This document shows, one piece after another, positions 1 through 64,000 of a stretch of 64,000 nt of DNA. Location: the NCBI RefSeq assembly GCF_001050155.1, contig NZ_LFVY01000016.1, forward strand, positions 62,001 through 126,000, read 5' to 3'. The translations under genes were made by a program, and so were the position numbers. The notes beneath the pieces are model-generated. The model saw only the letters and a program-made list of their open reading frames with translations. It was not told the origin of the DNA and ran no database searches. The stretch's first letter is position 1. Every line of letters begins with the position of its first letter. Source of the DNA: Nitratireductor soli (GTDB lineage Bacteria; Pseudomonadota; Alphaproteobacteria; Rhizobiales; Rhizobiaceae).

Positions 1-675
1 ACAGAGCACTTCGAAGGTTCCCGTGCGCGTCGGGGTGAACCAGAAATAGGTGACGGTGCCCGGCACCATATCCATCTTGGCGCGGAACTCGGGCACGTAG
101 AAATCGTGCAGAACGTCGATCGAGCGCAGCAGCATTTTTACCGGCTTGTCGATCGGCAGATGCAGGTCGGCCGCCTCGATCACCACGTCGTCCTGGCCGT
201 AGGGGTCGTCCGGATCTATGCCCAGCGGGTTTTCATAGGTGACGAGCCGGTTGTCCGATTTGCCGAGCCTGCCATCCTGGCCAGGCAACCGATAGCTCCA
301 TTGCCATTGCTGGCCGACCACCTCGACCTCGGTGGCGTCGTCGGGAACGGTGATGAATTGCGACCAGACATAAAGCCCCGGCGCCAGCATCGCCGCCACC
401 CCCACCGCCGTCACGGCAGTGAGCCACCATTCCAGTTTCTTGTTTTCGGGATTGTAATCGGCCTTGACGCCTTCCCTGTGCCGGAACCGGAACACGCAAT
501 AGGCCATGAACAGGACCACCGCGGAAAACACGGCGCCTGTGATCCAGAAGGTAATGATGAGGGTCTGGTCGATATAGCCCCAATTCGAAGCGATGGGCGA
601 CCACCACCATGGGCTCAAGATATGGAACAATATCGAGCCCACAACCACAAGGACGAGTACAAGCGCTACCGCCAT
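1..675 (-). CDS. coxB: Cytochrome c oxidase subunit II, 3' end cut by window
   Basis: Reverse-strand reading frame of 225 codons, open at the window edge. It carries the CuA subunit of a haem-copper terminal oxidase, which accepts electrons from cytochrome c at the outer face of the inner membrane. Visible: a hydrophobic start, a second membrane span (about residues 65-90), the aromatic stretch QQWQWSYRLPG, the conserved segment VLHDFYVPEFRAKMDMVPG, and the first CuA cysteine in FEVLC at the cut end. The ATG at 675 follows AGGAGG-type purines. The rest of the CuA site (CxxxC, His, Met) lies outside. No signal peptide cysteine is obvious at the N-terminus. Family assignment is secure; which oxidase branch is unknown. 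Confidence 0.9.
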   Translation of the reverse strand, partial: MAVALVLVLVVVGSILFHILSPWWWSPIASNWGYIDQTLIITFWITGAVFSAVVLFMAYCVFRFRHREGVKADYNPENKKLEWWLTAVTAVGVAAMLAPGLYVWSQFITVPDDATEVEVVGQQWQWSYRLPGQDGRLGKSDNRLVTYENPLGIDPDDPYGQDDVVIEAADLHLPIDKPVKMLLRSIDVLHDFYVPEFRAKMDMVPGTVTYFWFTPTRTGTFEVLC

Positions 676-945
676 CCTCCGTACCTCCTGATCCTTGCGA
701 ATCTTCGAATTCAGCAAGAAGCATCTCCATTATAGCTCGCAATAGCCGAATATTTCCAGTGCCGGACCTTTTCACGGCCTTGAACGGTCGCGCCTGGGCG
801 CAGCCTGCATCGGGGGCGGCTTCGAAACCTGGATGCCGTAATGGGTCGGCGCTCATCTGGTAGCCATGAAGGTGGCTGTCCCCCAGCCTGACGATGTTGA
901 AACGGAATCCGCTTGTCGGCCCTGTGCATCAATCGAGGGACAACG

Positions 946-1125
946 ATGGACTATTAGGACTTGATGTGTCGCTGGAACAGAGCAGCGCTTGCGCGGTGGA
1001 TTCATCGGGCAAGATCGTGCGCGAGACGAAAGTGGCGAGCGAGCCTGAGGCGCTGTTGCAGCATTTTTGCCGATCTTGGGCTGCCGGCAGTCAGCATCGG
1101 CATTGAGGCGGCCCTCTGTCGCAGT
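946..1125 (+). pseudogene. IS110-family transposase remnant
   Basis: Only the N-terminal part of an IS110-type DEDD transposase is recognisable. The phrases GLDVSLEQSSACAVDSSGKI and VASEPEALLQHF are in one frame, ADLGLPAVSIGIEA in a second, and the family hallmark GPLSQWL in a third, so at least two single-base indels (one in the T-run near 1063, one near 1110) plus a disrupted start (ATGGACTATTAG) have killed it. Nothing of the C-terminal domain follows. The 270-bp stretches on either side hold no gene that can be supported. Confidence 0.75.
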
Positions 1126-1398
1126 GGCTACGCTTGGGTGCCGCTCGTGGGCGTGTACACTCGAACTCTCATTTGTTGGCGAGCTTCCGGGATCGGGAAC
1201 GGACCGGCGGCAAGCCTGCTGGTCAGGTGGCCACGGAAGGCGGCCGCCGACCAATCCAAGGTCGGACCGCCTCATAGGGGCAGGCCACTATCCGCCTCGG
1301 ATCAGACCAGTGAGCCGCCCCGGCGACGCGGAGCGGCCTGCTTTCTCAGATGAGACTATTGCTTTCTGTCAACTGGCTCAACTCAGCCTCGGCCTGTC

Positions 1399-2697
1399 TC
1401 AGCCAATTCCGAGTTTCGGCGCCGCCATGACGTGCGGAGTGTTGAAGGCATCGAGATCAACCTCTCCCTCGGATTTCGCGACAAGAACGCTGCAAGCGCA
1501 GTCGCCCACCACGTTGAGCGTGGTTCGGGCCATATCGAGGATGCGGTCGATGCCAGCGATGATCGCCACACCTTCCAGAGGCAATCCCACCGATGTGAGC
1601 ACCATTGAAAGCATGATGAGGCCACCACCAGGAACGCCCGCTGTACCGATCGACGCGAGCGTTGCGGCGGCCACAATCGTCGCATAGTCGGCACCTGAGA
1701 GAGTGACACCGAAGGCCTGCGCGACGAACACCGCGGTGACACCTTGGTACAGCGCAGTGCCATCCATGTTGATCGTGGCGCCGAGCGGCAGGGTAAAGCT
1801 CGCCACCGAACTCTTCACTCCAAGATTTCGCGTCGTGGCCGCCATCGTCACCGGCAGGGTACCGGCGCTGGACGTGCTCGTGAAGGAGACGATCGCCGGC
1901 TCGATGACCCCTTGAAAAAAGCGGACGGGATTAAGTCTGGCGATGAAGGCAATGATCCCTCCGTAGACGACAACTGCGTGGATAAGACAGCCGAGATAGA
2001 CAGCCAGAATGATCAGTCCAAGCGGCAGGAGCATCTCGAGCCCGTAGGTGCCTGCGACCCAGGTCATCAGCGCGAAGACGCCATAGGGCGCAAATGCGAC
2101 GACGATTTCGGCAAGCTTCATGATGACTGCGTTGAGTGCGTCAAAGAAGCCGCGGATCGGCTGCGCCGCCGCGCCGGCGAGGTTGATTGCGAGACCAAAG
2201 ATGATCGCAAAGAAGATGATCTGGAGAATGTTGCCGTCCGCGGCTGCAGAGACCGGATTGGTCGGAATGATGCCGACAAGAAGTTCGCCGAATGGCGGGG
2301 CTTGCTTAGCGTCCACCTTGCCGTCGGCAACGAGTGCAACACCGGCGCCCGGTTCAAGCAATATGCCGAGCAGCAGCCCGATTGCGACGGCAAACGCCGT
2401 TGTGCCGAGATAGAAGGCGAGCGTCTTGACGCCGATGCGGCCCATGCGCCCGATCTCGGCGATCGAGGTCATGCCGCACACAAGCGAGACGAAGACCAGC
2501 GGTACGACGAGCATCTTGATAGCCGCGATGAAAGCGTCGCCCGCAAGCTTGATCGTTCCAGCTATGGCGGCATTTCCGGTCATGTTGAGCGCCACACCGA
2601 GCGCCAGTCCGAGAACGAGCGCGACGGCGATCTGCTTCCACAGAAGCATGCGTGTCCAGAACGAGAATGGGTGCGCGGGTCCTGATTGCGTTGCCAT
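1399..2697 (-). CDS. Dicarboxylate/amino acid:cation symporter (DAACS family)
   Basis: A 432-aa inner-membrane carrier of the GltP/DctA/SstT family, which takes up acidic or small neutral amino acids or dicarboxylates with Na+ or H+. Visible are the serine-rich hairpin SFTSTSSAGT (271-280), the NMDGT motif (310-314), and the substrate/cation-binding helix DRILDMARTTLNVVGD (384-399), whose R, T, N and D are conserved in the family; length is normal. Start ATG at 2697 follows GGGAGGAA. It is the last gene of a three-gene run (ridA-like, PLP lyase, transporter), so it most likely imports the amino acid that the lyase consumes. The exact substrate cannot be read from sequence. Confidence 0.88.
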   Translation of the reverse strand: MATQSGPAHPFSFWTRMLLWKQIAVALVLGLALGVALNMTGNAAIAGTIKLAGDAFIAAIKMLVVPLVFVSLVCGMTSIAEIGRMGRIGVKTLAFYLGTTAFAVAIGLLLGILLEPGAGVALVADGKVDAKQAPPFGELLVGIIPTNPVSAAADGNILQIIFFAIIFGLAINLAGAAAQPIRGFFDALNAVIMKLAEIVVAFAPYGVFALMTWVAGTYGLEMLLPLGLIILAVYLGCLIHAVVVYGGIIAFIARLNPVRFFQGVIEPAIVSFTSTSSAGTLPVTMAATTRNLGVKSSVASFTLPLGATINMDGTALYQGVTAVFVAQAFGVTLSGADYATIVAAATLASIGTAGVPGGGLIMLSMVLTSVGLPLEGVAIIAGIDRILDMARTTLNVVGDCACSVLVAKSEGEVDLDAFNTPHVMAAPKLGIG

Positions 2698-2850
2698 TTG
2701 GTTCCTCCCTTAATGGCATTCATTGTATGCAATGGCGGCGGCCCTCCCCGGCAGCCGTCGGCTTTCGGCACGAGCAGGCCCGCGCCTCGCCAATGCGGCG
2801 GGGCGTTCTCGGGAACCTGTCGGAATACGAGGCGACAAAAGGGGCCGCGG

Positions 2851-3987
2851 TCAGCCGAACTGATCAGCGTAGAACTGCGTCGCCTTCAGCCCGGAGCCGG
2901 TTAGAATCACAACCGTCTCCTCATCACGTCCAATCCGGCCCGCTTCAACGAACTGCCGCAGCCCCGCCACCGCGTGGGCCGAAGTCGGCTCCGTGTAAAA
3001 TCCCTTCGCGGCGAGGCGCTTGGCCGTGGCGATGATATCGGCCTCCGCCACGGCCGTGCTGTCGCCTCCGGTTCCGCGAATTGCCGCGACCATCTCGTCA
3101 AGCCGGATCGGATTGCGAATTGCCGTCCCCTCGGCCACTGTCGAGGAGTATTCAGGTGCGCGACCTCCCAGACTTTCCGGATGGAGAGCGTGATGGACCG
3201 GGCAGCAATTCTCGGGCTGCGTCACGAATATCCGAGGCATGTTCGCGATCTCGCCGGCGGCGAGGAGTTCACGAAAGGCAATGTGGCAACCAAGCACATT
3301 GCTGCCGGCTGCCGCCGGAATAATGATGTTGTCGGGCGCGCGGAAGCCGAGATCTTCCCAGATCTCGTAGCCGAGCGTCTTCGTGCCCTGCAGGAACATC
3401 GGATGCCAGTTGTGGCTGGCATAGTAAGTGCGCTTGGCCTCCTGGATCGCGGCCGTTTCCGTGTCCTGGCGCGTGCCGGGCACGAGCGTCACGTTGGCCC
3501 CGTATGCGCGAAGCTGGGCGATCTTGGCTGGCTGCGTGTAGTGCGGAACGAAGATGCCCACCGCCATGCCGGCAGCCGCGCCATAGGCGGCAATCGCCGC
3601 TCCGCCGTTGCCGGAACTGTCCTCCACCACCGACGTGATGCCGAGGGAACGCAGATGGGAGATGAGAACCGAAGCACCGCGATCCTTGAAGGAGCCGGTC
3701 GGCGCGAACCATTCGAGCTTCAGTCGGCACGAGATGCCGTCAATGTCGGCGCTGACGAGGGGCGTCATTCCCTCGCCCAGCGAGACCGGCTCCGCGATCT
3801 CGACCGGAAGCGCGGCGGCATAGCGCCAGATGGTGCGAAGGCCGGTACGGATGTCGGCGCGATTGATCCCCACGAGATCGCTCACCATGAGGGGATTTCC
3901 ATCTTGAGAACGCCAGGAGAGCGTGTCGACGGGAAGATGAGCGCCCGTACGCGGATCGACGAAGGCGGGGGATGTTGAGCGGAGCAT
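2851..3987 (-). CDS. PLP-dependent fold-type II lyase (threonine synthase/ammonia-lyase-like)
   Basis: A 378-aa cytoplasmic PLP enzyme. The Schiff-base lysine is in SFKDRG (K101), with the substrate loop SSGNGG (about 124-129), a phosphate-binding region PAAAGSN near 222, and the PLP-ring serine segment near TGSG close to the C-terminus. The stretch LGEGMTPLV is typical of threonine-synthase-like enzymes, but the partner genes (Rid deaminase, amino acid symporter, YheO-type regulator) argue for catabolic ammonia lysis or isomerisation of an imported amino acid rather than threonine synthesis. It begins 4 bases after the ridA-like gene, so the two are surely cotranscribed. Substrate unknown. 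Confidence 0.85.
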   Translation of the reverse strand: MLRSTSPAFVDPRTGAHLPVDTLSWRSQDGNPLMVSDLVGINRADIRTGLRTIWRYAAALPVEIAEPVSLGEGMTPLVSADIDGISCRLKLEWFAPTGSFKDRGASVLISHLRSLGITSVVEDSSGNGGAAIAAYGAAAGMAVGIFVPHYTQPAKIAQLRAYGANVTLVPGTRQDTETAAIQEAKRTYYASHNWHPMFLQGTKTLGYEIWEDLGFRAPDNIIIPAAAGSNVLGCHIAFRELLAAGEIANMPRIFVTQPENCCPVHHALHPESLGGRAPEYSSTVAEGTAIRNPIRLDEMVAAIRGTGGDSTAVAEADIIATAKRLAAKGFYTEPTSAHAVAGLRQFVEAGRIGRDEETVVILTGSGLKATQFYADQFG

Positions 3988-3991
3988 AGTT

Positions 3992-4378
3992 CTATCCTTT
4001 GACGGCGGCGATCAGCTCGAGTTCGATGTCGAAGCCATGGTGGAGTGCGGGAACGGGGATCACTGCGCGTGCTGGCTTGTGGTCGCCGACGAAGTGCGCA
4101 TAGCGGACATCGAAGCTCGCCCAATTGGAAACGTCCGTTATGTAGATCGAGACTTTGACGATATCGGTGACCGTCGCGCCGGCTTTGCTGAGGATCGCCC
4201 CGGCATGGGCGAGGACGAGATCGACCTGTTCGGCAAAAGGCCGAACGGCGGAACCATCCCCGTCAATCGCCACGGGCAGAATACCCGAGAGGTAGAGCGT
4301 GCCGCGATGGGCGACGGCCTGGGAGTAGTGACCGAGCGGAAGCGCCGCTTCGGAAGTTTCAATCAGATCGATCGTCAT
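3992..4378 (-). CDS. RidA/YjgF/UK114-family enamine/imine deaminase-like protein
   Basis: A 128-aa Rid-family protein. Rid proteins form trimers and hydrolyse reactive 2-aminoacrylate-type enamines and imines released by PLP lyases, giving ketoacid and ammonia. Seen here: HYSQAV near 18-22, LYLSGILP, the DIVKVSIYITD strand and KPARAV with the arginine (R104) that binds the carboxylate. It is first in the operon, directly before the PLP lyase, which fits removal of that enzyme's unstable product. The promoter region is shared with the divergent YheO-type regulator. Paralogue-level naming (RidA versus Rid1-7) is not attempted. Confidence 0.85.
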   Translation of the reverse strand: MTIDLIETSEAALPLGHYSQAVAHRGTLYLSGILPVAIDGDGSAVRPFAEQVDLVLAHAGAILSKAGATVTDIVKVSIYITDVSNWASFDVRYAHFVGDHKPARAVIPVPALHHGFDIELELIAAVKG

Positions 4379-4448
4379 TCGCTTCCCTTCTTTGCGCCAC
4401 GTTGGGAAGTGCTTCTCCCCGCGACATCACGCCTATTGACCTCGTAAA

Positions 4449-4499
4449 CAAAATGTCAAAAACTGACTTGATGTCAATGGCAAAATGTTGAAAGCTGAC
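4449..4499. promoter_or_regulatory. Near-perfect 19-bp direct repeat in divergent promoter region
   Basis: CAAAATGTCAAAAACTGAC (4449-4467) recurs as CAAAATGTTGAAAGCTGAC (4481-4499), 32 bp apart, i.e. three helical turns, and partial copies (TTGATGTCAA, GAAATGTCAA) sit between and after them. The copies lie between the ridA-like operon and the YheO-type regulator and overlap the first possible ATG of the latter. This is what an operator for the neighbouring HTH protein would look like; binding is inference. Confidence 0.5.
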
Positions 4500-5129
4500 G
4501 AAATGTCAAAACGAACCGAGCATGATCTCATTCTTCGCGAGGCTTCCAAGATCGCCGATGCTTTGGCGGAAACCTTCGCGCCGATCTGTGAGGTGGTGCT
4601 GCACGACCTCACCAACCCGTCGCATGCGATCTTCAAGATTGAGAACAATATTTCGGGCAGATCGGTTGGCGATCCGGCCACCGAGTTGGGACTTACCCGC
4701 ATCTCCGACCCGAGTTTCCCAGACAAGCTCGTGAACTATGCCAACAGGCTGTCCGACGGCCGGGTGGTCAAGAGCACGTCAATTGGATTGAAAGACAGCG
4801 CTGGCGCCTATATCGCGGCGCTCTGCCTGAATATTGATGTCTCCTACCTGAATGGCATGGCCGAGTACATTGGAAGGTTGACGGCAATCCGCGATATTGA
4901 AGGCGTCTCTGAGCGCATCCAGACACCGCGATCCGACGACATCGGCAAATGTGTTCGCGACTTTGCGCTGGCGCGAAACAAGGAACCCAGATCGCTCAAC
5001 ACTGCTGAGAAGCGCGACCTGATGGCCCACCTGCAAGATCTGGGAATGATGTCGCTGAAAGGTTCGATCGACGAGATAGCCAAGGCGCTCGGCGCATCGC
5101 GCAGCAGCGTCTACTACTATATCAAGTAG
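4485..5129 (+). CDS. YheO/DauR-type PAS-HTH transcriptional regulator
   Basis: A 214-aa (208 from the second ATG at 4503) regulator of the YheO-like family: an N-terminal PAS-like sensor (about residues 10-125, with EVVLHDL and the GRSVGDPATELGL loop) and a C-terminal helix-turn-helix (about 165-214, DEIAKALGASRSSVYYYI). Members regulate amino acid, including D-amino acid, catabolism. Divergent to the ridA-lyase-transporter operon and therefore its likely controller. The upstream ATG at 4485 overlaps a direct repeat and has no clear ribosome site, so 4503 is the likelier start. The 3' end overlaps the convergent LysR gene by 8 bases. Confidence 0.85.
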   Translation: MLKADEMSKRTEHDLILREASKIADALAETFAPICEVVLHDLTNPSHAIFKIENNISGRSVGDPATELGLTRISDPSFPDKLVNYANRLSDGRVVKSTSIGLKDSAGAYIAALCLNIDVSYLNGMAEYIGRLTAIRDIEGVSERIQTPRSDDIGKCVRDFALARNKEPRSLNTAEKRDLMAHLQDLGMMSLKGSIDEIAKALGASRSSVYYYIK

Positions 5130-6036
5130 CAGATTGGTCAGTGGCCTGTAATGGTAAAGCCTGCTTTCGGAACCATTCGAGCAATATCTGCAGCCGCTCC
5201 TTCGCCGGGTGGCTCGCCAGGAACACCGCCCAATAGGTCGGGCCGGGCAGCGCGATATCCGAGAGCGGGACGAGCGTGCCTGCGTTCAATTGATCGCTGA
5301 CAAGCAGCTCGGAGGCGAGGACGGCTCCCTGGCCGGCGACAGCCGCGTCAAGCGCATGGACTTCTTCGGAGAATGTCTGGGTGATGTGCGGCCGGCCGCG
5401 ATCGGCGCCGGCATGGGCCTGCCATCGCTCCCAGCTCGGCGCATTGGCTGCGCCGGATCTCCACCGATAGTGCAGCAACGGCAATGCGAGGATCTCATCC
5501 GGCGAAAGCTTATCCTGGCCTGACAAAAGGCCGGGAGCGCATACCGGCAGGATGCGGTCGGGAAACAGCCGATGCCACTCGGCGTCCGCACCCGACCGCT
5601 CAGCATAACGGATCGCCATGTCGATGCCCGACGCGTGCAGGTCCGCCACAAGGTCGTCCGCCTCGATTTCGATCATGAGCCCCGTCTCATCGCGCAGGTG
5701 CGGAAGCCGCGGCATCAGCCATCTGCTGGCAAAGGCCATGGTCACGGACAGGCGCAGCGGACCGTCCTCATCGTCGGACAGCTGCCCGAGTGCGGCGGCG
5801 ATGCGATCAAGCGAATCCCTGAGCACCGGAAACAGCTTCTCGCCTGCTGGCGAAAGCTTCACCGGGCGCGGATAGCGCCGGAACAGCTCCACGCCGAGGA
5901 TCTCCTCCAGCTGCCGCACCTGATGGCTGATCGCGGTGGGCGTGAGGTGCAGCTCCTCGGCCGCGCGCGTGAAATGCAGATGCCGGGCGGCGGCTTCAAA
6001 GGCCCGCAGGCCGTGAAGTGGCGGAAGCTTTCGCAA
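5122..6036 (-). CDS. LysR-family transcriptional regulator (GcvA-like)
   Basis: About 304 aa. The N-terminal winged HTH (FTRAAEELHLTPTAISHQVR) is followed by a type 2 periplasmic-binding-like effector domain (about 95-295). The N-terminal phrase LRKLPPLHGLRAFEAAARH is that of GcvA-type LysR proteins, which normally begin at that point; a TTG at 6036 preceded by AGGAG nine bases earlier is therefore preferred to a GTG at 6069 that would add eleven residues. Divergent to dsbA-like/SMR genes, which it probably regulates. Effector unknown. Confidence 0.85.
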   Translation of the reverse strand: MRKLPPLHGLRAFEAAARHLHFTRAAEELHLTPTAISHQVRQLEEILGVELFRRYPRPVKLSPAGEKLFPVLRDSLDRIAAALGQLSDDEDGPLRLSVTMAFASRWLMPRLPHLRDETGLMIEIEADDLVADLHASGIDMAIRYAERSGADAEWHRLFPDRILPVCAPGLLSGQDKLSPDEILALPLLHYRWRSGAANAPSWERWQAHAGADRGRPHITQTFSEEVHALDAAVAGQGAVLASELLVSDQLNAGTLVPLSDIALPGPTYWAVFLASHPAKERLQILLEWFRKQALPLQATDQSAT

Positions 6037-6111
6037 GGTCGCGATCTCCTGGATCAAGCGCGGTACCACGATGAATCTGATTCATCCACCCCCTGAGATA
6101 TCCGCTTTGGC

Positions 6112-6129
6112 CAGGCTTTTCCACGCCTG
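6112..6129. promoter_or_regulatory. Inverted repeat between LysR gene and dsbA-like gene
   Basis: CAGGC at 6112-6116 and GCCTG at 6125-6129, separated by eight bases, lie in the 136-bp divergent region; the related strings CTGAGATATCCG and CTGATATTTCCG flank it. LysR proteins usually bind such interrupted dyads upstream of the gene they activate. Position supports this; sequence alone does not prove it. Confidence 0.35.
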
Positions 6130-6172
6130 ATATTTCCGACAGCAACAGTCATCCACCCGCGAGGAAAGAGAC

Positions 6173-6841
6173 ATGACGATGGTGCCGGAAGTTGGTGCAG
6201 GCGCTCGAGCGGAGCGCGCGCGGAAGCCTCACGTAATTGTCTATTCCGACTATGTCTGCCCGTTCTGCCTGCTGGCGGAGCATGTCTTGTCCGAGGCGAT
6301 CGGCGACCGGGACATTTCCATTGAATGGCGCGCTTTCGAACTGCGTCCCGAACCGGTTCCGACCTTGCGCGTCGAAGACGGCTACCTGCCGACAGTCTGG
6401 AAAAACGCTGTCTATCCACGCGCCGAAAAGCTGGGCGTGCCCATCCAGCTTCCCTCGATCTCGCCGCAGCCCCGCACGGCAAAGGCCCTCGAGCTTCTGG
6501 CCATGGCGCGGGACAAGGGCCTCGACCACCCCTACTCCATGCGGGTGCTGCGCGCCTTCTTTCAGGAAGGCCGCGACATCGGCGATCCCGAAACTTTGAT
6601 CGGACTTGCGGCCGAGGCGGGCCTCGACGCGCAGGAGGCCCGCGCGGCGTTGGAGAACGGCGCCTATGCGTCGCGCCATCGCGAAGCCCTGCGCCATGCC
6701 CGCGAAGACATGGCCATAACGTCGGTCCCGACGATCGTGGTCGGCGAGCGGATTTTCCGCGGAACACCGCCGCTGGATGCATTGCGGCAGGCGCTCGAAG
6801 TCCTCGAAGCAAACCAATCACCACAGCAGGCAAACGCCTGA
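6173..6841 (+). CDS. DsbA-family thiol oxidoreductase (FrnE-like)
   Basis: A 222-aa thioredoxin-fold protein with an inserted helical domain. The redox motif is CPFC (residues 29-32) in YSDYVCPFC, and the cis-proline loop is SVPTIVVGERIFRG near residue 185. FrnE/2-hydroxychromene-2-carboxylate isomerase-like members are cytoplasmic; no signal peptide is seen, in agreement. ATG at 6173 follows GAGGAAAGA. It starts a rightward cluster with two SMR transporters and a deaminase. Substrate unknown; its role may be protection from electrophiles or thiol stress. Confidence 0.85.
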   Translation: MTMVPEVGAGARAERARKPHVIVYSDYVCPFCLLAEHVLSEAIGDRDISIEWRAFELRPEPVPTLRVEDGYLPTVWKNAVYPRAEKLGVPIQLPSISPQPRTAKALELLAMARDKGLDHPYSMRVLRAFFQEGRDIGDPETLIGLAAEAGLDAQEARAALENGAYASRHREALRHAREDMAITSVPTIVVGERIFRGTPPLDALRQALEVLEANQSPQQANA

Positions 6842-6870
6842 CACCACCATAGCCACGAAAGGAAAAAACG

Positions 6871-7191
6871 ATGAGCTGGCTCTATCTTGGAATTGCCGTG
6901 ATCCTGGAGATCGCGGTTGCAATCAGCGCGGGCAAGGCGAAGGGGTTCACCCATCCCGGATGGACTGCCGCGACCCTCGTCAGCGGGGCTGTCGCGACGT
7001 TCTTCCTGAGCCTCGCCCTTCTCACCTTCGATGTCGGCGTGGGTTACGCCATCTGGACCTCAGCGGCCGGCGTCGGAATCGTCGTTCTGGGCGTGCTGTT
7101 CTTCGGTCAAACGCTCAACTGGAAGAAGACCGTCGGCATTCTTCTCGTTGTCGGTGGCGTCGTCGGCTTGCGCCTCAGTGGTGCAGCGTAA
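6871..7191 (+). CDS. Small multidrug resistance (SMR) transporter, first subunit
   Basis: A 106-aa protein with four predicted membrane helices. It has the essential membrane glutamate in the first helix (E13, in AVILEIAVAIS) and the SMR signature GYAIWTS in helix 3. SMR pumps are dual-topology or paired dimers that exchange protons for cationic drugs, guanidinium or polyamines. ATG follows AAGGAAAA. The adjacent second SMR gene suggests a two-gene heterodimeric pump of the EbrAB/YkkCD kind. No guanidine riboswitch pattern was seen upstream. Confidence 0.9.
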   Translation: MSWLYLGIAVILEIAVAISAGKAKGFTHPGWTAATLVSGAVATFFLSLALLTFDVGVGYAIWTSAAGVGIVVLGVLFFGQTLNWKKTVGILLVVGGVVGLRLSGAA

Positions 7192-7244
7192 AAAGCCGCC
7201 GTTCAGCACCTCCTCAACTTCCATTGACTTCAAGGATTTTCGAC

Positions 7245-7619
7245 ATGACCAAGACAAATCAAGACAATGCCGGCAGCACGCGCGCCTGGATAAGCCTGCT
7301 CCTCGCCGGAGCCTTCGAGATCGGATACGCGCTGAGCGTTGGCGGCAGCCAGGCTTTCACCGTCCTCAGCTGGTCGGTTGCAGCCATCGTGTTCTTCCTG
7401 CTGACGCTTTACTTCCTCAGCGTTGCCTTGCGCACCATCGACGTGGGCATCGGTTATGCGGTGTGGGCGGGCATCGGCTCCGTCGGCGCGGCTGCTTTCG
7501 GCAGCGTTCTTCTCGGCCAGTCGCTCACCATCACCCAGGCATTCTGGCTCGCAGTCATCATCGGCGGCGTCGTCTGGCTGAAGCTTGCCGACAGCGCGAA
7601 GCTTCAGGGGCAAAGCTGA
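7245..7619 (+). CDS. Small multidrug resistance (SMR) transporter, second subunit
   Basis: A 124-aa SMR protein with a short hydrophilic N-terminal extension (about 12 residues) before helix 1. The helix-1 glutamate is E25 in LLAGAFEIGYALS, and helix 3 carries GYAVWAG in place of the usual AYAIWxG. The slightly longer N-terminus and the companion gene 53 bases upstream fit an asymmetric SMR heterodimer. Its stop overlaps the deaminase start as TGATG, so translation of the two is coupled. Confidence 0.88.
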   Translation: MTKTNQDNAGSTRAWISLLLAGAFEIGYALSVGGSQAFTVLSWSVAAIVFFLLTLYFLSVALRTIDVGIGYAVWAGIGSVGAAAFGSVLLGQSLTITQAFWLAVIIGGVVWLKLADSAKLQGQS

Positions 7620-8104
7620 TGTGCGCCGGACCAGCGTCCCGCTACCAGAAGCTCATGGAAGAGACCGTGGCCTATTCCATGGACCATGTTCACGACGGCG
7701 GCATTCCCTTTACCGCCTTGGTGGTCGACCGCAACGGCACCATTCTCGGACGCGGCGTCAACCGCGTCCGGGAGCACCACGACCCGACCGCGCATGCCGA
7801 GGTCGAGGCGATCCGTGACGCCTGCCACACGCACGGCACGCCCAACCTGTCGGGCGCGACGCTTCTGGCGTCAGGAGAACCCTGCGCGATGTGCTACATG
7901 AGCGCGCGGTTTGCCGGAATTGCCCGCGTGGTCTTCGCCGCCGATCGCCATGAGGCCGCCGAACACGGCTTCGACTACCGCGGCACCTATCGGCTGTTCG
8001 CCGACGATCCGCTGCACTGGCAGGCGCCGTCCGTCGAAAAACTCCCGGTTCCAGAGCGGCTGGCACCATTCCAGTCTTTCCGTTCAAGACTGCGCGTTCT
8101 CTAG
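7619..8104 (+). CDS. CMP/dCMP-type zinc deaminase (guanine/nucleoside deaminase-like)
   Basis: A 161-aa cytidine-deaminase-fold enzyme. Zinc ligands are H59 (with catalytic E61, HAE) and C89/C92 in PCAMC. The arrangement resembles guanine deaminases (GuaD) and tRNA adenosine deaminase relatives, acting on a purine or related heterocycle in the cytoplasm. Start ATG 7619 overlaps the SMR stop, an unusual coupling of an efflux pump with a deaminase. Substrate not resolved. Confidence 0.82.
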   Translation: MCAGPASRYQKLMEETVAYSMDHVHDGGIPFTALVVDRNGTILGRGVNRVREHHDPTAHAEVEAIRDACHTHGTPNLSGATLLASGEPCAMCYMSARFAGIARVVFAADRHEAAEHGFDYRGTYRLFADDPLHWQAPSVEKLPVPERLAPFQSFRSRLRVL

Positions 8105-8212
8105 AAACGCATTGTCCTTACCCTAGTGTCCGGGTTCAGCGCCAATGAGACAATTTCGGCTTAACGGATAGAGGAGGATTTCTGGCTCATCGTAGCCCTT
8201 CAAGGAGCGAAG

Positions 8213-8539
8213 ATGAGATGGAAATCCGGGACACAGAAGGAGCCGGCTGAGAAGGTCATCAAGGACATCCGCCGCGCCACCCGCAAACAATATTCCGCTG
8301 AAGAGAAGATCCGCATCATGCTGGAAGGCTTGCGCGGTGAGGAGTCGATTGCCGCGCTCTGCCGACGTGAAGGCATTGCCGAGAGCCTCTATTACAATTG
8401 GTCGAAGGAGTTCCTCGACGCCGGCAAGAAGCGGTTGGCCGCCACCGACGAGGTCAAGCATCTGCGCCGCGAGGCCGGCGATCTGAAAGAGGTCGTCGCC
8501 GAGCAGGCACTGGAACTGCGGCTGCTCAAAAAAGCATGA
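8213..8539 (+). CDS. IS3-family transposase OrfA
   Basis: A 108-aa HTH protein (YSAEEKIRIMLEGLRGEESI, then CRREGIAESLYYNW) with a C-terminal leucine-rich coiled coil (LKEVVAEQALELRLLKK). It gives DNA-end recognition in IS3 elements. It ends LLKKA-stop after a run of six A; read one base back, the frame continues as SMIADGGDDE and overlaps the orfB start, as expected for an intact element. So either one A has been lost or frameshifting is used. Confidence 0.8.
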   Translation: MRWKSGTQKEPAEKVIKDIRRATRKQYSAEEKIRIMLEGLRGEESIAALCRREGIAESLYYNWSKEFLDAGKKRLAATDEVKHLRREAGDLKEVVAEQALELRLLKKA

Positions 8540-8561
8540 TCGCGGATGGGGGCGACGACGA

Positions 8562-9061
8562 ATGAGATACCCCGCCTCCGAGAAGCTGGAGATCATCCGG
8601 CTCGTTGAGCAATCGCATCTTCCGGCAAGGCGCATGCTGGAACAACCGGGCATTCCCGATCGACGTTCAATCGCGGGTACGACCGCTTCCTCACGGGCGG
8701 CGTTGATGCCCTGGAAGACAGCAAGCCCCAGCTCAGGCGGATCTGGAACCGCATTCCCAACGAGGTGCGCCAGAAGGTCATTGATCTTGCTCTCGATGAA
8801 CCGGAGCTGTCACCACGCGAGCTGGCGGTGACATTCACCGATACGCGAGGCTACTTCGTCTCGGAATCCTCGGTCTACCGCCTGCTCAAGGCGCAGGACC
8901 TGATCACCAATCCCGCCTTCATCGTCATCAAGGCCGCCGATGAGTTCCATGACAAGACGACGGCTCCGGACCAGCTGTGGCAGACCGACTTCACCCATCT
9001 GAAGGTCATCGGCTGGGGCTGGTTCTATCTGTCGACCATCCTCGATGACTACTCCCACTAG
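8562..9061 (+). pseudogene. IS3-family transposase OrfB, frameshifted and truncated
   Basis: Begins MRYPASEKLEIIRLVEQ, changes frame at about 8650-8660 (RSTFNRGYDRFLTGG continues in another frame), and then reads through QLWQTDFTHLKVIGWGWFYL, which holds the first Asp of the DDE catalytic triad. It stops at LDDYSH, so about the last 60 percent of the integrase domain including the second Asp region and the Glu is lost. Not functional. Confidence 0.8.
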
Positions 9062-9509
9062 ATTATTTTTCTGCCCTAATGAATTGATTTTCCTACAGAA
9101 AGCTTCCTTTTGGCGCCCAAAGCCGAGACTCGGGCCGTCAAAAAGTTATCCTTTTGATTTTGTTGTATTTTCTGGGAATTTTGGCGCAGAAAAAATTCTG
9201 TGAACTATCGGTATCTATCGATCGTTTCGCGGTGGGGCATAGACCTCAAACCTCAAATCTTGTGCTTCATAAAGTACCGTCAAAATCGGCGAAATCAATA
9301 CGCCCTCCTCCGTCCTAGATCGATGGGATGGCGGGTTGGCCTTGCCGATTGAAGGAGCCGAGAGGGGTTAGGCCTCTCCGACTGACTGATACGAAACCGC
9401 GGTTTTCAGCCATCAGAATTCGAGGACTTGTATCAAGACGATGACAGCGGGTTTGCCATATGCCGCGTTTGCTAACCGAGGTGATGCTAACCGGGGCATT
9501 TTCAAACTA
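9062..9509. repeat. Long direct repeat, copy 1
   Basis: A 448-bp AT-richer non-coding block that reappears at 14482-14931. By eye roughly three quarters or more of positions agree across the entire length, from TTTCTGCCCTAA at the left to GGGGCATTTTCAAACTA at the right. Inside is a dyad TCAAAAAG-TTAT-CCTTTTGA (9138-9157) and a second hairpin GAGAGG...CCTCTC near 9350. The left edge coincides with the truncation point of the IS3 element, the right edge lies 34 bp before the AbiEi start codon. No ORF is supported inside it. Confidence 0.8.
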
Positions 9510-9543
9510 GCGCCCGGTTTGAAGATAAGCTAGAACGTTCACC

Positions 9544-10386
9544 ATGAGTGAGCAAATCGCGGGAAAGCTGAAACAGCTTGAGCGCCTCCTCCCGGAGGGC
9601 TTGCTCATTGATTCCGCGTGGCTCTCCGCACGCGACTACTATGCTTCCCTGCGCACCAAATATGTCGCCTCGGGCTGGCTCGAACAGCCGGCACGCCGGG
9701 TCTATCGACGCCCCCGCGGGCAGTTGAGCTGGCAGCAGGTCATTATCTCACTCCAGACGCTACTCGGCCATCGCCTTGTCGTTGGTGGCCGGACGGCTCT
9801 CGAACTGCAGGGCTATGCCCATTACCTCTCGCACGGCGGTTCTGAGGTTTATCTTCACGGTCCAACGAAGCCGCCCAACTGGCTCACCGCTCTGCCACTC
9901 AAGGAAGAATTCGTCTACCGCAACAGCACACCGCTCTTTGGGAGCGACCTAGACGAGGTTGACTTCCCTCCCCTCGTTCCGGGTGCCGGCAAGCAAGGCG
10001 ACCGGCCTCTCCAGGAGGCCGGGTTGCGCTCGCTTGCCTGGGGACAATGGGATTGGCCGCTGACGGTTTCAGCACCGGAACGTGCCATCCTCGAGCTTCT
10101 CGACGAACTGCCCGACCATGAAAGCTTTCATCAGGTCGACGTGCTCATAGAGGGCCTGAGCGATCTTGCTCCACGACGGCTGCAGAAGCTGCTTGTCCGC
10201 TGTCGAAGCGTGAAGGTGAAGCGCCTCTTCTTCTTCTTCGCCGATCGGCATCGCCACGCATGGCTCAAACACATTGAGCGCGCTGCGATCGAGCTTGGCT
10301 CGGGCAAGCGCATGCTGGTCAAGGAGGGGCGCTACGATCCCGTCTATCAAATCACCGTGCCGAAAGAACTGGATGAGGCACCCTGA
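9544..10386 (+). CDS. AbiEi-type antitoxin/transcriptional regulator
   Basis: A 280-aa protein with an N-terminal winged-HTH-like region (about 10-60, LRTKYVASGWLEQPARRVYRR) and a larger C-terminal domain (about 80-270), as in AbiEi antitoxins of type IV toxin-antitoxin pairs. AbiEi represses its own promoter and neutralises AbiEii. Its stop overlaps the AbiEii start as TGATG, the usual coupling. No clear ribosome site is seen before ATG 9544. The long repeat just upstream likely contains the promoter. Confidence 0.8.
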   Translation: MSEQIAGKLKQLERLLPEGLLIDSAWLSARDYYASLRTKYVASGWLEQPARRVYRRPRGQLSWQQVIISLQTLLGHRLVVGGRTALELQGYAHYLSHGGSEVYLHGPTKPPNWLTALPLKEEFVYRNSTPLFGSDLDEVDFPPLVPGAGKQGDRPLQEAGLRSLAWGQWDWPLTVSAPERAILELLDELPDHESFHQVDVLIEGLSDLAPRRLQKLLVRCRSVKVKRLFFFFADRHRHAWLKHIERAAIELGSGKRMLVKEGRYDPVYQITVPKELDEAP

Positions 10387-11300
10387 TGGCTTTTGCTGAT
10401 GCCTACCGCAACCAAGTCGCGCTCCTGATCCGCGCGCTGCCTTCCGTCGCAGCAGAAGAGTGCTTTGCGATGAAGGGCGGCACGGCCATCAATCTCTTCA
10501 TCCGGGACCTGCCACGGCTCTCGGTCGATATCGACCTCACCTATCTGCCGGTTCAGGAACGTGCGGCCTCGCTAGCTGCGATCGACGCGGCGATGCTGCG
10601 CATCGCAGAGCGCATCACTCAAGCGGTTCGTGGCACCCGCGTCGCCCCTTCGCGCTCGCGCGAAAACGTCGTCACCAAGCTCGTGGTCCGGAGCGACAGT
10701 GCCCAAATCAAGATCGAGGTCACGCCGGTCCTGCGAGGCCGCGTATTCGAGCCCGAGATACGTCTCGTCTCATCCAGCGTCGAAGACGAGTTTGGTTTCG
10801 CGGAAATGCAGATTGTCTCCTTCCCCGATCTCTACGCCGGCAAGATAGTCGCTGCATTTGACCGGCAGCATCCGCGTGATCTCTTCGATGCGCGCGACCT
10901 CCTAGCAAACGAAGGCATCGACGACGCGCTGCGGCGGACCTTTCTCGTCTACCTCATCAGCCACGACCGGCCCATGGCCGAGGTGCTTGCGGCGCGCCGC
11001 AAGGACATCAAGGCTGAGTTCGAGCGCGGCTTCGTCGGCATGACGCAGCAGCCGGTCGCACTAGACGACCTTCTGGCAGCGCGTGAAACGCTGATCAGCG
11101 AAGTCGTCGGCTCAATGCCTGATGCTCACCGCCAATTCCTGTTGGCATTCGAACGAGGCGAGCCCAATTGGTCAACAATCGACTTGGAGGCAGCCGCTAA
11201 CCTGCCGGCCGTGCGATGGCGGCAACAGAATCTCGATCGCATGAGTGCTGAGAAGCGGGGGACGCTGGTGAAACAGCTTGAAGAGGTCTTGGCGAGATAG
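10386..11300 (+). CDS. AbiEii/AbiGii-family nucleotidyltransferase toxin
   Basis: A 304-aa toxin-type nucleotidyltransferase. Motif I is GGTAINLF (31-38) followed by RLSVDIDL with the metal-binding aspartates D48 and D50; a basic strand TKLVVRSDSAQIKIEV carries the third acidic position; motif IV is RDLFDARDLL. Relatives block growth (abortive infection) by transferring nucleotides to tRNA or other acceptors. All motifs appear intact. Downstream, the DUF3883 gene begins inside its 3' end, so the three genes may be one operon. Confidence 0.85.
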   Translation: MAFADAYRNQVALLIRALPSVAAEECFAMKGGTAINLFIRDLPRLSVDIDLTYLPVQERAASLAAIDAAMLRIAERITQAVRGTRVAPSRSRENVVTKLVVRSDSAQIKIEVTPVLRGRVFEPEIRLVSSSVEDEFGFAEMQIVSFPDLYAGKIVAAFDRQHPRDLFDARDLLANEGIDDALRRTFLVYLISHDRPMAEVLAARRKDIKAEFERGFVGMTQQPVALDDLLAARETLISEVVGSMPDAHRQFLLAFERGEPNWSTIDLEAAANLPAVRWRQQNLDRMSAEKRGTLVKQLEEVLAR

Positions 11301-12156
11301 GCGAAGCGATGGCGGAGATGGGGGTGTCTGGACCGAGGAGCAGAACGACGCGATCGTTGCGGACTACTTCGCAATGCTCGCCGACGACATCGCCGGCCGC
11401 CCATACAGCAAGGCCGAGCACAACCGGCTCCTGCAAGCGGTAATTGGGCGGCCTCGGGGTTCCATAGAATATAAGCACCAGAACATCAGCGCGGTGCTAA
11501 AGGGCCTCGGCGAAGATTGGATCCCAGGCTACAAGCCGGCCTTCAATTTCCAAGCCTCGCTTATCGATGCCGTAGTACGCTGGCTCGAGCGTCATCCGGA
11601 TTGGCTTGTCCCGGCCGCGCGGATGGCAATGGGGCCGTCGCTATCGGCGCTTCGGGAAGAAGCGATGTTGTGGATCGGCCCGCCGCCGACGCACAGCAAT
11701 GCGCCGCCGCCCGATGAACTCGAGCAAATGACCGCCATCGCCCGGAAGTACGACGTGGCCGAACGTGATGCTCGCAATCGTGCGCTGGGTCGCGCTGGCG
11801 AGGAGCGTATCCTCGCCAATGAACGTGCCAGCCTTCTTGCCGCCGGTCGAACCGATCTTGCCGAACGCATCCGCTGGGTGTCGCATGTCGATGGCGACGG
11901 TGCCGGCTATGACATCCTTAGCTTCGATCCTGACGGTAGCGGTCGGCTGATCGAGGTGAAGACGACCAAAGGCTGGGAGCGCACACCGTTTCACATCACG
12001 CGTAATGAACTGGCCGTTGCTGAGGAGCGCCGCAATGACTGGCGACTAGTGAGGTTGTGGAATTTCGCGCGGGAGCCGCGAGCATTTGAGTTGCGGCCGC
12101 CGTTGGAGGCGCATGTGTCGCTGATGGCAACCAGTTATCAGGCCGATTTCTTATAA
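11278..12156 (+). CDS. DUF3883 domain protein, PD-(D/E)xK nuclease-like
   Basis: About 292 aa. The N-terminal half (EEQNDAIVADYFAML, GRPYSKAEHNR, GSIEYKHQNISAVL) is a helical region common in these proteins. The C-terminal DUF3883 domain has the restriction-endonuclease pattern GYDILSFD (D212) and RLIEVKTT (E226, K228). DUF3883 is often found in defence islands. The only start in frame is TTG at 11278 within the AbiEii gene; ATG at 11309 lies in another frame and would need a one-base change near 11323 to join, so the N-terminus may be frameshifted or the start is unusual. A decayed copy of its C-terminus lies at 14944-15019. Confidence 0.75.
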   Translation: MKRSWRDRRSDGGDGGVWTEEQNDAIVADYFAMLADDIAGRPYSKAEHNRLLQAVIGRPRGSIEYKHQNISAVLKGLGEDWIPGYKPAFNFQASLIDAVVRWLERHPDWLVPAARMAMGPSLSALREEAMLWIGPPPTHSNAPPPDELEQMTAIARKYDVAERDARNRALGRAGEERILANERASLLAAGRTDLAERIRWVSHVDGDGAGYDILSFDPDGSGRLIEVKTTKGWERTPFHITRNELAVAEERRNDWRLVRLWNFAREPRAFELRPPLEAHVSLMATSYQADFL

Positions 12157-12341
12157 GGGCCGACGGCGGAATGTCCGGGTCGGACGGAAATTGAAAGATA
12201 AGCTGCCGTTCGGTTCGTGACCCCAATTCCCGATTGAGAGCTCTCCGGTATTCGCTCGAAAGCGGACTGGCCTCCATTTGTGCGCAGCGTTCGGAAGCTG
12301 CTATCGTGCATGGGCTAGGGTAGAGGAAGGTAATAACGACC

Positions 12342-12521
12342 TTGCGAAGTTCCCCCTACGAAGAAATAGGTGAGAAGGCCCCTGCTCCGCAACTCCGACC
12401 ATCTGCGCTGCGGGCCGCAGCAAACGAACAGATCGCAATTTCCTCGCCAATGAACTATGAGAAACGACGCGCTTTGGCCGAGATCGAATGCCGGCGAATG
12501 TTTGCGGATCGCAGGGCCTGA
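12342..12521 (+). CDS. Small hypothetical protein before HEPN gene
   Basis: A 59-aa frame from TTG 12342 (preceded by AGAGGAAGG) to TGA 12521, 9 bases before the HEPN gene. The product is strongly helical and basic at its end (MNYEKRRALAEIECRRMF). No family recognised. Its position directly before a predicted RNase toxin makes an antitoxin or regulator conceivable, but coding status itself is uncertain. The 185 bases before it (12157-12341) hold nothing recognisable. Confidence 0.35.
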   Translation: MRSSPYEEIGEKAPAPQLRPSALRAAANEQIAISSPMNYEKRRALAEIECRRMFADRRA

Positions 12522-12530
12522 TAGAGGAGC

Positions 12531-13766
12531 ATGCTTCGGCTGCCGACGAAGATTATGTCGAATGAAATCTCGAAGAAACTGATCGAGCAAATCGACCTCG
12601 CACACCGAGCGGATATTTCGCGCGTCCGCGATGCTGCAATGGGTATCAGCGGGCTGACGGCCGATCGACTGGCGAGCGCTGCTCTCGGCGACATTGTCAC
12701 CAGAAACAGCGTCTTGCAGGATACGTTGAAGGGCATCTACGGCGTTGGATCAATCCACGACGTTATCTCCGGCAGGATGCGGGGCAGCGATGCTTTCGCG
12801 ACCATCAACGACAGCCGTTGGCGCGAGGCGGTGATTGGCACCTTTCCGTCCGGCACCGCTGCGGCTCTAGCCCAAAGTCTCCACGGCCAGTTTTCGTTGC
12901 CGGACACCACCAAGATTTCCGAGTTGCTCTCGGGCATCGGTCGCTATCCCTCGGCGATGCGGGACGCATTTGGCGGCATGCGCGAGCTGCGGGAACGCTT
13001 ACGCGTGATGCAGTCGCCTTGGCTCGATCTCGAACGGGAACCCTTATCAATACGGGCCTTCGCCAACATCCAGGCGATCGGCGGCCTTGCGACCTCAACA
13101 AATTCCTATAGCAAGTCGATCACGGCAGCGCTGCGCTCGCAGCTAGGCGACTGGCGCGATCCGATCACCTTCGACGTGCCCAAGCTAGCTGATGCATTCG
13201 CACGCATCGAACTTTATAATAGTCGGGGCTTCAATCCGGACCTCACGCATTTCAGCGAGGAAGCCTATCAGGAGACGGTCGAGGTTTCCGGCCTTGTCCT
13301 GGATGACGCGGACGTTGAGACAGTCGATGGTGATGATGATCTTGAACTCAACTCGAGGGCATATCAGACCTTACTTCGCTTTGAGCGTGAAATCCGCGCC
13401 TTTATCGTGACGGTCATGAGCACTACCTTCGGACCGGATTGGATGAAACACCAGTTGCCTCCGACCATCCACGATCAGTGGCAGGCAAAGAAGACCGCTG
13501 CGCTCAAAGCTGGTGCGGACGATCTGCCGTTGATCGAGTATGCTGATTTCACCGATTACCTGCCCATTATCGAGCGTAAGGACAATTGGGTCAGTGTCTT
13601 CAAGCCCGTCTTCGGACGGCCCGAAGACATTCGGGAATCGCTTCAGCGACTTTATCCGGTTCGACTGGCAACGATGCACGCTCGCATCATCACACTCGAT
13701 GATGACTTGCTGCTGCGCTCTGAAACCACGCGCATGTTCACCAAGCTGCGCCGTCACAAGAGCTAG
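12531..13766 (+). CDS. Swt1-type HEPN domain protein (putative RNase)
   Basis: A 411-aa protein. The N-terminal ~270 residues are helical and unassigned. The C-terminal part (about 285-400: LRFEREIRAFI, FGPDWMKHQLP, ADFTDYLPIIERKDNW) matches Swt1-like HEPN domains, and it ends with YPVRLATMHARI, giving the RxxxxH RNase motif at R378 and H383. HEPN proteins cut RNA in abortive-infection and toxin-antitoxin systems. AGAGGAG directly precedes ATG 12531; a second ATG at 12555 is also possible. It sits between two long direct repeats with AbiE and DUF3883, so a defence role is likely. Confidence 0.7.
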   Translation: MLRLPTKIMSNEISKKLIEQIDLAHRADISRVRDAAMGISGLTADRLASAALGDIVTRNSVLQDTLKGIYGVGSIHDVISGRMRGSDAFATINDSRWREAVIGTFPSGTAAALAQSLHGQFSLPDTTKISELLSGIGRYPSAMRDAFGGMRELRERLRVMQSPWLDLEREPLSIRAFANIQAIGGLATSTNSYSKSITAALRSQLGDWRDPITFDVPKLADAFARIELYNSRGFNPDLTHFSEEAYQETVEVSGLVLDDADVETVDGDDDLELNSRAYQTLLRFEREIRAFIVTVMSTTFGPDWMKHQLPPTIHDQWQAKKTAALKAGADDLPLIEYADFTDYLPIIERKDNWVSVFKPVFGRPEDIRESLQRLYPVRLATMHARIITLDDDLLLRSETTRMFTKLRRHKS

Positions 13767-13884
13767 TCGAGGCGCCGCGCTACGCGTAAAGAATTCGAGA
13801 ACGCGGTTCCGCGCGCGATCACCCGCGACATCGACGACGGCAGGGCGTGGAATGCGACCGATTGAGCAGGGAATTAGTTTATCG

Positions 13885-14103
13885 CTATCCCTTCAGCTTG
13901 GCGAGCAACTGATCGTGCAGCTCTGCAATCCTGCGATTGAGGCCTTCGATCGTTCCAAGCGCGCCGATTGCGATCTGGACCGCCTCGGCGGGTATTGCCC
14001 GCTGTCCCACGCCGATCTTCACAATGCGGCCAAGTGAACGGCGCAGCCCGTCTTTGCCGAACTTGCCGTAGATGATTTCGTCGAGCGCATTGGCGGCCTC
14101 CAT
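13885..14103 (-). CDS. Small hypothetical protein
   Basis: A 72-aa frame starting MEAANALDEIIYGKFGKDGL and ending in a short amphipathic coiled coil (EGLNRRIAELHDQLLAKL). No family recognised. It is the second of two small reverse-strand frames lying between the HEPN gene and the second long repeat. Plausible as a small DNA- or protein-binding accessory protein; moderate coding look, nothing more. Confidence 0.45.
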   Translation of the reverse strand: MEAANALDEIIYGKFGKDGLRRSLGRIVKIGVGQRAIPAEAVQIAIGALGTIEGLNRRIAELHDQLLAKLKG

Positions 14104-14138
14104 GCCGCAACTCTCTCTTAGTGTATCGCGATAGCCGC

Positions 14139-14469
14139 TCAGGTCTCGCTGCTCCGTTCCACGTCGTCCGCCGTGGCTTCGAGCATCGCGGCAATGCCCG
14201 CGACGTCATCCCTTGTACCGGTGCCATCGGCAATGCGCTCGAGATACTGGCGCGAGCCGGCCGGTGAAAAGACAAGCGTATCGAGATTACGGGCGGCACC
14301 TCGCGAACGCCGGTTACGAAACGTCCCTGCGACCGCTTTCCCCCCATCGGTCAATCAATGCTGCAACATCCCTCAGGCACGCGATCAGCTCGCGGAGCCC
14401 TTTGGCGAGATCGGTGACCGATCCTGGAATGGCAACGACGGTGCCTTCAGATGTGATCCTTTCGTTCAT
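14139..14469 (-). pseudogene. Small hypothetical gene, probably frameshifted
   Basis: From ATG 14469 a 51-aa frame reads MNERITSEGTVVAIPGSV and LRELIACLRDVAALID before stopping at 14314. A second frame from about 14354 to 14139 continues with a protein-like stretch (RNLDTLVFSPAGSRQYLERI, then DDVAGIAAMLEATADDVE). One indel near 14345 would fuse them into a protein of about 110 aa. No family recognised. It starts 13 bases from the left edge of repeat copy 2, so the repeat may carry its promoter. Confidence 0.35.
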
Positions 14470-14481
14470 GGTCCCCACTCT

Positions 14482-14931
14482 AATATTCTTTCTGCCCTAA
14501 GGATTTGATTTTCCTGCAAAAAATATCCTTTTTGGCTCCCTGCGCCGCGATGGAGGCCGTCAAAATGTTAGCATTTTGATTTTGCAGGGTTTTTAAGGAA
14601 TTTCTGGGCAGAAATTTTTTTGTGGACTATCGGGATCTATCGACCGTTTCACAGTGAGGCATTGACCTCAAATCTCGAATCCCTTGCCTCCGATAAAGTA
14701 CCGTCAAAACCGGCGAAATCAATACATCCGCCCCTCATCCCAGATCGCTGGGATCAGGGCGGCCTTGCCGAACAAGGGAGCCGAGATGGGCTAAGCCTCT
14801 CTGGCTGGCTGACACCAAAGTGCGGTTTTCAGCGCCAGAATCCAAGGATTTGTATCAAGACGAAGACTGAGGGTTTGCCATATGCCATATTTGCTAACCG
14901 ACGCGACGCTAAACGGGGCATTTTCAAACTA
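14482..14931. repeat. Long direct repeat, copy 2
   Basis: The 450-bp counterpart of 9062-9509 in the same orientation. The internal dyad is here perfect: TCAAAATG-TTAG-CATTTTGA (14560-14579). It is followed at once by a remnant of a DUF3883 gene, whereas copy 1 is followed by AbiEi. Differences are spread evenly, so the copies are old or were acquired separately, not a fresh duplication. The 212 bases after it (to 15143) carry only gene remnants. Confidence 0.8.
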
Positions 14932-14943
14932 TCAGCAGCCACG

Positions 14944-15019
14944 TTTTTTGAGTTGCGCCCGCCCGCTGGAAGAGCGTGTGTCATTCATGGCGACTGCCTA
15001 CCAGGCAAATTTGTTCTGA
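14944..15019 (+). pseudogene. Remnant of a second DUF3883 gene (C-terminus)
   Basis: With one base removed near 14963 the sequence reads FELRPP-LEERVSFMATAYQANLF-stop, matching the last residues of the intact DUF3883 protein (FELRPPLEAHVSLMATSYQADFL). A further frame, 15020-15187, begins HPNEFSRGRYYQFLDNG and looks like the end of another protein, not recognised. Together these show that another defence module once followed repeat copy 2. Confidence 0.6.
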
Positions 15020-15142
15020 CACCCAAACGAGTTTTCGCGGGGGCGTTACTACCAGTTCCTCGACAACGGCGGGTCAGAATATCAGGGCAAGTTCGACCTG
15101 AACGCAGCGCGCAAGAGCATGCCTATCGTTCTCCGCTACACG

Positions 15143-15667
15143 TCACACCACCCGCACGAACACCCACCCCCCATTAATCTTCCATGATCGTGCGAGGCCG
15201 CGCCCCACAAGCCGATTTGCGACGCGACTGACGTCCCAGACGAGCTCTTCGATCGCATCGGCTAGTTCCACGGCATTGCGTGGTTGAACCTCGTCCATTG
15301 CGCTGAGAACGGCCGCTTCGATCTCGGGATTATAAGGCGGCTCCCGATTTCCCCCCTCAAATCGGTCGCACCACAGAATGTGACCACGCCAGACGATGAA
15401 GTGGCTTTCGCACCCTCCTTCACGCCACACTGAGGGAAAGAGGGTAAGTCCTTCTCCCCGCATATCAAAGCGCCATGCCTTGTCGGCGCGACTGTCCAGG
15501 TTGATTACTAACGTCTCGCCGCACCCATCAGGGCACGCCATGACAATCGATCTGGGTCGTGAGCGAAACACCATGGAAGCGTCGCCAGGGGTGCTGAGGC
15601 TTGCTTCAGCCTGGTCCCTGTACTCAGCATCGCCGACCAACCGGACCATTCGTGCAGGCTCTGTCAT
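15143..15667 (-). CDS. DUF6527 family putative metal-binding protein
   Basis: A 174-aa protein with the DUF6527 look: CPDGCGETLVINLD (C45, C49), a further C86, and FIVWRGHILWC (H96, C100), a likely zinc-binding set. A C-terminal winged-helix-like tail (VELADAIEELVWDVSRVANRL) follows. In other genomes this family ends operons encoding multi-ubiquitin, E2 and JAB-E1 proteins; its biochemical role is not established. Its ATG overlaps the E1 stop by four bases (ATGA), so it belongs to the same operon. Confidence 0.75.
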   Translation of the reverse strand: MTEPARMVRLVGDAEYRDQAEASLSTPGDASMVFRSRPRSIVMACPDGCGETLVINLDSRADKAWRFDMRGEGLTLFPSVWREGGCESHFIVWRGHILWCDRFEGGNREPPYNPEIEAAVLSAMDEVQPRNAVELADAIEELVWDVSRVANRLVGRGLARSWKINGGWVFVRVV

Positions 15668-17010
15668 TTGTCGCTCCTATTGTAACGTGTTGGCCGGACC
15701 GGCAGATTCCAGGTTGGCCCTTTAGCGAAGGCGCCCATTGAAGAGCAGGCCACGCAATTCGGCTGCACGGCGACAGCCATCTCCTTCACTCGGCCACGAA
15801 TGCCGTCATAAACCTGATAGCGTGGTTTGATCGGAACCGGCGTGACAGCCCCGAGCAGCATGGTCATCGAGAGCGAACTCACGGTAGAGTTGATCGACAA
15901 AACCGCGGGCTGGGGTTCGCGCTCGCCCTGTACATAAGGGTCCGCCGCGCGCTGCTCAGGCGTCAGCATCTCCCGCCGGATCGCCTCGCCGTCGAGTGCG
16001 CCCGAGCAGTTCAGGCAAGGAAGTCCGGGCGCAAGCATCTGCACGCGTCCCGTGATATGGCTGACGGCTCCGTTCGCGACAGTGATGCTGACGCCCATAT
16101 CAATTACGGGCACCAAATACTGGTACGCAGCTTGGTTGACGACCGCCCGGCTCGCATGGGAATCCGTGCACAACAGCACGAAATCGAAGGTTGTGATGAG
16201 CTTAGCTACCTCCTCGTCGACGATGTCGGCTTGAAGGGGGACCACCTTGGCATCAGGGTTAATGGCGCGGATCATCCTGGCCGCGACCTCGACCTTCGGC
16301 CGGCCAACGTCTGAGGGGACAGAGCCGACGAGGCGATTAAGATTCGTCTCCTCAACTAGGTCGTGGTCGATCACCGTGATCTGCCTGGCGCCGAGATGGG
16401 CAAGTTGCTGGCACTCGAGCGATCCCGTCCCACCCGCACCGATCACGCCGAAGTGGAGGCGGCGCAGCAGCCGTTGCCCCGGCGCTCCGAATGCCCTGAC
16501 CTGCCGGTCGTCGCGTTCCTGATCGGACACGCCGTGCATGGGCGAATGGAGCATGAGCCTCTCTCCCACTTCCCATACGTCAATCTCATCGTCCTTTCCG
16601 AGAGGGCGCGCACGGCAGCCCTGCGGCCCAATCACCAGTGCGACATGTGGCACTGGTGCCGCTCGCCGAACAAAATACGAATCCAGTTCCGTCTCGCCCG
16701 CATCGTCGACCGGCGAAAAATGCGGATGGCCGGGGCTGGCCGGATGCGTGTGGATCGCGATGACGGCCATGCCGGTGACCCTGCTGCGGTTTGCAACCTC
16801 GATGAGGAAAGACGATTTGAGGATCGCAGATACGCAGGTACGGCTCTCATACGCATCGTCCGGCACGGGTCTGGCGTCGGCGACGATCCATGTGTCACTA
16901 TGCGCATCGTGATGGGCATAGGCGATGGCACAGCTCTCCAGGTCATTGGCGTCGAGCAGCATCGACGCCAGATCGGAGTAGAGAGGTGCAGGAAAGCGGA
17001 CGCGGCTCAT
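15664..17010 (-). CDS. JAB-E1 fusion: JAMM peptidase plus ThiF/E1-like adenylating enzyme
   Basis: A 448-aa fusion. N-terminal JAB/JAMM domain (about 1-160): zinc motif H87-T-H89-P with S99 and D102. JAMM enzymes trim or remove ubiquitin-like proteins. C-terminal ThiF/E1 fold (about 180-445): nucleotide loop GAGGTGS (191-197), NLNR with the arginine finger (R226), CTDSHASR (D283), and two zinc knuckles CLNC (332-335) and CVAC (419-422). No cysteine is present in the crossover loop (348-375), where a catalytic E1 cysteine is normally found. ATG 17010 overlaps the E2 stop (ATGA). A longer frame upstream exists but overlaps the E2 gene. Confidence 0.88.
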   Translation of the reverse strand: MSRVRFPAPLYSDLASMLLDANDLESCAIAYAHHDAHSDTWIVADARPVPDDAYESRTCVSAILKSSFLIEVANRSRVTGMAVIAIHTHPASPGHPHFSPVDDAGETELDSYFVRRAAPVPHVALVIGPQGCRARPLGKDDEIDVWEVGERLMLHSPMHGVSDQERDDRQVRAFGAPGQRLLRRLHFGVIGAGGTGSLECQQLAHLGARQITVIDHDLVEETNLNRLVGSVPSDVGRPKVEVAARMIRAINPDAKVVPLQADIVDEEVAKLITTFDFVLLCTDSHASRAVVNQAAYQYLVPVIDMGVSITVANGAVSHITGRVQMLAPGLPCLNCSGALDGEAIRREMLTPEQRAADPYVQGEREPQPAVLSINSTVSSLSMTMLLGAVTPVPIKPRYQVYDGIRGRVKEMAVAVQPNCVACSSMGAFAKGPTWNLPVRPTRYNRSDK

Positions 17011-17390
17011 TGGACCTGCCTCATTCGATCGATCACCACATTCATCCACGTCGACAGACTGTCGCGGTTGGGGTTCCATGGTCCCGTCAAATGCCACGAG
17101 AACCAGAGTGCCGGCTCGACGGTCTCCGGGACGGGAGTTGACGCGGAGTTCTGTGGTGGACCTCCATGCGCAAGAAGGAGATCGGGATCCGCCCAGAAGC
17201 AGTCGAGCTGCGCAAATGGATATCCTGGCGGGACGATGAAGCGGATGGTGGTCGACGACTTCGACCACCCCTCCGGCAGGCGGACGCCCGGCACGGTGAC
17301 GAGCGTGGTGCCGCTCGGCAACTGCCGGGTCTGAACGTCGCCGAAGCGCTCCCGCAGCTGCTCGAGCTGCATGTCGAACACGCCGGGCAT
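17007..17390 (-). CDS. Prokaryotic E2-like (UBC-fold) protein
   Basis: A 127-aa protein of the bacterial E2 family that accompanies multi-ubiquitin proteins. UBC-like landmarks are IRFIVPPGYPFAQLDCFW (50-66) and the C-terminal helix WNPNRDSLSTWMNVVIDRM. The single cysteine, C64, lies in the strand before, not after, the place of the classical E2 catalytic cysteine; this is either an alternative active site or not catalytic. Start overlaps the multi-ubiquitin stop by one base. Expected to take the activated ubiquitin-like protein from the E1. Confidence 0.8.
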   Translation of the reverse strand: MPGVFDMQLEQLRERFGDVQTRQLPSGTTLVTVPGVRLPEGWSKSSTTIRFIVPPGYPFAQLDCFWADPDLLLAHGGPPQNSASTPVPETVEPALWFSWHLTGPWNPNRDSLSTWMNVVIDRMRQVQ

Positions 17391-18133
17391 CAGCCGAAAT
17401 TCGCCTTGGGGACCGACGAGAAACGGCGGACACCATGCTTCGGAACGAGGCTCACAGCCTCATCATCGGCGATGATGCGGTCCGGGTCATCGCCCTCGCC
17501 CTCCAGCGACAGGTCATGCTGCGGATCCCAGTCAGATACCATCGCCTTGATCTGCGCGCCGGTCAGCTTCTTCTTATCGGTCTCGTAGGCCTTGCCGTTG
17601 ACGAAGAACGTGTAGGTGACCTTGTTGGGCGCCGTGATGAACTTCTCGACGCCGTTGGCGGCGAGATCCGCATCGGTGCCCGGTTCGATCAGCTTGTCCT
17701 TGCCGCCACGCACCTCCAGGAAGACCGCCTCGTCACTGCCGATGCCGGCGAGCGCACGCAGCACCGCTTCAGGGATGGAAGAACGGCCCCACACGATGCG
17801 CGCCTCGTTGAGCTTGACGCGGTAGAGCGGGTCGGTGCTGAAAGTGATGAAGCGGAAGGCGGCACGATCGCGCAGATCGACCTCCTCATCCGCCCGGACA
17901 TCTTCGAAGTCGCCTTCGGACGTGATCACGAACAGTGAGTGACCATCGATGTCGTTAATGCCGGCCTTCTTCAGGATCTGGCGGCCGAGCGGAACCGGAT
18001 CGTCGAGGATAAGCGGGTGGAAATCTACGCTGTCGACAGCGAGCGAGACCCGGTAGCGACCGGGGCGCAGGGGGCGATCTTCCTGCACGGCGAGTGCGAC
18101 ATCGTCGATGTCGGGGTTTTCGATAAGAGACAT
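17390..18133 (-). CDS. Multi-ubiquitin domain protein
   Basis: A 247-aa protein made of three ubiquitin-like beta-grasp units: about 25-95 (RYRVSLAVDSVDFHPLILDD), 100-172 (YRVKLNEARIVWG) and 176-240 (YTFFVNGKAYETDKKKLTG, the best conserved unit). The chain ends ...VPKANFG with a terminal glycine, so it could be activated without processing or after trimming by the JAB domain. It is the presumed modifier of the E2/E1-JAB pathway encoded next. ATG 18133 follows AGGA nine bases upstream; an 84-bp gap separates it from the helicase gene. Confidence 0.87.
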   Translation of the reverse strand: MSLIENPDIDDVALAVQEDRPLRPGRYRVSLAVDSVDFHPLILDDPVPLGRQILKKAGINDIDGHSLFVITSEGDFEDVRADEEVDLRDRAAFRFITFSTDPLYRVKLNEARIVWGRSSIPEAVLRALAGIGSDEAVFLEVRGGKDKLIEPGTDADLAANGVEKFITAPNKVTYTFFVNGKAYETDKKKLTGAQIKAMVSDWDPQHDLSLEGEGDDPDRIIADDEAVSLVPKHGVRRFSSVPKANFG

Positions 18134-18217
18134 ATTTTGTTTTCCTGTGGACCTCGGCCTGATTGCGTCGGTCTCACAGGGTTAATCTCGCCAGCATCGG
18201 CCGACCGGTAATTTTGG

Positions 18218-21200
18218 TCAGAGATTTTTTTGCAGCCTGCCGTCGGCCACTGGACCGCAGGTAAAGAAGGCGGGACAGAAGGGGCATGTGCGGTCGGATC
18301 GCTCAGGCGTGAAGTTTCCGCCCTCGATCGCCGCGAAGACTTCGGCAAGCTTTTCTGTTCTCTTGCCGAGCGCCTTATGGTCGAACTCGACCCTTGTAGT
18401 GTGATCGTCGTCGCCGAGGTGGACGATCTCGACCGTGCAGCCGGGAAGTGAGTTGGCGGCCGCCATCTGGAAGGCGGCGTCGGCGAGGCCCTGTCCGGTT
18501 TTGGAGGATCGGTGACCGGTCCGAACCATTCGCACGATATGCCGTCCATTAGGTGTCATCACGACATCGTCTGCATTTGCCGAGACGGTAGTCGTTCCGA
18601 GCCCTGTTTGGAGAGAAGGCGGTATCGAGCGGGTTGTACCCGCGCGCATCGCCACGAACCGCTGGACAAGCAGGGTCGCAACTTCACGGTGCAGCCGATA
18701 TTCCTCCCCAGCCAGTGGCCCTTCAGACCATCTCTGCTCCAGCAGTCTCTCCATGTCACCAAGCGACACGACGGAGGGATCAGTGGCGGCGATTTCCGTC
18801 ACGATGGCGCGGACCAGATCGTGCATTGTCGTCATGGTTGTTGGCGTGCGTCGACCGCCGACGCCAAGCACATGGGTGTACAAAAAGCGCCGTGGGCACC
18901 GATCATACAGATCCAGTTGCGCTGTCGTGACCTTGATTTCAGGCCCCAATACGATCGGGAGCGGTTCATCCTCGGGGTCCGGTTTCCGATCCGCGTGCGG
19001 CGTTGCCGCGCGGGTTGTCGTTACACCTAACCGTGCGATGAAATCCGAGGGATTACGCCGGTTGCCGTTCGCCATTCGGGTCGCTGAGTAAAGCAGGAGG
19101 CGGTCCCGGGCACGAGAGGCGGCGACATATAAAAGGCATTCCTGCTCGAGAGCGTGATCCGCAGCAGCCAGAGCGATCGTTCCGCCTTCTCCGCCAGCGA
19201 TCATGCCATCTGGCACCGGACAGGCCGGCTTACGTGCAGTGCTGGGCATGCTCCCCTTATTCAGACCCATGACGTGTACCACGGGGAACTCGAGACCCTT
19301 GCTACCATGGATGGTCATCAGCCGGACCGCGTTGATGCCCTGAGCGGCCAGCGGAATCTGTCGAAGATCCCGTTCATCGGCGAGCTGGACAAGTCGCCTG
19401 ATCCCGTCGAGCGTGCGGTGGATCGGCAAACCCGGCCCCGCACGTTGAGCGCGCAGGAAGCCCATCAGCTGCCAGATCGCCACGCCCATGGCGCGACTCG
19501 AGATATCGTCCGTCGAAGCGATCAGCGCCGCCGTTCGTGTCCGATCGAGCATGACATGCGCCAGCACGGACCAGGGAAGCGCATCGGTGCCAAAGCCGTC
19601 CAGCATGCCGGCCACCCGGCGCATGGCCTCAGTGTCAGCGGCGTCCAGGGTTGGCAACGAGGGCAATGAACCGGCCCAGGCGAGCGGTCCGGCTTCCACC
19701 TGCCGAAGGTGCTCGACCACCGCTGCTGCACCCGCCAGACTTAGCCCGGTCGACAATCCCTGGAGCGAGGCCTTACGCACCAATCCCATGGCCCGCCTGT
19801 CGACGAGCAACGACAGAACGGACAGCAGATCCTTGACCTCGGGTCGTTCGAAGAGATTGCCGAGGTAGAGGACCGGAATTCCGCGTCGCTCCAGTTCACG
19901 ACCCATGCGGTTGAGCCGGTCGTTGCCGGGGCAGAGCACAGCCTGGTCGCGGAAGGCGACGTCCTGAGAATGGCGCAGAATTTCGTCGGCGAGTGCGTCC
20001 GCCTCGTCGTCGTTGTCACCGAAGGTCACATGCTCTGGCGGGACACCGCTGGACGGTCGATCTGCTTTGAGGGAGGCATCGCCAGTGCCAGCCTGCATGC
20101 CCCCGCCGAAATTCGAAAATGCGCCAACGATCTCGGGCGTCGAGCGATAGTTGAGACGCAGCCGATCACCAGTACCACCAGGAAAGTCCTCGGTCCTGAA
20201 TCGCGACATGTTGAATGAGGATGCGCCGCGGAACCTGTAGATGGCCTGCCGCGCATCACCAACGGCCCAGAGGTTTTTGCCAGCATCCGTCAATCGCTGG
20301 AGCAGCCTCACGCTGCTGCGGTTCACGTCTTGATACTCGTCGACGAGGATATGGCTATATGTCGCGCGCAGAATCGAGACTGCCTCGGCATCGGATTCGA
20401 GCAGCTTTACGGGCAGAGACACGAGATCGCCGAAGTCCACCGCGCATGCCGCGAGCTTCAACTCCTCATATTTCTTATAGACAAGCGCGACTTCGGCGCA
20501 CCGCTCAGCGGCATTGCGGGCCTCGGGGTCAGTGGCCCTGTCCAGCATCTCCCGCGCCAGCGCGGCGTAGCGGTCAGCGTCCGCGACCTCGTCTTTCGCC
20601 CGGGATATCGCGGTGAGCATGTCCTTGAGGGGACGATCGGGATTCATGAACTCCCGATGATGGGTGAGGTCCAGTGCGAGATATTCGCGCTCCATGATCG
20701 CGATCGCCTCGCTGCGATCCATCATGCGGGGCTCTCTCGGGAAGCCCAGCTGCTTGTGGTATCTTCGCACCAGATCGAGACCGAAGGCGTGGAATGTGCC
20801 GATCCACATCGCCGACGCTGCCTCTGGCCGCAGTCCGGCGACGCGCTCGGATAGTTCTCCGGCAGCCTTGTTGGAGAAAGTCAGCACAAGAATCGATCGG
20901 GGGTCGATTCCTTCATCGACGAGGCCGGCGACCCGCCCGACGAGGGTCTGCGTCTTTCCCGTTCCCGGTCCGGCCTCGAGAAGATAGGGGGCCCCACGAT
21001 GCCGTGCAGCCTCGCGCTGCTCATCGTTGAGCGGCTTCGGAGGCCTTACCTCGGCCTCGTCGGGGTCCGGCTCGACCGCCGGAAGCAGCAGCGCATCGAG
21101 AAGCTGTAGCGCGACGACGTCGAAGGGGGCTCCCAGCCTCGTCGCAATCTCTGATGCCGTCATGCCGTCAAGGTGGAGTGCGCGAGCCCGTTTGCGCGGT

Positions 21201-21622
21201 AGCAGGAGCTCGCGACCGAACAGGTCCATCTGGACCTCGCGGCGCTGCCGCCGGCTGTAGTCGACGACCCGATCCTCGCCAACGGGGGCAGCTTCCGCTG
21301 GCCGCGTGGGATCGACGTCGTGGGCGACGTGCTCGATCCGGTCGTCGCCGAGCGTGGCGTGACCGAGTTCGTGGCCCACCAGGAAGGCCTTGAAGAAGGT
21401 TGTTCCCGAGTCCTCGTGCCTGATGGCACGATTTATTGGATCGAACTGTGCCCGGCCGCCCTCCAGGATCGCGCTGCCTGGCTCGACAAGCTCGATGTCC
21501 AATTCCAGACCGGATGCGGCGGCTTTAACGAGCGCCTCGGGATCCCAAGGGTCAGCGCCCTTGGAGACCACCTCATCATGAAGCGCCGCAGCACGCTGCC
21601 GCGCGAGTTCGACAGCATCCAT
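18218..21622 (-). CDS. ImmA/IrrE peptidase - UvrD helicase - AddB-like nuclease-domain fusion
   Basis: 1134 aa. The N-terminal ~150 residues are an ImmA/IrrE-type zinc peptidase (HELGH at 84-88; downstream MDLFGRELLLPR as in the family). An SF1 UvrD/Rep helicase core follows: AGPGTGKT (217-224), LTFSNKAA, DEYQDVN near 425, IHGSKGLEFP and YVAASRARDRL. The C-terminal ~270 residues resemble AddB/Cas4-type nucleases: QLDLYDRCPRRFLY plus CPFCPAFFTC give the four-cysteine Fe-S staple, but the PD-(D/E)xK signature is degraded (IVRMVRTG where IVDYKTG is usual). ImmA peptidases cleave repressors or anti-sigma-like partners. It starts 3 bp after the upstream gene. Confidence 0.88.
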   Translation of the reverse strand: MDAVELARQRAAALHDEVVSKGADPWDPEALVKAAASGLELDIELVEPGSAILEGGRAQFDPINRAIRHEDSGTTFFKAFLVGHELGHATLGDDRIEHVAHDVDPTRPAEAAPVGEDRVVDYSRRQRREVQMDLFGRELLLPRKRARALHLDGMTASEIATRLGAPFDVVALQLLDALLLPAVEPDPDEAEVRPPKPLNDEQREAARHRGAPYLLEAGPGTGKTQTLVGRVAGLVDEGIDPRSILVLTFSNKAAGELSERVAGLRPEAASAMWIGTFHAFGLDLVRRYHKQLGFPREPRMMDRSEAIAIMEREYLALDLTHHREFMNPDRPLKDMLTAISRAKDEVADADRYAALAREMLDRATDPEARNAAERCAEVALVYKKYEELKLAACAVDFGDLVSLPVKLLESDAEAVSILRATYSHILVDEYQDVNRSSVRLLQRLTDAGKNLWAVGDARQAIYRFRGASSFNMSRFRTEDFPGGTGDRLRLNYRSTPEIVGAFSNFGGGMQAGTGDASLKADRPSSGVPPEHVTFGDNDDEADALADEILRHSQDVAFRDQAVLCPGNDRLNRMGRELERRGIPVLYLGNLFERPEVKDLLSVLSLLVDRRAMGLVRKASLQGLSTGLSLAGAAAVVEHLRQVEAGPLAWAGSLPSLPTLDAADTEAMRRVAGMLDGFGTDALPWSVLAHVMLDRTRTAALIASTDDISSRAMGVAIWQLMGFLRAQRAGPGLPIHRTLDGIRRLVQLADERDLRQIPLAAQGINAVRLMTIHGSKGLEFPVVHVMGLNKGSMPSTARKPACPVPDGMIAGGEGGTIALAAADHALEQECLLYVAASRARDRLLLYSATRMANGNRRNPSDFIARLGVTTTRAATPHADRKPDPEDEPLPIVLGPEIKVTTAQLDLYDRCPRRFLYTHVLGVGGRRTPTTMTTMHDLVRAIVTEIAATDPSVVSLGDMERLLEQRWSEGPLAGEEYRLHREVATLLVQRFVAMRAGTTRSIPPSLQTGLGTTTVSANADDVVMTPNGRHIVRMVRTGHRSSKTGQGLADAAFQMAAANSLPGCTVEIVHLGDDDHTTRVEFDHKALGKRTEKLAEVFAAIEGGNFTPERSDRTCPFCPAFFTCGPVADGRLQKNL

Positions 21623-21625
21623 GGG

Positions 21626-22216
21626 TCAATCCTGTGAGGCCAGCAACTGCTGCCGTCGCTCATCCGGCACCTTGCACTGCTTGAGCAGGTCCTCGAACGT
21701 GATTTTCTCCTGCTCGGCGGATGGAGCATCGTCGGCTTTGTAGCTGATGCCCGGAGCAAGTCGAGGTGGTGCTGCCATGAAGCGGCGCAGGTCGTCCACG
21801 GTATAGCGGAGGCCGCGCGCAAGAGCGTCGACGAACCACGCGGGCACGCTGGCGATGTCCACAAGCCGGGAGCTAAACCCCTGGATCACCCCGCTGGGCA
21901 CATCAAGGGCGCGGCGAAGCCTTACCAGCTCCTGGGGCGAGACGTTGGCGAAGGGGTCGACCACCGCGGCGGATGCCTGAACCGGTGACGTCGCTCGGAA
22001 GGCTGCAAGGGACGCTTCTACCCATGCCTCATCGGCCGGCGCGGTGATCTCTCCAGTTGCGCGCTGCAGTCTGAGATCAAGGGATAGGTCGATCAACTCG
22101 CCCGAAAGATGTGGGTATAGCTGAAGGTAGCGGTCAAGAGTCGCATTGTCGTGCGCCTGCTCAACTGCGAATGCGAGGAGGATCTCCTCTGCGCTGTCGT
22201 TGCGGCTGTCAGTCAT
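21626..22216 (-). CDS. Hypothetical protein, possible regulator partner of sigma-like factor
   Basis: A 196-aa acidic, mostly helical protein. The N-terminal third (DSAEEILLAFAVEQAHDN, LYPHLSGELIDLSLDLRL) and the segment ANVSPQELVRLRRALDVPSG, which looks HTH-like, are the only features. No membrane span. ATG 22216 has GGAG six bases upstream, better than the 22228 start. It overlaps the sigma-like gene by 8 bases and is followed after 3 bases by the ImmA-helicase fusion, so it may be an anti-sigma or repressor that the ImmA domain cleaves; this is inference from position. Confidence 0.6.
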   Translation of the reverse strand: MTDSRNDSAEEILLAFAVEQAHDNATLDRYLQLYPHLSGELIDLSLDLRLQRATGEITAPADEAWVEASLAAFRATSPVQASAAVVDPFANVSPQELVRLRRALDVPSGVIQGFSSRLVDIASVPAWFVDALARGLRYTVDDLRRFMAAPPRLAPGISYKADDAPSAEQEKITFEDLLKQCKVPDERRQQLLASQD

Positions 22217-23021
22217 GGTTGTCTCCAATCGACAGAGCTTGGCGTATCAGTCGGTATGCTTCGTCACGTCTATTCCGAACCGTTTTCTCGGATTTGACGC
22301 CGATCGCCTTTCGAATGGTCATGACGCTATCGTCCGACGAATCGATTGGCATGTCCCTCATGATCAACTCAACGACTCTGCGTAACTTGTCTGGCAGGGA
22401 CCTAATCGCGTCGGCTACGCGCGACCGGTAAATCGGATCGTCAGACAGCAATTCCTCTTTGAGGTCTAAACTCCCGACCGCGCGCTCTACCGCCAGCGAG
22501 GGTTCGTTTGTCTCCTGGTCAGCCTCAATGGCTTCGGTGCGCGCCGCCTGTCTCCTCGCCCTGTGCATGGATGTCGTGCGGAGCGCTACAATGGCACCGG
22601 CAAACATGACCTCGAAATAGTCGAGGGCAGACCCTGGCTCGGCTCGATCCTCGATCAACTTGCGGACGAAGGTATCCCTTACCCTATCGCGAGCATCTGC
22701 GGCATGGACCCTCTCGGACACGTCGATGCGCTCGCCGCCGACGCGTGGCAGTGCCGATGAGAGTCGGCGCATGAGTTCGCGGTAGAGATCGTTGAAATAG
22801 CTTTCGTCGTTGTCATGCCGCGTGTCGCGTATCAGATAGACGATACACTCGGACTTCACGTAGAGCGGTGATGACGTCTCGCGGATCTTCAAGGCAGCGA
22901 TGATTTCCTCGCGCGACTGCTCAATGAGTCTCGCCAGCGCTTCCTCAACATCCGTGCGACGGCTGTAGAGCGCCCCGTCGGATCTGCGTTTCGTTAATGG
23001 CTTTACGTGTCGCGTGTCCAA
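22209..23021 (-). CDS. Sigma-factor-like protein (ECF/sigma region 4-like)
   Basis: A 270-aa protein. The C-terminal part (about 195-262: ADAIRSLPDKLRRVVELI, then KAIGVKSEKTVRNRRDEAY) has the layout of sigma region 4, with 'SLP.K.R.V..L' followed by an HTH. The N-terminal ~180 residues are helical and only loosely like region 2, so it may be an unusual sigma or a sigma-derived regulator. Start is TTG 23021 after a very strong GGGAGGGGG. It is the first gene of the seven-gene ubiquitin-like operon and may drive it or an outside target. Confidence 0.65.
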   Translation of the reverse strand: MDTRHVKPLTKRRSDGALYSRRTDVEEALARLIEQSREEIIAALKIRETSSPLYVKSECIVYLIRDTRHDNDESYFNDLYRELMRRLSSALPRVGGERIDVSERVHAADARDRVRDTFVRKLIEDRAEPGSALDYFEVMFAGAIVALRTTSMHRARRQAARTEAIEADQETNEPSLAVERAVGSLDLKEELLSDDPIYRSRVADAIRSLPDKLRRVVELIMRDMPIDSSDDSVMTIRKAIGVKSEKTVRNRRDEAYRLIRQALSIGDNHD

Positions 23022-23156
23022 AATCCCCCTCCCAAAAATTCATCCCCAATACTTTAGCTGTCAATGGAAAAGGCAGTTTTGATAAGACGCACCGGATCCA
23101 ACGATATATCCTTCCACTCATATACTTGTTGCTGTTTATAGCCTTAATTTCCAGCA

Positions 23157-24086
23157 TCACGCCCCATCATAGCTGCGATCCATCAGAGGTTTCGCTTTGT
23201 CCAACGTGGCGACGTCAGTGATGATGATTTCAAGGTCGCCAGTGCCGAAGTGACCGATATTGCGCACGTCGCGGGTAAAACCCGGCTCAAGTTGTATGGT
23301 GGCCGGATCGACCTTGACGAAAACTTTGAGGTGCCTGATCTGCGGCTTGACCTCGACGCACGCAAAGTTCTTCAGGCGGCGGAAGGCGACATAGTTGTCT
23401 AGGGTCTTCAGCTCGACATCATCGCCTAGCGCCAGCAGGTACGCCTTCGTTGCCTCGTAGAGATCGACAAGATCTTGGTCGGCATCCGCGAGGTACTGCG
23501 TAACAGTCTTCTGGCGCGACCGAGGTCGCATCGCCGCAGGCTCGCCTTGGGCGTCAACGCTGGCGGAGATTTCGCGCGCGGGCCGCTCCGATGCCGAGGT
23601 CAGCAGTTCGAACAGCAACAGTTCGTCACCAAAGCGGCGATAGCGAACCAGCGCGATATTTCGGTTCATCTGGTTGACCGCATGAGCATCGTATTTTGTG
23701 AAATCACCCGCGATGCAGATCAGCCGGGGCGTCGTCCAATCGACGGCCTTCGCCTCTTCGGCGCCGAAGCGCTCCAGAACAAGCCATTCGAAATCACGGC
23801 GGTGATCCATCAGCCAGTCGAGGTAGAATAAGCCTTGGTTGATGACGTTCTCATTGCTGGCCCGTTTGTACTCGACGATCACTGGCGAACCATTCTCGTC
23901 TATGCCCAGCGAATCCATGCGTCCGCCGTTTGTCGTCGGAAACTCCGATGCAAGAAACCGCACACCGAGGAACGCTTCCATGTTGCGTTCAATAAGGGTC
24001 TGCAACGACTTCTCCAGCGCAACCGCGCTGCCGCGAAGCTCTGTGACCGAAGCACTGTCCGTGCGAAATAGTTTTATATCGCTCAT
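23157..24086 (-). CDS. DUF5655/NucS-like nuclease domain protein
   Basis: About 309 aa. The N-terminal half resembles NucS/DUF91-type PD-(D/E)xK nucleases: GGRMDSLGID, then SPVIVEYKRASNE (acidic residue, then E-Y-K) and NQGLFYLDWLMDHR. The C-terminal ~110 residues (YLLALGDDVELKTLDNYVAF, LKVFVKVDP) are the DUF5655 domain. ATG 24086 has GGTGA seven bases upstream and lies 7 bases after the metallopeptidase stop, so a longer TTG start at 24125 is rejected. Last gene of the type I restriction operon; accessory nuclease role likely but untested. Confidence 0.75.
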   Translation of the reverse strand: MSDIKLFRTDSASVTELRGSAVALEKSLQTLIERNMEAFLGVRFLASEFPTTNGGRMDSLGIDENGSPVIVEYKRASNENVINQGLFYLDWLMDHRRDFEWLVLERFGAEEAKAVDWTTPRLICIAGDFTKYDAHAVNQMNRNIALVRYRRFGDELLLFELLTSASERPAREISASVDAQGEPAAMRPRSRQKTVTQYLADADQDLVDLYEATKAYLLALGDDVELKTLDNYVAFRRLKNFACVEVKPQIRHLKVFVKVDPATIQLEPGFTRDVRNIGHFGTGDLEIIITDVATLDKAKPLMDRSYDGA

Positions 24087-24093
24087 ACAAAAA

Positions 24094-24834
24094 TCACCAA
24101 ATGAACTGGTGCCCCATTCTATCAAGTCTTCTTAGGCGATCCTCGTAGTCCGGCATGATCGTTTCCAACGACCGCCAAAATCGCCGTGAATGATTGTGCT
24201 CAAGAACGTGACAAGCCTCGTGTGCAATAACGTAGTCGACCAGCGGCATCGGAGCCATCACCAAGCGCCAGTTGAGGCGGATGCGCCCCCGTGAATCGCA
24301 GCTTCCCCAGCGTTTGGACTGGTCAACGACATTGACGGTCGGTGTTGGAATGCCAAGCGTCTCTGCGATCATTCGCGCGCGGGCAGGAAAATGCTGGATC
24401 GCATGCGCTCGGTACCAGTGCCTGAGCCCGCTGCGGACAGCGGCGCGCTGAATGGATTCATGGCCATTCGGCAGCACCGGCGCGACAAGGGTGGAACCTC
24501 TCGCAGCAATCCGGGTCGTGACGGCGGTTTCGTCGGGAATGAGCTTCAGGCGATATTGGCGGCCGAGGTAGTGAAAGGTCTCGCCACTCACAAATTCCTT
24601 GGCGACCGGCTGCCCCCCAAGTTCGCGGTACGCCGCCTGTTTGCGAAGCAGCCAAGCGCCTTTCTTGCGAACGATGCCGAGGACGCGGTCATCGTCTAAG
24701 TCCGACGGCGCGAGGACGCGCACTCCGTCGAAGCCAACAGATATCGCCACGGTTTTCCGGCGCGCCGTCCGCTCGATCAGGAATGCAAACGTTTCGCCGC
24801 CAAAAACGATGGAATGCTGAGCCGCGTCCGTCAT
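24094..24834 (-). CDS. YgjP-like (DUF45/M48-type) metallopeptidase
   Basis: A 246-aa zinc metallopeptidase-like protein with HEACH (205-209), the WGSC phrase (176-179) just before, and C-terminal PDYEDRLRRLDRMG, all typical of YgjP/SprT-like DUF45 proteins. Such genes are commonly placed directly behind hsdR. Its ATG overlaps the hsdR stop (ATGA). Function in restriction loci is not established; it may process a subunit or act in repair. Confidence 0.8.
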   Translation of the reverse strand: MTDAAQHSIVFGGETFAFLIERTARRKTVAISVGFDGVRVLAPSDLDDDRVLGIVRKKGAWLLRKQAAYRELGGQPVAKEFVSGETFHYLGRQYRLKLIPDETAVTTRIAARGSTLVAPVLPNGHESIQRAAVRSGLRHWYRAHAIQHFPARARMIAETLGIPTPTVNVVDQSKRWGSCDSRGRIRLNWRLVMAPMPLVDYVIAHEACHVLEHNHSRRFWRSLETIMPDYEDRLRRLDRMGHQFIW

Positions 24835-27800
24835 CCCGCATACCTCGCGCGGGCGACATCCATGATCTTTGCCGTCGTGGCTTCAACCTTGTGCGCATCC
24901 AATCCCAAGCTGCGCAATTGCTCCTTGATGGATCGGCGCATCTGTCGCTGGACGTCCTCCTTTTGATGCCAGTCGACAACCTCGGCATACTCCTCAAGCG
25001 CCTTGGTGATACCGGCAGCGCTCCGGGAGCGTTCGGGGTCTGGTAGGTCAGCGTCAATGAAGGGCAGGATGGCGGCAGCCGTTCCGGTAAGGCCGTCGCT
25101 TCTGCCCGCCGCGCCCGAGCGAATATCTGCGGCTTGCCCGACCATTGCTTCAAGCTGGGTCAAGGCGCTGGCAGCGGACACGCGAGCTTCCCGCCTGTCA
25201 TTGACGATCCGCTCCAACTGTTCCCAAAGCGAGGCGTAAGCCGTGGGGTTCTCGTCGCGGTGGACGTGGATCTCCTGGCGAATGGCGTGCTCGATCTCGG
25301 CAGCCTTGGCAGCGCTCGACCTGAGGCTTTCCAGATGCGGACGGAACGCGGGGTCGAGAATATCGAACTTCACCAGCAGCTGTTCGACACCCGTCACCGA
25401 GAGGTGGCTGGTGATAATCTCGCCCACCTTCGCGCCGTAGTCCTTCGGGTCAAATGGCTCCTCGTGATAGGCGCGGCGGGCGAGAACGCGAATGCGCGAT
25501 AGCCACTTCAGGTCGGACGGATAGGGTTCTTCCAATGCCTTGGGATCAGGCAAGACCATGTCCATGGCTTCGGCAAAACGTAGGAAGTCGAGCTCGAATT
25601 TGGCGCGGATGTCGTCAGGGCGCAGCAGTTCAACGCACGCCAAATCGTCCTGACGGCTAAGGCCTTCGACGAGCCGAATGGCGGCCCGGTGCCGACTCTC
25701 CAGAAGTTGGATTTTCTCGGACAGCGGACGGAGCGCGCCGGCTATGCCATCCTCGTCGGAGAACATATCCAATGCGTCAGAAATGCGCCGATTGTCCCCC
25801 CAATAATCCACGACCAACCCGTAGGTCTTGCCATCGGCGGTGCGGTTCACGCGAGCAATCGCCTGCAAAAGCGTGTGCTCTCGCAGAGGGGCATCGAGAT
25901 ACAGAACCTGCTCTACCGGCGCGTCAAAACCGGTGAGCAGCATATCGCACACGACCAAGATTTTCAGCGGATCGTCACGCTTCTTGAACCGGCCAATCAT
26001 GGTGTCGCGGTCGCGTTTGGACAGGTGATGGGCTTGCAACCGGGCGCTGTCATTGTTCGACGCGGACATGATCAGCGCGCATTCTGGCGCACCGAGCTGC
26101 CGCAAAGCTTCGACGTAGGTCACGGCGACGTCTCGGCTGACCGTCACTATTTGGGCTTTGAAACCATTCGGTTCGATAGTGCTTCGATAATGCGCGAGAA
26201 TATCCCCAGCGATGGCCTCGACACGAACCGGCGCTCCGGCCAATTTCTCTTGAAGTCGCATGCCGCGCTTCAGCTTCTCAATCTCGTCGTCAGACAGTTC
26301 CGGGAACGTGGCCCGAATATCCCGTTCGAGATCGCGCCCGTCGATCCGAAGTTGCGCGTCGCGCATCTCGTAGTAGATCGGGACGGTCGCTCCATCCTTC
26401 ACGGCCTGGTCGATCAGGTAGCGGTGCAGGTAATCGCCGAACACCTCACGGGTGCTACGGTCCTTCTTGTCGATGGGCGTGCCGGTAAAGGCGATCATGC
26501 AGGCATTGGGCAGCCCTGCGCGCATCCGGGCGGCAAGCGCGCCATATTGCGTGCGGTGCGCTTCATCGACCATGACGAATACGTTCCGCGCCTTGGAAAT
26601 GACCGACGAGCGTTTCGGCACGGCACTGTGAAACTTATGGACGGTCGTCAGAACGGTTGTTCCAGCGCCGCCCGACAGAGCCTTACGCAGCGCGTCTCCG
26701 CTTTCGGCCTGTATGGGGTTGGCAAAGCCGGAGCGCTGGAATTGTCCGGTGATCTGGTCGTCAAGATCGGTTCGATCCGTGACGATGACAATCGTCGGGT
26801 TCTCGGCTTCGGGCAAGCGTCTGAGCTTGGTCGCCAGAAACACCATCGTCAGCGATTTACCGGAGCCTTGGGTATGGTGGATAACACCGCCACGGCGCTG
26901 CGGATTGGGTGCGGTTCGGATGCGCTCTATCGCTTTGCCAACGGCAACGAACTGCTGATAACGCGCCAATTTCTTGATGCGCCGCCCGTCGATGGTTTCG
27001 AACATGACGAAGTTGCGGATGAGATCGAGCAGATTGGCCGGTGCGAGAAGCCCGGCAAGCAAAATGTCTTGCCCGGTTGGCGTTCGACCCAATTGCGCGG
27101 ACAGCGCATCGAGCGTGAGTGGATAGGGATCTTTCCACTCAGCCCATTGGCGAGCGGGGGTCAGCGTCGTGCCGTACTTTGCCACGTCGCGCGCCAATGC
27201 AATGGAAATCTGTGCCGTCTCGAACAAACGGGGAGCGCCAAGCCCCGCGAATTCGTCGCGGCTCTCATAGCGCCGGAACTGACGGATCGCCTCGCCCATC
27301 GGGTCGGCCAATGATGGCGATTTGCATTCAATCACCGCGAGCGGGAGACCGTTCACGTAAACGACGATATCGGGGATGATGTCCTGACGAGCACCCTTGA
27401 TGGCGACTTGGTGGGCGAACTCGAACGTGTTTGCGGATGGATCGTCGAAATCGAAGAACCGAACATTGCGGTCCTGTCGTCTGCCGCCTTCCGTGTGGGG
27501 GGCCGTCACGCCGTAGGTGAGAGCCGTATAAGCGCTCTCATTGGCTTCCATAACATCGACGGCTGTAACGCGCGTGACAGCCGCAACAGCGCGGCGGACA
27601 CCGTCCTCGCCGAGCCACGGATTGAAGCGCTTCAGGCACTCTGTAAGGCGAACCGTCAAAACCGGCTCGGTTGCCAGACTATCGCGCAACCGTCGCACGT
27701 CGTCTGGAAACAACGGCTTATAGTCGAAGAGCACCCGCAGCAGGTCTGTCGCCGGCTCCTCTACCCATTCACGCTCTAGCTGCTCGCTGGTGTCGCTCAT
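24831..27800 (-). CDS. hsdR: Type I restriction enzyme R subunit (HsdR)
   Basis: A 989-aa motor-nuclease. The N-terminal PD-(D/E)xK nuclease shows D144 and E158-C-K160 (LAVIECK). The SF2 translocase shows Walker A GSGKS (312-316), VDEAH (411-415), and later motifs such as DMLLTGFDAP and ARVNRT. It cleaves DNA far from the recognition site after ATP-driven translocation in complex with HsdM and HsdS. All key motifs are intact, length normal. Translationally coupled to hsdS upstream and the metallopeptidase downstream. Confidence 0.95.
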   Translation of the reverse strand: MSDTSEQLEREWVEEPATDLLRVLFDYKPLFPDDVRRLRDSLATEPVLTVRLTECLKRFNPWLGEDGVRRAVAAVTRVTAVDVMEANESAYTALTYGVTAPHTEGGRRQDRNVRFFDFDDPSANTFEFAHQVAIKGARQDIIPDIVVYVNGLPLAVIECKSPSLADPMGEAIRQFRRYESRDEFAGLGAPRLFETAQISIALARDVAKYGTTLTPARQWAEWKDPYPLTLDALSAQLGRTPTGQDILLAGLLAPANLLDLIRNFVMFETIDGRRIKKLARYQQFVAVGKAIERIRTAPNPQRRGGVIHHTQGSGKSLTMVFLATKLRRLPEAENPTIVIVTDRTDLDDQITGQFQRSGFANPIQAESGDALRKALSGGAGTTVLTTVHKFHSAVPKRSSVISKARNVFVMVDEAHRTQYGALAARMRAGLPNACMIAFTGTPIDKKDRSTREVFGDYLHRYLIDQAVKDGATVPIYYEMRDAQLRIDGRDLERDIRATFPELSDDEIEKLKRGMRLQEKLAGAPVRVEAIAGDILAHYRSTIEPNGFKAQIVTVSRDVAVTYVEALRQLGAPECALIMSASNNDSARLQAHHLSKRDRDTMIGRFKKRDDPLKILVVCDMLLTGFDAPVEQVLYLDAPLREHTLLQAIARVNRTADGKTYGLVVDYWGDNRRISDALDMFSDEDGIAGALRPLSEKIQLLESRHRAAIRLVEGLSRQDDLACVELLRPDDIRAKFELDFLRFAEAMDMVLPDPKALEEPYPSDLKWLSRIRVLARRAYHEEPFDPKDYGAKVGEIITSHLSVTGVEQLLVKFDILDPAFRPHLESLRSSAAKAAEIEHAIRQEIHVHRDENPTAYASLWEQLERIVNDRREARVSAASALTQLEAMVGQAADIRSGAAGRSDGLTGTAAAILPFIDADLPDPERSRSAAGITKALEEYAEVVDWHQKEDVQRQMRRSIKEQLRSLGLDAHKVEATTAKIMDVARARYAG

Positions 27801-29038
27801 GCCGCTTGCCCAGCTTTGTCGCGATGCCGCGCAACAATGCTGTCTGGAAGGCGCACGCGACCGGACAGAAGCTCCTGGACAAGAGCGGAACGCATTTCCA
27901 CGAGAAGTGCAAGACTTGCCTTCTCAGCGTTCACTCGGGCATCAAAGCTCCTCGCGATCGCGGCAATCTCCAACTGTTCATTCATCGGGGGCAAAAGCAC
28001 CGGAAATGAGCGCAGATCGCTCGTGTTTATCGACGCAAGATTTGTCGTTTGCTTCGATGAAAGACGGAAGTAAGCCTTTCCCTTTCGGCTGGCGGCCAAC
28101 AGAGCTAGAAATTCGGGGTTGAGTGTGGGCTTACACCTAACTGCGAACACGTGGTTCTGATGGACGCAGGGCAAGACTTGACCAGCCCAAACACATCCAC
28201 GACCAAGCTTGTCGAAATCTCCACCCTCGTTGAAGAGAACATCTCCTTCTTGGAGAGAATAACGACCAAGCTGATCCCGCTCGATCGTGATCAATTTGAT
28301 TTCTTCAAGATCCAAATAGCCATCTTGGACGTTTGCTACCCTCAAATACGGGACTGAAAGCGGGGTTTTGAACTTCCGTTCTTTGCTCTTAGATATCCCG
28401 GTTCGGATTGTCGCGACATCGCGCAATCGACAAATGTTCCAGCCTCTTTGAGTGGAAATTCTAAGGCGATCCTCCAAAATCTCGTTTTTTGTGCTCAGCA
28501 GCGCCGCAATCAATGCCTCTGTTTTGGCTATAGCCTCCTCCGCAGAACCCAAAACCTCCGCAATCGCACGCTGTTCGGCGAGCGGGGGAAGCGCAAATTT
28601 GAAGGCAGACAAATCGCTGAACAGAATAGATTTTCTGCGATTTACCCCGCCATTGCTATAGGGGGCGAAGCGGCCACTTAGCGCGAATCTCTTAAATTTT
28701 TGGAGAGCGACTTCAGGGTCGATCTCTTCGCAGTTGGTTTCGAAAACCGTATACATCGGGCTTATCAGACCCGCGTCTTCATTTTTCAGGTAGTCGATAG
28801 AACCTTCATCGAGGTGAATCGTGGCGTAGGCAAATTGCCCACGCTTCACAACTTTATATTGCCCGGTATTTTCACTATGAACGGACTTTGAGAAATACTC
28901 ATTGGAGCGAACGAAGCCCCGGTGCTTCGTCATGCTCAAGACCGGAATGTCGGCGCTCGTGTGATTTCTATTCGAGATTTCTTGGGCGATTTGACCGATG
29001 CGCACTTCTCGCCAACCCTTGGGCACTTCAACTGACAT
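27797..29038 (-). CDS. hsdS: Type I restriction enzyme S subunit (HsdS)
   Basis: A 413-aa specificity subunit with two target-recognition domains (about 5-150 and 205-350), each followed by the usual conserved helix (LPPLAEQRAIAEVLGSAEE and LPPMNEQLEIAAIARSFDA). The half-sites recognised cannot be read from sequence. Base composition is lower in GC than the neighbours in the first recognition domain, as usual for shuffled HsdS genes. Overlaps hsdM by 11 bases. Confidence 0.93.
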   Translation of the reverse strand: MSVEVPKGWREVRIGQIAQEISNRNHTSADIPVLSMTKHRGFVRSNEYFSKSVHSENTGQYKVVKRGQFAYATIHLDEGSIDYLKNEDAGLISPMYTVFETNCEEIDPEVALQKFKRFALSGRFAPYSNGGVNRRKSILFSDLSAFKFALPPLAEQRAIAEVLGSAEEAIAKTEALIAALLSTKNEILEDRLRISTQRGWNICRLRDVATIRTGISKSKERKFKTPLSVPYLRVANVQDGYLDLEEIKLITIERDQLGRYSLQEGDVLFNEGGDFDKLGRGCVWAGQVLPCVHQNHVFAVRCKPTLNPEFLALLAASRKGKAYFRLSSKQTTNLASINTSDLRSFPVLLPPMNEQLEIAAIARSFDARVNAEKASLALLVEMRSALVQELLSGRVRLPDSIVARHRDKAGQAA

Positions 29039-30554
29039 AACCCATCTCCTTGAGAAGGGCGTTCATGCGTGCGGCAGCGGCGTCCCGGGCATTCTCAGCA
29101 TCCCAGAGCTTGGCAAGCTCAGCCTGCACATCAATTGGCTTTTCGGGCTCCAGTGTGTCGATGTAACGGGAGATGTTGAGGTTGAAATCGTTCTCCTCAA
29201 TCTCATTCATGTCGACAACGCGGCAGAAGCGATCCTCATCCGTCCATGACTTGAAGGCGCCAACGATGCGCGTGATGTTACCTTCGCCGATAATGTTCTT
29301 TTTAGGCCGCTCCTCGAGCTCTTTTGCGCCGTGAATGAACAGCACTTTGCCCTTCCGCTCGGGCGCTTTCGCCTTGTTGAGGATCAAAACGGTTGCTGGA
29401 ATGCCGGTGCCGGCGAACAAGTTTTCTGGCAGGCCTATAATGGCCTCGAACAGATCGGCTTTCAGCATCGCCTCGCGAATGCGGCCGTCGCCCGAGCCGC
29501 GGAACAGCACCCCATGCGGCATCACCACGCCACACACACCCGTGGCGTTGAGTGTCGCCACCATGTGCTGAACGAAGGCCAGGTCGCCCATGTTCTTAGG
29601 AGGAATGCCGTAGATGAAGCGGTTATGCCCCTTCTTCTCGGTGTCGCCTGACACATCCTCCGCGCCCCAGCTATCCAGCGAAAAAGGCGGATTGGCGATC
29701 ACGCGGTCATAAAGGAAGAGGTTGCCGTCCTGATCGAGCAGGCGCGGATTGCGGATCGTATCGCCCTTTTCAATACGCGCATCGCGTAGCCCGTGCAGCA
29801 GTAGGTTCATCTTGGCGATGGCCCATGTGCCAAGGTTCTTTTCCTGCCCATGCAGTGTGATGTTGAGTGCTTCACCCAGTCTCTTGCCTTCAAGCTTCGC
29901 CACATGCTCCGCGACCTGAACCAGCATGCCGCCGGAGCCGCAGGTGGGATCGCTGATGCGCATGCCTGGCTTGGGGTCCAGCAACTCCACAATCAGCCGC
30001 ACGACATGATGGGGGGTATAGAACTCGCCACCCTTCTTGCCTGCATCATCTGCGAATTTGTCGATCAGATATTCATAGGCGCGACCAAGCATGTCCGGCT
30101 CGGAAAGCGAGGCGTTCGACAGGTCGATGCGTGAGAAGTGATCGATCAGACGCGACAAAACGCCTTCGCGGTTCTTGGCGTCGCCAAGGCGTGATTCGGA
30201 ATTGAAGTCGATATTGGCCAGTACGCCTTCAATCGAGGGATTGGCGTCCTCAATCGCGGCGCATGCCTTGTTGAGGTGATCGCCAATGCCCGTCGTCAGC
30301 TTTTTGATCGACGACCAGCGCGCGCGTTCAACCAGAAAGAACTCATGCTCGTCCGGGTCGCTGTAGGCGACATCCTCCGGCAGACCCTGACGCATGGCCT
30401 CCTTGGCTTCTTCTTCGAAACGATCAGACAGCCGCTTCAGGAACAGAAAGCCAAAGATGTAGATCTTGTAATCTGAACTATCGATGGAGCCGCGCAGGAT
30501 GTCGGCGGATTTCCAAAGATGATTTTCCAGTTCGGTGCGTGTAAGCTTGGCCAT
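29028..30554 (-). CDS. hsdM: Type I DNA methyltransferase M subunit (HsdM)
   Basis: A 508-aa N6-adenine methyltransferase. S-adenosylmethionine motif DPTCGSGG (202-209) and catalytic NPPF (288-291) are present. ATG at 30554 follows GAGGAAAAC; an upstream in-frame start at 30599 would add 15 residues with no ribosome site and is rejected. It protects host DNA and is required for restriction. Second gene of a six-gene operon. Confidence 0.95.
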   Translation of the reverse strand: MAKLTRTELENHLWKSADILRGSIDSSDYKIYIFGFLFLKRLSDRFEEEAKEAMRQGLPEDVAYSDPDEHEFFLVERARWSSIKKLTTGIGDHLNKACAAIEDANPSIEGVLANIDFNSESRLGDAKNREGVLSRLIDHFSRIDLSNASLSEPDMLGRAYEYLIDKFADDAGKKGGEFYTPHHVVRLIVELLDPKPGMRISDPTCGSGGMLVQVAEHVAKLEGKRLGEALNITLHGQEKNLGTWAIAKMNLLLHGLRDARIEKGDTIRNPRLLDQDGNLFLYDRVIANPPFSLDSWGAEDVSGDTEKKGHNRFIYGIPPKNMGDLAFVQHMVATLNATGVCGVVMPHGVLFRGSGDGRIREAMLKADLFEAIIGLPENLFAGTGIPATVLILNKAKAPERKGKVLFIHGAKELEERPKKNIIGEGNITRIVGAFKSWTDEDRFCRVVDMNEIEENDFNLNISRYIDTLEPEKPIDVQAELAKLWDAENARDAAAARMNALLKEMGYVS

Positions 30555-30561
30555 GTTTTCC

Positions 30562-31194
30562 TCAATTGTTCTGGTTGTCGCCAAACAGACGAGCGTCAAT
30601 CAGACGCCGCGCGAGTGAGCGGCGGATTTCGGCAGCCTCCAGGGCGGTGCGGTAGGCGATTTGCGCGTCCTTAACGAGGGCGGCGATGCGCTCCTGTTCG
30701 TTCCGCGACGGCAGATTGATTTCGAGCTTGGCAAGGTCTTTTGGCGACAGGGACAGCAACGTCGTCGCCCCTCTCCGCAGAACCTCGATCTTTGGGCGAA
30801 ACACATCGCTGGACAGGATTGCAAACAGCGCGCCGCCCGCCACATCGGGGCCGGGTCGCACGACAATGATGTTTGCGCTGGCGATAGCCCCTACTGTCTC
30901 ATCCCCCACAAGGCCGAATTTCAGGAGCGTACCGCGCCCCGTGACGAGCACGTCATCGACCTGCACCGCATAGGTCGCCGCTTTGGAGGGAGACGAAAAG
31001 CCTACTGTGTCCAGCGCTTCTCGCGCGGCTACAGCGCCATCTTGGAGATCACGTACGCCGATAACCGGCAGCCGTTCGCCAGGGCGAACCACCGTTTCCT
31101 CGCGCGACACGCCAACGCCCGCAAAGACCTCCGCAACATCCAGAAGGCGGGCGGCGGAGCGACCGAGGGCGACTGTTTTCACTCGTTTCGTCAT
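30562..31194 (-). CDS. Single-TRD restriction specificity-subunit-like protein
   Basis: About 210 aa, the length of one half of HsdS. One recognition domain (PVIGVRDLQDGAVAAREAL, DDVLVTGRGTLLKFGLVG) is followed by the conserved helix (INLPSRNEQERIAALVKDAQ). It precedes hsdM by 7 bases, so the operon encodes both a half-length and a full HsdS. It might dimerise to give an alternative specificity or modulate the complex. ATG 31194 has no obvious ribosome site; a GTG at 31218 is possible. Confidence 0.8.
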   Translation of the reverse strand: MTKRVKTVALGRSAARLLDVAEVFAGVGVSREETVVRPGERLPVIGVRDLQDGAVAAREALDTVGFSSPSKAATYAVQVDDVLVTGRGTLLKFGLVGDETVGAIASANIIVVRPGPDVAGGALFAILSSDVFRPKIEVLRRGATTLLSLSPKDLAKLEINLPSRNEQERIAALVKDAQIAYRTALEAAEIRRSLARRLIDARLFGDNQNN

Positions 31195-31208
31195 ACGCGA
31201 TTTATAGC

Positions 31209-31256
31209 CGTAGCGCACTACGCCGTCAAGAGAATATAAAACCGTAACTAGCTACG
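31209..31256. promoter_or_regulatory. Two matching palindromes upstream of the restriction operon
   Basis: CGTAGCGCACTACG (31209-31222) and CGTAACTAGCTACG (31243-31256) share the form CGTAR-N4-CTACG; centres are 34 bp apart. They lie between the half-HsdS gene and the divergent small HTH gene at 31355. The HTH protein is a likely ligand, giving restriction operon control. An AT-rich tract (GAATATAAAA) between them could be a -10 region. Confidence 0.55.
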
Positions 31257-31354
31257 GCTAGCAATTATTTGATTTACTATTGACCGTCAAGCGAATCGCG
31301 CTCATATAGGAGACGTCAGGCTAGAGTCTGGCGTTGGGAACATAGGAGAAATGC

Positions 31355-31609
31355 ATGGCATCACGGGCGAAGCCCAGTGGCCTCACAATTACGGAGCGCG
31401 ATGCGGCGCTCATTCGCGGAATGATCAAGCGGGGCGACCGCCATCACGATATTGCAGCGTTCTTCGGCCTCAATCAGGGCCGGATCGCTGAAGTAAAGGA
31501 TGGGACGCGGTTTCCTGAAGTTCCGCCGGTGAGTCCAGACGAACTTCCGCCGAGGGGGCCGTATCTCACCTCGAAGGCAACATGGACGGAAAACCGACTG
31601 GTCTCGTAA
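31355..31609 (+). CDS. Small HTH protein, probable restriction-operon regulator
   Basis: An 84-aa basic protein. Residues about 10-52 (ITERDAALIRGMIKRGDRHH, DIAAFFGLNQGRIAEVKDG) form a helix-turn-helix of the kind found in small phage and controller proteins. The proline-rich tail is disordered. GGAG precedes ATG 31355. Divergent to the restriction operon with two palindromes between them, so it is likely its controller; not tested. Confidence 0.6.
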   Translation: MASRAKPSGLTITERDAALIRGMIKRGDRHHDIAAFFGLNQGRIAEVKDGTRFPEVPPVSPDELPPRGPYLTSKATWTENRLVS

Positions 31610-31670
31610 ACCAGCCGATTTCCGAATACCTGGGCCGAAGCCCGCTAGGCATGCTTGAACACCATTACCC

Positions 31671-31746
31671 TAGCTGGCCCATCCTCAGAAATCAATGACC
31701 CGGCGCTTCGGACGGGTCTCATTTCCGGCCCAAGGAGGGCCAGCTA
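31671..31746 (+). promoter_or_regulatory. Structured leader that buries the Shine-Dalgarno of the DUF1508 gene
   Basis: TAGCTGGCCC (31671-31680) pairs with GGGCCAGCTA (31737-31746), and after one bulged A, TCCT (31682-31685) pairs with AGGA (31733-31736). The ribosome site AGGAGG (31733-31738) is thus completely inside a 14-bp stem, two bases before ATG 31748. An inner hairpin GACCCG/CGGGTC (31697-31702, 31713-31718) sits in the loop. This is the shape of an RNA thermometer or other translational switch. Confidence 0.6.
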
Positions 31747-31747
31747 C

Positions 31748-31918
31748 ATGTTTGAAATCCTTCGCGCGAACGCAGGCGGGTACTTCTGGCGTCTTAAGGG
31801 TGCCAACGGCGAAACCCTGTGCCACTCCGAAGTCTACACCTCCAAACAGTCCGCACAGGCGGGCGTCGATGCGGCGAAGAGGGTTGCCCCGCTCGCCCAG
31901 GTCCACGATCGGACCTAA
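31748..31918 (+). CDS. DUF1508 (YegP-like) small protein
   Basis: A 56-aa protein that is one DUF1508 unit: MFEILRANAGGYFWRLKGAN, then SEVYTSKQSAQAGVDAAKR. E. coli YegP has two such units; many alphaproteobacterial ones have one. Function is unknown. A longer TTG start at 31655 would lie inside the 5' leader hairpin and is rejected. A strong terminator follows 22 bases after the stop, so this is a stand-alone transcript. Confidence 0.8.
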   Translation: MFEILRANAGGYFWRLKGANGETLCHSEVYTSKQSAQAGVDAAKRVAPLAQVHDRT

Positions 31919-31940
31919 CGTACCTATCTTGAGTTTGGAT

Positions 31941-31975
31941 GAGCCCCGTAGTGAACGCTGCGGGGCTCATTTTTC
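31941..31975 (+). terminator. Rho-independent terminator after DUF1508 gene
   Basis: GAGCCCCG (31941-31948) and CGGGGCTC (31961-31968) form a perfect 8-bp GC stem with a 12-base loop, followed by ATTTTT. Strong and well placed. Confidence 0.85.
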
Positions 31976-32121
31976 TGCACAGCCCTTCAAGCTAAATCTG
32001 ATTGCCCGACACGCGGCGGCTTGGCCCTTTGCAGTTGCTCACTCCTGGATTTCCCACGCCCCGCTTTCAAACGCATCTCAACGATCCGTCGTGATTCGCA
32101 ACGCCGACACCTCTCAAATAC

Positions 32122-32162
32122 TCATATTTGACTGATAATCAGAGATTCATCGTCATATATGA
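32122..32162. promoter_or_regulatory. Pair of hip-type operator-like sites behind hipA
   Basis: TCATATTTGA (32122-32131) and the perfect palindrome TCATATATGA (32153-32162) are 31 bp apart, immediately after the hipA stop codon. The same two-site, 31-bp arrangement is found before hipB. No gene is seen that these could control. Confidence 0.5.
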
Positions 32163-32163
32163 A

Positions 32164-33396
32164 TTAAACTCTGCGCGCTGTTTCCATCTCATCGCCGACG
32201 AAAGCAGCCTCATAATCGCGTGCGAGCCCGCCAGAGACGCCAACCTGCCTGAAGGCTTCCCGCCATCCGTCCGAAATGCGCTGCGCCATGGTTCGGATGA
32301 TCTCCCGTGCCTCGGCCTCGGAAATCTCGAAAAATTCGCAGGCTTCCAGTGCGAGGATGATCGACCGATCATGAGTCCCGCCCTCAAGGATCGCCGTCTC
32401 GAGATACGGGTTGCGATCCGGCGCCGGGTTCACGTCGAATACCGGCGACAGCCGCCATTGACCCGCTCCCACATAGAGGAAGCCGTGGTTCTTCAGGTGA
32501 TCGTCCTTGTTGGACACGAGGATCGTGAAGATCAGACGCCGATAGAGCTCGCGAAAGTCGGCCATGGGGTCGGATGAATAAGACCGCATGAAATCGACGA
32601 TCTCCGTATAGGAACCCAGCTCCGCCCCTGTCTTGCCGAGCGCGGTGCGCGCGGAGATGTATGGGATCCGAGCGGCCCCACGCCGGTCGAACCGCTGGAT
32701 CAGCGCGACCGGGAACGGCGTGTCGGCCAACTCCAACCGTGTCTCTGGCGTGCGGATACCGCAGGCTGCCGCCAGGCGAAGGGTTGCGACCTCGACGCGC
32801 TCGATCGGCTGTTGATCGTGGACCGAGGTGAACTTCGCCAGCCACAGCACATCGCCGTCCCTGACATTGGCTTTGGGGCGAGCACCGCCGGAGCCGCCGG
32901 CGCCGGCCAGAGCCTGCATCTCCTCGGGTGAGATTTCCTTGCCCTGCTCATAGGCGCGCGCGATCACCGTGATGGTTTCGAGATCGACCAGACGCGGAAC
33001 GGCGTCCGCTGCCTTGCCGCGAATGACCTCGCCCTTGTCATCCAGAAAGCGCAACGCGCCCTGCCGGCAGGTATCGTCGGAAAGCGTCAGATACTCGAAT
33101 TCGTTGAGACCATTGCCATAGGCGCGTTCGAGCAGCCTGCGTCCCCAACTGTCTGGAGCCGCATCCGCGAAAACGCCCGCCAAGGCGTCGCGCATGTTGC
33201 CGGGCTGACCCGAGGTGTGAAATGGGCCGGCCTCAAGAGGAAAATCGGGCTGTATGGCGAAGGCGCGCGGGTTTTCGATCCATTCGGCGTCATAGGCGAA
33301 GGTCGAGAATTGGCGTGGCCCGGCATGGGTGAAACGCAACTGGCCCACCGATGCGTGGCCTTCGCCAAGCGCGACATGGGCGACGAAATCGGCCAT
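32164..33396 (-). CDS. hipA: HipA-family Ser/Thr kinase toxin
   Basis: A 410-aa HipA kinase. N-terminal HipA_N region, then the ATP-binding loop AGGSGGARPK (about 166-175), catalytic segment NKDDHLKNHGFLYV (about 294-307) and the metal-binding LSPVFDVNP (Asp near 321). HipA proteins phosphorylate aminoacyl-tRNA synthetases or other targets and cause growth arrest or persistence; HipB counteracts. Catalytic D and N are present, so it should be active. Start overlaps the hipB stop as TGATG. Confidence 0.9.
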   Translation of the reverse strand: MADFVAHVALGEGHASVGQLRFTHAGPRQFSTFAYDAEWIENPRAFAIQPDFPLEAGPFHTSGQPGNMRDALAGVFADAAPDSWGRRLLERAYGNGLNEFEYLTLSDDTCRQGALRFLDDKGEVIRGKAADAVPRLVDLETITVIARAYEQGKEISPEEMQALAGAGGSGGARPKANVRDGDVLWLAKFTSVHDQQPIERVEVATLRLAAACGIRTPETRLELADTPFPVALIQRFDRRGAARIPYISARTALGKTGAELGSYTEIVDFMRSYSSDPMADFRELYRRLIFTILVSNKDDHLKNHGFLYVGAGQWRLSPVFDVNPAPDRNPYLETAILEGGTHDRSIILALEACEFFEISEAEAREIIRTMAQRISDGWREAFRQVGVSGGLARDYEAAFVGDEMETARRV

Positions 33397-33773
33397 CAGA
33401 AGGAAGCCCCGTCAGGGTCCACAACGTCCTGCCGATCCTGCGTCTCCTCCGTCTGAGCCTTCTGCTTTTTCAGCCTTGCCGCGAAGGAGCGGCCCCTGCG
33501 CGGTCCGTGCTCCGCTGCCAGCGCCAGCCCCAGATCGTCCTTGCGGATATCGACCAGGTCAGCGAGGCGCTCCAGGAGGCCGAGCACAACGAGAACGTCG
33601 GCAAGCGTTCCGATGGCAACGCCCGGATCGCCCCGTTCAAGGCGGGCGATGGAACTTGGCGAGGTTCCCGCACGCACGGCGAGATCCGCCACGGCGATGC
33701 CACGCCGCAGACGCGCGTTGCGGATATCCTGGCCCAGTCGTTCCAGTGCTGGTTTCGCCTTAGGGGAACCCAT
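33396..33773 (-). CDS. hipB: HipB-like XRE-family antitoxin
   Basis: A 125-aa Cro/C1-type HTH protein (LGQDIRNARLRRGIAVADLA, then AGTSPSSIARLERG), with a lysine/arginine-rich disordered tail. It precedes and overlaps hipA, the classical hipBA order, and should repress the operon and hold HipA inactive. Two ATATAT-centred operators lie 10-50 bp upstream of its start. Confidence 0.88.
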   Translation of the reverse strand: MGSPKAKPALERLGQDIRNARLRRGIAVADLAVRAGTSPSSIARLERGDPGVAIGTLADVLVVLGLLERLADLVDIRKDDLGLALAAEHGPRRGRSFAARLKKQKAQTEETQDRQDVVDPDGASF

Positions 33774-33782
33774 CTAAATCGT

Positions 33783-33823
33783 CCATATATGACACAATGT
33801 TGCTGACAACTGCTCATATATGA
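33783..33823. promoter_or_regulatory. hipBA operator pair
   Basis: CCATATATGA (33783-33792) and TCATATATGA (33814-33823), 31 bp apart, directly upstream of hipB. The palindromic form and spacing of three helical turns fit cooperative binding of HipB dimers. Confidence 0.65.
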
Positions 33824-33938
33824 CCATTTAAATCCAAAGTCAAGAATACCAGTCGGCGCCCGCCTGGGTCACCATCGCCTCGTTTTGGCGACCGGCGACA
33901 GGCGGGTGTGAACTGAGGCGCCGATATTCTCGATCTCC

Positions 33939-34544
33939 TTAGCGATTGGCGGTCAGTGCCTCGAGATAGGGCCGAATGACCGTGGCGACCGTTCCTCGCT
34001 CAGCCTGGCTGGCAATCTCGCTTGCCGTCGTCTTGCGCTGGCGCAGCGCTTCCTGAAGGCCTTCGATCGCCACGGACAGGCCAATCTTGTTCCGATATCG
34101 GAAGCAATCGGCAATCGTCTTTGCGACGCCGAAAACCTTCACGGGCACCCTCTCGACCGGGTGGGTCTCAACCCCCTCCGTAAGGAGACGATCTGTGAAA
34201 CGTACCAGCCGAATGGGCGTGCCTTTGGGTTTCGGGGACCAGTCCTTCCGGCCCACCGCGAGCCAAACTTTCCTGGGCAGCTGATCGGTCAGCCCGTGGA
34301 ACGCCAGGGCAGAAACGAGGCAAACGACGCCCTTGGGAATCCGTTTGGCCGTCTCTGCAAGACTATGGTGAACGTCGAGGGGCGCGTCGGAAAGCTGATA
34401 AAGTCCGCGCGCGAGCCGAAGCACCTCGCCGTCACGTTCCATCCGGCTCATGGTGGCAGCCGTTACACCCGCTTCGCGCAGCTCTACCAGGCGCGAAATG
34501 CCGCGCGCGGTCAGCACGGTATGGGCAATCTGGCGTTGGGACAT
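33939..34544 (-). CDS. Orphan AbiEi-family antitoxin-like regulator
   Basis: About 201 aa. An N-terminal winged HTH (LVELREAGVTAATMSRMERD, LYQLSD) plus the AbiEi C-terminal domain (VCLVSALAFHGLTDQLP, VFGVAKTIADCFRYRNKIG). No AbiEii-type nucleotidyltransferase follows; the next gene in the same direction is hipB 165 bp away. It is therefore a solitary antitoxin, perhaps left after loss of its toxin or used as a regulator. A GTG at 34556 is an alternative start. Confidence 0.8.
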   Translation of the reverse strand: MSQRQIAHTVLTARGISRLVELREAGVTAATMSRMERDGEVLRLARGLYQLSDAPLDVHHSLAETAKRIPKGVVCLVSALAFHGLTDQLPRKVWLAVGRKDWSPKPKGTPIRLVRFTDRLLTEGVETHPVERVPVKVFGVAKTIADCFRYRNKIGLSVAIEGLQEALRQRKTTASEIASQAERGTVATVIRPYLEALTANR

Positions 34545-34565
34545 GGATGACGGCACGATACGGAA

Positions 34566-34594
34566 CCTCGGAGAAAAGGACCTCTTATCCGAGG
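34566..34594. promoter_or_regulatory. Inverted repeat upstream of orphan AbiEi
   Basis: CCTCGGA (34566-34572) and TCCGAGG (34588-34594) with a 15-bp spacer lie just upstream of the start. AbiEi proteins bind inverted repeats in their own promoter, so this is the probable operator. The rest of the 34557-34896 gap holds one small hairpin near 34735 and the backbone leader described next. Confidence 0.5.
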
Positions 34595-34840
34595 AATTGT
34601 ATCAATCTGCGTGGATGAAGAAAGGTGCCAGGTAGAAGAGGCTGCCGCTCTACGAAACGCGTTCGCCTCAAACGGACCCCTGAGCCAACAGCGACGACTG
34701 CTCAACAGGTCACCTTGTACATCCGCACCGGGAGGGGAAAGCCTTCCCCTGCGCCCGAGCCTTGGTCTCGACCGACCCCTTCTGCAGGGCGGCTGCCCCG
34801 CAACGCCCCGCTGAGAGTGAGAGAGTGGACTTGTTTCCCG

Positions 34841-34882
34841 TGACGGGTTGAAGGTCGGAGAAGAGGTCTCCGGCGCCCGTCA
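34841..34882 (+). promoter_or_regulatory. Leader hairpin A (before DUF932 gene)
   Basis: TGACGGG (34841-34847) pairs with CCCGTCA (34876-34882); inside, CGGAGA/TCTCCG (34856-34861, 34867-34872) form a second stem with loop AGAGG. Similar two-part hairpins precede ParB (36204-36256) and the strawberry-notch gene (38988-39039), so this is a recurrent element of the backbone. Confidence 0.55.
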
Positions 34883-34896
34883 TGGAGATTGGTCCC

Positions 34897-36090
34897 ATGA
34901 ATATGCAGGTCCTCGATGCGCGCCGTGACACCCGCGGCGGTTACAAGGTCGATGTCGGCCGTGGCGAGCGGGTCGGCCGCGTCTCGTCCGAATGGTTCTC
35001 GCGTCCGGCCGACGAGCGCTACCTCTCCTTGTCCGAGTTGGCCCACACGGTCCGCGACCGCACCGAACGCAGCCGGACGCGGGTGGTGGAGAGCGCGCTC
35101 ATCCATGTCGAGGCGAACCGCAACGACCCGGAGCGGCTGGCCCTGATCCTGCCGGGCACGGATGCGCCAGTCGCGCCGACGCACTGGTCCTTCGGCCAAC
35201 TCGCCAGCCTGGTCGGAGCGCCCGCCGCCTATTTGCGGCAGCTCCCCGCCGCCCTTGCTGGCATCAACCTGCAATATGGCCTGACCTCCAATCGGGCCGA
35301 GCAGATCAAGACGCTCGAAACCGATACTGGGCGTGTCGAACTGCGCGCCGTCACTGGCCCGGACTATGGCCGCATCTACGATCACGAACTGGTCGAGGCG
35401 GTGCAGCGCATTGCCGGCAACGGCACGGGCGACACCCGCTGGAAGGTGCCGGGCGTGCTCGACTGGTCGACCGGGATCTACAATCCGCGCGTCGACATCA
35501 CCAAGGATACGACCACGCTCTATGCCTCCGACCGCGACGTCTTCCTGTTCCTGGTCGACGACCTGAATCCGATTGAGGCCGGCCGACTGCCGGACGGATC
35601 GCCCGACCTCTATTTCCGCGGCTTCTATTGCTGGAATTCCGAAGTCGGCGCCAAGACGCTCGGCATGGCGAGCTTCTATCTGCGCGCGGTCTGCCAGAAT
35701 CGCAATTTGTGGGGCGTGGAGGATTTCGAGGAAATCACCATCCGCCACTCCAAATATGCGGCCAACCGCTTCGCGCATGAGGCAGCCCCGGCGCTGCTGA
35801 ACTTCGCCAACTCCTCGCCCCTGCCGTTCGTCAACGGCATCAAGGCCGCCCGCGAGCGGATCGTCGCCAGAACGGACGAAGACCGCACCGACTTCCTGCG
35901 TCGGCGGGGCTTCTCCAAGGCCGAGACCGGCAAGATCATCGACAGGGTGCTGGCGGAGGAAGGCCGTCCTCCGGAGTCCATCTTCGATTTCGTGCAGGGC
36001 ATCACTGCCGTCGCGCGCGACAAGCCGCATCAGGACGCCCGCCTCGACATGGAGGGTAAGGCCAAGAAGCTGCTCGATCGAGCTGCCTGA
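34897..36090 (+). CDS. DUF932 domain protein
   Basis: About 397 aa, a plasmid/ICE protein of the DUF932 family, first gene of the conserved maintenance block. Landmarks: ALILPGTDAPVAPTHWSFGQ, LYASDRDVFLFLVDD, RGFYCWNSEVGAKTLGM, FANSSPLPFVNGIKAARERI. Function unknown; the family is often beside ParB and strawberry-notch genes. Start ATG 34897 (GGAG nine bases upstream) is chosen over ATG 34882, which is within the leader hairpin. Confidence 0.85.
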   Translation: MNMQVLDARRDTRGGYKVDVGRGERVGRVSSEWFSRPADERYLSLSELAHTVRDRTERSRTRVVESALIHVEANRNDPERLALILPGTDAPVAPTHWSFGQLASLVGAPAAYLRQLPAALAGINLQYGLTSNRAEQIKTLETDTGRVELRAVTGPDYGRIYDHELVEAVQRIAGNGTGDTRWKVPGVLDWSTGIYNPRVDITKDTTTLYASDRDVFLFLVDDLNPIEAGRLPDGSPDLYFRGFYCWNSEVGAKTLGMASFYLRAVCQNRNLWGVEDFEEITIRHSKYAANRFAHEAAPALLNFANSSPLPFVNGIKAARERIVARTDEDRTDFLRRRGFSKAETGKIIDRVLAEEGRPPESIFDFVQGITAVARDKPHQDARLDMEGKAKKLLDRAA

Positions 36091-36203
36091 TTTCCGCGAA
36101 GCCGGGGATGCGGTTGTCCGTGTCTCCGGCTTTGCGCTTCCGTGCCTTTCTGGTTTGCCGGTCCGTGGCGCTGCCCCCTTTAGAGGAAGAGGGCGGCGCT
36201 TCG

Positions 36204-36256
36204 CTCCGTGACGGGTTGGAGGTTGAGAGAGAGTCTCTCGGCCGCCCGTCGCGGAG
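36204..36256 (+). promoter_or_regulatory. Leader hairpin B (before ParB gene)
   Basis: CTCCGTGACGGG (36204-36215) pairs with CCCGTCGCGGAG (36245-36256) over 12 bp (one T-G wobble); inner stem GAGAGA/TCTCTC (36225-36230, 36234-36239). Ends 9 bases before the ParB start. It shares the strings GACGGGTTG and GAGAGAG with leader A. Confidence 0.55.
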
Positions 36257-36265
36257 TAATCCCCG

Positions 36266-38410
36266 ATGGCTACTGCTGTTCAGAAGATCATCCTGTCGTC
36301 CTCGCGCGACATCCCCTTCAACAAGCTGGTGCTCAGCCAGTCCAACGTCCGGCGGGTGAAGGCCGGCGTCTCGATCGAGGACCTGGCGGCCTCGATCGCC
36401 CGGCGCGGCCTGATCCAGAGCCTCAGCGTCTTCCCCGTCGTTGACGCCGAAGGCAACGAGACCGGCATGTTCGAGGTGCCCGCCGGCGGCCGCCGCTTCC
36501 GCGCACTCGAACTGCTGGTGAAGCAGAAGCGTCTCGCCAAGGTCGCACCCGTGCCCTGCGTGGTCCGCGATCGCGACGGCGTCATCCTTCCCGAGGAAGT
36601 GTCGCTCGCCGAGAACATCGAGCGCGCGCCGCTCCATCCGCTCGATCAGTTTCGCGCCTTCCACGACATGCTGACCAAGGGCATGACCGAGGAAGAGATC
36701 GCCGCGGCGTTCTTCGTGCCCGTCAACGTGGTCAAACAGCGGCTACGCCTCGCAACCGTGTCGCCCGCGCTGCACGACGTCTATGCCGACGATGGCATGA
36801 CGCTGGAGCAGCTCATGGCCTTCACCGTGTCCGGCGACCACGAGCGTCAGACCCAGGTCTGGGACGCGATCAAGGACGCCTGGTCGAAGGAGCCCTATCA
36901 GATCCGGCGCATGCTGACCGAGACCACGGTGCGCGCCTCCGACAAGCGCGCCGTCTTCCTTGGAATCGACACCTATGAGGCCGCTGGCGGCATCGTCATG
37001 CGCGACCTGTTCCAGGCCGACGATGGCGGCTGGCTGCAGGACGTGGGGCTTCTCGATCGCCTCGTCGCCGAGAAACTGAAGGCCGAGGCCGAGGCGATCG
37101 CCGCCGAAGGCTGGAAGTGGATCGAGGTCGCGGTCAGCTTCCCCTACGACGCGGTACGCGGCCTGCACGAGGTCTCCGGCGCGCCGATCGATCTGTCGGC
37201 CGAGGAACAGGCGACCATTGATGCGCTCACCGCCGAGCAGGCCAGGCTCGAAGCGGAATATCAGGACGCCGACGAGCTGCCCGATGAGGTCGACGAGCGT
37301 ATGGGCGAGATCGAGACGGCTCTGGCCGCGTTCGACGATCGCCCGGAGCACTTCGACCCGGCCGACATCGCCATCGCCGGCGTCTTCGTCAGCATCGACG
37401 CCGACGGATCACTTTCGGTCGATCGCGGCTTCGTCCGGCCCGAGGATGTGCCTCAGGTCCGTGCCGATGGCGAGGAAGGATCGGAGACAGACACCGAATC
37501 CGTCGACGCCGATCGCCCGTCGGTGCAACGCGCCGTCATCACCATCGGCGGCCAGCCAGTCGAACCCGAGCAGGACGATGAGGACGACAGCATCAGGCCG
37601 TTGCCCGAACGCCTCGTCGTCGAGCTGACCGCCTACCGCACCCTCGCGCTGCGCAACGCGGTGGCGGAAAACCCGCACATCGCCATGACGGCGCTCCTCC
37701 ACAAACTCGTCTCGGACAACTTCATGACCCGCATGTACACGGGCGCCATGGAGGCCGGGGTGAAGCACATCTTCTTCCCCGTTCAGGACGAGGCGCTGAA
37801 GGACAGCCCTTCCGCTCGCGCCGTGCAGGAGCGTCACGACGCATGGGCCGCCGACATCCCGAAGGACGACGACGCCCTCTGGGACTGGCTCGCCGCGCTC
37901 GACGATGCCAGCCGCATGGCTTTGCTGGCGCATTGCGTCAGCTATGGGGTCAACGCGCTCTATGAGCGGCCGAACCCGCACAGCGCGGGCGGCGTGTCGC
38001 AGCACACGCTCGATATGAGGCTCGCGCAGGCCGATCGGCTGACGCGGGCGACCGGGCTCGACATCGTCGAAGCCGGTTGGCGCCCGACCTTCGGCAATTA
38101 CCTCAGTCGTGTCACCAAGCCTCGCATCCTCGAAGCTGTCCGCGAAGGCGCCGGCGAACGGGCGGCAGAGCTTATCGACCATCTGAAGAAGGGCGATATG
38201 GCCAAGGAGGCCGAGCGTCTCCTGGCCGATAGTGGCTGGCTGCCTGAGCCGCTTCGGATTGCTAGCGTCGACGGCGATGCGGCATCGGAAGTGGACGGCG
38301 GCGGAGAAGCCGATGGGGCCGAACTGCCTGACTTCCTCAGCGCCGACGAGGAAACGGAATCGCCGGCCGATGGCGAAGACGACGAGCGTCACCTCGTCGC
38401 CGCCGAATGA
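36266..38410 (+). CDS. ParB/RepB/Spo0J-family partition protein, long form
   Basis: A 714-aa protein. Residues about 10-110 are the ParB N domain (VLSQSNVRR, VPAGGRRFRALELL, SLAENIERAPLHPLDQFRAF), followed by a KorB-type HTH (TEEEIAAAFFVPVNVVKQRL). The remaining ~500 residues, acidic in the middle (about 320-450), are specific to ICE-type ParB proteins. Likely DNA binding for partition or as a nuclease accessory. Preceded by leader hairpin B. Confidence 0.87.
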   Translation: MATAVQKIILSSSRDIPFNKLVLSQSNVRRVKAGVSIEDLAASIARRGLIQSLSVFPVVDAEGNETGMFEVPAGGRRFRALELLVKQKRLAKVAPVPCVVRDRDGVILPEEVSLAENIERAPLHPLDQFRAFHDMLTKGMTEEEIAAAFFVPVNVVKQRLRLATVSPALHDVYADDGMTLEQLMAFTVSGDHERQTQVWDAIKDAWSKEPYQIRRMLTETTVRASDKRAVFLGIDTYEAAGGIVMRDLFQADDGGWLQDVGLLDRLVAEKLKAEAEAIAAEGWKWIEVAVSFPYDAVRGLHEVSGAPIDLSAEEQATIDALTAEQARLEAEYQDADELPDEVDERMGEIETALAAFDDRPEHFDPADIAIAGVFVSIDADGSLSVDRGFVRPEDVPQVRADGEEGSETDTESVDADRPSVQRAVITIGGQPVEPEQDDEDDSIRPLPERLVVELTAYRTLALRNAVAENPHIAMTALLHKLVSDNFMTRMYTGAMEAGVKHIFFPVQDEALKDSPSARAVQERHDAWAADIPKDDDALWDWLAALDDASRMALLAHCVSYGVNALYERPNPHSAGGVSQHTLDMRLAQADRLTRATGLDIVEAGWRPTFGNYLSRVTKPRILEAVREGAGERAAELIDHLKKGDMAKEAERLLADSGWLPEPLRIASVDGDAASEVDGGGEADGAELPDFLSADEETESPADGEDDERHLVAAE

Positions 38411-38509
38411 GCGGGCTCGCGGGGCGGCTTCGGCCGCTCCGCACCTTCCCAATCCCATCCACTCAGAGCCCGGCCCAGTGCCGGGCTCCTTTCGTTTCAG
38501 GAGCCTGAT

Positions 38510-38911
38510 ATGGCCGAATATCTCACCCGCTTCTCGTGCCTGCTCGACGTCGGCTCGGTCGCCAATGTCGCGCAGGCGTTCGACATCTACACCGCGCTGA
38601 TGGCCGAGAACGGTCGCGAGGACCCGTCCGCCGAACCCTTCCTGCTCTCGCTCACGCCCGAGCATGGCGCGACGCGCCTCTGGCTTCGCGACCCCGGAAC
38701 CGCCGATCCGCAATTGCTGGTCACCTTCGTCACCCGCTGCGCCGAGGCGTTCGCGCTCTCCGGCACCTGGGGGTTTCAATGGGCCGGCATTGCCTCGGAC
38801 CCTGTCGTCGACGGTTTCTCCGGCGGCGCCCATCTGCTCGATCTCTCCACCGGCCGCACGATCAAGTGGATCAGCACCGACCGGTGGCTGGCTGAGGCAG
38901 GTGTGCGATGA
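38510..38911 (+). CDS. Conserved ICE/plasmid-backbone hypothetical protein
   Basis: A 133-aa soluble protein (LLDVGSVANVAQAFDIYTAL, ATRLWLRDPG, FALSGTWGFQWAGIASDP). No domain recognised, but its fixed place between ParB and the strawberry-notch gene is typical for these elements. CAGGAG lies before ATG. A strong terminator follows. Confidence 0.7.
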   Translation: MAEYLTRFSCLLDVGSVANVAQAFDIYTALMAENGREDPSAEPFLLSLTPEHGATRLWLRDPGTADPQLLVTFVTRCAEAFALSGTWGFQWAGIASDPVVDGFSGGAHLLDLSTGRTIKWISTDRWLAEAGVR

Positions 38912-38926
38912 TTCCCGACCATGCGC

Positions 38927-38956
38927 GCGCCCGGCCTCACGGTCGGGCGCTTTTTT
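38927..38956 (+). terminator. Rho-independent terminator after 38510 gene
   Basis: GCGCCCGGCC (38927-38936), loop TCAC, GGTCGGGCGC (38941-38950), then six T. One mismatch in a ten-base stem. It separates the DUF932-ParB unit from the helicase-Toprim unit. Confidence 0.85.
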
Positions 38957-38987
38957 AATGTCAGCGGACGAGAGGGAGAGGACGGCC

Positions 38988-39039
38988 GGGACGGGTCGAG
39001 TCCGGGCGGTCGAGAGAGAGCGCCGACCGGGCTTGTCCC
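38988..39039 (+). promoter_or_regulatory. Leader hairpin C (before strawberry-notch gene)
   Basis: GGGAC (38988-38992) pairs with GTCCC (39035-39039) and CGGTCG (39007-39012) with CGACCG (39024-39029); the loop holds AGAGAGAG. Contains the string ACGGGTCGAG, close to ACGGGTTG of leaders A and B. Confidence 0.45.
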
Positions 39040-39063
39040 TTCCGCTCTCCCGAGGTTCCTCCC

Positions 39064-42000
39064 ATGAACATCCTGCATCCCGTGGCCCTTCCGGCCGCGC
39101 CCGTCACCCGTGCATCCCCGATCCTCGCCGTGGCGCAACAGCTTCTCGATCATCTCGAACGCGGCCAGCACATCGACGCCGCGATCCTCCGTGCAGCCAT
39201 GGAAGCAGCCTTCGGCGCATCCGACACCAGCGGCGCCTGGGACTGGAAGGCGGCCTATGAGGCATGCGAGGTCGCGACAGTCCTCTTCCTGCGCAAATAC
39301 GGAAAGGCACTTTTCCGTAAGGCCGCATCTCCGGCTGCACGTTTCTCCGCTCTTGCAAAGATCGCCCGGCACCTGCCGACGCATACGCGGCGCTCGGAAG
39401 AATCGCAGGCGCTCCAGCAGTTCTCGACGCCGGCGCCGCTCGGCCTCGCCGCAGTGTTGGCCGCCTCCGTTGTCGCTGGCGATATCGTGCTGGAGCCCTC
39501 GGCTGGCACCGGCCTGCTCGCCGTCCTGGCCGAGATTTCAGGCGGAACGCTCCTCCTCAACGAGTTGGCCGAGACCCGTGCCGATCTTCTCGCAGCGCTG
39601 TTTCCGGCCGTTGCCGTCACCCGCTTCGACGCCGCCCAGATCGACGACCATCTCGCGCCGGGCACCACCCCCTCCGTCGTGCTGATGAACCCGCCATTCT
39701 CCGTCATGGCAAACGTCTCCGGCCGCGTGGGCGACGCCGCTTATCGCCATGTCGCCTCGGCGCTGGCCCGGCTCGCCGATGGCGGGCGGCTGGTGGCGAT
39801 CACTGGCGCCAACTTCAGCCCCGACCATCCGGCTTGGGCCGCGGCCTTCGTCCGGCTTCAGGAGCGTGGCCGCATCGTCTTCACCGCGGCCGTCGACGGC
39901 TCAGTCTATGCCAAGCACGACACGACCATCGACACGCGGCTGACGGTCATTGACAAGCTGCCGGCCGACGATCGTTCGGCATTTCCCCTTTCGCCCGGCA
40001 TCGCGCCGGACATCGAAACGCTGCTCGGCTGGATTGAGACGCAGGTTCCGCCGCGTCCGACTGCCACCCTCCCGCCAGTGACAACCTCGGCGTCCGCCGC
40101 GACGCCCCCCACCGTTCGCGGATACCTCGCGGGTACCGCTGCTGTACGTCCCGCCACGCCCGCGTCCATTGAGCCCGAAGGCGTCGAACTCGCCTATGAA
40201 ACCGTGGACTGGACGCCCGCCGAAAACGGCCGGATCACCGACGCGATCTATGAAGAATACGGATTGCAGGCGATCCGTATTCCCGGTGCTCAGGCCCACC
40301 CGACCAAGCTGGTGCAATCCGTGGCGATGGCCTCGGTCGCGCCGCCCAGGCCGAGCTACCGGCCCCGGCTGCCCGCCAACATCGTTACCGAAGGGCTTCT
40401 CTCGGACGCCCAGCTCGAAACCATCATCTACGCCGGCGAGGCGCACTCCGACTTCCTCGCCGGGTCGTGGACGCTCGATGAGACCTTCGACGTCGTCTCG
40501 GCCGCACCCGAAGATGCGCCGAACGCCGTGCGGTTCCGCCGGGGCTTCATGCTTGGCGACGGCACCGGTGCGGGCAAGGGTCGCCAGTCGGCCGGCATCA
40601 TCCTCGACAACTGGATGCGGGGGCGCCGCAAGGCGGTGTGGATCTCCAAATCCGACAAACTGCTGGAGGATGCGCAACGCGACTGGTCGGCGCTCGGCAT
40701 GGAGCGGCTGCTGGTCACGCCGCTGTCGCGTTTCCCGCAGGGCAAGGACATCACGCTCTCGGAAGCCGTCCTATTCACCACCTATGCCACGCTACGGTCC
40801 GACGACCGCGGCGAGAAGCTTTCCCGCGTCAAGCAGATCGTCGAATGGTTGCGCTCCGACTTCGATGGAGTGATCATCTTCGACGAGAGCCACGCCATGC
40901 AGAATGCCGCCGGCGGCAAGGGCGAACGCGGCGACGTCGCCGCCTCGCAACAGGGCCGCGCGGGCCTGCGCCTCCAGCACGCGCTGCCGAATGCGCGCGT
41001 CGTCTATGTCTCGGCGACCGGCGCGACCACCGTCCACAATCTCGCCTACGCCCAGCGCCTCGGTCTCTGGGGCGGCGAGGACTTCCCGTTCTCCACCCGC
41101 GCCGAATTCGTCGAAGCGATCGAGGACGGCGGCGTGGCCGCGATGGAAGTGCTGGCCCGCGACCTGCGCTCACTCGGCCTCTACACGGCGCGGTCGCTTT
41201 CCTATGACGGCGTCGAATACGAACTGGTCGAGCACCAGCTAACCCCTGAGCAGACCGGCATTTACGATGTCTATGCCGGAGCCTTCGCCGTCATCCATAA
41301 CAATCTCGACGCCGCAATGCAGGCCGCCAACATCACCGGCGACAGCGGCACGCTGAACCGGCAGGCCAAGTCCGCCGCACGCTCGGCCTTCGAATCCGCC
41401 AAGCAGCGCTTCTTCGGCCACCTCCTCACCAGCATGAAGACGCCGACCCTGATCCGGTCAATCGAGCAGGACCTGGCGGACGGCCATGCCGCCGTGATCC
41501 AGATCGTCTCGACCGGCGAGGCATTGATGGAACGCCGGCTCGCGGAGATCCCGACGGAAGAATGGAACGACGTCCGGGTGGACATCACCCCGCGCGAGTA
41601 CGTTCTGGATTATCTCGCCCATTCCTTCCCGGTGCAGCTCTATGAGCCCTTCACCGACAGCGAGGGCAACCTGTCGTCGCGACCGGTGTTTCGCGACGGC
41701 CAGCCGGTCGAGAGCCGCGACGCCGTTGCCCGTCGTGACCGCCTGATCGAGAGGCTCGCTTCGCTGCCCCCGGTTCCCGGCGCGCTCGATCAGATCGTCC
41801 AGCGCTTCGGAACCGATGTCGTGGCTGAGGTGACAGGGCGCTCGCGCCGCATCGTCCGCAAGACCAGCCCCGGCGGCATCGACCGCCTTGCCGTGGAGAA
41901 CCGCGCCGGATCGGCCAATCTCGCCGAGACTCAAGCGTTCATGGATGATCAGAAGCGTATCCTGATCTTCTCCGACGCCGGCGGCACCGGGCGCAGCTAC

Positions 42001-43392
42001 CACGCCGATCTGTCGGCGCGGAACCAGCGGCTGCGCGTCCACTATCTGCTGGAGCCGGGGTGGAAAGCCGACGCCGCCATTCAGGGCCTGGGCCGCACCA
42101 ACCGGACCAACCAGGCGCAGCCGCCGCTGTTCCGGCCGATCTCGACCGACGTGAAGGCCGAAAAGCGCTTCCTGTCGACCATCGCCCGCCGCCTCGACAC
42201 GCTCGGCGCAATCACGCGCGGCCAGCGCCAGACTGGCGGCCAGGGCCTGTTCCGGCCCGAGGATAATCTGGAATCGCACTACGCCCGCGACGCCCTGCGG
42301 CAGCTCTACCTGCTGCTGGTGCGCGGCAAGGTCGACGGCTGCTCGCTCCAGATGTTCGAGGACGCCACCGGCCTCTCGCTGATGGATTCCACCGGCATCA
42401 AGGACGAACTGCCGCCGATCACCACCTTCCTGAACAGGCTGTTGGCACTGACCATCGACCTTCAGGGTGTCCTGTTCACCGCGTTCGAGCGGCTGTTGAA
42501 CGCCAAGATCGAAGGCGCCATCGCTTCCGGCAGCTACGACGTCGGGCTGGAGGCGCTGCAGGCCGAGAGCTTCATCGTCACCGACCGCCGAACGATCCAC
42601 GTCCATCCTGGCACCGGGGCCGAGGCTCGGCTGCTGACCATCACCCAGCGCCAGCGAAACCGTCCCGTGACGCTGGCCGAGGCGCTCGACCATCTCGATG
42701 ATCCGGGCGCGAAGCTGCTGGTCAACGAGCGTTCGGGCCGCGCCGCCGTACAGGTCCCGACCACCAGCATCATGCTCGACGATGGCGAGATCGAACGGCG
42801 TGTCCGGCTGATCCGGCCGATGGAAACGCATAACATCCCCATCAAGATCATGGATGAGACCCATTGGGTGCAGGCGGAGCGGATCGCCTTCATTGCGGCA
42901 TGGGATGCCGAGGCCGCCGAGGTGCCGGAGTATGCCGATAGCACTATCCATGTCGTCAGCGGGCTCTTGCTGCCGATCTGGAAGCGGCTGCCGAACGAGT
43001 CGACGCGGGTGTATCGGCTTCAGACCGATGACGGCGAGCGCATCGTCGGCCGCCGCGTCTCCCCGGCTTGGGTGGCTGGCGCGCTCGCGACCGGCACGTC
43101 AACCCTGACGCCCGACGACGCCTTCATGGCGCTGATGGACGGCAAGACCATCCTCGATCTGAGCGAGGGTCTTCAGCTTCGCCGCGTCCGGGTCATGGGC
43201 GCCAACCGCATCGAGCTGTCGGGCTTCACAGACGCCATGCGCGATCGCCTGCGGGCCTATGGCCTGTTTCACGAAATCATCTCGTGGAAGCTGCGGATGT
43301 TCGTGCCGACCGATACGACCGGCGCCGCTATCCTAGCCAAGGTGCTGGAGCGCTATCCCGTCGAGCGCGTCAGTGAGCGGGAGGCGGCGTGA
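39064..43392 (+). CDS. Methyltransferase-strawberry-notch-type helicase fusion protein
   Basis: 1442 aa. N-terminal N6-methyltransferase-like domain (about 120-310): LEPSAGTGLLAVLAE and catalytic-type MNPPFSV. Then a strawberry-notch-like SF2 helicase: Walker A GDGTGAGKGRQ near 500, IIFDESHAMQN near 605, VSATGATTVHN near 650, and a C-terminal helicase part with AIQGLGRTNRTNQAQ near 1010. Typical huge protein of rhizobial and sphingomonad ICEs and plasmids; it may modify and remodel element DNA. Its stop overlaps the Toprim start. Confidence 0.87.
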   Translation: MNILHPVALPAAPVTRASPILAVAQQLLDHLERGQHIDAAILRAAMEAAFGASDTSGAWDWKAAYEACEVATVLFLRKYGKALFRKAASPAARFSALAKIARHLPTHTRRSEESQALQQFSTPAPLGLAAVLAASVVAGDIVLEPSAGTGLLAVLAEISGGTLLLNELAETRADLLAALFPAVAVTRFDAAQIDDHLAPGTTPSVVLMNPPFSVMANVSGRVGDAAYRHVASALARLADGGRLVAITGANFSPDHPAWAAAFVRLQERGRIVFTAAVDGSVYAKHDTTIDTRLTVIDKLPADDRSAFPLSPGIAPDIETLLGWIETQVPPRPTATLPPVTTSASAATPPTVRGYLAGTAAVRPATPASIEPEGVELAYETVDWTPAENGRITDAIYEEYGLQAIRIPGAQAHPTKLVQSVAMASVAPPRPSYRPRLPANIVTEGLLSDAQLETIIYAGEAHSDFLAGSWTLDETFDVVSAAPEDAPNAVRFRRGFMLGDGTGAGKGRQSAGIILDNWMRGRRKAVWISKSDKLLEDAQRDWSALGMERLLVTPLSRFPQGKDITLSEAVLFTTYATLRSDDRGEKLSRVKQIVEWLRSDFDGVIIFDESHAMQNAAGGKGERGDVAASQQGRAGLRLQHALPNARVVYVSATGATTVHNLAYAQRLGLWGGEDFPFSTRAEFVEAIEDGGVAAMEVLARDLRSLGLYTARSLSYDGVEYELVEHQLTPEQTGIYDVYAGAFAVIHNNLDAAMQAANITGDSGTLNRQAKSAARSAFESAKQRFFGHLLTSMKTPTLIRSIEQDLADGHAAVIQIVSTGEALMERRLAEIPTEEWNDVRVDITPREYVLDYLAHSFPVQLYEPFTDSEGNLSSRPVFRDGQPVESRDAVARRDRLIERLASLPPVPGALDQIVQRFGTDVVAEVTGRSRRIVRKTSPGGIDRLAVENRAGSANLAETQAFMDDQKRILIFSDAGGTGRSYHADLSARNQRLRVHYLLEPGWKADAAIQGLGRTNRTNQAQPPLFRPISTDVKAEKRFLSTIARRLDTLGAITRGQRQTGGQGLFRPEDNLESHYARDALRQLYLLLVRGKVDGCSLQMFEDATGLSLMDSTGIKDELPPITTFLNRLLALTIDLQGVLFTAFERLLNAKIEGAIASGSYDVGLEALQAESFIVTDRRTIHVHPGTGAEARLLTITQRQRNRPVTLAEALDHLDDPGAKLLVNERSGRAAVQVPTTSIMLDDGEIERRVRLIRPMETHNIPIKIMDETHWVQAERIAFIAAWDAEAAEVPEYADSTIHVVSGLLLPIWKRLPNESTRVYRLQTDDGERIVGRRVSPAWVAGALATGTSTLTPDDAFMALMDGKTILDLSEGLQLRRVRVMGANRIELSGFTDAMRDRLRAYGLFHEIISWKLRMFVPTDTTGAAILAKVLERYPVERVSEREAA

Positions 43393-44438
43393 TGGCACGG
43401 CAGGACGCCTCCGAACTGGCAATCCGTCTCGGCCGGCAGGCCGAGGCGGTATGCCGCCACTACCTCTCTGCCGGCCACCGTGAGGGCCGCTACTGGCTGG
43501 TCGGCGATGTTCGCAACACGCCCGGCCGCTCGATGTTCGTGCGGCTGAAGGGTGGCGAGACCGGCAAGGGCGCCGCCGGCAAATGGACCGACGCCGCCAC
43601 AGGCGAGCATGGCGATCTCCTCGACGTCATCCGCGAGAGCTGCGGCCTGGTCGACTTCAAGGACATCGCCGACGAGGCCCGGACCTTTCTCAGCCTGCCG
43701 CACCCCGAACCGGAGCCAAGCTCTACCCGGCGCACACCGGCGTCGGCGCCATCAGGATCACCGGAAGCGGCACGGCGGCTCTTCGCAATGGCGCAGCCAA
43801 TTTCCGGCACACTCGTAAAGACGTATCTCCGCACACGCGGCATTACGGATTTGCACGGAACCGGAAGCCTGCGCTTCCATCCCCATTGCTATTACCGTCC
43901 CGACGAACATTCCCCGATGGAGACCTGGCCGGCGATGATCGCATCCGTCACCGATCTCGCCGGGCGTCAGACCGGCGCGCACCGCACCTGGCTCGCTCCC
44001 GACGGCTCGGACAAGGCTCCGATCGACACGCCGAGACGGGCGATGGGCGATCTGCTGGGGCATGCCGTTCGCTTCGCTGTGGCGGGCGAAGTGATGGCGG
44101 CGGGCGAAGGCATCGAAACGATGCTGTCGCTCAGGATGGCGCTGCCCACCATGCCGATGGCGGCGGCGCTTTCGGCGGCGCGTCTCTCGGCCATCCTGTT
44201 CCCCGACACGCTGCGCCGACTCTACATCGCCCGCGACAATGATCCGGCCGGCGACGGCGCGATGGCGACCTTGATCGAACGGGCGAACTCGGCCGGGATC
44301 GAGGCGGTCGTGGTGTCTCCAGCCTTAAGCGACTTCAACGAGGATCTCCGCCTGACGGGGCTGGATAGCCTCCGGGCAGCGGTCCGCGTGCAGATCGCGC
44401 CCCAAGACGTCGCACGCTTCATGGCGCTGGTGGCATAG
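43392..44438 (+). CDS. Toprim-domain (primase/topoisomerase-like) protein
   Basis: A 348-aa protein. N-terminal DUF7146-like region (HYLSAGHREGRYWLVGDV, GKWTDAATGEHGDLLDVI); C-terminal Toprim fold with GEGIETMLS (E239) and ARDNDPAGDGA (D282-N-D284). These residues bind metal, so primase-like or nicking activity is possible. Starts at ATG 43392 overlapping the helicase stop (TGATG), so the two are coupled. Confidence 0.85.
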   Translation: MARQDASELAIRLGRQAEAVCRHYLSAGHREGRYWLVGDVRNTPGRSMFVRLKGGETGKGAAGKWTDAATGEHGDLLDVIRESCGLVDFKDIADEARTFLSLPHPEPEPSSTRRTPASAPSGSPEAARRLFAMAQPISGTLVKTYLRTRGITDLHGTGSLRFHPHCYYRPDEHSPMETWPAMIASVTDLAGRQTGAHRTWLAPDGSDKAPIDTPRRAMGDLLGHAVRFAVAGEVMAAGEGIETMLSLRMALPTMPMAAALSAARLSAILFPDTLRRLYIARDNDPAGDGAMATLIERANSAGIEAVVVSPALSDFNEDLRLTGLDSLRAAVRVQIAPQDVARFMALVA

Positions 44439-44751
44439 ACCGCGAGGAGAATGCAGGCGGCGGGAGCGCCGTCGTCGACATCGCTCGAATGATCCCAGGT
44501 CGGAGAGAACCGCGTCCCCGGCCTTCGAGAGGGCGATCGGCCAGCAAACGGCCCGGACCCGTAACGTCTGCGGCGGACTATTTTCCGGCGGCCCTGCGGG
44601 CCTTTCCATCGCGAGGCAAAATAGCCCGCCTTCGCCATCCTCCGCTGCGCTCCGGCCCTCCGCTTCGCTGCGGATGCAGGTCCGGCCCGCCCGCCGGCTT
44701 TCGTCGCCATGAAGGCCGCGAGGGTCGCGGTCGAACCGACGGAGCATCCCG
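44439..44751. other. Non-coding 313-bp GC-rich gap
   Basis: No supported ORF. Contains several short GC-rich inverted repeats (for example CCGCTGCG... and CGCTGCGG near 44641-44671) and no clear promoter. It forms the 5' region of the DUF2493 gene. Confidence 0.6.
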
Positions 44752-45681
44752 ATGAGCGAGCACGACGACCACGAACCGCACCACGCCTCTTCCCCCACCG
44801 ACCACGTCCTCAGCGAACTACAGCTCTACGGCTACCGTCCCTTCACGGATGAACCCGATCCCCGACCGCTTCCGGAGGGCGACCATGTCGCCGGCGCCAT
44901 CGCCGACATCTTCGACGCCCTGATTGCCACCCTGGAAGACACCCGCCTCGAGCCCGACCTCGACGATCTCCTCTGGTCGACGGTCAACGTCTTCCACCGG
45001 GCTACCGACCGGATCGAGCGCGAACTGGACGACAATGAACAGGCGCAGCGCCGCGGCCAGCGCGAACAGGACGGCAGCGAAGTGAAGGCCGTCGAGCTGG
45101 AGCGCCTGACGGCCGAGGGCCAGACCATGATCGAACGCCGCAACGCCTTCGAGCTGATGCGCGACCAGGCCGCCGAACACTATGAGCGCCACACCGGCTC
45201 GAACTGGCGTCCCCGCCGCGGATCGATGGTCAACCATCGCAATATGACCTCAGCGATGATTGACAGCCGGGACTTCCTCGCCGCCAAGAAGCGAGCCGAC
45301 AACGAGGTGCTGCTACCCGCCGGTCCGAAGATCGCCTTCACCGGCGGGCTCGACTTCAACGATCACCACCTAATCTGGGCCAAGCTCGATCAGGTCCACG
45401 CCAAACACCCCGACATGGTGCTGTTGCACGGCAAGTCCCCCAAGGGCGCCGAGAAGATCGCGGCCAAATGGGCCGACGCCCGCAAGGTGCCGCAGGTCGG
45501 CTTCGCCCCCGACTGGACGAAACATGCCAAGGCCGCACCGTTCAAGCGCAACGATCAGATGCTCGACGTCCTGCCGATCGGGGTCATCGTCTTCCCCGGC
45601 ACGGGCATCCAGGACAATCTCGCCGACAAGGCGAAGAAGCTCGGCATCCCAGTCTGGAAGTTCGCAACGGGCGGCGCTTGA
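44752..45681 (+). CDS. DUF2493 (YspA/cpYpsA-related SLOG) protein
   Basis: A 309-aa backbone protein. The N-terminal ~180 residues are acidic and helical; the C-terminal ~130 residues are a Rossmann-like SLOG domain: KIAFTGGLDFNDHHLIWAKL, VLLHGKSPKGAEKIAAKW, GVIVFPGTGIQDNL. SLOG proteins bind nucleotide-type ligands; the job in conjugative elements is unknown. It ends 72 bp before the AT-richer cargo gene. Confidence 0.83.
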   Translation: MSEHDDHEPHHASSPTDHVLSELQLYGYRPFTDEPDPRPLPEGDHVAGAIADIFDALIATLEDTRLEPDLDDLLWSTVNVFHRATDRIERELDDNEQAQRRGQREQDGSEVKAVELERLTAEGQTMIERRNAFELMRDQAAEHYERHTGSNWRPRRGSMVNHRNMTSAMIDSRDFLAAKKRADNEVLLPAGPKIAFTGGLDFNDHHLIWAKLDQVHAKHPDMVLLHGKSPKGAEKIAAKWADARKVPQVGFAPDWTKHAKAAPFKRNDQMLDVLPIGVIVFPGTGIQDNLADKAKKLGIPVWKFATGGA

Positions 45682-45752
45682 GCGCCGCTACTGCTAAATC
45701 TCGCAAAGGCGGCTATTGTCTTCTCAGCAAAGTATTCGAGGAACGGGCTGGC

Positions 45753-46967
45753 ATGCTCACAATTACTCATCCAGAAATATTCCCCGAACTTGTAAGCTTT
45801 CCTGGAGGCCTCTGGCCCCTGCGTTTACCCGAGGAAGAGGCTACAAGACTGATCATCAAGTGCCCAAAAGAGTACATGCTGGCAGCAAAGGTAAAGCGTG
45901 AATTTCGCTTCTATCTAGTACCGCTCACAGCAGACGGCTCATCCTCTTATGGGCTCGTAACGGCCTTCTTCGACGACCACGACGAGCCGTTGACATTCTG
46001 GTCTCCGCTGTTCGACGACCAGATGACCATCGACATCAGACAGCTGCTTTCGTCCGATCACTTTAAGATCCATTTTCTCGACGAGCATAATCGTGAACTG
46101 CTGGGCTATTCCGCGAAGAATGATGACGCCCCCCGCTTTCGGGCATTCGCTGAAACCATGAACTTCTTGCCGTTCTCATTTCATCTAGCGAGGAACTTTC
46201 TTGATCAGATGCCTGATTGGTTCGGCCGTAGGACAACGTTGGACGACGAGCAGTCATTTGCGATCCATCTCCAAGAGCCTCTATTTCCGGAAGATCTCTA
46301 TATCTCGGACGTCCGACCCGAAGTGAACTCGTATCATGGCAAGAAAACCAACATGCACACGGTCCTAGAGCGTGATGATGCCGGTCACTTCAGTGAACTC
46401 GACATCGTTCATGCCCTACATCGGACATTCGCGAGCGACCAGATCTATCTAAATCCGATCAGGCCCGACGACGGGAAGGAGTTTGTAGATGTCCTTGTCA
46501 TCACAGCATCTGCCATCCTGCTCATTCAAGCGAAGGACAGCCCGAACACGGAGCGTGCATTGCAAAGATCTATTGAACGTAAAAAATCCACCGTTGTCTC
46601 CCATCTTACGAAGGCGACGGCTCAATTGCGCGGCTCTATTTCATATGCGCAACAGAACCACTCTCTTACGTTTCTCACGAATGGCATTGTTCACAAAATC
46701 GATGTTGGACGCCGCGAGATTATTGGTCTGATTGTGGTCAAAGAACTCTTCATGAATGAATTTTCGGTTTATACACCACCAGTTATGGGAATATTCGACG
46801 ATACCGGCATTCCATGCTTCGTCTTGGACTACCCAGAACTTCACAACTATACGCTTCATCTCCGAACAGAGGACGCGTTCATTGGGGCGCTTGAGCAGGT
46901 ATTCAAGGTCGCTCGCGAACGCGGTGAATTCCCGCGACTTCGATTCGGTCTGACACCCTCCTCCTGA
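45753..46967 (+). CDS. Hypothetical protein with restriction-nuclease-like motif (cargo)
   Basis: A 404-aa protein; start ATG 45753 with GAGGAA nine bases upstream. No full-length family is recognised. Residues 243-261 (KEFVDVLVI, then AILLIQAKDS) look like a Mrr/NERD-type nuclease core with D246 and QAK (259-261), followed by a basic helix (RSIERKKSTVV). Base composition is clearly lower in GC than the backbone on both sides, so it is probably acquired cargo, plausibly defence. Confidence 0.6.
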   Translation: MLTITHPEIFPELVSFPGGLWPLRLPEEEATRLIIKCPKEYMLAAKVKREFRFYLVPLTADGSSSYGLVTAFFDDHDEPLTFWSPLFDDQMTIDIRQLLSSDHFKIHFLDEHNRELLGYSAKNDDAPRFRAFAETMNFLPFSFHLARNFLDQMPDWFGRRTTLDDEQSFAIHLQEPLFPEDLYISDVRPEVNSYHGKKTNMHTVLERDDAGHFSELDIVHALHRTFASDQIYLNPIRPDDGKEFVDVLVITASAILLIQAKDSPNTERALQRSIERKKSTVVSHLTKATAQLRGSISYAQQNHSLTFLTNGIVHKIDVGRREIIGLIVVKELFMNEFSVYTPPVMGIFDDTGIPCFVLDYPELHNYTLHLRTEDAFIGALEQVFKVARERGEFPRLRFGLTPSS

Positions 46968-47131
46968 GAACGCGTCGCCATCAACCGCCCTCTATGCGCT
47001 GATCCTTGGTCCAGCCACTGGCCTGGCGCCATCAACCCGTAAAGGGTCGGACTACGCAAAGCGTGCCGCCGCTTCAGCTTCGCCTGCGCGGTGATTGCGG
47101 CCATTGGCCGGACACATCGGGCGCCTGTCGC

Positions 47132-47150
47132 GCGGGAGATGGTCTCCCGC
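47132..47150 (+). promoter_or_regulatory. Leader hairpin D (before small protein at 47173)
   Basis: GCGGGAGA-TGG-TCTCCCGC, a perfect 8-bp stem with a three-base loop, 22 bases before the start codon. Its core GGAGA...TCTCC equals the inner stem of leader A. Confidence 0.5.
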
Positions 47151-47172
47151 CTCCAAGACAGGAGCCGGTCAA

Positions 47173-47340
47173 ATGTCCCTCAATCAAGCTCACGCGTTCG
47201 CCTTCAGCCTCGCTACCACCCTCATGGTTTCAATCATCATCTTCCAGGCCGGCGACGGCACCATGGGCGTCATGCCCGCCGGCGAATATGACGGCGAAGC
47301 CGCCGCCATTGTTCATGAGGTCGATCCCTTCGCCCGCTGA
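47173..47340 (+). CDS. Small membrane-like hypothetical protein
   Basis: A 55-aa protein with one likely hydrophobic segment (FAFSLATTLMVSIIIFQAG) and an acidic tail. GGAGCC precedes the ATG by about seven bases. No family recognised. Confidence 0.5.
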   Translation: MSLNQAHAFAFSLATTLMVSIIIFQAGDGTMGVMPAGEYDGEAAAIVHEVDPFAR

Positions 47341-47484
47341 TCGCGGGCAAGGCGGCACGGCCGCAAGCGGGAACCCTGCGGGATTTCCGCTCCCGTCCCG
47401 CCTTCTCTTCGGCTATACTGGCAACGCGCCGTGGTGGTGGTGGAGGCGCAACCGTCAGACCTTTATCTCGCGGAGAACACCACC

Positions 47485-47928
47485 ATGATCTTCATCAGTA
47501 TCCTCGCCAGCATCGCCGCGATCGGCGGCCTGTGCTGGCTGTTGTTCACCCTGGCTGTCTTCGCGTTGCCGTTCTTCGCGGGCGCTAGCGCCGGGACATG
47601 GGCCTATCAGACTGGCGCCGGCTGGCTCGGTGCAATCATCGTCGGCTTTGGCGCCGCCGCACTGACGCTCGGGCTCGGGCAGTTCCTGCTCGCCTTTATC
47701 CGTCCGCTCTGGATGCGTCTTGCGATCGCACTCGCCTTCGTCGCGCCCGCGGCGCTCGCCGGCTACCACGCGACGCACGGCATCGTGAAACACACCATGC
47801 CCTCCGACACCTGGCAGATCATCTTCTCCGTCATCGGCGCGGTCGCGGTCGGCATCACCGCCTTCGTGCGGATCGCGGGGATGGCGGCGGCCACGGGTCC
47901 GTCCGGCCGGGACCTTGCGCGGACCTGA
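47485..47928 (+). CDS. Hypothetical integral membrane protein
   Basis: A 147-aa protein with four hydrophobic helices (about 3-30, 40-62, 72-92, 108-130; for example AIGGLCWLLFTLAVFALPFF). GGAG lies nine bases before ATG 47485. No family recognised; such small membrane proteins are frequent in ICE backbones and could help entry exclusion or mating, but there is no direct evidence. Confidence 0.65.
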   Translation: MIFISILASIAAIGGLCWLLFTLAVFALPFFAGASAGTWAYQTGAGWLGAIIVGFGAAALTLGLGQFLLAFIRPLWMRLAIALAFVAPAALAGYHATHGIVKHTMPSDTWQIIFSVIGAVAVGITAFVRIAGMAAATGPSGRDLART

Positions 47929-48495
47929 CAGGTGTTATCGCCATTGCGAAGGCCAGACGTGCGGTGGGCGGCGACCGCCCACGCCGCCTGAGGCCGATGA
48001 TGGAAGCGCGGGGTGCGGAACGACGCCAGGTCCCGGCAAACGGCCTTCGTTACAGCGCTAGAGTGGCAGGACCTTGTTTCCGCGACAGACCGAAGAACCG
48101 GCGCGGCGATCTCCCAGTTGTTGGTGGAGGGTCAGGATGCAGCGCCGATGTTCTGGCCGGCAGGAAACGAAGCCGATGAGCATCGCCGCGACGCCGGTCT
48201 GCCGGTGCGGGATGGCCGCCATTTTCTCCGTTCTCTGACCGTGCCTCAACCGCTCCAAACTGCCTCTTCAATGGCCTGATCTGGCCGAACGCCGGCTGAC
48301 GCCTCGATCGCCTATGACGCAACAGCGGCGTCAAACTTTCTTCCCCTGCCGGCTGCGCCGTCATTCCTCTCGAGACAAGAAAGCCCTCCTTGGCTGTCAG
48401 GCCCCTACGGGGTGCGCCGTCGATCGCGTCCGGCCTGCCGATCGCCATCGAGGCCGCAATGGTGCGGGCTCGGGAACGGAAAACGGAGATTTACA
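47929..48495. other. Non-coding 567-bp gap
   Basis: Short frames exist (for example 48013-48279) but none has a ribosome site or recognisable product. No repeats or strong hairpins seen. It is the upstream region of the first DUF736 gene. Confidence 0.5.
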
Positions 48496-48822
48496 ATGGC
48501 GACCATCGGCACCTTCAAGAAGACCGGCTCGAACGAATTCACCGGCGAAATCGTCACCCTCAGCGTCCAGGCAAAGAACGTGCGCATCGTCCCCGAGGCC
48601 CGCGCTACGGGTGAGAACGCCCCCAGCCACCGCGTCTTCGTGGGCCGCGCCGAGATCGGCGCCGCCTGGTCCAAGACCTCCAACGAAGGGCGCGCCTATC
48701 TGGGCCTGAAGCTCGACGATCCCAGCTTCAACGCCCCGATCTACGCTAACCTCTTCGACGACGAGGAAGGCGAGACCCTCTCGCTCATCTGGTCCCGTCC
48801 CAACGGCCGCCGGGGCGACTGA
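48496..48822 (+). CDS. DUF736 family protein (first copy)
   Basis: A 108-aa protein: MATIGTFKKTGSNEFTGEI, then VGRAEIGAAWSKTSNEGRAY and IYANLFDDEEGETLSLIWSR. DUF736 proteins are small, abundant, single-domain products of proteobacterial ICEs and plasmids; function unknown. CGGAG precedes ATG 48496. A second, diverged copy lies at 54023. Confidence 0.88.
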   Translation: MATIGTFKKTGSNEFTGEIVTLSVQAKNVRIVPEARATGENAPSHRVFVGRAEIGAAWSKTSNEGRAYLGLKLDDPSFNAPIYANLFDDEEGETLSLIWSRPNGRRGD

Positions 48823-48945
48823 GGCCCTGCGCGACGCCCCGGCCGGAAGGCCGGGGCCTCGGCTTTGCTGCGACCGAATCAGTTGCGATGTCGGCGGCCT
48901 GACAGAGGGTAAATAAGCACTTCCGACTGGAATACGCTGCCAAGA

Positions 48946-49013
48946 ACGACTATTATAGTCGTAGTTTTGGCGTACGCGTAGGTCCGTGTGGGAGGTGATC
49001 ATGCATGATCACC
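48946..49013. promoter_or_regulatory. Two perfect palindromes at the XRE gene start
   Basis: ACGACTATTATAGTCGT (48946-48962, 17 bp) and GGTGATCATGCATGATCACC (48994-49013, 20 bp). The second covers part of the ribosome site GGAGG and the start codon at 49005. They are likely operators for autoregulation; in RNA the second would form a hairpin over the start. Confidence 0.6.
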
Positions 49014-49247
49014 GCCCGACAGTTTCGGGCCGCACGCGCGTTGCTGGGTTGGACACAGGAGACGCTCGCTGACAAGGCCCGGGTCTCATTGACCGCGCTC
49101 AAACGCCTCGAATCCACCAGTGGCCTCGAGGTTTTTGAGAGCACGCGCGATGAGGTGAGACGGGCTTTCGAACGCGCCGGCATTGTCTTCCTGAACTCCG
49201 ATCAGGGCAAGGGAGTGCTGCTCGTTGATGCGAAGAAGGAAACCTGA
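49005..49247 (+). CDS. XRE-family HTH transcriptional regulator
   Basis: An 80-aa Cro/C1-type protein: FRAARALLGWTQETLADKAR, then VSLTALKRLES form the HTH; the C-terminus VRRAFERAGIVFLNSDQGKG is typical for small ICE regulators. GGAGGTGATC lies just upstream. Two perfect palindromes at its start suggest self-repression. Confidence 0.85.
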   Translation: MITARQFRAARALLGWTQETLADKARVSLTALKRLESTSGLEVFESTRDEVRRAFERAGIVFLNSDQGKGVLLVDAKKET

Positions 49248-49292
49248 CGTTCGACAGGTCGCGGCGTTGCCACCTCGTCCCGCGTCAAGGCC

Positions 49293-49631
49293 ATGCGTCA
49301 TCGTTCCGATCAAAACACGGTTAACAATCTCCTCCAGTTTGGATACATCTCGCGATCGGGGGATGTTGTGACCAAAGTCGATTTTCTTGATCAGCCGCCG
49401 GCCGGGGCGGCATTGACCGCCTATGACGAGGCGCATCTGAAGCTGTACGTCCGGCTGCTGGATGCCGACGCTGAAAATGCCGACTGGCGTGAAGTCGTCG
49501 AAGTCCTCTTCGGCCTCGATGCCAAAGCCGAACCGGAGCGCGCTCAGCGCATCTACACCAGCCATCTCGATCGCGCGAAATGGATGACGAAGAGCGGCTT
49601 TTGCGAGCTGCTCCAGGGCCGCCTGCACTGA
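49293..49631 (+). CDS. Conserved ICE-backbone hypothetical protein
   Basis: A 112-aa acidic protein (NNLLQFGYISRSGDVVTKVD, DWREVVEVLFGLDAKAEPER, RAKWMTKSGFCELLQG). Similar proteins occur next to DUF2285-type regulators in related elements and are probably DNA- or regulator-binding; no named domain assigned. Confidence 0.65.
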   Translation: MRHRSDQNTVNNLLQFGYISRSGDVVTKVDFLDQPPAGAALTAYDEAHLKLYVRLLDADAENADWREVVEVLFGLDAKAEPERAQRIYTSHLDRAKWMTKSGFCELLQGRLH

Positions 49632-49749
49632 GGTGATGCGTAAACCGCATCACGTTGCGGCCACTTCGTTCTTCCCGCGCTCCGCTCAACCCGGAATCGT
49701 ATCCACTGCAAAACTCGCGTTGCACAACCTTGCGCGGAGGCAGTGGAGA

Positions 49750-50515
49750 ATGTCCGAGGATGAAAGTTGGCGGTCCGAAGCCGCCTATGACTATATCGAC
49801 AAGTTGACCCCCAGCGATCTCGCCTGGGAGTTCCTGCGTCGTAACCCTGAATACAGAAAATCCTATCAGGAACTGGTAGCGGTCGGGCGGTTGACCGAGG
49901 ACATTGCGCGTGAGTTCGCCGAGCAATGGGGCTTGCGATTTCGTCGCCGACCCTCGCAACTCGGCGCTCATCCAGCCGATCTTCTGGACCCCGCAAACCG
50001 ATCCCGCGACACTCCCGTTCACCGTCGGACCGAACCCGGCGGGAGAACTCCGCCTCCGCGTTGAGGATCTGCACGCCCATGCCGCCATCGAGCATGACCC
50101 TAGTCTGATCCGGCTCGTATTGCGCGGCGAACCCCACGACGTCGCCCTGATCGGCGTCGATGATGCCCGCCCCCTTGGTGCGTTCATCATATTCGATGAG
50201 CTGACGCCCGACCGGCTGACCGCGGTCGAACGCCTCTGGCACGCTATGTTCGGCAAGCGCGTGCCGCCCGATCCACGCCTGACGCCACAAAGACGTCAGC
50301 GCGCCCGCCAGATGCTGCGCGCCATCGACGCGCGCGCGAGCGGCGCCATCTACCGCACCGTCGCCGAGCATCTCTTCCCCCAGCACAAGATTGACGCAGC
50401 ATCCTGGGTCGGCGACCCGATCCGGGAGGTCACCATCCGTCTCGCCCGCGACGGCATGAAGCTCGTTCGCGGCGGCTATCGGACATTGCTGCGCCGCCCA
50501 CGCCGGGATCGCTGA
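49750..50515 (+). pseudogene. DUF6499-DUF2285 regulator gene, frameshifted
   Basis: From ATG 49750 (GGAGG nine bases upstream) the N-terminal transcriptional-regulator-like domain reads SEAAYDYIDKLTPSDLAWEF and LRRNPEYRKSYQELVA, reaching EQWGLRF at about 49935 and then nonsense until a stop at 50064. The expected continuation, FVADPRNSALIQPIFWTPQT, then VALIGVDDARPLGAFIIFD (DUF2285) to the stop at 50515, is in another frame. One base change near 49925-49940, next to a GGGG run, separates the halves. Either a pseudogene, two separate proteins, a sequencing error or programmed frameshifting. Confidence 0.7.
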
Positions 50516-50641
50516 TACCGGTTCGCGTGTCGATTTTAGCATCTTACTTCGACATCGTCCGGGGCGCCGTCTTCGCGCCACCGTGCTCGCAACCCGCCGC
50601 TTATTCGAAGCGGCCGCCCGCGAGACCACGGAGGTGCGATC

Positions 50642-50923
50642 ATGGCCGAAAGAGCCGCCAATTTACCGCCACGCTACCTGAGAACGCAGGAGGCGGCGCG
50701 CTTCCTCGGCCTTTCCGAACGCACCCTTGAGAAGCATCGGACCTACGGGACCGGTCCGATCTACCGCAAGCTCGGCGGCCGCGTGGTCTATTCCGTCGAC
50801 GACCTTCAGGCCTGGGCGGATCGCGGTCTCGTCACCTCCACGTCCGATCCGCGGGGCGGTACTGTTTTACCGGCCAAGCGCCAAACAGCCTCGACCGCCG
50901 CCGGCGGACGCTTCCCGCGCTGA
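50642..50923 (+). CDS. AlpA/excisionase-type HTH protein
   Basis: A 93-aa protein with a MerR-like winged HTH: RYLRTQEAARFLGLSERTLE, GPIYRKLGGRVVYSVDDLQAW. This family acts as excisionase (directionality factor) or as a regulator of the replication operon. GGAGG lies before ATG 50642. It precedes repA by 11 bases, so control of replication is at least as likely as excision. Confidence 0.8.
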   Translation: MAERAANLPPRYLRTQEAARFLGLSERTLEKHRTYGTGPIYRKLGGRVVYSVDDLQAWADRGLVTSTSDPRGGTVLPAKRQTASTAAGGRFPR

Positions 50924-50934
50924 GGTGGCCGGCC

Positions 50935-51822
50935 GTGTCGTCCCGCCACACCCAATACGATGAGCGCGCCCAACTCGATCTGTTCCGGGCGCTGCCCGGC
51001 GATCTCGCGCCCCGCGATGCGCAGGATCTCATGGCCTACCCGTTCTTTTCGCTCGCCAAGTCGAAGCGTCTGGCGCCGATAGCCTTCAAGGCTGGCTCGG
51101 TGAAAATCCGCGTCGAGGCTGTGCCCGAGCACGGCATGGCGACGATCTGGGACGCGGACGTCTTGATCTGGGCAGCCTCGCAGATCGTTGAGGCGCGCGA
51201 CGTCGGCCTGCGCCCATCGCGCCTAATGGCGACCACCCCCTATGAGATCCTGAACTTCATCGGACGCGGCGTGTCGTTGCGCGACTACGACCGCCTCAAG
51301 GCCGCGCTCGACCGGCTGCAATCGACCACGGTCGCGACCTCAATCCGCCAGCCGACCGAGCGGCGGATGCACCGCTTCTCCTGGATCAATGAATGGAAGG
51401 AGCGCGCCGATCACCGCGGCCGTCCGCTCGGTCTCGAACTGATCCTCCCCGACTGGTTCTATGGTGCCGTCCTCGACGACGCGCTCGTGCTGACGATCGA
51501 CCGCAAATACTTCGATCTTACCGGCGGGCTTGAGCGCTGGCTCTACCGCCTGGTGCGCAAGCACGGCGGTCGCCAAGAGTTCGGCTGGAGCTTTGACTTC
51601 CCACATCTGCACGCCAAGTCGGGCAGCCTCTCGCCGCTCAAGCACTTCGCCTACGACCTGCGCGACATCGTCCGTCGCCAGCCGCTGCCGGGCTACCGGC
51701 TCACCATCGAGCAATGCCTCGGCGGTCCCGAAATCCTGTCCTTCATACCCACCGATCCCGACGCGCTGGGCATCCCGCGCCGCCGCCGTCGTTCGACAAC
51801 TCGCCCTGGGGATAAGCTGTGA
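50935..51822 (+). CDS. repA: Replication initiator protein A (RepA family)
   Basis: A 295-aa initiator: DLMAYPFFSLAKSKR, ATTPYEILNFIGRGVSLRDY, GLERWLYRLVRKHGGRQEFG, typical of the RPA replication-initiator family of alphaproteobacterial plasmids and ICEs. GTG start at 50935. Three iterons follow directly, the presumed binding sites. Shows that the element can replicate, at least transiently. Confidence 0.87.
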   Translation: MSSRHTQYDERAQLDLFRALPGDLAPRDAQDLMAYPFFSLAKSKRLAPIAFKAGSVKIRVEAVPEHGMATIWDADVLIWAASQIVEARDVGLRPSRLMATTPYEILNFIGRGVSLRDYDRLKAALDRLQSTTVATSIRQPTERRMHRFSWINEWKERADHRGRPLGLELILPDWFYGAVLDDALVLTIDRKYFDLTGGLERWLYRLVRKHGGRQEFGWSFDFPHLHAKSGSLSPLKHFAYDLRDIVRRQPLPGYRLTIEQCLGGPEILSFIPTDPDALGIPRRRRRSTTRPGDKL

Positions 51823-51828
51823 ATAGTC

Positions 51829-51894
51829 TCGTGCTATCAGGGACCGGCACCATCGTGCCATCAGGGACCGGACTCTCGTGCTATCGGGGACCGG
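51829..51894 (+). repeat. Three iterons behind repA (candidate oriV)
   Basis: TCGTGCTATCAGGGACCGG (51829-51847), TCGTGCCATCAGGGACCGG (51853-51871) and TCGTGCTATCGGGGACCGG (51876-51894): 19-bp direct repeats at 24- and 23-bp spacing, with 1-2 differences. The following ~120 bp are AT-richer. Classic iteron layout for RepA binding and copy control. Confidence 0.75.
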
Positions 51895-51952
51895 AATCGG
51901 CGATTCCTCGCGCTGAATCAGCAGCTTGCGAGCCCCGTAACTTATCTAACCT

Positions 51953-51969
51953 AGATTCCTTCGGAATCT
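51953..51969 (+). terminator. Small hairpin between iterons and parA
   Basis: AGATTCC-TTC-GGAATCT (7-bp stem) followed by TTCT. Could be a weak terminator for repA or a structure in the origin. Confidence 0.4.
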
Positions 51970-52030
51970 TTCTAACGCAAACCCGTTTTTCGGCCGCTGT
52001 GGACGAGTCCCCGATCGCCGGGAGACTGTC

Positions 52031-52669
52031 ATGATCGTCGCGCTCCTCAACCAGAAGGGCGGCGTCGGCAAGACGACGCTGGCGCTGCATCTCGCCGGCG
52101 AATGGGCGCGAGGCGGGAAGCGCGTCACGCTGATCGACGCCGATCCGCAAGGCTCGGCACTGGACTGGTCGCAGCAGCGCAGCCGGGAGGGATTGCAGCG
52201 GCTCTTCGGTGTCGTCGGCCTGGCGCGCGACACGCTCCACCGCGAAGCGCCCGAGCTGGCCCGTGACGCCGACCATGTCGTCATCGACGGACCGCCACGC
52301 GTCGCCGGCCTGATGCGCTCGGCGCTGCTCGCCGCCGATCTCGTGTTGATCCCCGTGCAGCCGTCGCCGCTCGACGGCTGGGCCACGGCCGAGATGCTCA
52401 CGCTGCTCGGCGAAGCGCGCATCTACCGCCCCGCGCTTGCCGCTCGCTTCGTGCTGAACCGCTGCGCGGCGCGCACGGTGCTGGCGCGCGAAACCGCAGA
52501 GACGCTCGCGGATCACGACCCGCCATTGCTGGCGACGACCATCGGTCAGCGCATCGTCTTCGCCGATGTCGTGCAGACCGGACGGATCGCTGCCGAACAG
52601 GACGAGGATTGTCCCGCTGCGCGCGAGATCGCCGCGCTCGCGGCCGAGGTGATGAGGATCGGCGCATGA
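52031..52669 (+). CDS. parA: ParA-family partition ATPase
   Basis: A 212-aa deviant-Walker ATPase: LNQKGGVGKTTLALHLA (6-22), DADPQGSALDW and the VIDGPP strand. Short ParA without N-terminal HTH, so regulation is done by the small RHH protein encoded next (overlap ATGA). Moves element copies to daughter cells. Confidence 0.93.
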   Translation: MIVALLNQKGGVGKTTLALHLAGEWARGGKRVTLIDADPQGSALDWSQQRSREGLQRLFGVVGLARDTLHREAPELARDADHVVIDGPPRVAGLMRSALLAADLVLIPVQPSPLDGWATAEMLTLLGEARIYRPALAARFVLNRCAARTVLARETAETLADHDPPLLATTIGQRIVFADVVQTGRIAAEQDEDCPAAREIAALAAEVMRIGA

Positions 52670-52920
52670 GCGAACGATCCCCCAAGCGCAGCTTCGCATC
52701 CCGGCCCGGTGATCCAGAGAGCTGGATCAAGGCGCCCGATCGCCAGACCCGGCAACCTCAAAACGCCGACGACTTCTCGGCCAGGCTGACCATCGACGTC
52801 ACTGCCGACATGCGCGGCCGGATCAAGATCGCGGCCTTCCAGCGCGGCCAGACGGTCGCCGACATGCTGCGCGCGCTGTTCGAGCGCGAATTCCCACCAT
52901 CCCAAGGAGACGCCCCATGA
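52666..52920 (+). CDS. Ribbon-helix-helix partner of ParA
   Basis: An 84-aa protein with a disordered N-terminus and a C-terminal RHH-like domain (ARLTIDVTADMRGRIKIAAF, TVADMLRALFERE). Position after a short ParA matches ParG/Omega-type centromere-binding repressors. Overlaps both neighbours by four bases. Confidence 0.75.
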   Translation: MSERSPKRSFASRPGDPESWIKAPDRQTRQPQNADDFSARLTIDVTADMRGRIKIAAFQRGQTVADMLRALFEREFPPSQGDAP

Positions 52921-53435
52921 CCGGCCTTGCCGCCGCATCTACGCGCGCCGGCCGCGCGCCTCACGCGCCGCCGGAGGACCTCACCCAGGTCGAACTCGTC
53001 TGGGTAGAAAAGCAGGTCGAGCACTGGATCCGCTTCGGCCGCAAGGTCCGCGAACAGGTGCTCGACCGCCGCCGCCGCATCCTCTTCTTCCCTCCCGGCG
53101 CGACCTTCGCGCTGGTGCGCTGGGCCGCGAACGAGCACGGCACAGTGCTCTCTCGGCTCGACATTCTACGCGCCGTCGGCCCCGGCGATGCCTGCCAGAC
53201 TATCCCGACCGTGACGCCCGGCGGCGACATCCTGCTACGTGTCGATGGCTGGCGACAAGTGGAGCGCATGCTCCAGCACATCGACGCGATCGAGTCGGTC
53301 GGCATCGATCCGCTTGAGGTCGCGCCCGATCATTGGCGGCACGTCCACAATCGCTTTGCCGTCGGCGAGACTCCCCGCGCCTACACGATGCAGCGCCATC
53401 GCGCCTTCCTTCTCCGCCGAGAGATTGGCGCGTGA
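52917..53435 (+). CDS. DUF2840 domain protein
   Basis: A 172-aa backbone protein (LTQVELVWVEKQVEHWIRFG, ILFFPPGATFALVRWAANEH, DHWRHVHNRFAVGETP). DUF2840 always lies between ParA and the TraF peptidase in these elements; function unknown. Overlaps neighbours, so it is inside the parA-traF operon. Confidence 0.85.
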   Translation: MTGLAAASTRAGRAPHAPPEDLTQVELVWVEKQVEHWIRFGRKVREQVLDRRRRILFFPPGATFALVRWAANEHGTVLSRLDILRAVGPGDACQTIPTVTPGGDILLRVDGWRQVERMLQHIDAIESVGIDPLEVAPDHWRHVHNRFAVGETPRAYTMQRHRAFLLRREIGA

Positions 53436-53977
53436 GCCGGCTCGGCTACGCCATCACCACGACGGCCGCCGTGTCGTTGCTGGGTATTCTGTCGCTCGTT
53501 TCCTTCGCGCCGAAGCTGATCTGGAACGCGTCGGCCAGCACGCCGATCGGGCTCTACGCCATCGAACCCGATCCATCCCCGGACGTCACCGATCTGGTCG
53601 CCTTGCGCGCGCCCGAGCCGCTCGCGAGCTTCCTCGCCGAGGGCGGCTATCTCCCGCGCGGCGTTCCTCTGATGAAGCGCGTGGTGGCGCTTCCTGGCCA
53701 ACGGGTTTGCAGGACTGGCCTCGCGATCACCGTCGACGCCGTGCCGATGGGCGAGGCGCTCGAACGTGATCGCCGAGGCAATCCGCTGCCCGTCTGGCAG
53801 GGCTGCCGCGTCGTGGCTGAAGGCGAGCTGTTCCTGATGAACTGGGAAGTCCGCGACAGCCTCGACGGTCGCTACTTCGGACCACTGCCCGCCTCCGCCG
53901 TGATCGGCCGGGCCATCCCCCTCTACACCGACGAGGACGGCGATGGCCGCTTCGTCTGGCGCGCGCCGACGCGGTGA
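53432..53977 (+). CDS. traF: TraF-like S26 signal peptidase (conjugative)
   Basis: About 181 aa, GTG start. One N-terminal membrane helix, then ASASTPIGLY with the nucleophile Ser36 and MKRVVALPG with Lys82, then NWEVRDSLDGRYFGPLP. TraF of IncP-type systems matures and cyclises the pilin TrbC. Here no trbC is seen in the window, so its substrate must be elsewhere or lost. Confidence 0.87.
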   Translation: MSRLGYAITTTAAVSLLGILSLVSFAPKLIWNASASTPIGLYAIEPDPSPDVTDLVALRAPEPLASFLAEGGYLPRGVPLMKRVVALPGQRVCRTGLAITVDAVPMGEALERDRRGNPLPVWQGCRVVAEGELFLMNWEVRDSLDGRYFGPLPASAVIGRAIPLYTDEDGDGRFVWRAPTR

Positions 53978-54022
53978 CGACGTGCCCATTCCCAATCTCA
54001 CCGCAATCCCAAGGAGGAAATC

Positions 54023-54370
54023 ATGTCCCTGATCGGTCAATTCACACGTGACGATGGTGGCTTCATCGGCCATTTGCAGACGCTCCTACTGCACCAGGAC
54101 ATCATCATCATTCCGGTCGAGTCGTCTGACGCCGAGAATGCGCCGGATTTCCGCGTGCACGTCTTCGACAGTATGAACAACGAACCCCGAGCCGAACTCG
54201 GCGCGGGTTGGAAGCGCACCGGCGAGAAGGCCGGAGACTACGTCGCGCTGCAGCTTGATGATCCATGCTTTCCGCAGCCGATCCGCGCTAACCTGTTTCA
54301 ATCGGCCGACGACAAATCGGCCTGGGGCCTGCACTGGAACCGCCCGCCCAAGCGCGGCGAGCGGGACTGA
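54023..54370 (+). CDS. DUF736 family protein (second copy)
   Basis: A 115-aa relative of the 48496 gene product with only moderate similarity (SLIGQFTRDDGGFIGHLQTL, RAELGAGWKRTGEKAGDYVA, PIRANLFQSADDKSAWGLHW). AAGGAGG lies eight bases before ATG. Two DUF736 genes in one element are common. Confidence 0.87.
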   Translation: MSLIGQFTRDDGGFIGHLQTLLLHQDIIIIPVESSDAENAPDFRVHVFDSMNNEPRAELGAGWKRTGEKAGDYVALQLDDPCFPQPIRANLFQSADDKSAWGLHWNRPPKRGERD

Positions 54371-54373
54371 GCG

Positions 54374-55129
54374 ATGCCGGCCCGCTGCCATCACGCTGTC
54401 GTCGGACGGTTTTCCACCGTCCGACACACAGCCTTCCTCCTCCTTTCCGGCCTGTTTACCGGCCTGTCGTCGACCGTGCCGGCCGCCGCACAAGACGCAT
54501 CGGTGGAGCGCGCATTACCTAGCGATCCCTATGCCGGTCATATCGCCGACGCAGCGCGCCGGTTCGGCATTCCGGAGGCGTGGATTCGGGCCGTCATGCG
54601 CGTCGAAAGCCGCGGTGATGTGCGCGCGATCTCACCCAAGGGCGCGATAGGGCTGATGCAGATCATGCCAGCGACGTGGGGCGATTTGCGCGCTCGCCAT
54701 GGTCTCGGCGGCGATCCATACGACCCACGCGACAACATCATGGCGGGCGCTGCGTATCTGCGCGAGATGCACGATCGCTACGGTTCGCCTGGCTTTCTCG
54801 CGGCCTATAATGCCGGTCCCGGGCGCTATGAGGAATATCGCGCCACCGGTCGCCCTTTGCCGGCCGAAACGCGCGCCTATGTCGCCGCTCTCGCACCGAT
54901 CATCGGCGGCGACGATCTTTCTGCCAGGGTAACAGTGGCGACCGCGGATCCGCTCGCCTGGACCCGTGCGCCGCTCTTCATCGTGCAGGTGGACAGCAGG
55001 CCGAGTGCAGATCAACAGCAGACCGACAGCGATCCAGTTGCACCACCCGCGCCGGAGTCCGTGCGCGCTCCAACGCCGCGATCGGATGGTCTGTTCGTGA
55101 CCCGAACCGACAGTGCGGGGCCGCGATGA
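54374..55129 (+). CDS. Lytic transglycosylase (VirB1/TrbN-type)
   Basis: A 251-aa exported muramidase. Signal peptide about 1-40 ending AAAQD; catalytic Glu78 in AVMRVESRGDVRAIS; GLMQIMPATW; AAYNAGPGRYEEY. It opens the peptidoglycan for the mating channel. The tail after ~200 is disordered. Directly follows the second DUF736 gene. Confidence 0.9.
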   Translation: MPARCHHAVVGRFSTVRHTAFLLLSGLFTGLSSTVPAAAQDASVERALPSDPYAGHIADAARRFGIPEAWIRAVMRVESRGDVRAISPKGAIGLMQIMPATWGDLRARHGLGGDPYDPRDNIMAGAAYLREMHDRYGSPGFLAAYNAGPGRYEEYRATGRPLPAETRAYVAALAPIIGGDDLSARVTVATADPLAWTRAPLFIVQVDSRPSADQQQTDSDPVAPPAPESVRAPTPRSDGLFVTRTDSAGPR

Positions 55130-55200
55130 TGGGCTTCGCACTCCCTGCGGCATACTCGGGTTCTGGCGTGGAATTGGCGTCAGAAGTGGGAAGAGCAGTC

Positions 55201-55264
55201 ACCACAACCGCACGATGGCAGGATAAAGGGCCGCGATGTGCGGCCTTGTGCGGTTGTGGTTTTT
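55201..55264. promoter_or_regulatory. Nested inverted repeat before relaxase (oriT or terminator)
   Basis: ACCACAACCGCAC (55201-55213) and GTGCGGTTGTGGT (55248-55260) form a perfect 13-bp outer stem; GGCCGC/GCGGCC (55229-55234, 55240-55245) form an inner stem; TTTTC follows. Location 110 bp before the relaxase start is the usual place for oriT, but a terminator for the transglycosylase gene would look the same. Confidence 0.5.
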
Positions 55265-55373
55265 CAAGGGGTTATGGCGCGTTTACGCGAGGTGCGCCTG
55301 ATCGACGCAGCCTGCGCGCGCGGCGCTTTCCCAACGATTTCCTCGGCTTTGCGCGATGTGCGGGGCCACGCCC

Positions 55374-57113
55374 ATGAGCGCCGAGGACGATTTCCGCATC
55401 CGGCCCGGCCGCATCCGTTCGACGCGCGCCCAGCAGGCCAGACCCTTCATCGCGCAGGCGCTCGCCGCCGCGCAGAAGGCCGGCGGCGCGGTATCCCGGC
55501 AAGGAAGGATCGGGCCCGGCAATCGCTCCCGGTTCGGCCGCGGCCAGCGCGCGGCTGTGCAGGCCAACCGGCTGCTGACCGCCCGCTCGCGGGGCGCCGT
55601 CGTCAAGGCGCGGGTCGTGCGCCAGGACGGACGCAGCGCGCCGCTCGGCACCCACCTCAATTATCTCCGCCGCGAAGGCGTGACCCGGAACGGAGAGAAG
55701 GCCCGCCTGTTCGGTCCCGGCGGGGATGACGCCGATCCGAAGGCGTTCGCGGAGCGGTGCGAGGATGACCGGCATCACTTCCGTTTCATCGTGTCGCCCG
55801 ACGACGCGGTGGAGATGGCCGACCTCAAGGGCTTCACCCGTGAGCTGGTCGGGCAGATGGAGAAGGATCTGGCTACCCGCCTCGACTGGGTCGCCGTCGA
55901 TCACTGGAACACCGAGCATCCCCATGTCCATCTGATCGTGCGCGGCGTGCGCGATGACGGCGAGAACCTCGTCATCTCCCGCGACTACATCAAGGACGGC
56001 ATGCGCGACCGGGCACGCGATCTCATCACCCAGGAGTTGGGGCCGCGCACCGATCTGGAAATCCGTCGCACCATTGAGCGGCAGGTCGGGTCCGAGCGCT
56101 GGACTGATCTCGATCGTCAGCTCGCGCGCGACGCCTACAGGACCGGTGTCGTCGACCTCGCGCCACATCCGGACCGGCAGCCCGATGAATTCCATGCCCT
56201 GAAGGTCGGGCGGCTGCGCAAGCTCGAAGGTCTCGGCCTCGCCGACGAGATCGGTCCCGGTCAATGGACGATCTCGGAGAAGGCCGAGGCGACGCTGCGC
56301 GAGCTTGGCGCGCGTGGCGATATCATCAAGCGCATGCACCGCGCGCTGACCGACCGCGGCATCGAGCGCGGCGCGGCAAGCTATGTGCTTGCCGGCGAAA
56401 GCCTGAACGACCCCACTGTCGGCCGGCTGGTGACGCGAGGCCTCGACGACGAACTCAAGGGCACGGCCTATGCCGTGGTCGACGGGGTCGACGGCCGAAC
56501 CCACCACATCAAGCTGCCTGATCTCGAGGCCGCCGGCGACAGCGCGTCGGGTTCGATCGTCGAGCTGCGCAGGTTCGACGATGCACGGGGGCAGCGGCGT
56601 GTCGCGCTTGCCATCCGCTCGGATCTCGACATCTCCGCCCAGGTCACCGCGACCGGCGCGACCTGGCTCGACCGGCAGGCGGTATCCCGCGACCCGGTGG
56701 CGCTTGGCGGTGGCGGGTTCGGTGCCGAGGTCCGGGACGCGATGGACCGCCGCGCCGAACATCTGATCGAGCAGCGCCTGGCCGAGCGCCACGGCCGCAG
56801 CGTCATCTTCTCCCGCAACCTCATCGACACGCTGCGTCAGCGCGAGGTCGAAGCGCTCGGGGCGAAGCTCGCGGCCGAGACCGGGCGTCCGTTCGCCAAG
56901 GCGGGGACCGGGGAATATGTCGTCGGCGTTTATCGGCAGCGCATCGCTCTCGCGTCGGGCCGCTTCGCCATGATCGACGACGGCCTCGGTTTCCAGCTCG
57001 TGCCTTGGTCCCCGTCCCTCGAACGCCAGCTCGGTCAGCACGTCTCCGGCGTCTCTCGCGGCGCTAGCGGCGTCGACTGGAGCTTCGGCCGCAACCGCGG
57101 CCTCGGCAGGTGA
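55374..57113 (+). CDS. Relaxase (VirD2-like, DUF3363)
   Basis: A 579-aa DNA-nicking relaxase. HUH-type histidines: D-H177-W and HPHVH (182-186); the likely catalytic tyrosine is Y97 in HLNYLRREG. The C-terminal part is DUF3363. It nicks at oriT and carries the strand through the coupling protein TraG. ATG at 55374 chosen over 55356. Next backbone gene should be traG; two cargo genes lie between. Confidence 0.88.
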   Translation: MSAEDDFRIRPGRIRSTRAQQARPFIAQALAAAQKAGGAVSRQGRIGPGNRSRFGRGQRAAVQANRLLTARSRGAVVKARVVRQDGRSAPLGTHLNYLRREGVTRNGEKARLFGPGGDDADPKAFAERCEDDRHHFRFIVSPDDAVEMADLKGFTRELVGQMEKDLATRLDWVAVDHWNTEHPHVHLIVRGVRDDGENLVISRDYIKDGMRDRARDLITQELGPRTDLEIRRTIERQVGSERWTDLDRQLARDAYRTGVVDLAPHPDRQPDEFHALKVGRLRKLEGLGLADEIGPGQWTISEKAEATLRELGARGDIIKRMHRALTDRGIERGAASYVLAGESLNDPTVGRLVTRGLDDELKGTAYAVVDGVDGRTHHIKLPDLEAAGDSASGSIVELRRFDDARGQRRVALAIRSDLDISAQVTATGATWLDRQAVSRDPVALGGGGFGAEVRDAMDRRAEHLIEQRLAERHGRSVIFSRNLIDTLRQREVEALGAKLAAETGRPFAKAGTGEYVVGVYRQRIALASGRFAMIDDGLGFQLVPWSPSLERQLGQHVSGVSRGASGVDWSFGRNRGLGR

Positions 57114-57181
57114 TCTTGATACGCGAGGCTCCGACGCCCTTCGTCGCAACGTCGCCGCTGGCTGGGGCGAGCACGTGGGCG

Positions 57182-58579
57182 TCAGCCGCGGGGCTGAACA
57201 ATGCGTTTCATCACGTCCCAAATGCGACGATCGCTCGCTTGCGTGACGTTGAAGCGCAAATATTCCGATGCGCTTTCGGAGACGCTGAAGACGTTCCCGG
57301 GGGCCAGAACAATGTTCTGATCAAGCGCCTGTCGCGCGACATCGGCGGTGTCCACTCCTGTCGGAAGGCGGCACCAGAGATAAAACCCTCCGCGCGGCAT
57401 CAGCCAGGGCTCTATCCCGAGTTCCTGCAGCTTGCCAGCAACCTCCCGCCGGGCGCGCACCAGCCGCAAGCGAATCTCGTCCATGTGCTTGCGATAACCC
57501 CCGCTCGTCAGCACGTTGGAAACTAGTTCGGTCGCAACGGGACTTGGGCCACCGAAACTGATGGCAACCTGGAGATCGACGAGATCGTCGATCCAGTCCC
57601 GCCTCGCGGCGATATACCCACATCGCACCGAGGCGGACAGTGTTTTGGAGAAGCTGCCGATCCGAATGACCCGGTTCAAACCGTCGAGTGCTGCGAGCCT
57701 CGGCGACGGCTCAGGCTCAAAGTCCGCGAAAATCTCATCCTCGACGATGATCATGTCATGAACGGTCGCGGCGTTCAGAATCCGATGCGCGGTTTGCGCG
57801 GTCAGTGTGGCGCCGGTTGGGTTATGGAGCGCAGAATTCGTGATGTAGAGACGCGGCCGTTCGGCCGCGAGAATGGCCTCGAACTGCGCGACATCTGGGC
57901 CTGATGCCGTGTACGGGACGCCAATCACATTTGCTTGGTGCGCCCGCAGAAGAGCTCGAAAATTGAAATAACAAGGATCATCGACAAGCACTGTGCTGCC
58001 AGGGCGCAACAGGAAACGGCAGACCAGATCGATTGCCTGAGTGCCCGACGCTGTCAGCAAGATTTGGTCAGGCGTCGCCTCAACCCCGTCCTCCGCGAAG
58101 CGCGTTAGCAATAATCGACGCAGCGCCAGAGATCCGCGTGTCCCACCGTAATCGGTGAGAATGCTTTCCTCCGAGCGCGCCAATGACCGGAATGCGCGCC
58201 GGAGTGCCTCCCCGAGCATCCAGTCCGACGGCAGCCAGCCGCAGCCGGGCTTCAGGACCGAGTCGTCCGCATCGAGAGACTGCCGCGACACCCAAAATGG
58301 ATCGACCGTGCGGTCCCGCTTGCCGTCGACTTCCGCAAGCGCGAGCGGAGGCAACGTAGGCCCAGAAATGTAAAAGCCTGAACCTCGGCGAGCGCGCACC
58401 AATCCCTCTGCTGCGAGCCTGTCATAGGCTTCCACCACGGTGGACGGCGAGACGTCCATACTCGTCGCGAGACTCCGGATGGAAGGCAGACGGTCGCCGG
58501 TCGCGTAGGCGCGGCTCGCCACCTTGGCGCGAATGGCGTTCATCACCTCTGTTGTCTTCAAACCAGCACGGTCAACCAT
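57182..58579 (-). CDS. MocR-type GntR/aminotransferase regulator
   Basis: A 465-aa fusion. N-terminal GntR winged HTH (about 8-75: LPSIRSLATSMDVSPSTVVE, AYDRLAAEGLVRARRGSGF) and a fold-type I aminotransferase domain with the PLP lysine K312 in GSFSKTLSAS and Asn/Asp partners (HNPTGA, VEDEIF). MocR proteins sense PLP or amino-compounds and regulate a divergent gene. Start ATG 58579; a longer start at 58642 runs through the operator. Divergent partner is the EamA transporter; both are cargo inside the transfer region. Confidence 0.9.
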   Translation of the reverse strand: MVDRAGLKTTEVMNAIRAKVASRAYATGDRLPSIRSLATSMDVSPSTVVEAYDRLAAEGLVRARRGSGFYISGPTLPPLALAEVDGKRDRTVDPFWVSRQSLDADDSVLKPGCGWLPSDWMLGEALRRAFRSLARSEESILTDYGGTRGSLALRRLLLTRFAEDGVEATPDQILLTASGTQAIDLVCRFLLRPGSTVLVDDPCYFNFRALLRAHQANVIGVPYTASGPDVAQFEAILAAERPRLYITNSALHNPTGATLTAQTAHRILNAATVHDMIIVEDEIFADFEPEPSPRLAALDGLNRVIRIGSFSKTLSASVRCGYIAARRDWIDDLVDLQVAISFGGPSPVATELVSNVLTSGGYRKHMDEIRLRLVRARREVAGKLQELGIEPWLMPRGGFYLWCRLPTGVDTADVARQALDQNIVLAPGNVFSVSESASEYLRFNVTQASDRRIWDVMKRIVQPRG

Positions 58580-58609
58580 TTGACGATCCACTTGTAGTAC
58601 GATGGGGAT

Positions 58610-58633
58610 TGTATGGCACTTTGTAGCCATACA
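58610..58633. promoter_or_regulatory. MocR/EamA divergent operator
   Basis: TGTATGGC (58610-58617) and GCCATACA (58626-58633) form a perfect 8-bp dyad with an 8-bp spacer in the 137-bp divergent region. Additional strings TTGTAGTAC (58592-58600) and TTGTACTG (58649-58656) look like further half-sites, as MocR proteins often bind both direct and inverted motifs. Confidence 0.6.
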
Positions 58634-58716
58634 GATTGCCACAATTGTATTGTACTGTCCCTGTTCCGCACGACAACCGGGTTGCTACCCTGTGAGTTCC
58701 GAACTTCGAGGGGCTT

Positions 58717-59577
58717 ATGGATAAGACAGCATCAGGATGGGGCAGCGGGCTCCTTGGCGTCATCATTTTTAGCGGCTCACTGCCCGCCACGCGCGTTGCG
58801 GTCGCCGACTTCTCGCCGATGTTTCTCACCTCCGCACGCGCCGTGATCGCCGCCCTGCTGGGTGCAGTCTTCCTGCTCGCGCTTCGTCAGGCACGACCGG
58901 TGCGCAACGACATCTTGCCGCTGGCACTGGTGGCAATTGGCGGTGTCGTGGGCTTTCCACTGCTGACGGCGCTTGCCCTACAACATATCACGGCGGCCCA
59001 CTCCATCGTCTTTATCGGATTGCTTCCGCTCGCGACCGCGATATTCGGCGTCGTGCGCGGCGGCGAGCGGCCGAAGCCCGCTTTCTGGCTATTTTCCGTC
59101 GCAGGAGCTGCGGCCGTCGCCGGCTTTGCGCTCTACGGAAGCAATGGTGGGACGCTGGCGGGCGACCTGCTGATGATCGCCGCCATTCTGGTGTGCGGGC
59201 TCGGCTACGCGGAGGGAGCCACGCTTTCGCGTCGCCTTGGTGGATGGCAGGTCATTTCGTGGGCGCTGCTGCTTTCCTTGCCGATCATGGCGGTGATCGC
59301 CCTGTTCACCTGGCCCCACGTATGGGCCAATGTTGGCGTCCCCGCCTGGATCGGCCTCGCCTACGTCTCGATCTTCAGCATGATGGTTGGATTCATCTTC
59401 TGGTATCGCGGCCTTGCGCTAGGCGGCATCGCGGGCGTCGGCCAGTTGCAGCTCCTACAACCCTTTTTCGGATTCCTGCTGGCCGCGATCTTCCTTGGCG
59501 AACCAATCGTCTGGACCATGATCGCTTCAACTGTCGTTGTCGTTCTGTGCGTGGCTGGGGCCAAGCGCTTCACCTGA
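58717..59577 (+). CDS. EamA/DMT-family transporter
   Basis: A 286-aa protein with ten hydrophobic helices and the duplicated EamA halves (about 10-138, 150-283; SGSLPATRVAVADFSPMFL, LAYVSIFSMMVGFIFWYRGL). DMT exporters of this type move amino acids or metabolites; control by a MocR protein suggests an amine or amino acid. GAGGGGCTT precedes ATG 58717. Confidence 0.87.
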   Translation: MDKTASGWGSGLLGVIIFSGSLPATRVAVADFSPMFLTSARAVIAALLGAVFLLALRQARPVRNDILPLALVAIGGVVGFPLLTALALQHITAAHSIVFIGLLPLATAIFGVVRGGERPKPAFWLFSVAGAAAVAGFALYGSNGGTLAGDLLMIAAILVCGLGYAEGATLSRRLGGWQVISWALLLSLPIMAVIALFTWPHVWANVGVPAWIGLAYVSIFSMMVGFIFWYRGLALGGIAGVGQLQLLQPFFGFLLAAIFLGEPIVWTMIASTVVVVLCVAGAKRFT

Positions 59578-59923
59578 CAGCCCCGCTAGAATCTAGTGCG
59601 CAGGTACGACGATGTCGGCCGTTTGCTTGGCGAGCGATACTCGCGGAGGGCGGCCGTGATGGATAGAGGATTGAGCACGGTCTACTGCATCCGCTGAACT
59701 TGACATGCTAAAGGAACTGCCCTCCGCGGCCACACGCTATAGCTTCGTGCCCTGCGACATTTGGGAGGTTCGACCGCGGCATCCGCGCCTGACACCCTGA
59801 TCTTTCGGCCATGACCCGCCTTTGTGTATCCATATAGCGCCGTTGGTACGACGCGGACAATTTTTGCTTGCGGCAGCAAAACCGGGCGCCGAGCGTGACG
59901 CTATTTGCTCGGAAGCTTGGTGC
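59578..59923. other. Non-coding 346-bp gap before traG
   Basis: No supported gene. An in-frame extension of traG to 59822 exists but has no ribosome site. This is the right-hand junction of the MocR/EamA cargo with the backbone; no inverted repeats or target duplication are evident by eye. Confidence 0.5.
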
Positions 59924-61909
59924 ATGTCCGCGACGAAAATCCTCTGGGGCCAGATCCTCACCGTCTTCATGATCGTGCTTTTCACGATCTGGGCGGCTAC
60001 GGAGTGGACGGCCTATCGGCTCGGTTTCCAACCCCAGCTCGGCCCGCCGTGGTTCGAGCTTGCTGGCTGGCCGATCTACTATCCGCCAACCTTCTTCTGG
60101 TGGTGGTATTTCTACGATGCTTATGCGCCGCCGATCTTCGTCGAGGGCGCCTATATCGCGGCGTCCGGCGGCTTCATATCTATCGCGGTGGCGATCGGCA
60201 TGTCCGTCTGGCGGGCACGTGAAGCGAAGAACGTCGAGACCTACGGCTCGGCACGCTGGGCGCGGGATGACGAGGTAAAAGCCGCCGGCCTGCTCGGCCC
60301 CGATGGCGTGGTGCTCGGCAAGCTCGATCGCGACTATCTGCGCCATGATGGTCCGGAGCATGTGCTGTGCTTCGCGCCGACCCGCTCCGGCAAGGGCGTG
60401 GGCCTCGTCGTGCCTTCACTGCTGACCTGGCCAGGCTCCGCCATTGTCCATGACATCAAGGGCGAGAACTGGACGCTCACGGCGGGCTTCCGATCGCGAC
60501 ATGGCCGCGTGCTGCTGTTCGATCCGACCAATCCCAAGTCGGCCGCTTACAATCCGCTGCTCGAGGTGCGCCGTGGTGAGTGGGAGGTCCGCGACGTGCA
60601 GAACATCGCCGACATCCTAGTCGATCCGGAAGGATCGCTCGAGAAGCGCAATCACTGGGAAAAAACCAGTCACGCGCTGCTGGTCGGCGCGATCCTCCAC
60701 GTCCTCTACGCCGAGGCCGACAAGACGCTCGCCGGCGTCGTCGCCTTCCTCTCCGATCCAAAGCGGCCGATCGAGTCAACGCTGGCGGCGATGATGAAGA
60801 CCGCGCATCTCGGCGAAGCGGGTCCGCATCCCGTCATCGCCAGCGCCGCGCGCGAGCTGCTCAATAAATCGGACAACGAGCGCAGCGGCGTGCTCTCGAC
60901 GGCGATGTCGTTTCTCGGCCTCTATCGCGATCCCGTCGTCGCCGAAGTGACGCGGCGCTGCGACTGGCGCATCGCCGACATCGTCGGCGGCAAGCGGCCG
61001 TCGACGCTTTACCTCGTGGTGCCGCCCTCGGACATGAACCGGACCAAGCCGCTGATCCGCCTGATCCTCAATCAGGTCGGCCGACGTCTCACCGAGGACT
61101 TGCACGCCAAGGGCAACCGGTATCGACTGCTCCTCATGCTCGACGAGTTTCCGGCGCTCGGACGACTCGACTTCTTCGAGTCCGCGCTGGCGTTCATGGC
61201 CGGCTACGGCCTGAAGAGCTTCCTGATCGCCCAGTCTCTCAACCAGATCGAGAAGGCTTATGGGCCGAACAATTCGATCCTCGACAACTGCCATGTCCGC
61301 GTCAGCTTCGCGACTAACGACGAGCGGACTGCCAAGCGTGTGTCGGATGCGCTCGGCACCGCGACCGAGATGCGGGCGATGAAGAACTATGCCGGCCACC
61401 GGCTTTCACCTTGGCTCGGCCACATGATGGTGTCTCGATCGGAAACAGCCAGGCAGTTGCTCACGCCCGGCGAGATCATGCAGCTTCCGCCCTCCGACGA
61501 AATAGTCATGGTCGCGGGCACCCCGCCGATCCGGGCCAAGAAGGCACGTTATTACGAAGATCGTCGGTTTGAGGAACGGGTGCGGCCGCCACCCACGATA
61601 GCGAAGTCGGATACCGTCTCGACCGACGACTGGAGCAAACTGGCATTGCCGCCCTCGCCAGAGATCCTGACAGCGGCGACGGGAGCTAATCCAGACGAGG
61701 AGGACACGACCGATTCCGAGCGCCGCCGCCAGCCCGAGCTGAGCCGCGTGCAGCCAATCACCAAAGTCGCGCCGATCGAGAACGAGTTCGAGATTGACCC
61801 GGCGGACGATGCTGATGACGACGCTGCGCGTCTCGGCCGCATGAACCAGAACATGCGACAGGTCGCGCGCCAGGCTTCGCTCGACCCGGGCGACGGCATC
61901 GAGCTTTAG
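59924..61909 (+). CDS. traG: TraG/VirD4-type coupling protein
   Basis: A 661-aa hexameric ATPase that docks the relaxosome at the secretion channel. Two N-terminal membrane helices (about 10-28, 72-95), Walker A PTRSGKGVGL (152-161), Walker B LLLMLDEFPALG near 403, and RKxR-type C-terminal motifs (LTPGEIMQLPPSDEIVMVAG). The acidic tail after 600 is disordered. ATG 59924. Intact. Confidence 0.93.
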   Translation: MSATKILWGQILTVFMIVLFTIWAATEWTAYRLGFQPQLGPPWFELAGWPIYYPPTFFWWWYFYDAYAPPIFVEGAYIAASGGFISIAVAIGMSVWRAREAKNVETYGSARWARDDEVKAAGLLGPDGVVLGKLDRDYLRHDGPEHVLCFAPTRSGKGVGLVVPSLLTWPGSAIVHDIKGENWTLTAGFRSRHGRVLLFDPTNPKSAAYNPLLEVRRGEWEVRDVQNIADILVDPEGSLEKRNHWEKTSHALLVGAILHVLYAEADKTLAGVVAFLSDPKRPIESTLAAMMKTAHLGEAGPHPVIASAARELLNKSDNERSGVLSTAMSFLGLYRDPVVAEVTRRCDWRIADIVGGKRPSTLYLVVPPSDMNRTKPLIRLILNQVGRRLTEDLHAKGNRYRLLLMLDEFPALGRLDFFESALAFMAGYGLKSFLIAQSLNQIEKAYGPNNSILDNCHVRVSFATNDERTAKRVSDALGTATEMRAMKNYAGHRLSPWLGHMMVSRSETARQLLTPGEIMQLPPSDEIVMVAGTPPIRAKKARYYEDRRFEERVRPPPTIAKSDTVSTDDWSKLALPPSPEILTAATGANPDEEDTTDSERRRQPELSRVQPITKVAPIENEFEIDPADDADDDAARLGRMNQNMRQVARQASLDPGDGIEL

Positions 61910-61919
61910 GAGAGCCGCG

Positions 61920-62345
61920 ATGACGAAGCCCCCGAAGAAGCAGCGTCTCTCCGTCTATCTCGAGCCCGAGGTCATGAAAGCTCTCGCTGCGCACGCGGCC
62001 CGGCGCGGTCATTCGCTGTCACTAGTAGCCGAGGCCGGCATTGCATCCTTCCTGTCGCCCGACGCTGCGGAACGTCAGGAGGCGGCGATCACCAAGCGCC
62101 TCGACCAGATCGACCGGCGCATGACCCGCGTGGAGCGCGACATCGGTATCTCCGTCGAGACGCTGGCGATCTTCGTCCGCTTCTGGCTGACCACGACTCC
62201 GGCCCTGCCAGAGCCTGCCGCTCAGGCCGCTCGGGCCAAGGCCGGCGAGCGATATGACGCCTTCATCGCAGCTCTGGGACGCCGACTCGCAAGCGGGCCG
62301 AAGCTCCGGCAGGAAATTTCGGAAGATGTCGGAGACCCATCTTAG
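61920..62345 (+). CDS. CopG/RHH-family protein following TraG
   Basis: A 141-aa protein: RHH DNA-binding part at 8-45 (QRLSVYLEPEVMKALAAHAA) and a coiled segment (ITKRLDQIDRRMTRVERDIG). In related ICEs this gene starts the trb operon and is followed by trbB. Here the trb genes are absent after it. GGAG precedes ATG. Confidence 0.83.
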   Translation: MTKPPKKQRLSVYLEPEVMKALAAHAARRGHSLSLVAEAGIASFLSPDAAERQEAAITKRLDQIDRRMTRVERDIGISVETLAIFVRFWLTTTPALPEPAAQAARAKAGERYDAFIAALGRRLASGPKLRQEISEDVGDPS

Positions 62346-62742
62346 TCTATGGCCGAATGCAAAAGGTCGTTCGAATCCCCGCCGCCCCGCCACACACCGC
62401 CGATTCCCACATACAATAGCCTATGTGCCACCGATCACCGCACGCCACCAAGTTGGTGTGACGAACGCCCACGCCACAGTCTTGTAAACCTGACGACTGG
62501 AGATGATCGCGTCCGGCCGGAAGCGGACTTCGGTATCTCCCGCAGCGAAAGTCCGTTTCGAGCCCATTTTGTCGACCGCTGCAGCATCAACGAATGGCAC
62601 GCCAAGCTTCAGGCAATCAAACACCAAGAGAAGCTGCCGAAGCGGCTCACGCAACTTTTCGCCTTCCCCTCAGGCAACTTTATATCGATTGACAGCAATA
62701 TTGCTATTGGGCAATATGAAGCCCTTGGAAAGGGTCTGATTC
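62346..62742. other. 397-bp junction region after backbone
   Basis: No gene. At 62361-62392 the sequence AAGGTCGTTCGAATCCCC and GCCGCCCCGCCA resembles the TpsiC-arm and CCA end of a tRNA, but the T-stem does not pair, so it is at best a degraded fragment or att remnant. The right half carries the ArsR promoter. This is where backbone gives way to unrelated genes. Confidence 0.45.
62689..62717 (+). promoter_or_regulatory. Sigma-70 promoter with overlapping ArsR-type operator
   Basis: TTGACA (62689-62694), 17-bp spacer, CAATAT (62712-62717). The dyad ATATTGC (62698-62704) and GCAATAT (62711-62717) covers spacer and -10 element. Repression by the ArsR protein encoded 26 bases on would block polymerase directly. 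Confidence 0.7.
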
Positions 62743-63072
62743 ATGACACTCAATGAAACATTTGTCGCGCTAAGCGACCCAACACGCCGCGCGATACTCG
62801 CGCAACTCGTCCTCGGCGAGGCCACGGTTTCTGCACTGGCAGAGCCGCACCGGCTTGCCCAACCGACGATCTCCAAACACCTCAAGGTCTTGGAGCAGGC
62901 CGGTCTCATCGAGACACGCATAGATGCGCAATCACGACCAAGGCGGCTCCGCCCCGAAGGGCTGAAACTGATTGACGACTGGCTAACCCCCTTTCGCGCG
63001 CAGTGGGAGCGAAGGCTGGATCGGCTTGAAGAGTTTGTGGAACAGCAACACGATATGGAGTCAAAGAAATGA
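62743..63072 (+). CDS. ArsR-family (metal-site-free) transcriptional repressor
   Basis: A 109-aa winged HTH: LSDPTRRAILAQLVLGEATV, AQPTISKHLKVLEQAGLIE. No CVC-type metal box, so it belongs to the ArsR group paired with SRPBCC proteins rather than metal sensors. First gene of a coupled three-gene operon with an overlapping operator in its promoter. Confidence 0.88.
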   Translation: MTLNETFVALSDPTRRAILAQLVLGEATVSALAEPHRLAQPTISKHLKVLEQAGLIETRIDAQSRPRRLRPEGLKLIDDWLTPFRAQWERRLDRLEEFVEQQHDMESKK

Positions 63073-63521
63073 CCTCAACTGGCCGATTTGAATTGGACAA
63101 GGATGGTAATCGCCTGATCTTGCGGCGAACAGTGAAGACCTCGGCAGAAAAGCTATTCGACGCTTGGACAAAGCCCGAACAGGTCTCCAAATGGTGGGAT
63201 CCCTCGGGCCACAATCTTGTCGCCTGCGTGATAGACCTTCGGGTAGGCGGTGGTTTCAGCTTCGTTAATGAGGGGTTCGAGGATCATCCATTCGAAGGAA
63301 CATACACTGAAATTTCCCGCCCCCAGCGGATCGTGTTCAGCGCTATGGGTGCCGAGGGCTCGGTGCTGCTCGAAGAGGACGGCGCGACTACGCATATGAT
63401 CGTCGAGATGAAATGCGGCTCCCGCGAACAGCTTGAACAGTTCGTCAAAATGGGAATCGGAGACGGGACGGCAAAATCTCTCGACAATCTTGTGGCCTTT
63501 ATCCGGGACGGTATTCTGTGA
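63069..63521 (+). CDS. SRPBCC/AHSA1-domain protein
   Basis: A 150-aa START-like fold protein: TSAEKLFDAWTKPEQVSKWW, GGGFSFVNEGFEDHPFEGTY, SLDNLVAFIRDG. AHSA1-like proteins bind hydrophobic ligands and are often encoded by the gene following an ArsR repressor. Overlaps its neighbours by four bases on each side. Confidence 0.88.
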   Translation: MTSTGRFELDKDGNRLILRRTVKTSAEKLFDAWTKPEQVSKWWDPSGHNLVACVIDLRVGGGFSFVNEGFEDHPFEGTYTEISRPQRIVFSAMGAEGSVLLEEDGATTHMIVEMKCGSREQLEQFVKMGIGDGTAKSLDNLVAFIRDGIL

Positions 63522-64000
63522 TCCGGGAAAGGCAATACCTGCTTTGGGCTGGCGTCATCGCAGGCCCGCTGTTCTATTTGGTCGTTCTGGTACAGATCCC
63601 ACTAAAGACCGGGTTTTCCATCTGGGAACACCCCGTCAGCCTGCTGGCGCTTGGACCCGGCGGTTGGGTGCAGGCGGTTAATTTCGCGATAACCGGCCTG
63701 CTCTTCCTGCTGGCGGGGCTGGGTATGTTCGGGATCGAAAGGCGACGCTTGCACGCAGCGCTCATCGTCTTGTCCGGTATTGGTCTGGTCGTGGTTGCCA
63801 TTAATCCGTCGGATCCGTTCAAGGGATTTCCACCCGAAGTGGCTTCTGTGCCTGAACTGACGATGAGCCGTCACGCCATGTTGCACGGACTGGGATTCCT
63901 GCTTTGCTTTGGGAGCCTTCTTCTGACAGCGCTATGGACGGCTATACAGGGTTCGGTATTGAAGGACATCGCCAGTGCCGCGCCTGCCGCATTCACATGT
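63518..64000 (+). CDS. DUF998 family membrane protein, cut by window
   Basis: GTG start at 63518 overlapping the AHSA1 stop (GTGA). The frame is open for 161 codons to the window end. Hydrophobic helices: LLWAGVIAGPLFYLVVLVQI, then AVNFAITGLLFLLAGLGMFG, ALIVLSGIGLVVVAI and LGFLLCFGSLLLTALW; the loop NPSDPFKGFPPE and HAMLHGLGF are typical of DUF998. Function unknown; cotranscription suggests a detoxification or stress role with AHSA1. Confidence 0.82.
   Translation, partial: MIRERQYLLWAGVIAGPLFYLVVLVQIPLKTGFSIWEHPVSLLALGPGGWVQAVNFAITGLLFLLAGLGMFGIERRRLHAALIVLSGIGLVVVAINPSDPFKGFPPEVASVPELTMSRHAMLHGLGFLLCFGSLLLTALWTAIQGSVLKDIASAAPAAFTC

Follow-up and report, generated by a model that had tools for sequence, protein, structure and literature searches.

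Bacterial Bub operons carry out protein conjugation by oxyester chemistry. The locus reported below bears on how they and the other bacterial ubiquitin-like (Ubl) systems are activated. According to the sections of PMC13373217 drawn on here, Cap regulators of the M78/HTH and CapK kinds precede Bub operons, with CapW or CapH plus CapP in 219 and CapK plus CapS in 59 of 544 operons; the same sections list BilABCD as anti-phage and describe phage protection by Bub operons as not demonstrated so far. The M78 peptidases CapP and PprI cut transcriptional repressors on ssDNA, as stated in the excerpt of PMC10904395 used here. The Bub/polyUbl operons of row 6e in Iyer 2006 (PMC1779556), as given in the portion of that article consulted, comprise a polyUbl protein, an E2-like protein, a JAB-E1 protein and a metal-binding protein, which is the payload of the locus reported below, and in that portion the words sigma and helicase are absent and no sigma/ImmA-UvrD head is described. 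Similarly, a partial search of the literature, with the core Bub papers lying outside it, yielded no description of such a head on Bub or Bil operons.

Gene content of the locus

The window, which is the whole stretch of 64,000 nucleotides from Nitratireductor soli analysed here, contains at this locus seven ORFs, all on the minus strand and located as the first-pass annotation had stated, with a lone intergenic gap of 84 bp (18134-18217). The first three genes form what we refer to as the triad, consisting of an ECF-like sigma factor, a small protein X and an ImmA-UvrD protein with an apparently dead PD-(D/E)XK domain. The features are as follows.

22209..23021, minus strand: predicted ECF-like sigma factor, 270 aa, TTG start
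22404..22431, minus strand: P1, promoter-like element TTACCGG-N16-CGATT, inside the sigma CDS, ahead of the genes for X and the helicase
21626..22216, minus strand: protein X, helical, with a weak XRE-HTH-like middle
18218..21622, minus strand: ImmA (M78)-UvrD helicase-PD-(D/E)XK fusion, 1134 aa, by Pfam matches
21101..21427, minus strand: ImmA/IrrE peptidase domain with the HELGH motif, by alignment of 83 proteins
18257..18925, minus strand: PD-(D/E)XK-like domain at the C-terminus, holding four conserved Cys and predicted to be nuclease-dead, by alignment
18225..18231, minus strand: A7 tract resembling an UP element, within the final codons of the helicase gene and directly upstream of P2
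18184..18211, minus strand: P2, promoter-like element TTACCGG-N16-AGATT, located in the 84-bp gap that precedes the Bub cassette
17390..18133, minus strand: BubA-like multi-ubiquitin protein, three Ubl domains
17007..17390, minus strand: BubB-like E2 (Prok-E2_E, 8.8e-12)
15664..17010, minus strand: BubCD-like JAB-E1 fusion (ThiF, 1.2e-46)
15143..15667, minus strand: DUF6527 protein (DUF6527, 8.8e-18)

The ORF of X extends over 21626-22228, and the ATG at 22216, the Met of which is invariant in 36/36 aligned relatives, is the likelier start, resulting in an 8-bp overlap with the sigma gene. The start of JAB-E1 is the ATG at 17010, which overlaps the E2 stop; position 17436 was rejected, being merely the longest-ORF start. 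Neighbouring genes in the window encode a type I RM system, PDC-S18 and AbiE, and the window is a defence island, in which neither RNA families (at the gathering threshold) nor tRNAs were found.

The window sigma protein alone had no Pfam family match and was one of four among 36 aligned relatives without a match to Sigma70_r4_2, the other 32 matching it at E<=1 (best, 2.7e-8). In the VIA-align comparison of its AF2 model (pLDDT 85.8), nearly all rows were sigma factors, with a best Z of 9.4 (1or7_A), a value to be read with the caveat that helical models often reach middling Z; these rows covered residues 49-265 at 15-18 A rmsd with differing domain placement. Region 4 alone aligned with 2h27_D with a Z of 9.3 at 2.8 A over 68 residues. 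Thus, the region 4 HTH of the ECF/sigma-70 family was found as Sigma70_r4_2 in the relatives and by structure in the window model. No Pfam family for region 2 was among the 25 listed, no match to a sigma factor fell below E 0.07 with Foldseek alone, and no useful sequence relatives were found in the PDB. Taken together, the family matches and models identify the first gene as encoding a predicted sigma factor of the ECF-like type.

All genome loci except one that is cut by a contig end had protein X (79/80), which gave no Pfam, NCBIfam or PADLOC match at E<=0.01. Its AF2 model (pLDDT 85.3) produced weak XRE rows with Z of 3.3-4.2 and no confident fold match. We propose that X may be an anti-sigma factor or repressor and the substrate of the peptidase, both roles being kept because its HTH similarity is weak.

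The helicase fusion matched Peptidase_M78 (2.3e-9), UvrD-helicase (1.2e-64) and PDDEXK_1 (8.8e-8). In the 83 aligned proteins, H84, E85, H88, E110, D121 and E129 of the ImmA domain were present in all, as were HExxH, Walker A and DExQD, so that, judged by these residues, the peptidase and helicase motifs are intact. The D/E-x-K catalytic motif of PD-(D/E)XK nucleases was not found, its place, according to our own reading of the alignment, being occupied by R1031 (83/83) and I/V1033 (82/83), and the domain looks catalytically dead. The conserved Cys of this C-terminal domain are C909 (82/83) and C1113, C1116 and C1122 (81/83). No useful PDB sequence relatives were obtained for the ImmA or nuclease-like domain.

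The payload has the composition of a Bub operon, with a multi-Ubl protein, a BubB-related E2 and a BubCD-related JAB/E1. The multi-ubiquitin protein includes three Multi_ubiq stretches (E 6.7e-38), has solved relatives in 9cd2, 9d59 and 8u38, and ends in RRFSSVPKANFG, which is kept in 14/14 rows of the window's payload type, window included. The E2 was related to Citrobacter BubB (9eae_C of 9eae; E 4e-6, residues 27-115) and JAB-E1 to Citrobacter BubCD (9ea4_A of 9ea4; E 1.1e-30, residues 43-389, spanning both parts). The JAB part had no Pfam match, and we assigned H87, H89, S99 and D102 as its JAMM residues by our own reading. In DUF6527, which had no useful PDB sequence relatives, C45, G48, C49, G50, P78, S79, C86 and H89 were invariant in 20/20. 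None of BilA-D appeared for the payload among the PADLOC matches listed (for E1, the best 25 of 27).

Linkage of the triad to ubiquitin-like cassettes

A Ubl-conjugation cassette was present behind the triad in 71 of 74 informative genome loci, defined as having at least 5.5 kb of sequence after sigma, and in 13 of the 14 plasmid loci opened. The sigma gene was present in 6 of 398 genomes, in all six about 4 kb upstream of a Multi_ubiq match on the same strand; Multi_ubiq matches occurred in 15/398 genomes, 13 of them above the family cut-off and that of G256 below it. In all 79 loci having sigma, X, a full-length helicase gene and a first payload gene, the four were co-stranded. The sigma-X overlap was 4 bp in 63 of the 93 loci measured, and the helicase-payload gap was 80-89 bp in 50/79, with negative values in 11/79 because the longest-ORF start was used. 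The triad is, thus, a conserved module, the gene order and strand of which are not due to chance, and its linkage to the payload is established at the level of gene order. The first-pass annotation had joined the two blocks as one unit, a view that is borne out by the recurrence of the same gene order in other genomes, and the objection it had named, that the sigma/ImmA block might not co-occur with multi-ubiquitin genes elsewhere, falls away because the co-occurrence is strong. Defence islands shuffle systems, and the window is such an island, from which one might suspect functionally unlinked chance neighbours; we give this practically no credence, as the co-occurrence contradicts it and the same order, strand, spacing and element recur in several phyla.

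The payloads behind the triad were of three Bub architectures and, once, BilABCD, in a plasmid record (L009; PADLOC BilA 1.6e-47 to BilD 4e-146). No sigma was found in any genome with a BilD match <1e-10 among 385 genomes of the class, and among 35 plasmid records with a BilD relative the triad was seen in L009 only, a comparison covering, as sigma-bearing plasmid records, the 40 of 73 among the matches listed. Bub systems and a Bil system are linked in this way through a common putative switch, and the window payload is of the Bub and not of the Bil type. One locus (L062) had an intact triad and no Ubl cassette. Carriage by phages was rejected, since a scan of viral_contigs with the sigma alignment gave 40 pattern-matching stretches, none encoding a relative.

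It may also be considered that the triad is itself an effector, in which the Ubl system modifies ImmA-UvrD and the latter targets or processes the DNA and proteins of the phage, so that one machine would have two halves. UvrD helicases are effectors in Gabija-like systems, and the helicase protein had PADLOC GajB matches; furthermore, the helicase and conjugation genes mostly co-descend, with 9 payload changes on the helicase tree vs 27.7 in shuffles (the change at L020 was rejected as an artefact of a contig end that cuts E1). However, the nuclease motif is gone in 82-83 of 83 proteins, the sigma gene and private promoter-like element speak for regulation, and the triad stays while the payload is exchanged or, as in L062, absent. 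We consider an effector role to be improbable and favour that of a regulator.

This regulatory role is also consistent with the nine triad-less multi-ubiquitin loci, six of which carry M78-peptidase or CapK-like regulators in the triad's place: four have an HTH gene and an M78 peptidase, fused in one of them, one has a weak M78 match below the cut-off, one an HTH-HATPase gene and one a weak HTH only, with none recognised in two. In several of these loci, regulators of this kind occupy the genomic slot that the triad holds here, and CapH plus CapP, as described in the parts of PMC13373217 and PMC10904395 cited, likewise have a Ubl or immune operon begin with genes for an M78/ImmA peptidase and its small partner. 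The ImmA-type peptidase with HExxH is common to both (83/83 here). With CapH plus CapP, however, the peptidase has a gene of its own, next to a repressor that can be recognised as XRE-HTH. The peptidase of the triad is part of one protein with an intact UvrD helicase and a dead nuclease-like domain, the window X has weak fold similarity alone and no HTH family match, and a sigma factor is added, as is a bipartite promoter-like element belonging to the operon. The triad offers a distinct type of regulator for Bub operons without Cap regulators.

Promoter-like elements P1 and P2

What is new at this locus is a bipartite element in the 84-bp gap (P2), arranged as A-tract/TTACCGG/16 bp/CGATT, and a second copy within the sigma CDS (P1); the window P2 has AGATT instead of CGATT. 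The pattern TWWCCGN-15..17-VGATT was present in 79 of 89 distinct gap sequences vs 0.05 in shuffles, a count preferred to the looser match (90/94 loci) because the latter has a shuffled background of 5.3. The 10 distinct gaps without the relaxed element include some with the helicase gene broken or cut, and L015, L033, L083, L094 and L107 lacked it despite an apparently true helicase end. The P2 spacer was 16 bp in 86/90, and the distance to the payload ATG was about 51 nt. A run of at least six A was found in 51 of 78 distinct helicase 3' ends, with AAA used for 94 of 125 Lys codons there vs 30.8 expected.

P1 is kept by codon choice, as indicated by a synonymous-codon test (39/73 vs 0.14 expected; 11/20 vs 0.09 with one row per 50%-identity cluster), and mostly lacks an A-tract (A5 in 8/67). 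TTT in place of TTA was common to P1 and P2 in several lineages (Fisher 1.2e-6, a statistic that ignores kinship) and shared also in L007 and L108; P1 had TTT while P2 had TTA in 4/57 clusters. In the host genome, the form TTACCGGTC-N15-GATT, made to fit both window copies, had two matches only, P1 and P2, and the relaxed pattern had five, one being P1 and the other four taken as chance. The triad-less loci had no element upstream of the payload (9/9). The idea that the sigma gene itself is always preceded by the element was rejected, since it was present in just 2 of 72 distinct upstream stretches.

Chance alone often produces a single strict element, and 74/398 genomes have one. A blind search for same-strand element pairs within 5 kb recovered two triads and failed in four of the six genomes that have one; it also returned one unrelated pair (G138), in a region of housekeeping-looking ORFs, which warns against over-reading the motif. 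RNAalifold gave zero pairs in the gap, and a scan of 14200-24200 for ordinary sigma-70 promoters found no site on the operon strand and a number of sites below that in shuffles. In these comparisons the two conserved elements are tied to triad-type loci, P1 and P2 give the predicted ECF/sigma-70 factor a bipartite promoter-like element near its own operon, and the predicted pairing of the sigma factor with them, which we infer strongly, is well supported.

A decidedly improbable explanation is that P1 and P2 are operators for X, through its HTH, or sites of another factor, with the sigma factor acting elsewhere or marginally. The weak XRE-like similarity of X, the odd position for a promoter inside a gene and the rarity of the element upstream of the sigma gene would fit such operators. 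On the other hand, the element is non-palindromic and points downstream at both places, the spacer, the A-tract before P2 and the distance to the payload have the anatomy of a promoter, the window form is limited to this locus in the host genome, and triad-less loci have no such element ahead of their payload. With a conserved promoter-like element present in the gap itself, the payload is probably served by a separate, though linked, promoter, so that the seven-gene operon of the first-pass annotation keeps the unity of its blocks but may not be simply a single transcript.

A proposed switch and its output

We consider that the locus is probably a regulated immune-type operon, with the Bub cassette as the payload and the upstream triad as its dedicated switch, this being the best explanation of the whole. 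In the resting cell, X would silence the ECF-like sigma factor or its promoters. Via its helicase and dead-nuclease domains, ImmA-UvrD would load on DNA in an abnormal state (ssDNA, ends or phage intermediates), which would activate the ImmA peptidase and lead to cleavage of X. The freed sigma factor could then bring RNA polymerase to P2, turning on the Ubl-conjugation genes, and could also act at P1 within its own gene to provide more X and protease as feedback. In its main steps, from a DNA signal through the helicase and ImmA to removal of the middle protein and activation of conjugation by the sigma factor, this scheme agrees with the logic that the first-pass annotation had put forward. 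We infer the cleavage of X, the DNA signal and the anti-phage function as parts of this putative switch. The triad and its two apparently private promoters, thus, suggest a self-contained switch that would turn on a putative immune system upon DNA damage or invasion. The fuller reading, to which we assign an even chance, is that a dedicated sigma factor with a private two-promoter regulon controls Ubl immunity, that helicase-coupled ImmA turns abnormal DNA into sigma release, that one promoter lies in the sigma CDS, and that Bub and Bil systems can exchange the module. If this is true, the same codons would serve protein and regulation, because one promoter is written into the sigma coding sequence. 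The locus also provides a case of a promoter-like element that is conserved across phyla within a coding sequence.

In ECF sigma switches with a proteolysed anti-sigma factor, such as sigmaV-RsiV, a small partner gene lies beside the sigma gene and a protease is proposed to remove the partner, as here; the protease of the triad, in contrast, would be a cytoplasmic, helicase-coupled ImmA that senses DNA and not a membrane cascade. The DNA-damage switch PprI/IrrE-DdrO, as presented in the excerpt of PMC10904395, resembles the proposed switch in having an ssDNA-activated M78 peptidase that cuts a transcriptional repressor and, unlike the triad, is described there with neither a sigma factor nor a helicase fusion. 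Reporter assays can be applied directly to the exact promoter-like sites that the triad supplies together with a sigma factor and a likely substrate.

With respect to the output, the switch may be correct and serve a response to DNA damage or to the stress of conjugative elements instead of phage defence, which we regard as unlikely. Consistent with such a response, 10 of the 14 opened plasmid copies were on records typed as conjugative (9) or mobilizable (1), and phage protection by Bub operons is not demonstrated in the sections of PMC13373217 cited. A role of the switch in phage defence is favoured by the occurrence of BilABCD once behind the same triad and, in the window, by the neighbouring type I RM, PDC-S18 and AbiE genes.

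The operon and its encoded proteins

The seven minus-strand genes described in the first-pass annotation were confirmed from the open reading frames of the window, with family matches where a family exists:

15143-23021, minus strand: sigma-like gene; X, encoding a small helical protein; ImmA(M78)-UvrD-PD-(D/E)XK helicase gene (these three forming the triad); three-domain multi-ubiquitin; Prok-E2_E; JAB-E1; DUF6527 (the ubiquitin-like, or Ubl, payload)

Sequence comparison with solved structures matched JAB-E1 to Citrobacter BubCD (E 1.1e-30), E2 to Citrobacter BubB (4e-6), and multi-ubiquitin to solved multi-ubiquitin and BilA chains. Bub proteins have oxyester and Ser-His protease properties, and the invariance of S79 and H89 in DUF6527 would fit the latter. 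The payload falls in the polyUbl class of Bub operons, row 6e of Iyer 2006 (PMC1779556).

A region 4 family match was obtained for 32 of 36 sigma relatives, the window sigma itself being without one. Its model was confident (pLDDT 85.8), and a second-look structural alignment returned sigma factors in almost all rows with a best Z of 9.4, a range that helical models often reach; Foldseek with this model returned nothing below E 0.07. The X model was all-helical, with a weakly XRE-like middle part. Among 83 rows of the helicase protein, the ImmA HExxH and the Walker A/DExQD motifs were kept in all, and four Cys of the C-terminal region in 81-82. Because these motifs are kept and R-x-I/V (R 83/83, I/V 82/83) replaces D/E-x-K at its expected place, as the alignment reads, we interpret the protein as a probably active peptidase and helicase with a tail that may bind DNA yet not cut it.

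Association of the triad with Ubl cassettes

The first-pass annotation had proposed seeking the same gene order in other genomes, and the pairing of the triad block with multi-ubiquitin indeed recurs. Sigma and multi-ubiquitin relatives were found in 73 and 116 plasmid records, respectively, and 14 records among the matches listed (40/73 and 60/116) were examined in detail. The order sigma, X, helicase gene was present in 14/14, with some split ORFs and one triad cut by the start of its record (L016); the neighbor was a multi-ubiquitin/E1/DUF6527 cassette in 12 and BilABCD in 1. When genomes were scanned using the alignment of sigma proteins, 112 relatives emerged; at the best 80 of these, X was found in 79, the single miss being a contig end, and Ubl-system genes were present in 71 of the 74 loci having at least 5.5 kb after sigma. 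The other three were L041 and L092, with broken helicase genes, and L062, whose triad is intact and a close relative of the one at the Bil locus, L009. Among 398 genomes of the phylum, Multi_ubiq was matched in 15 (13 above its cut-off; the G256 match was below it) and sigma in 6, all within the 15, with sigma about 4 kb upstream on the same strand. Among 385 genomes of the class, sigma was found in 4, one being a 57-residue fragment, and the remaining three loci, window genome included, each precede a Bub cassette. Based on these plasmid, genome, phylum, and class counts, a Ubl cassette accompanies nearly every triad seen, but in the phylum sample 9 of the 15 multi-ubiquitin genomes are without a triad.

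In the nine triad-less multi-ubiquitin loci, ten chosen neighbor ORFs were scanned, with the following result:

L099, L103, L104: HTH and M78 peptidase genes
L101: HTH-M78 fusion
L102: weak M78 match, below cut-off
L105: HTH-HATPase gene, CapK-like
L106: weak HTH only
L098, L100: no regulator recognized among these ORFs

Of 544 Bub operons reported, 219 are accompanied by CapW or CapH+CapP and 59 by CapK+CapS (PMC13373217). Because several triad-less loci carry M78, HTH, or CapK-like genes there and Cap regulators are reported with Bub operons, the triad is taken to occupy the regulator slot.

Four payload architectures stand behind the triad:

Payload 1 (window type): multi-ubiquitin, E2, JAB-E1, DUF6527
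Payload 2: multi-ubiquitin with DUF6791-ThiF
Payload 3: multi-ubiquitin-E2 fusion with JAB-E1
Payload 4: BilABCD

Placed on the helicase tree (88 rows), the payload labels required 9 changes, where shuffled labels required 27.7 and the minimum is 4; this was a quick count, and one label is an artefact. Triad and payload have thus largely descended together, with occasional exchange. By record title, the sources of triads include Alpha-, Beta-, and Gammaproteobacteria, Verrucomicrobiota, Planctomycetota, Myxococcota, an Acidobacteria MAG, and, on a plasmid, a cyanobacterium.

The promoter-like elements P1 and P2

The helicase-payload gap is 84 bp in the window and 80-89 bp long at 50 of the 79 loci where it was measured, and it carries the bipartite element TTACCGG-N16-CGATT, of which a second copy lies in the sigma gene:

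18184-18211, minus strand: P2, in the gap before the payload
22404-22431, minus strand: P1, within the sigma gene, where xYRSRxxxAI is encoded

A loose P2 form (at most 2 + 1 mismatches) was present in 90/94 loci versus 5.3 in shuffles, with a spacer of 16 in 86 of the 90. The middle form, TWWCCGN-15..17-VGATT, was found in 79/89 distinct gap sequences (0.05 in shuffles) and the form with CCGG and [CA]GATT in 70/89 (0.005). The middle form was absent in 10/89: L015, L033, L083, L094, and L107 have apparently true ends with variant elements, and L016, L025, L041, L044, and L093 have cut, split, or broken helicase ends. The upstream A-tract lies within the last helicase codons, with A6 or longer in 51/78, and Lys codons there were AAA in 94/125 (30.8 expected). 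The payload ATG follows P2 by about 51 nt, and P2 stands before Bub types and Bil alike.

For P1, all five required codon states occurred in 39 of 73 distinct 30-mers compared with 0.14 expected, given how codons are used in these sigma and helicase genes (98 rows, less four without the protein motif). When each cluster was represented by a single row and four positions were tested, the values were 42/68 versus 0.31, 20/37 versus 0.19, and 11/20 versus 0.09 at 90%, 70%, and 50% identity. In several lineages, and likewise in L007 and L108, both copies read TTTCCGG in place of TTACCGG (Fisher 1.2e-6, 0.003, and 0.008 for 57, 29, and 16 clusters, kinship not corrected); P1 alone was changed in 4/57 clusters. 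A search of the 5.1-Mb host genome for the form seen in the window, TTACCGGTC-N15-GATT, which had been designed to match both copies, hit P1 and P2 and no other place, and the reversed control gave zero. None of the nine triad-less loci had such an element before the payload; their 142 kb held four relaxed matches, all elsewhere. A single strict element was matched in 74/398 genomes, and a blind pair search of these genomes recovered two triads and one unrelated pair, missing four of the six triad genomes.

The non-palindromic, directional element with its near-fixed spacer, A-tract, and distance to the ATG has promoter-like anatomy, and its association with loci that carry the sigma makes the encoded sigma its likely reader. 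In L070 and L073, a further copy, TTTCCGG-15-CGATT, precedes the sigma gene, which suggests direct sigma autoregulation at these two loci.

Proposed circuit and genomic surroundings

CapP-CapH and PprI-DdrO are ImmA-type switches activated by ssDNA (PMC10904395). Because of these precedents, the promoter-like anatomy, and the tie to sigma loci, we propose that abnormal DNA would engage the helicase, the fused ImmA domain would cut X, and the sigma thereby set free would switch on the Ubl conjugation genes from P2, with X and the protease being renewed from P1. A peptidase-controlled operon head is already known in kind from CapH+CapP; a Bub operon head that combines a sigma, its candidate private promoters, and an ImmA fused to a helicase was not described in the literature searched, which covered Bub incompletely.

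In L009 (Bradyrhizobium japonicum p1S06B, 8929-18780), a full BilABCD operon behind the triad is followed by genes annotated as DNA repair exonuclease and AAA family ATPase. In L062 (Bradyrhizobium rifense, 10007-20792), the intact triad and P2 are followed by no recognized Ubl payload and then by ORFs resembling, by eye, the L009 pair; the locus may have lost its payload or may represent a minimal form. Among the plasmid matches listed for the window multi-ubiquitin, the best is at locus L007 (Rhizobium sp. C104, 4134-13390). Its sigma is split in two frames and its E1 ORF is split as well, and E1 is separated from DUF6527 by a gene annotated phosphotransferase. In L006 (Klebsiella pneumoniae plasmid, 4160-18380), the triad and a Bub cassette lie beside Tn7-like transposition genes (TnsA and TnsD annotations), a possible vehicle.

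In the window, the HipA-like kinase, weak ParB_N match, and DUF3363/MobA relaxase at 32164-57113 suggest that the operon is probably cargo of a mobile element, perhaps a conjugative one. Directly upstream of the triad on the same strand (23157-31218) lie a PDC-S18 (DUF5655) gene, a YgjP-type metallopeptidase, and a type I RM system (HsdR, HsdS, HsdM, and a second small S-domain ORF). The opposite side (9544-13766) holds an AbiEi/AbiEii type IV toxin-antitoxin pair, a NOV_C-domain gene, and a HEPN_Swt1-like gene with a weak match below cut-off.
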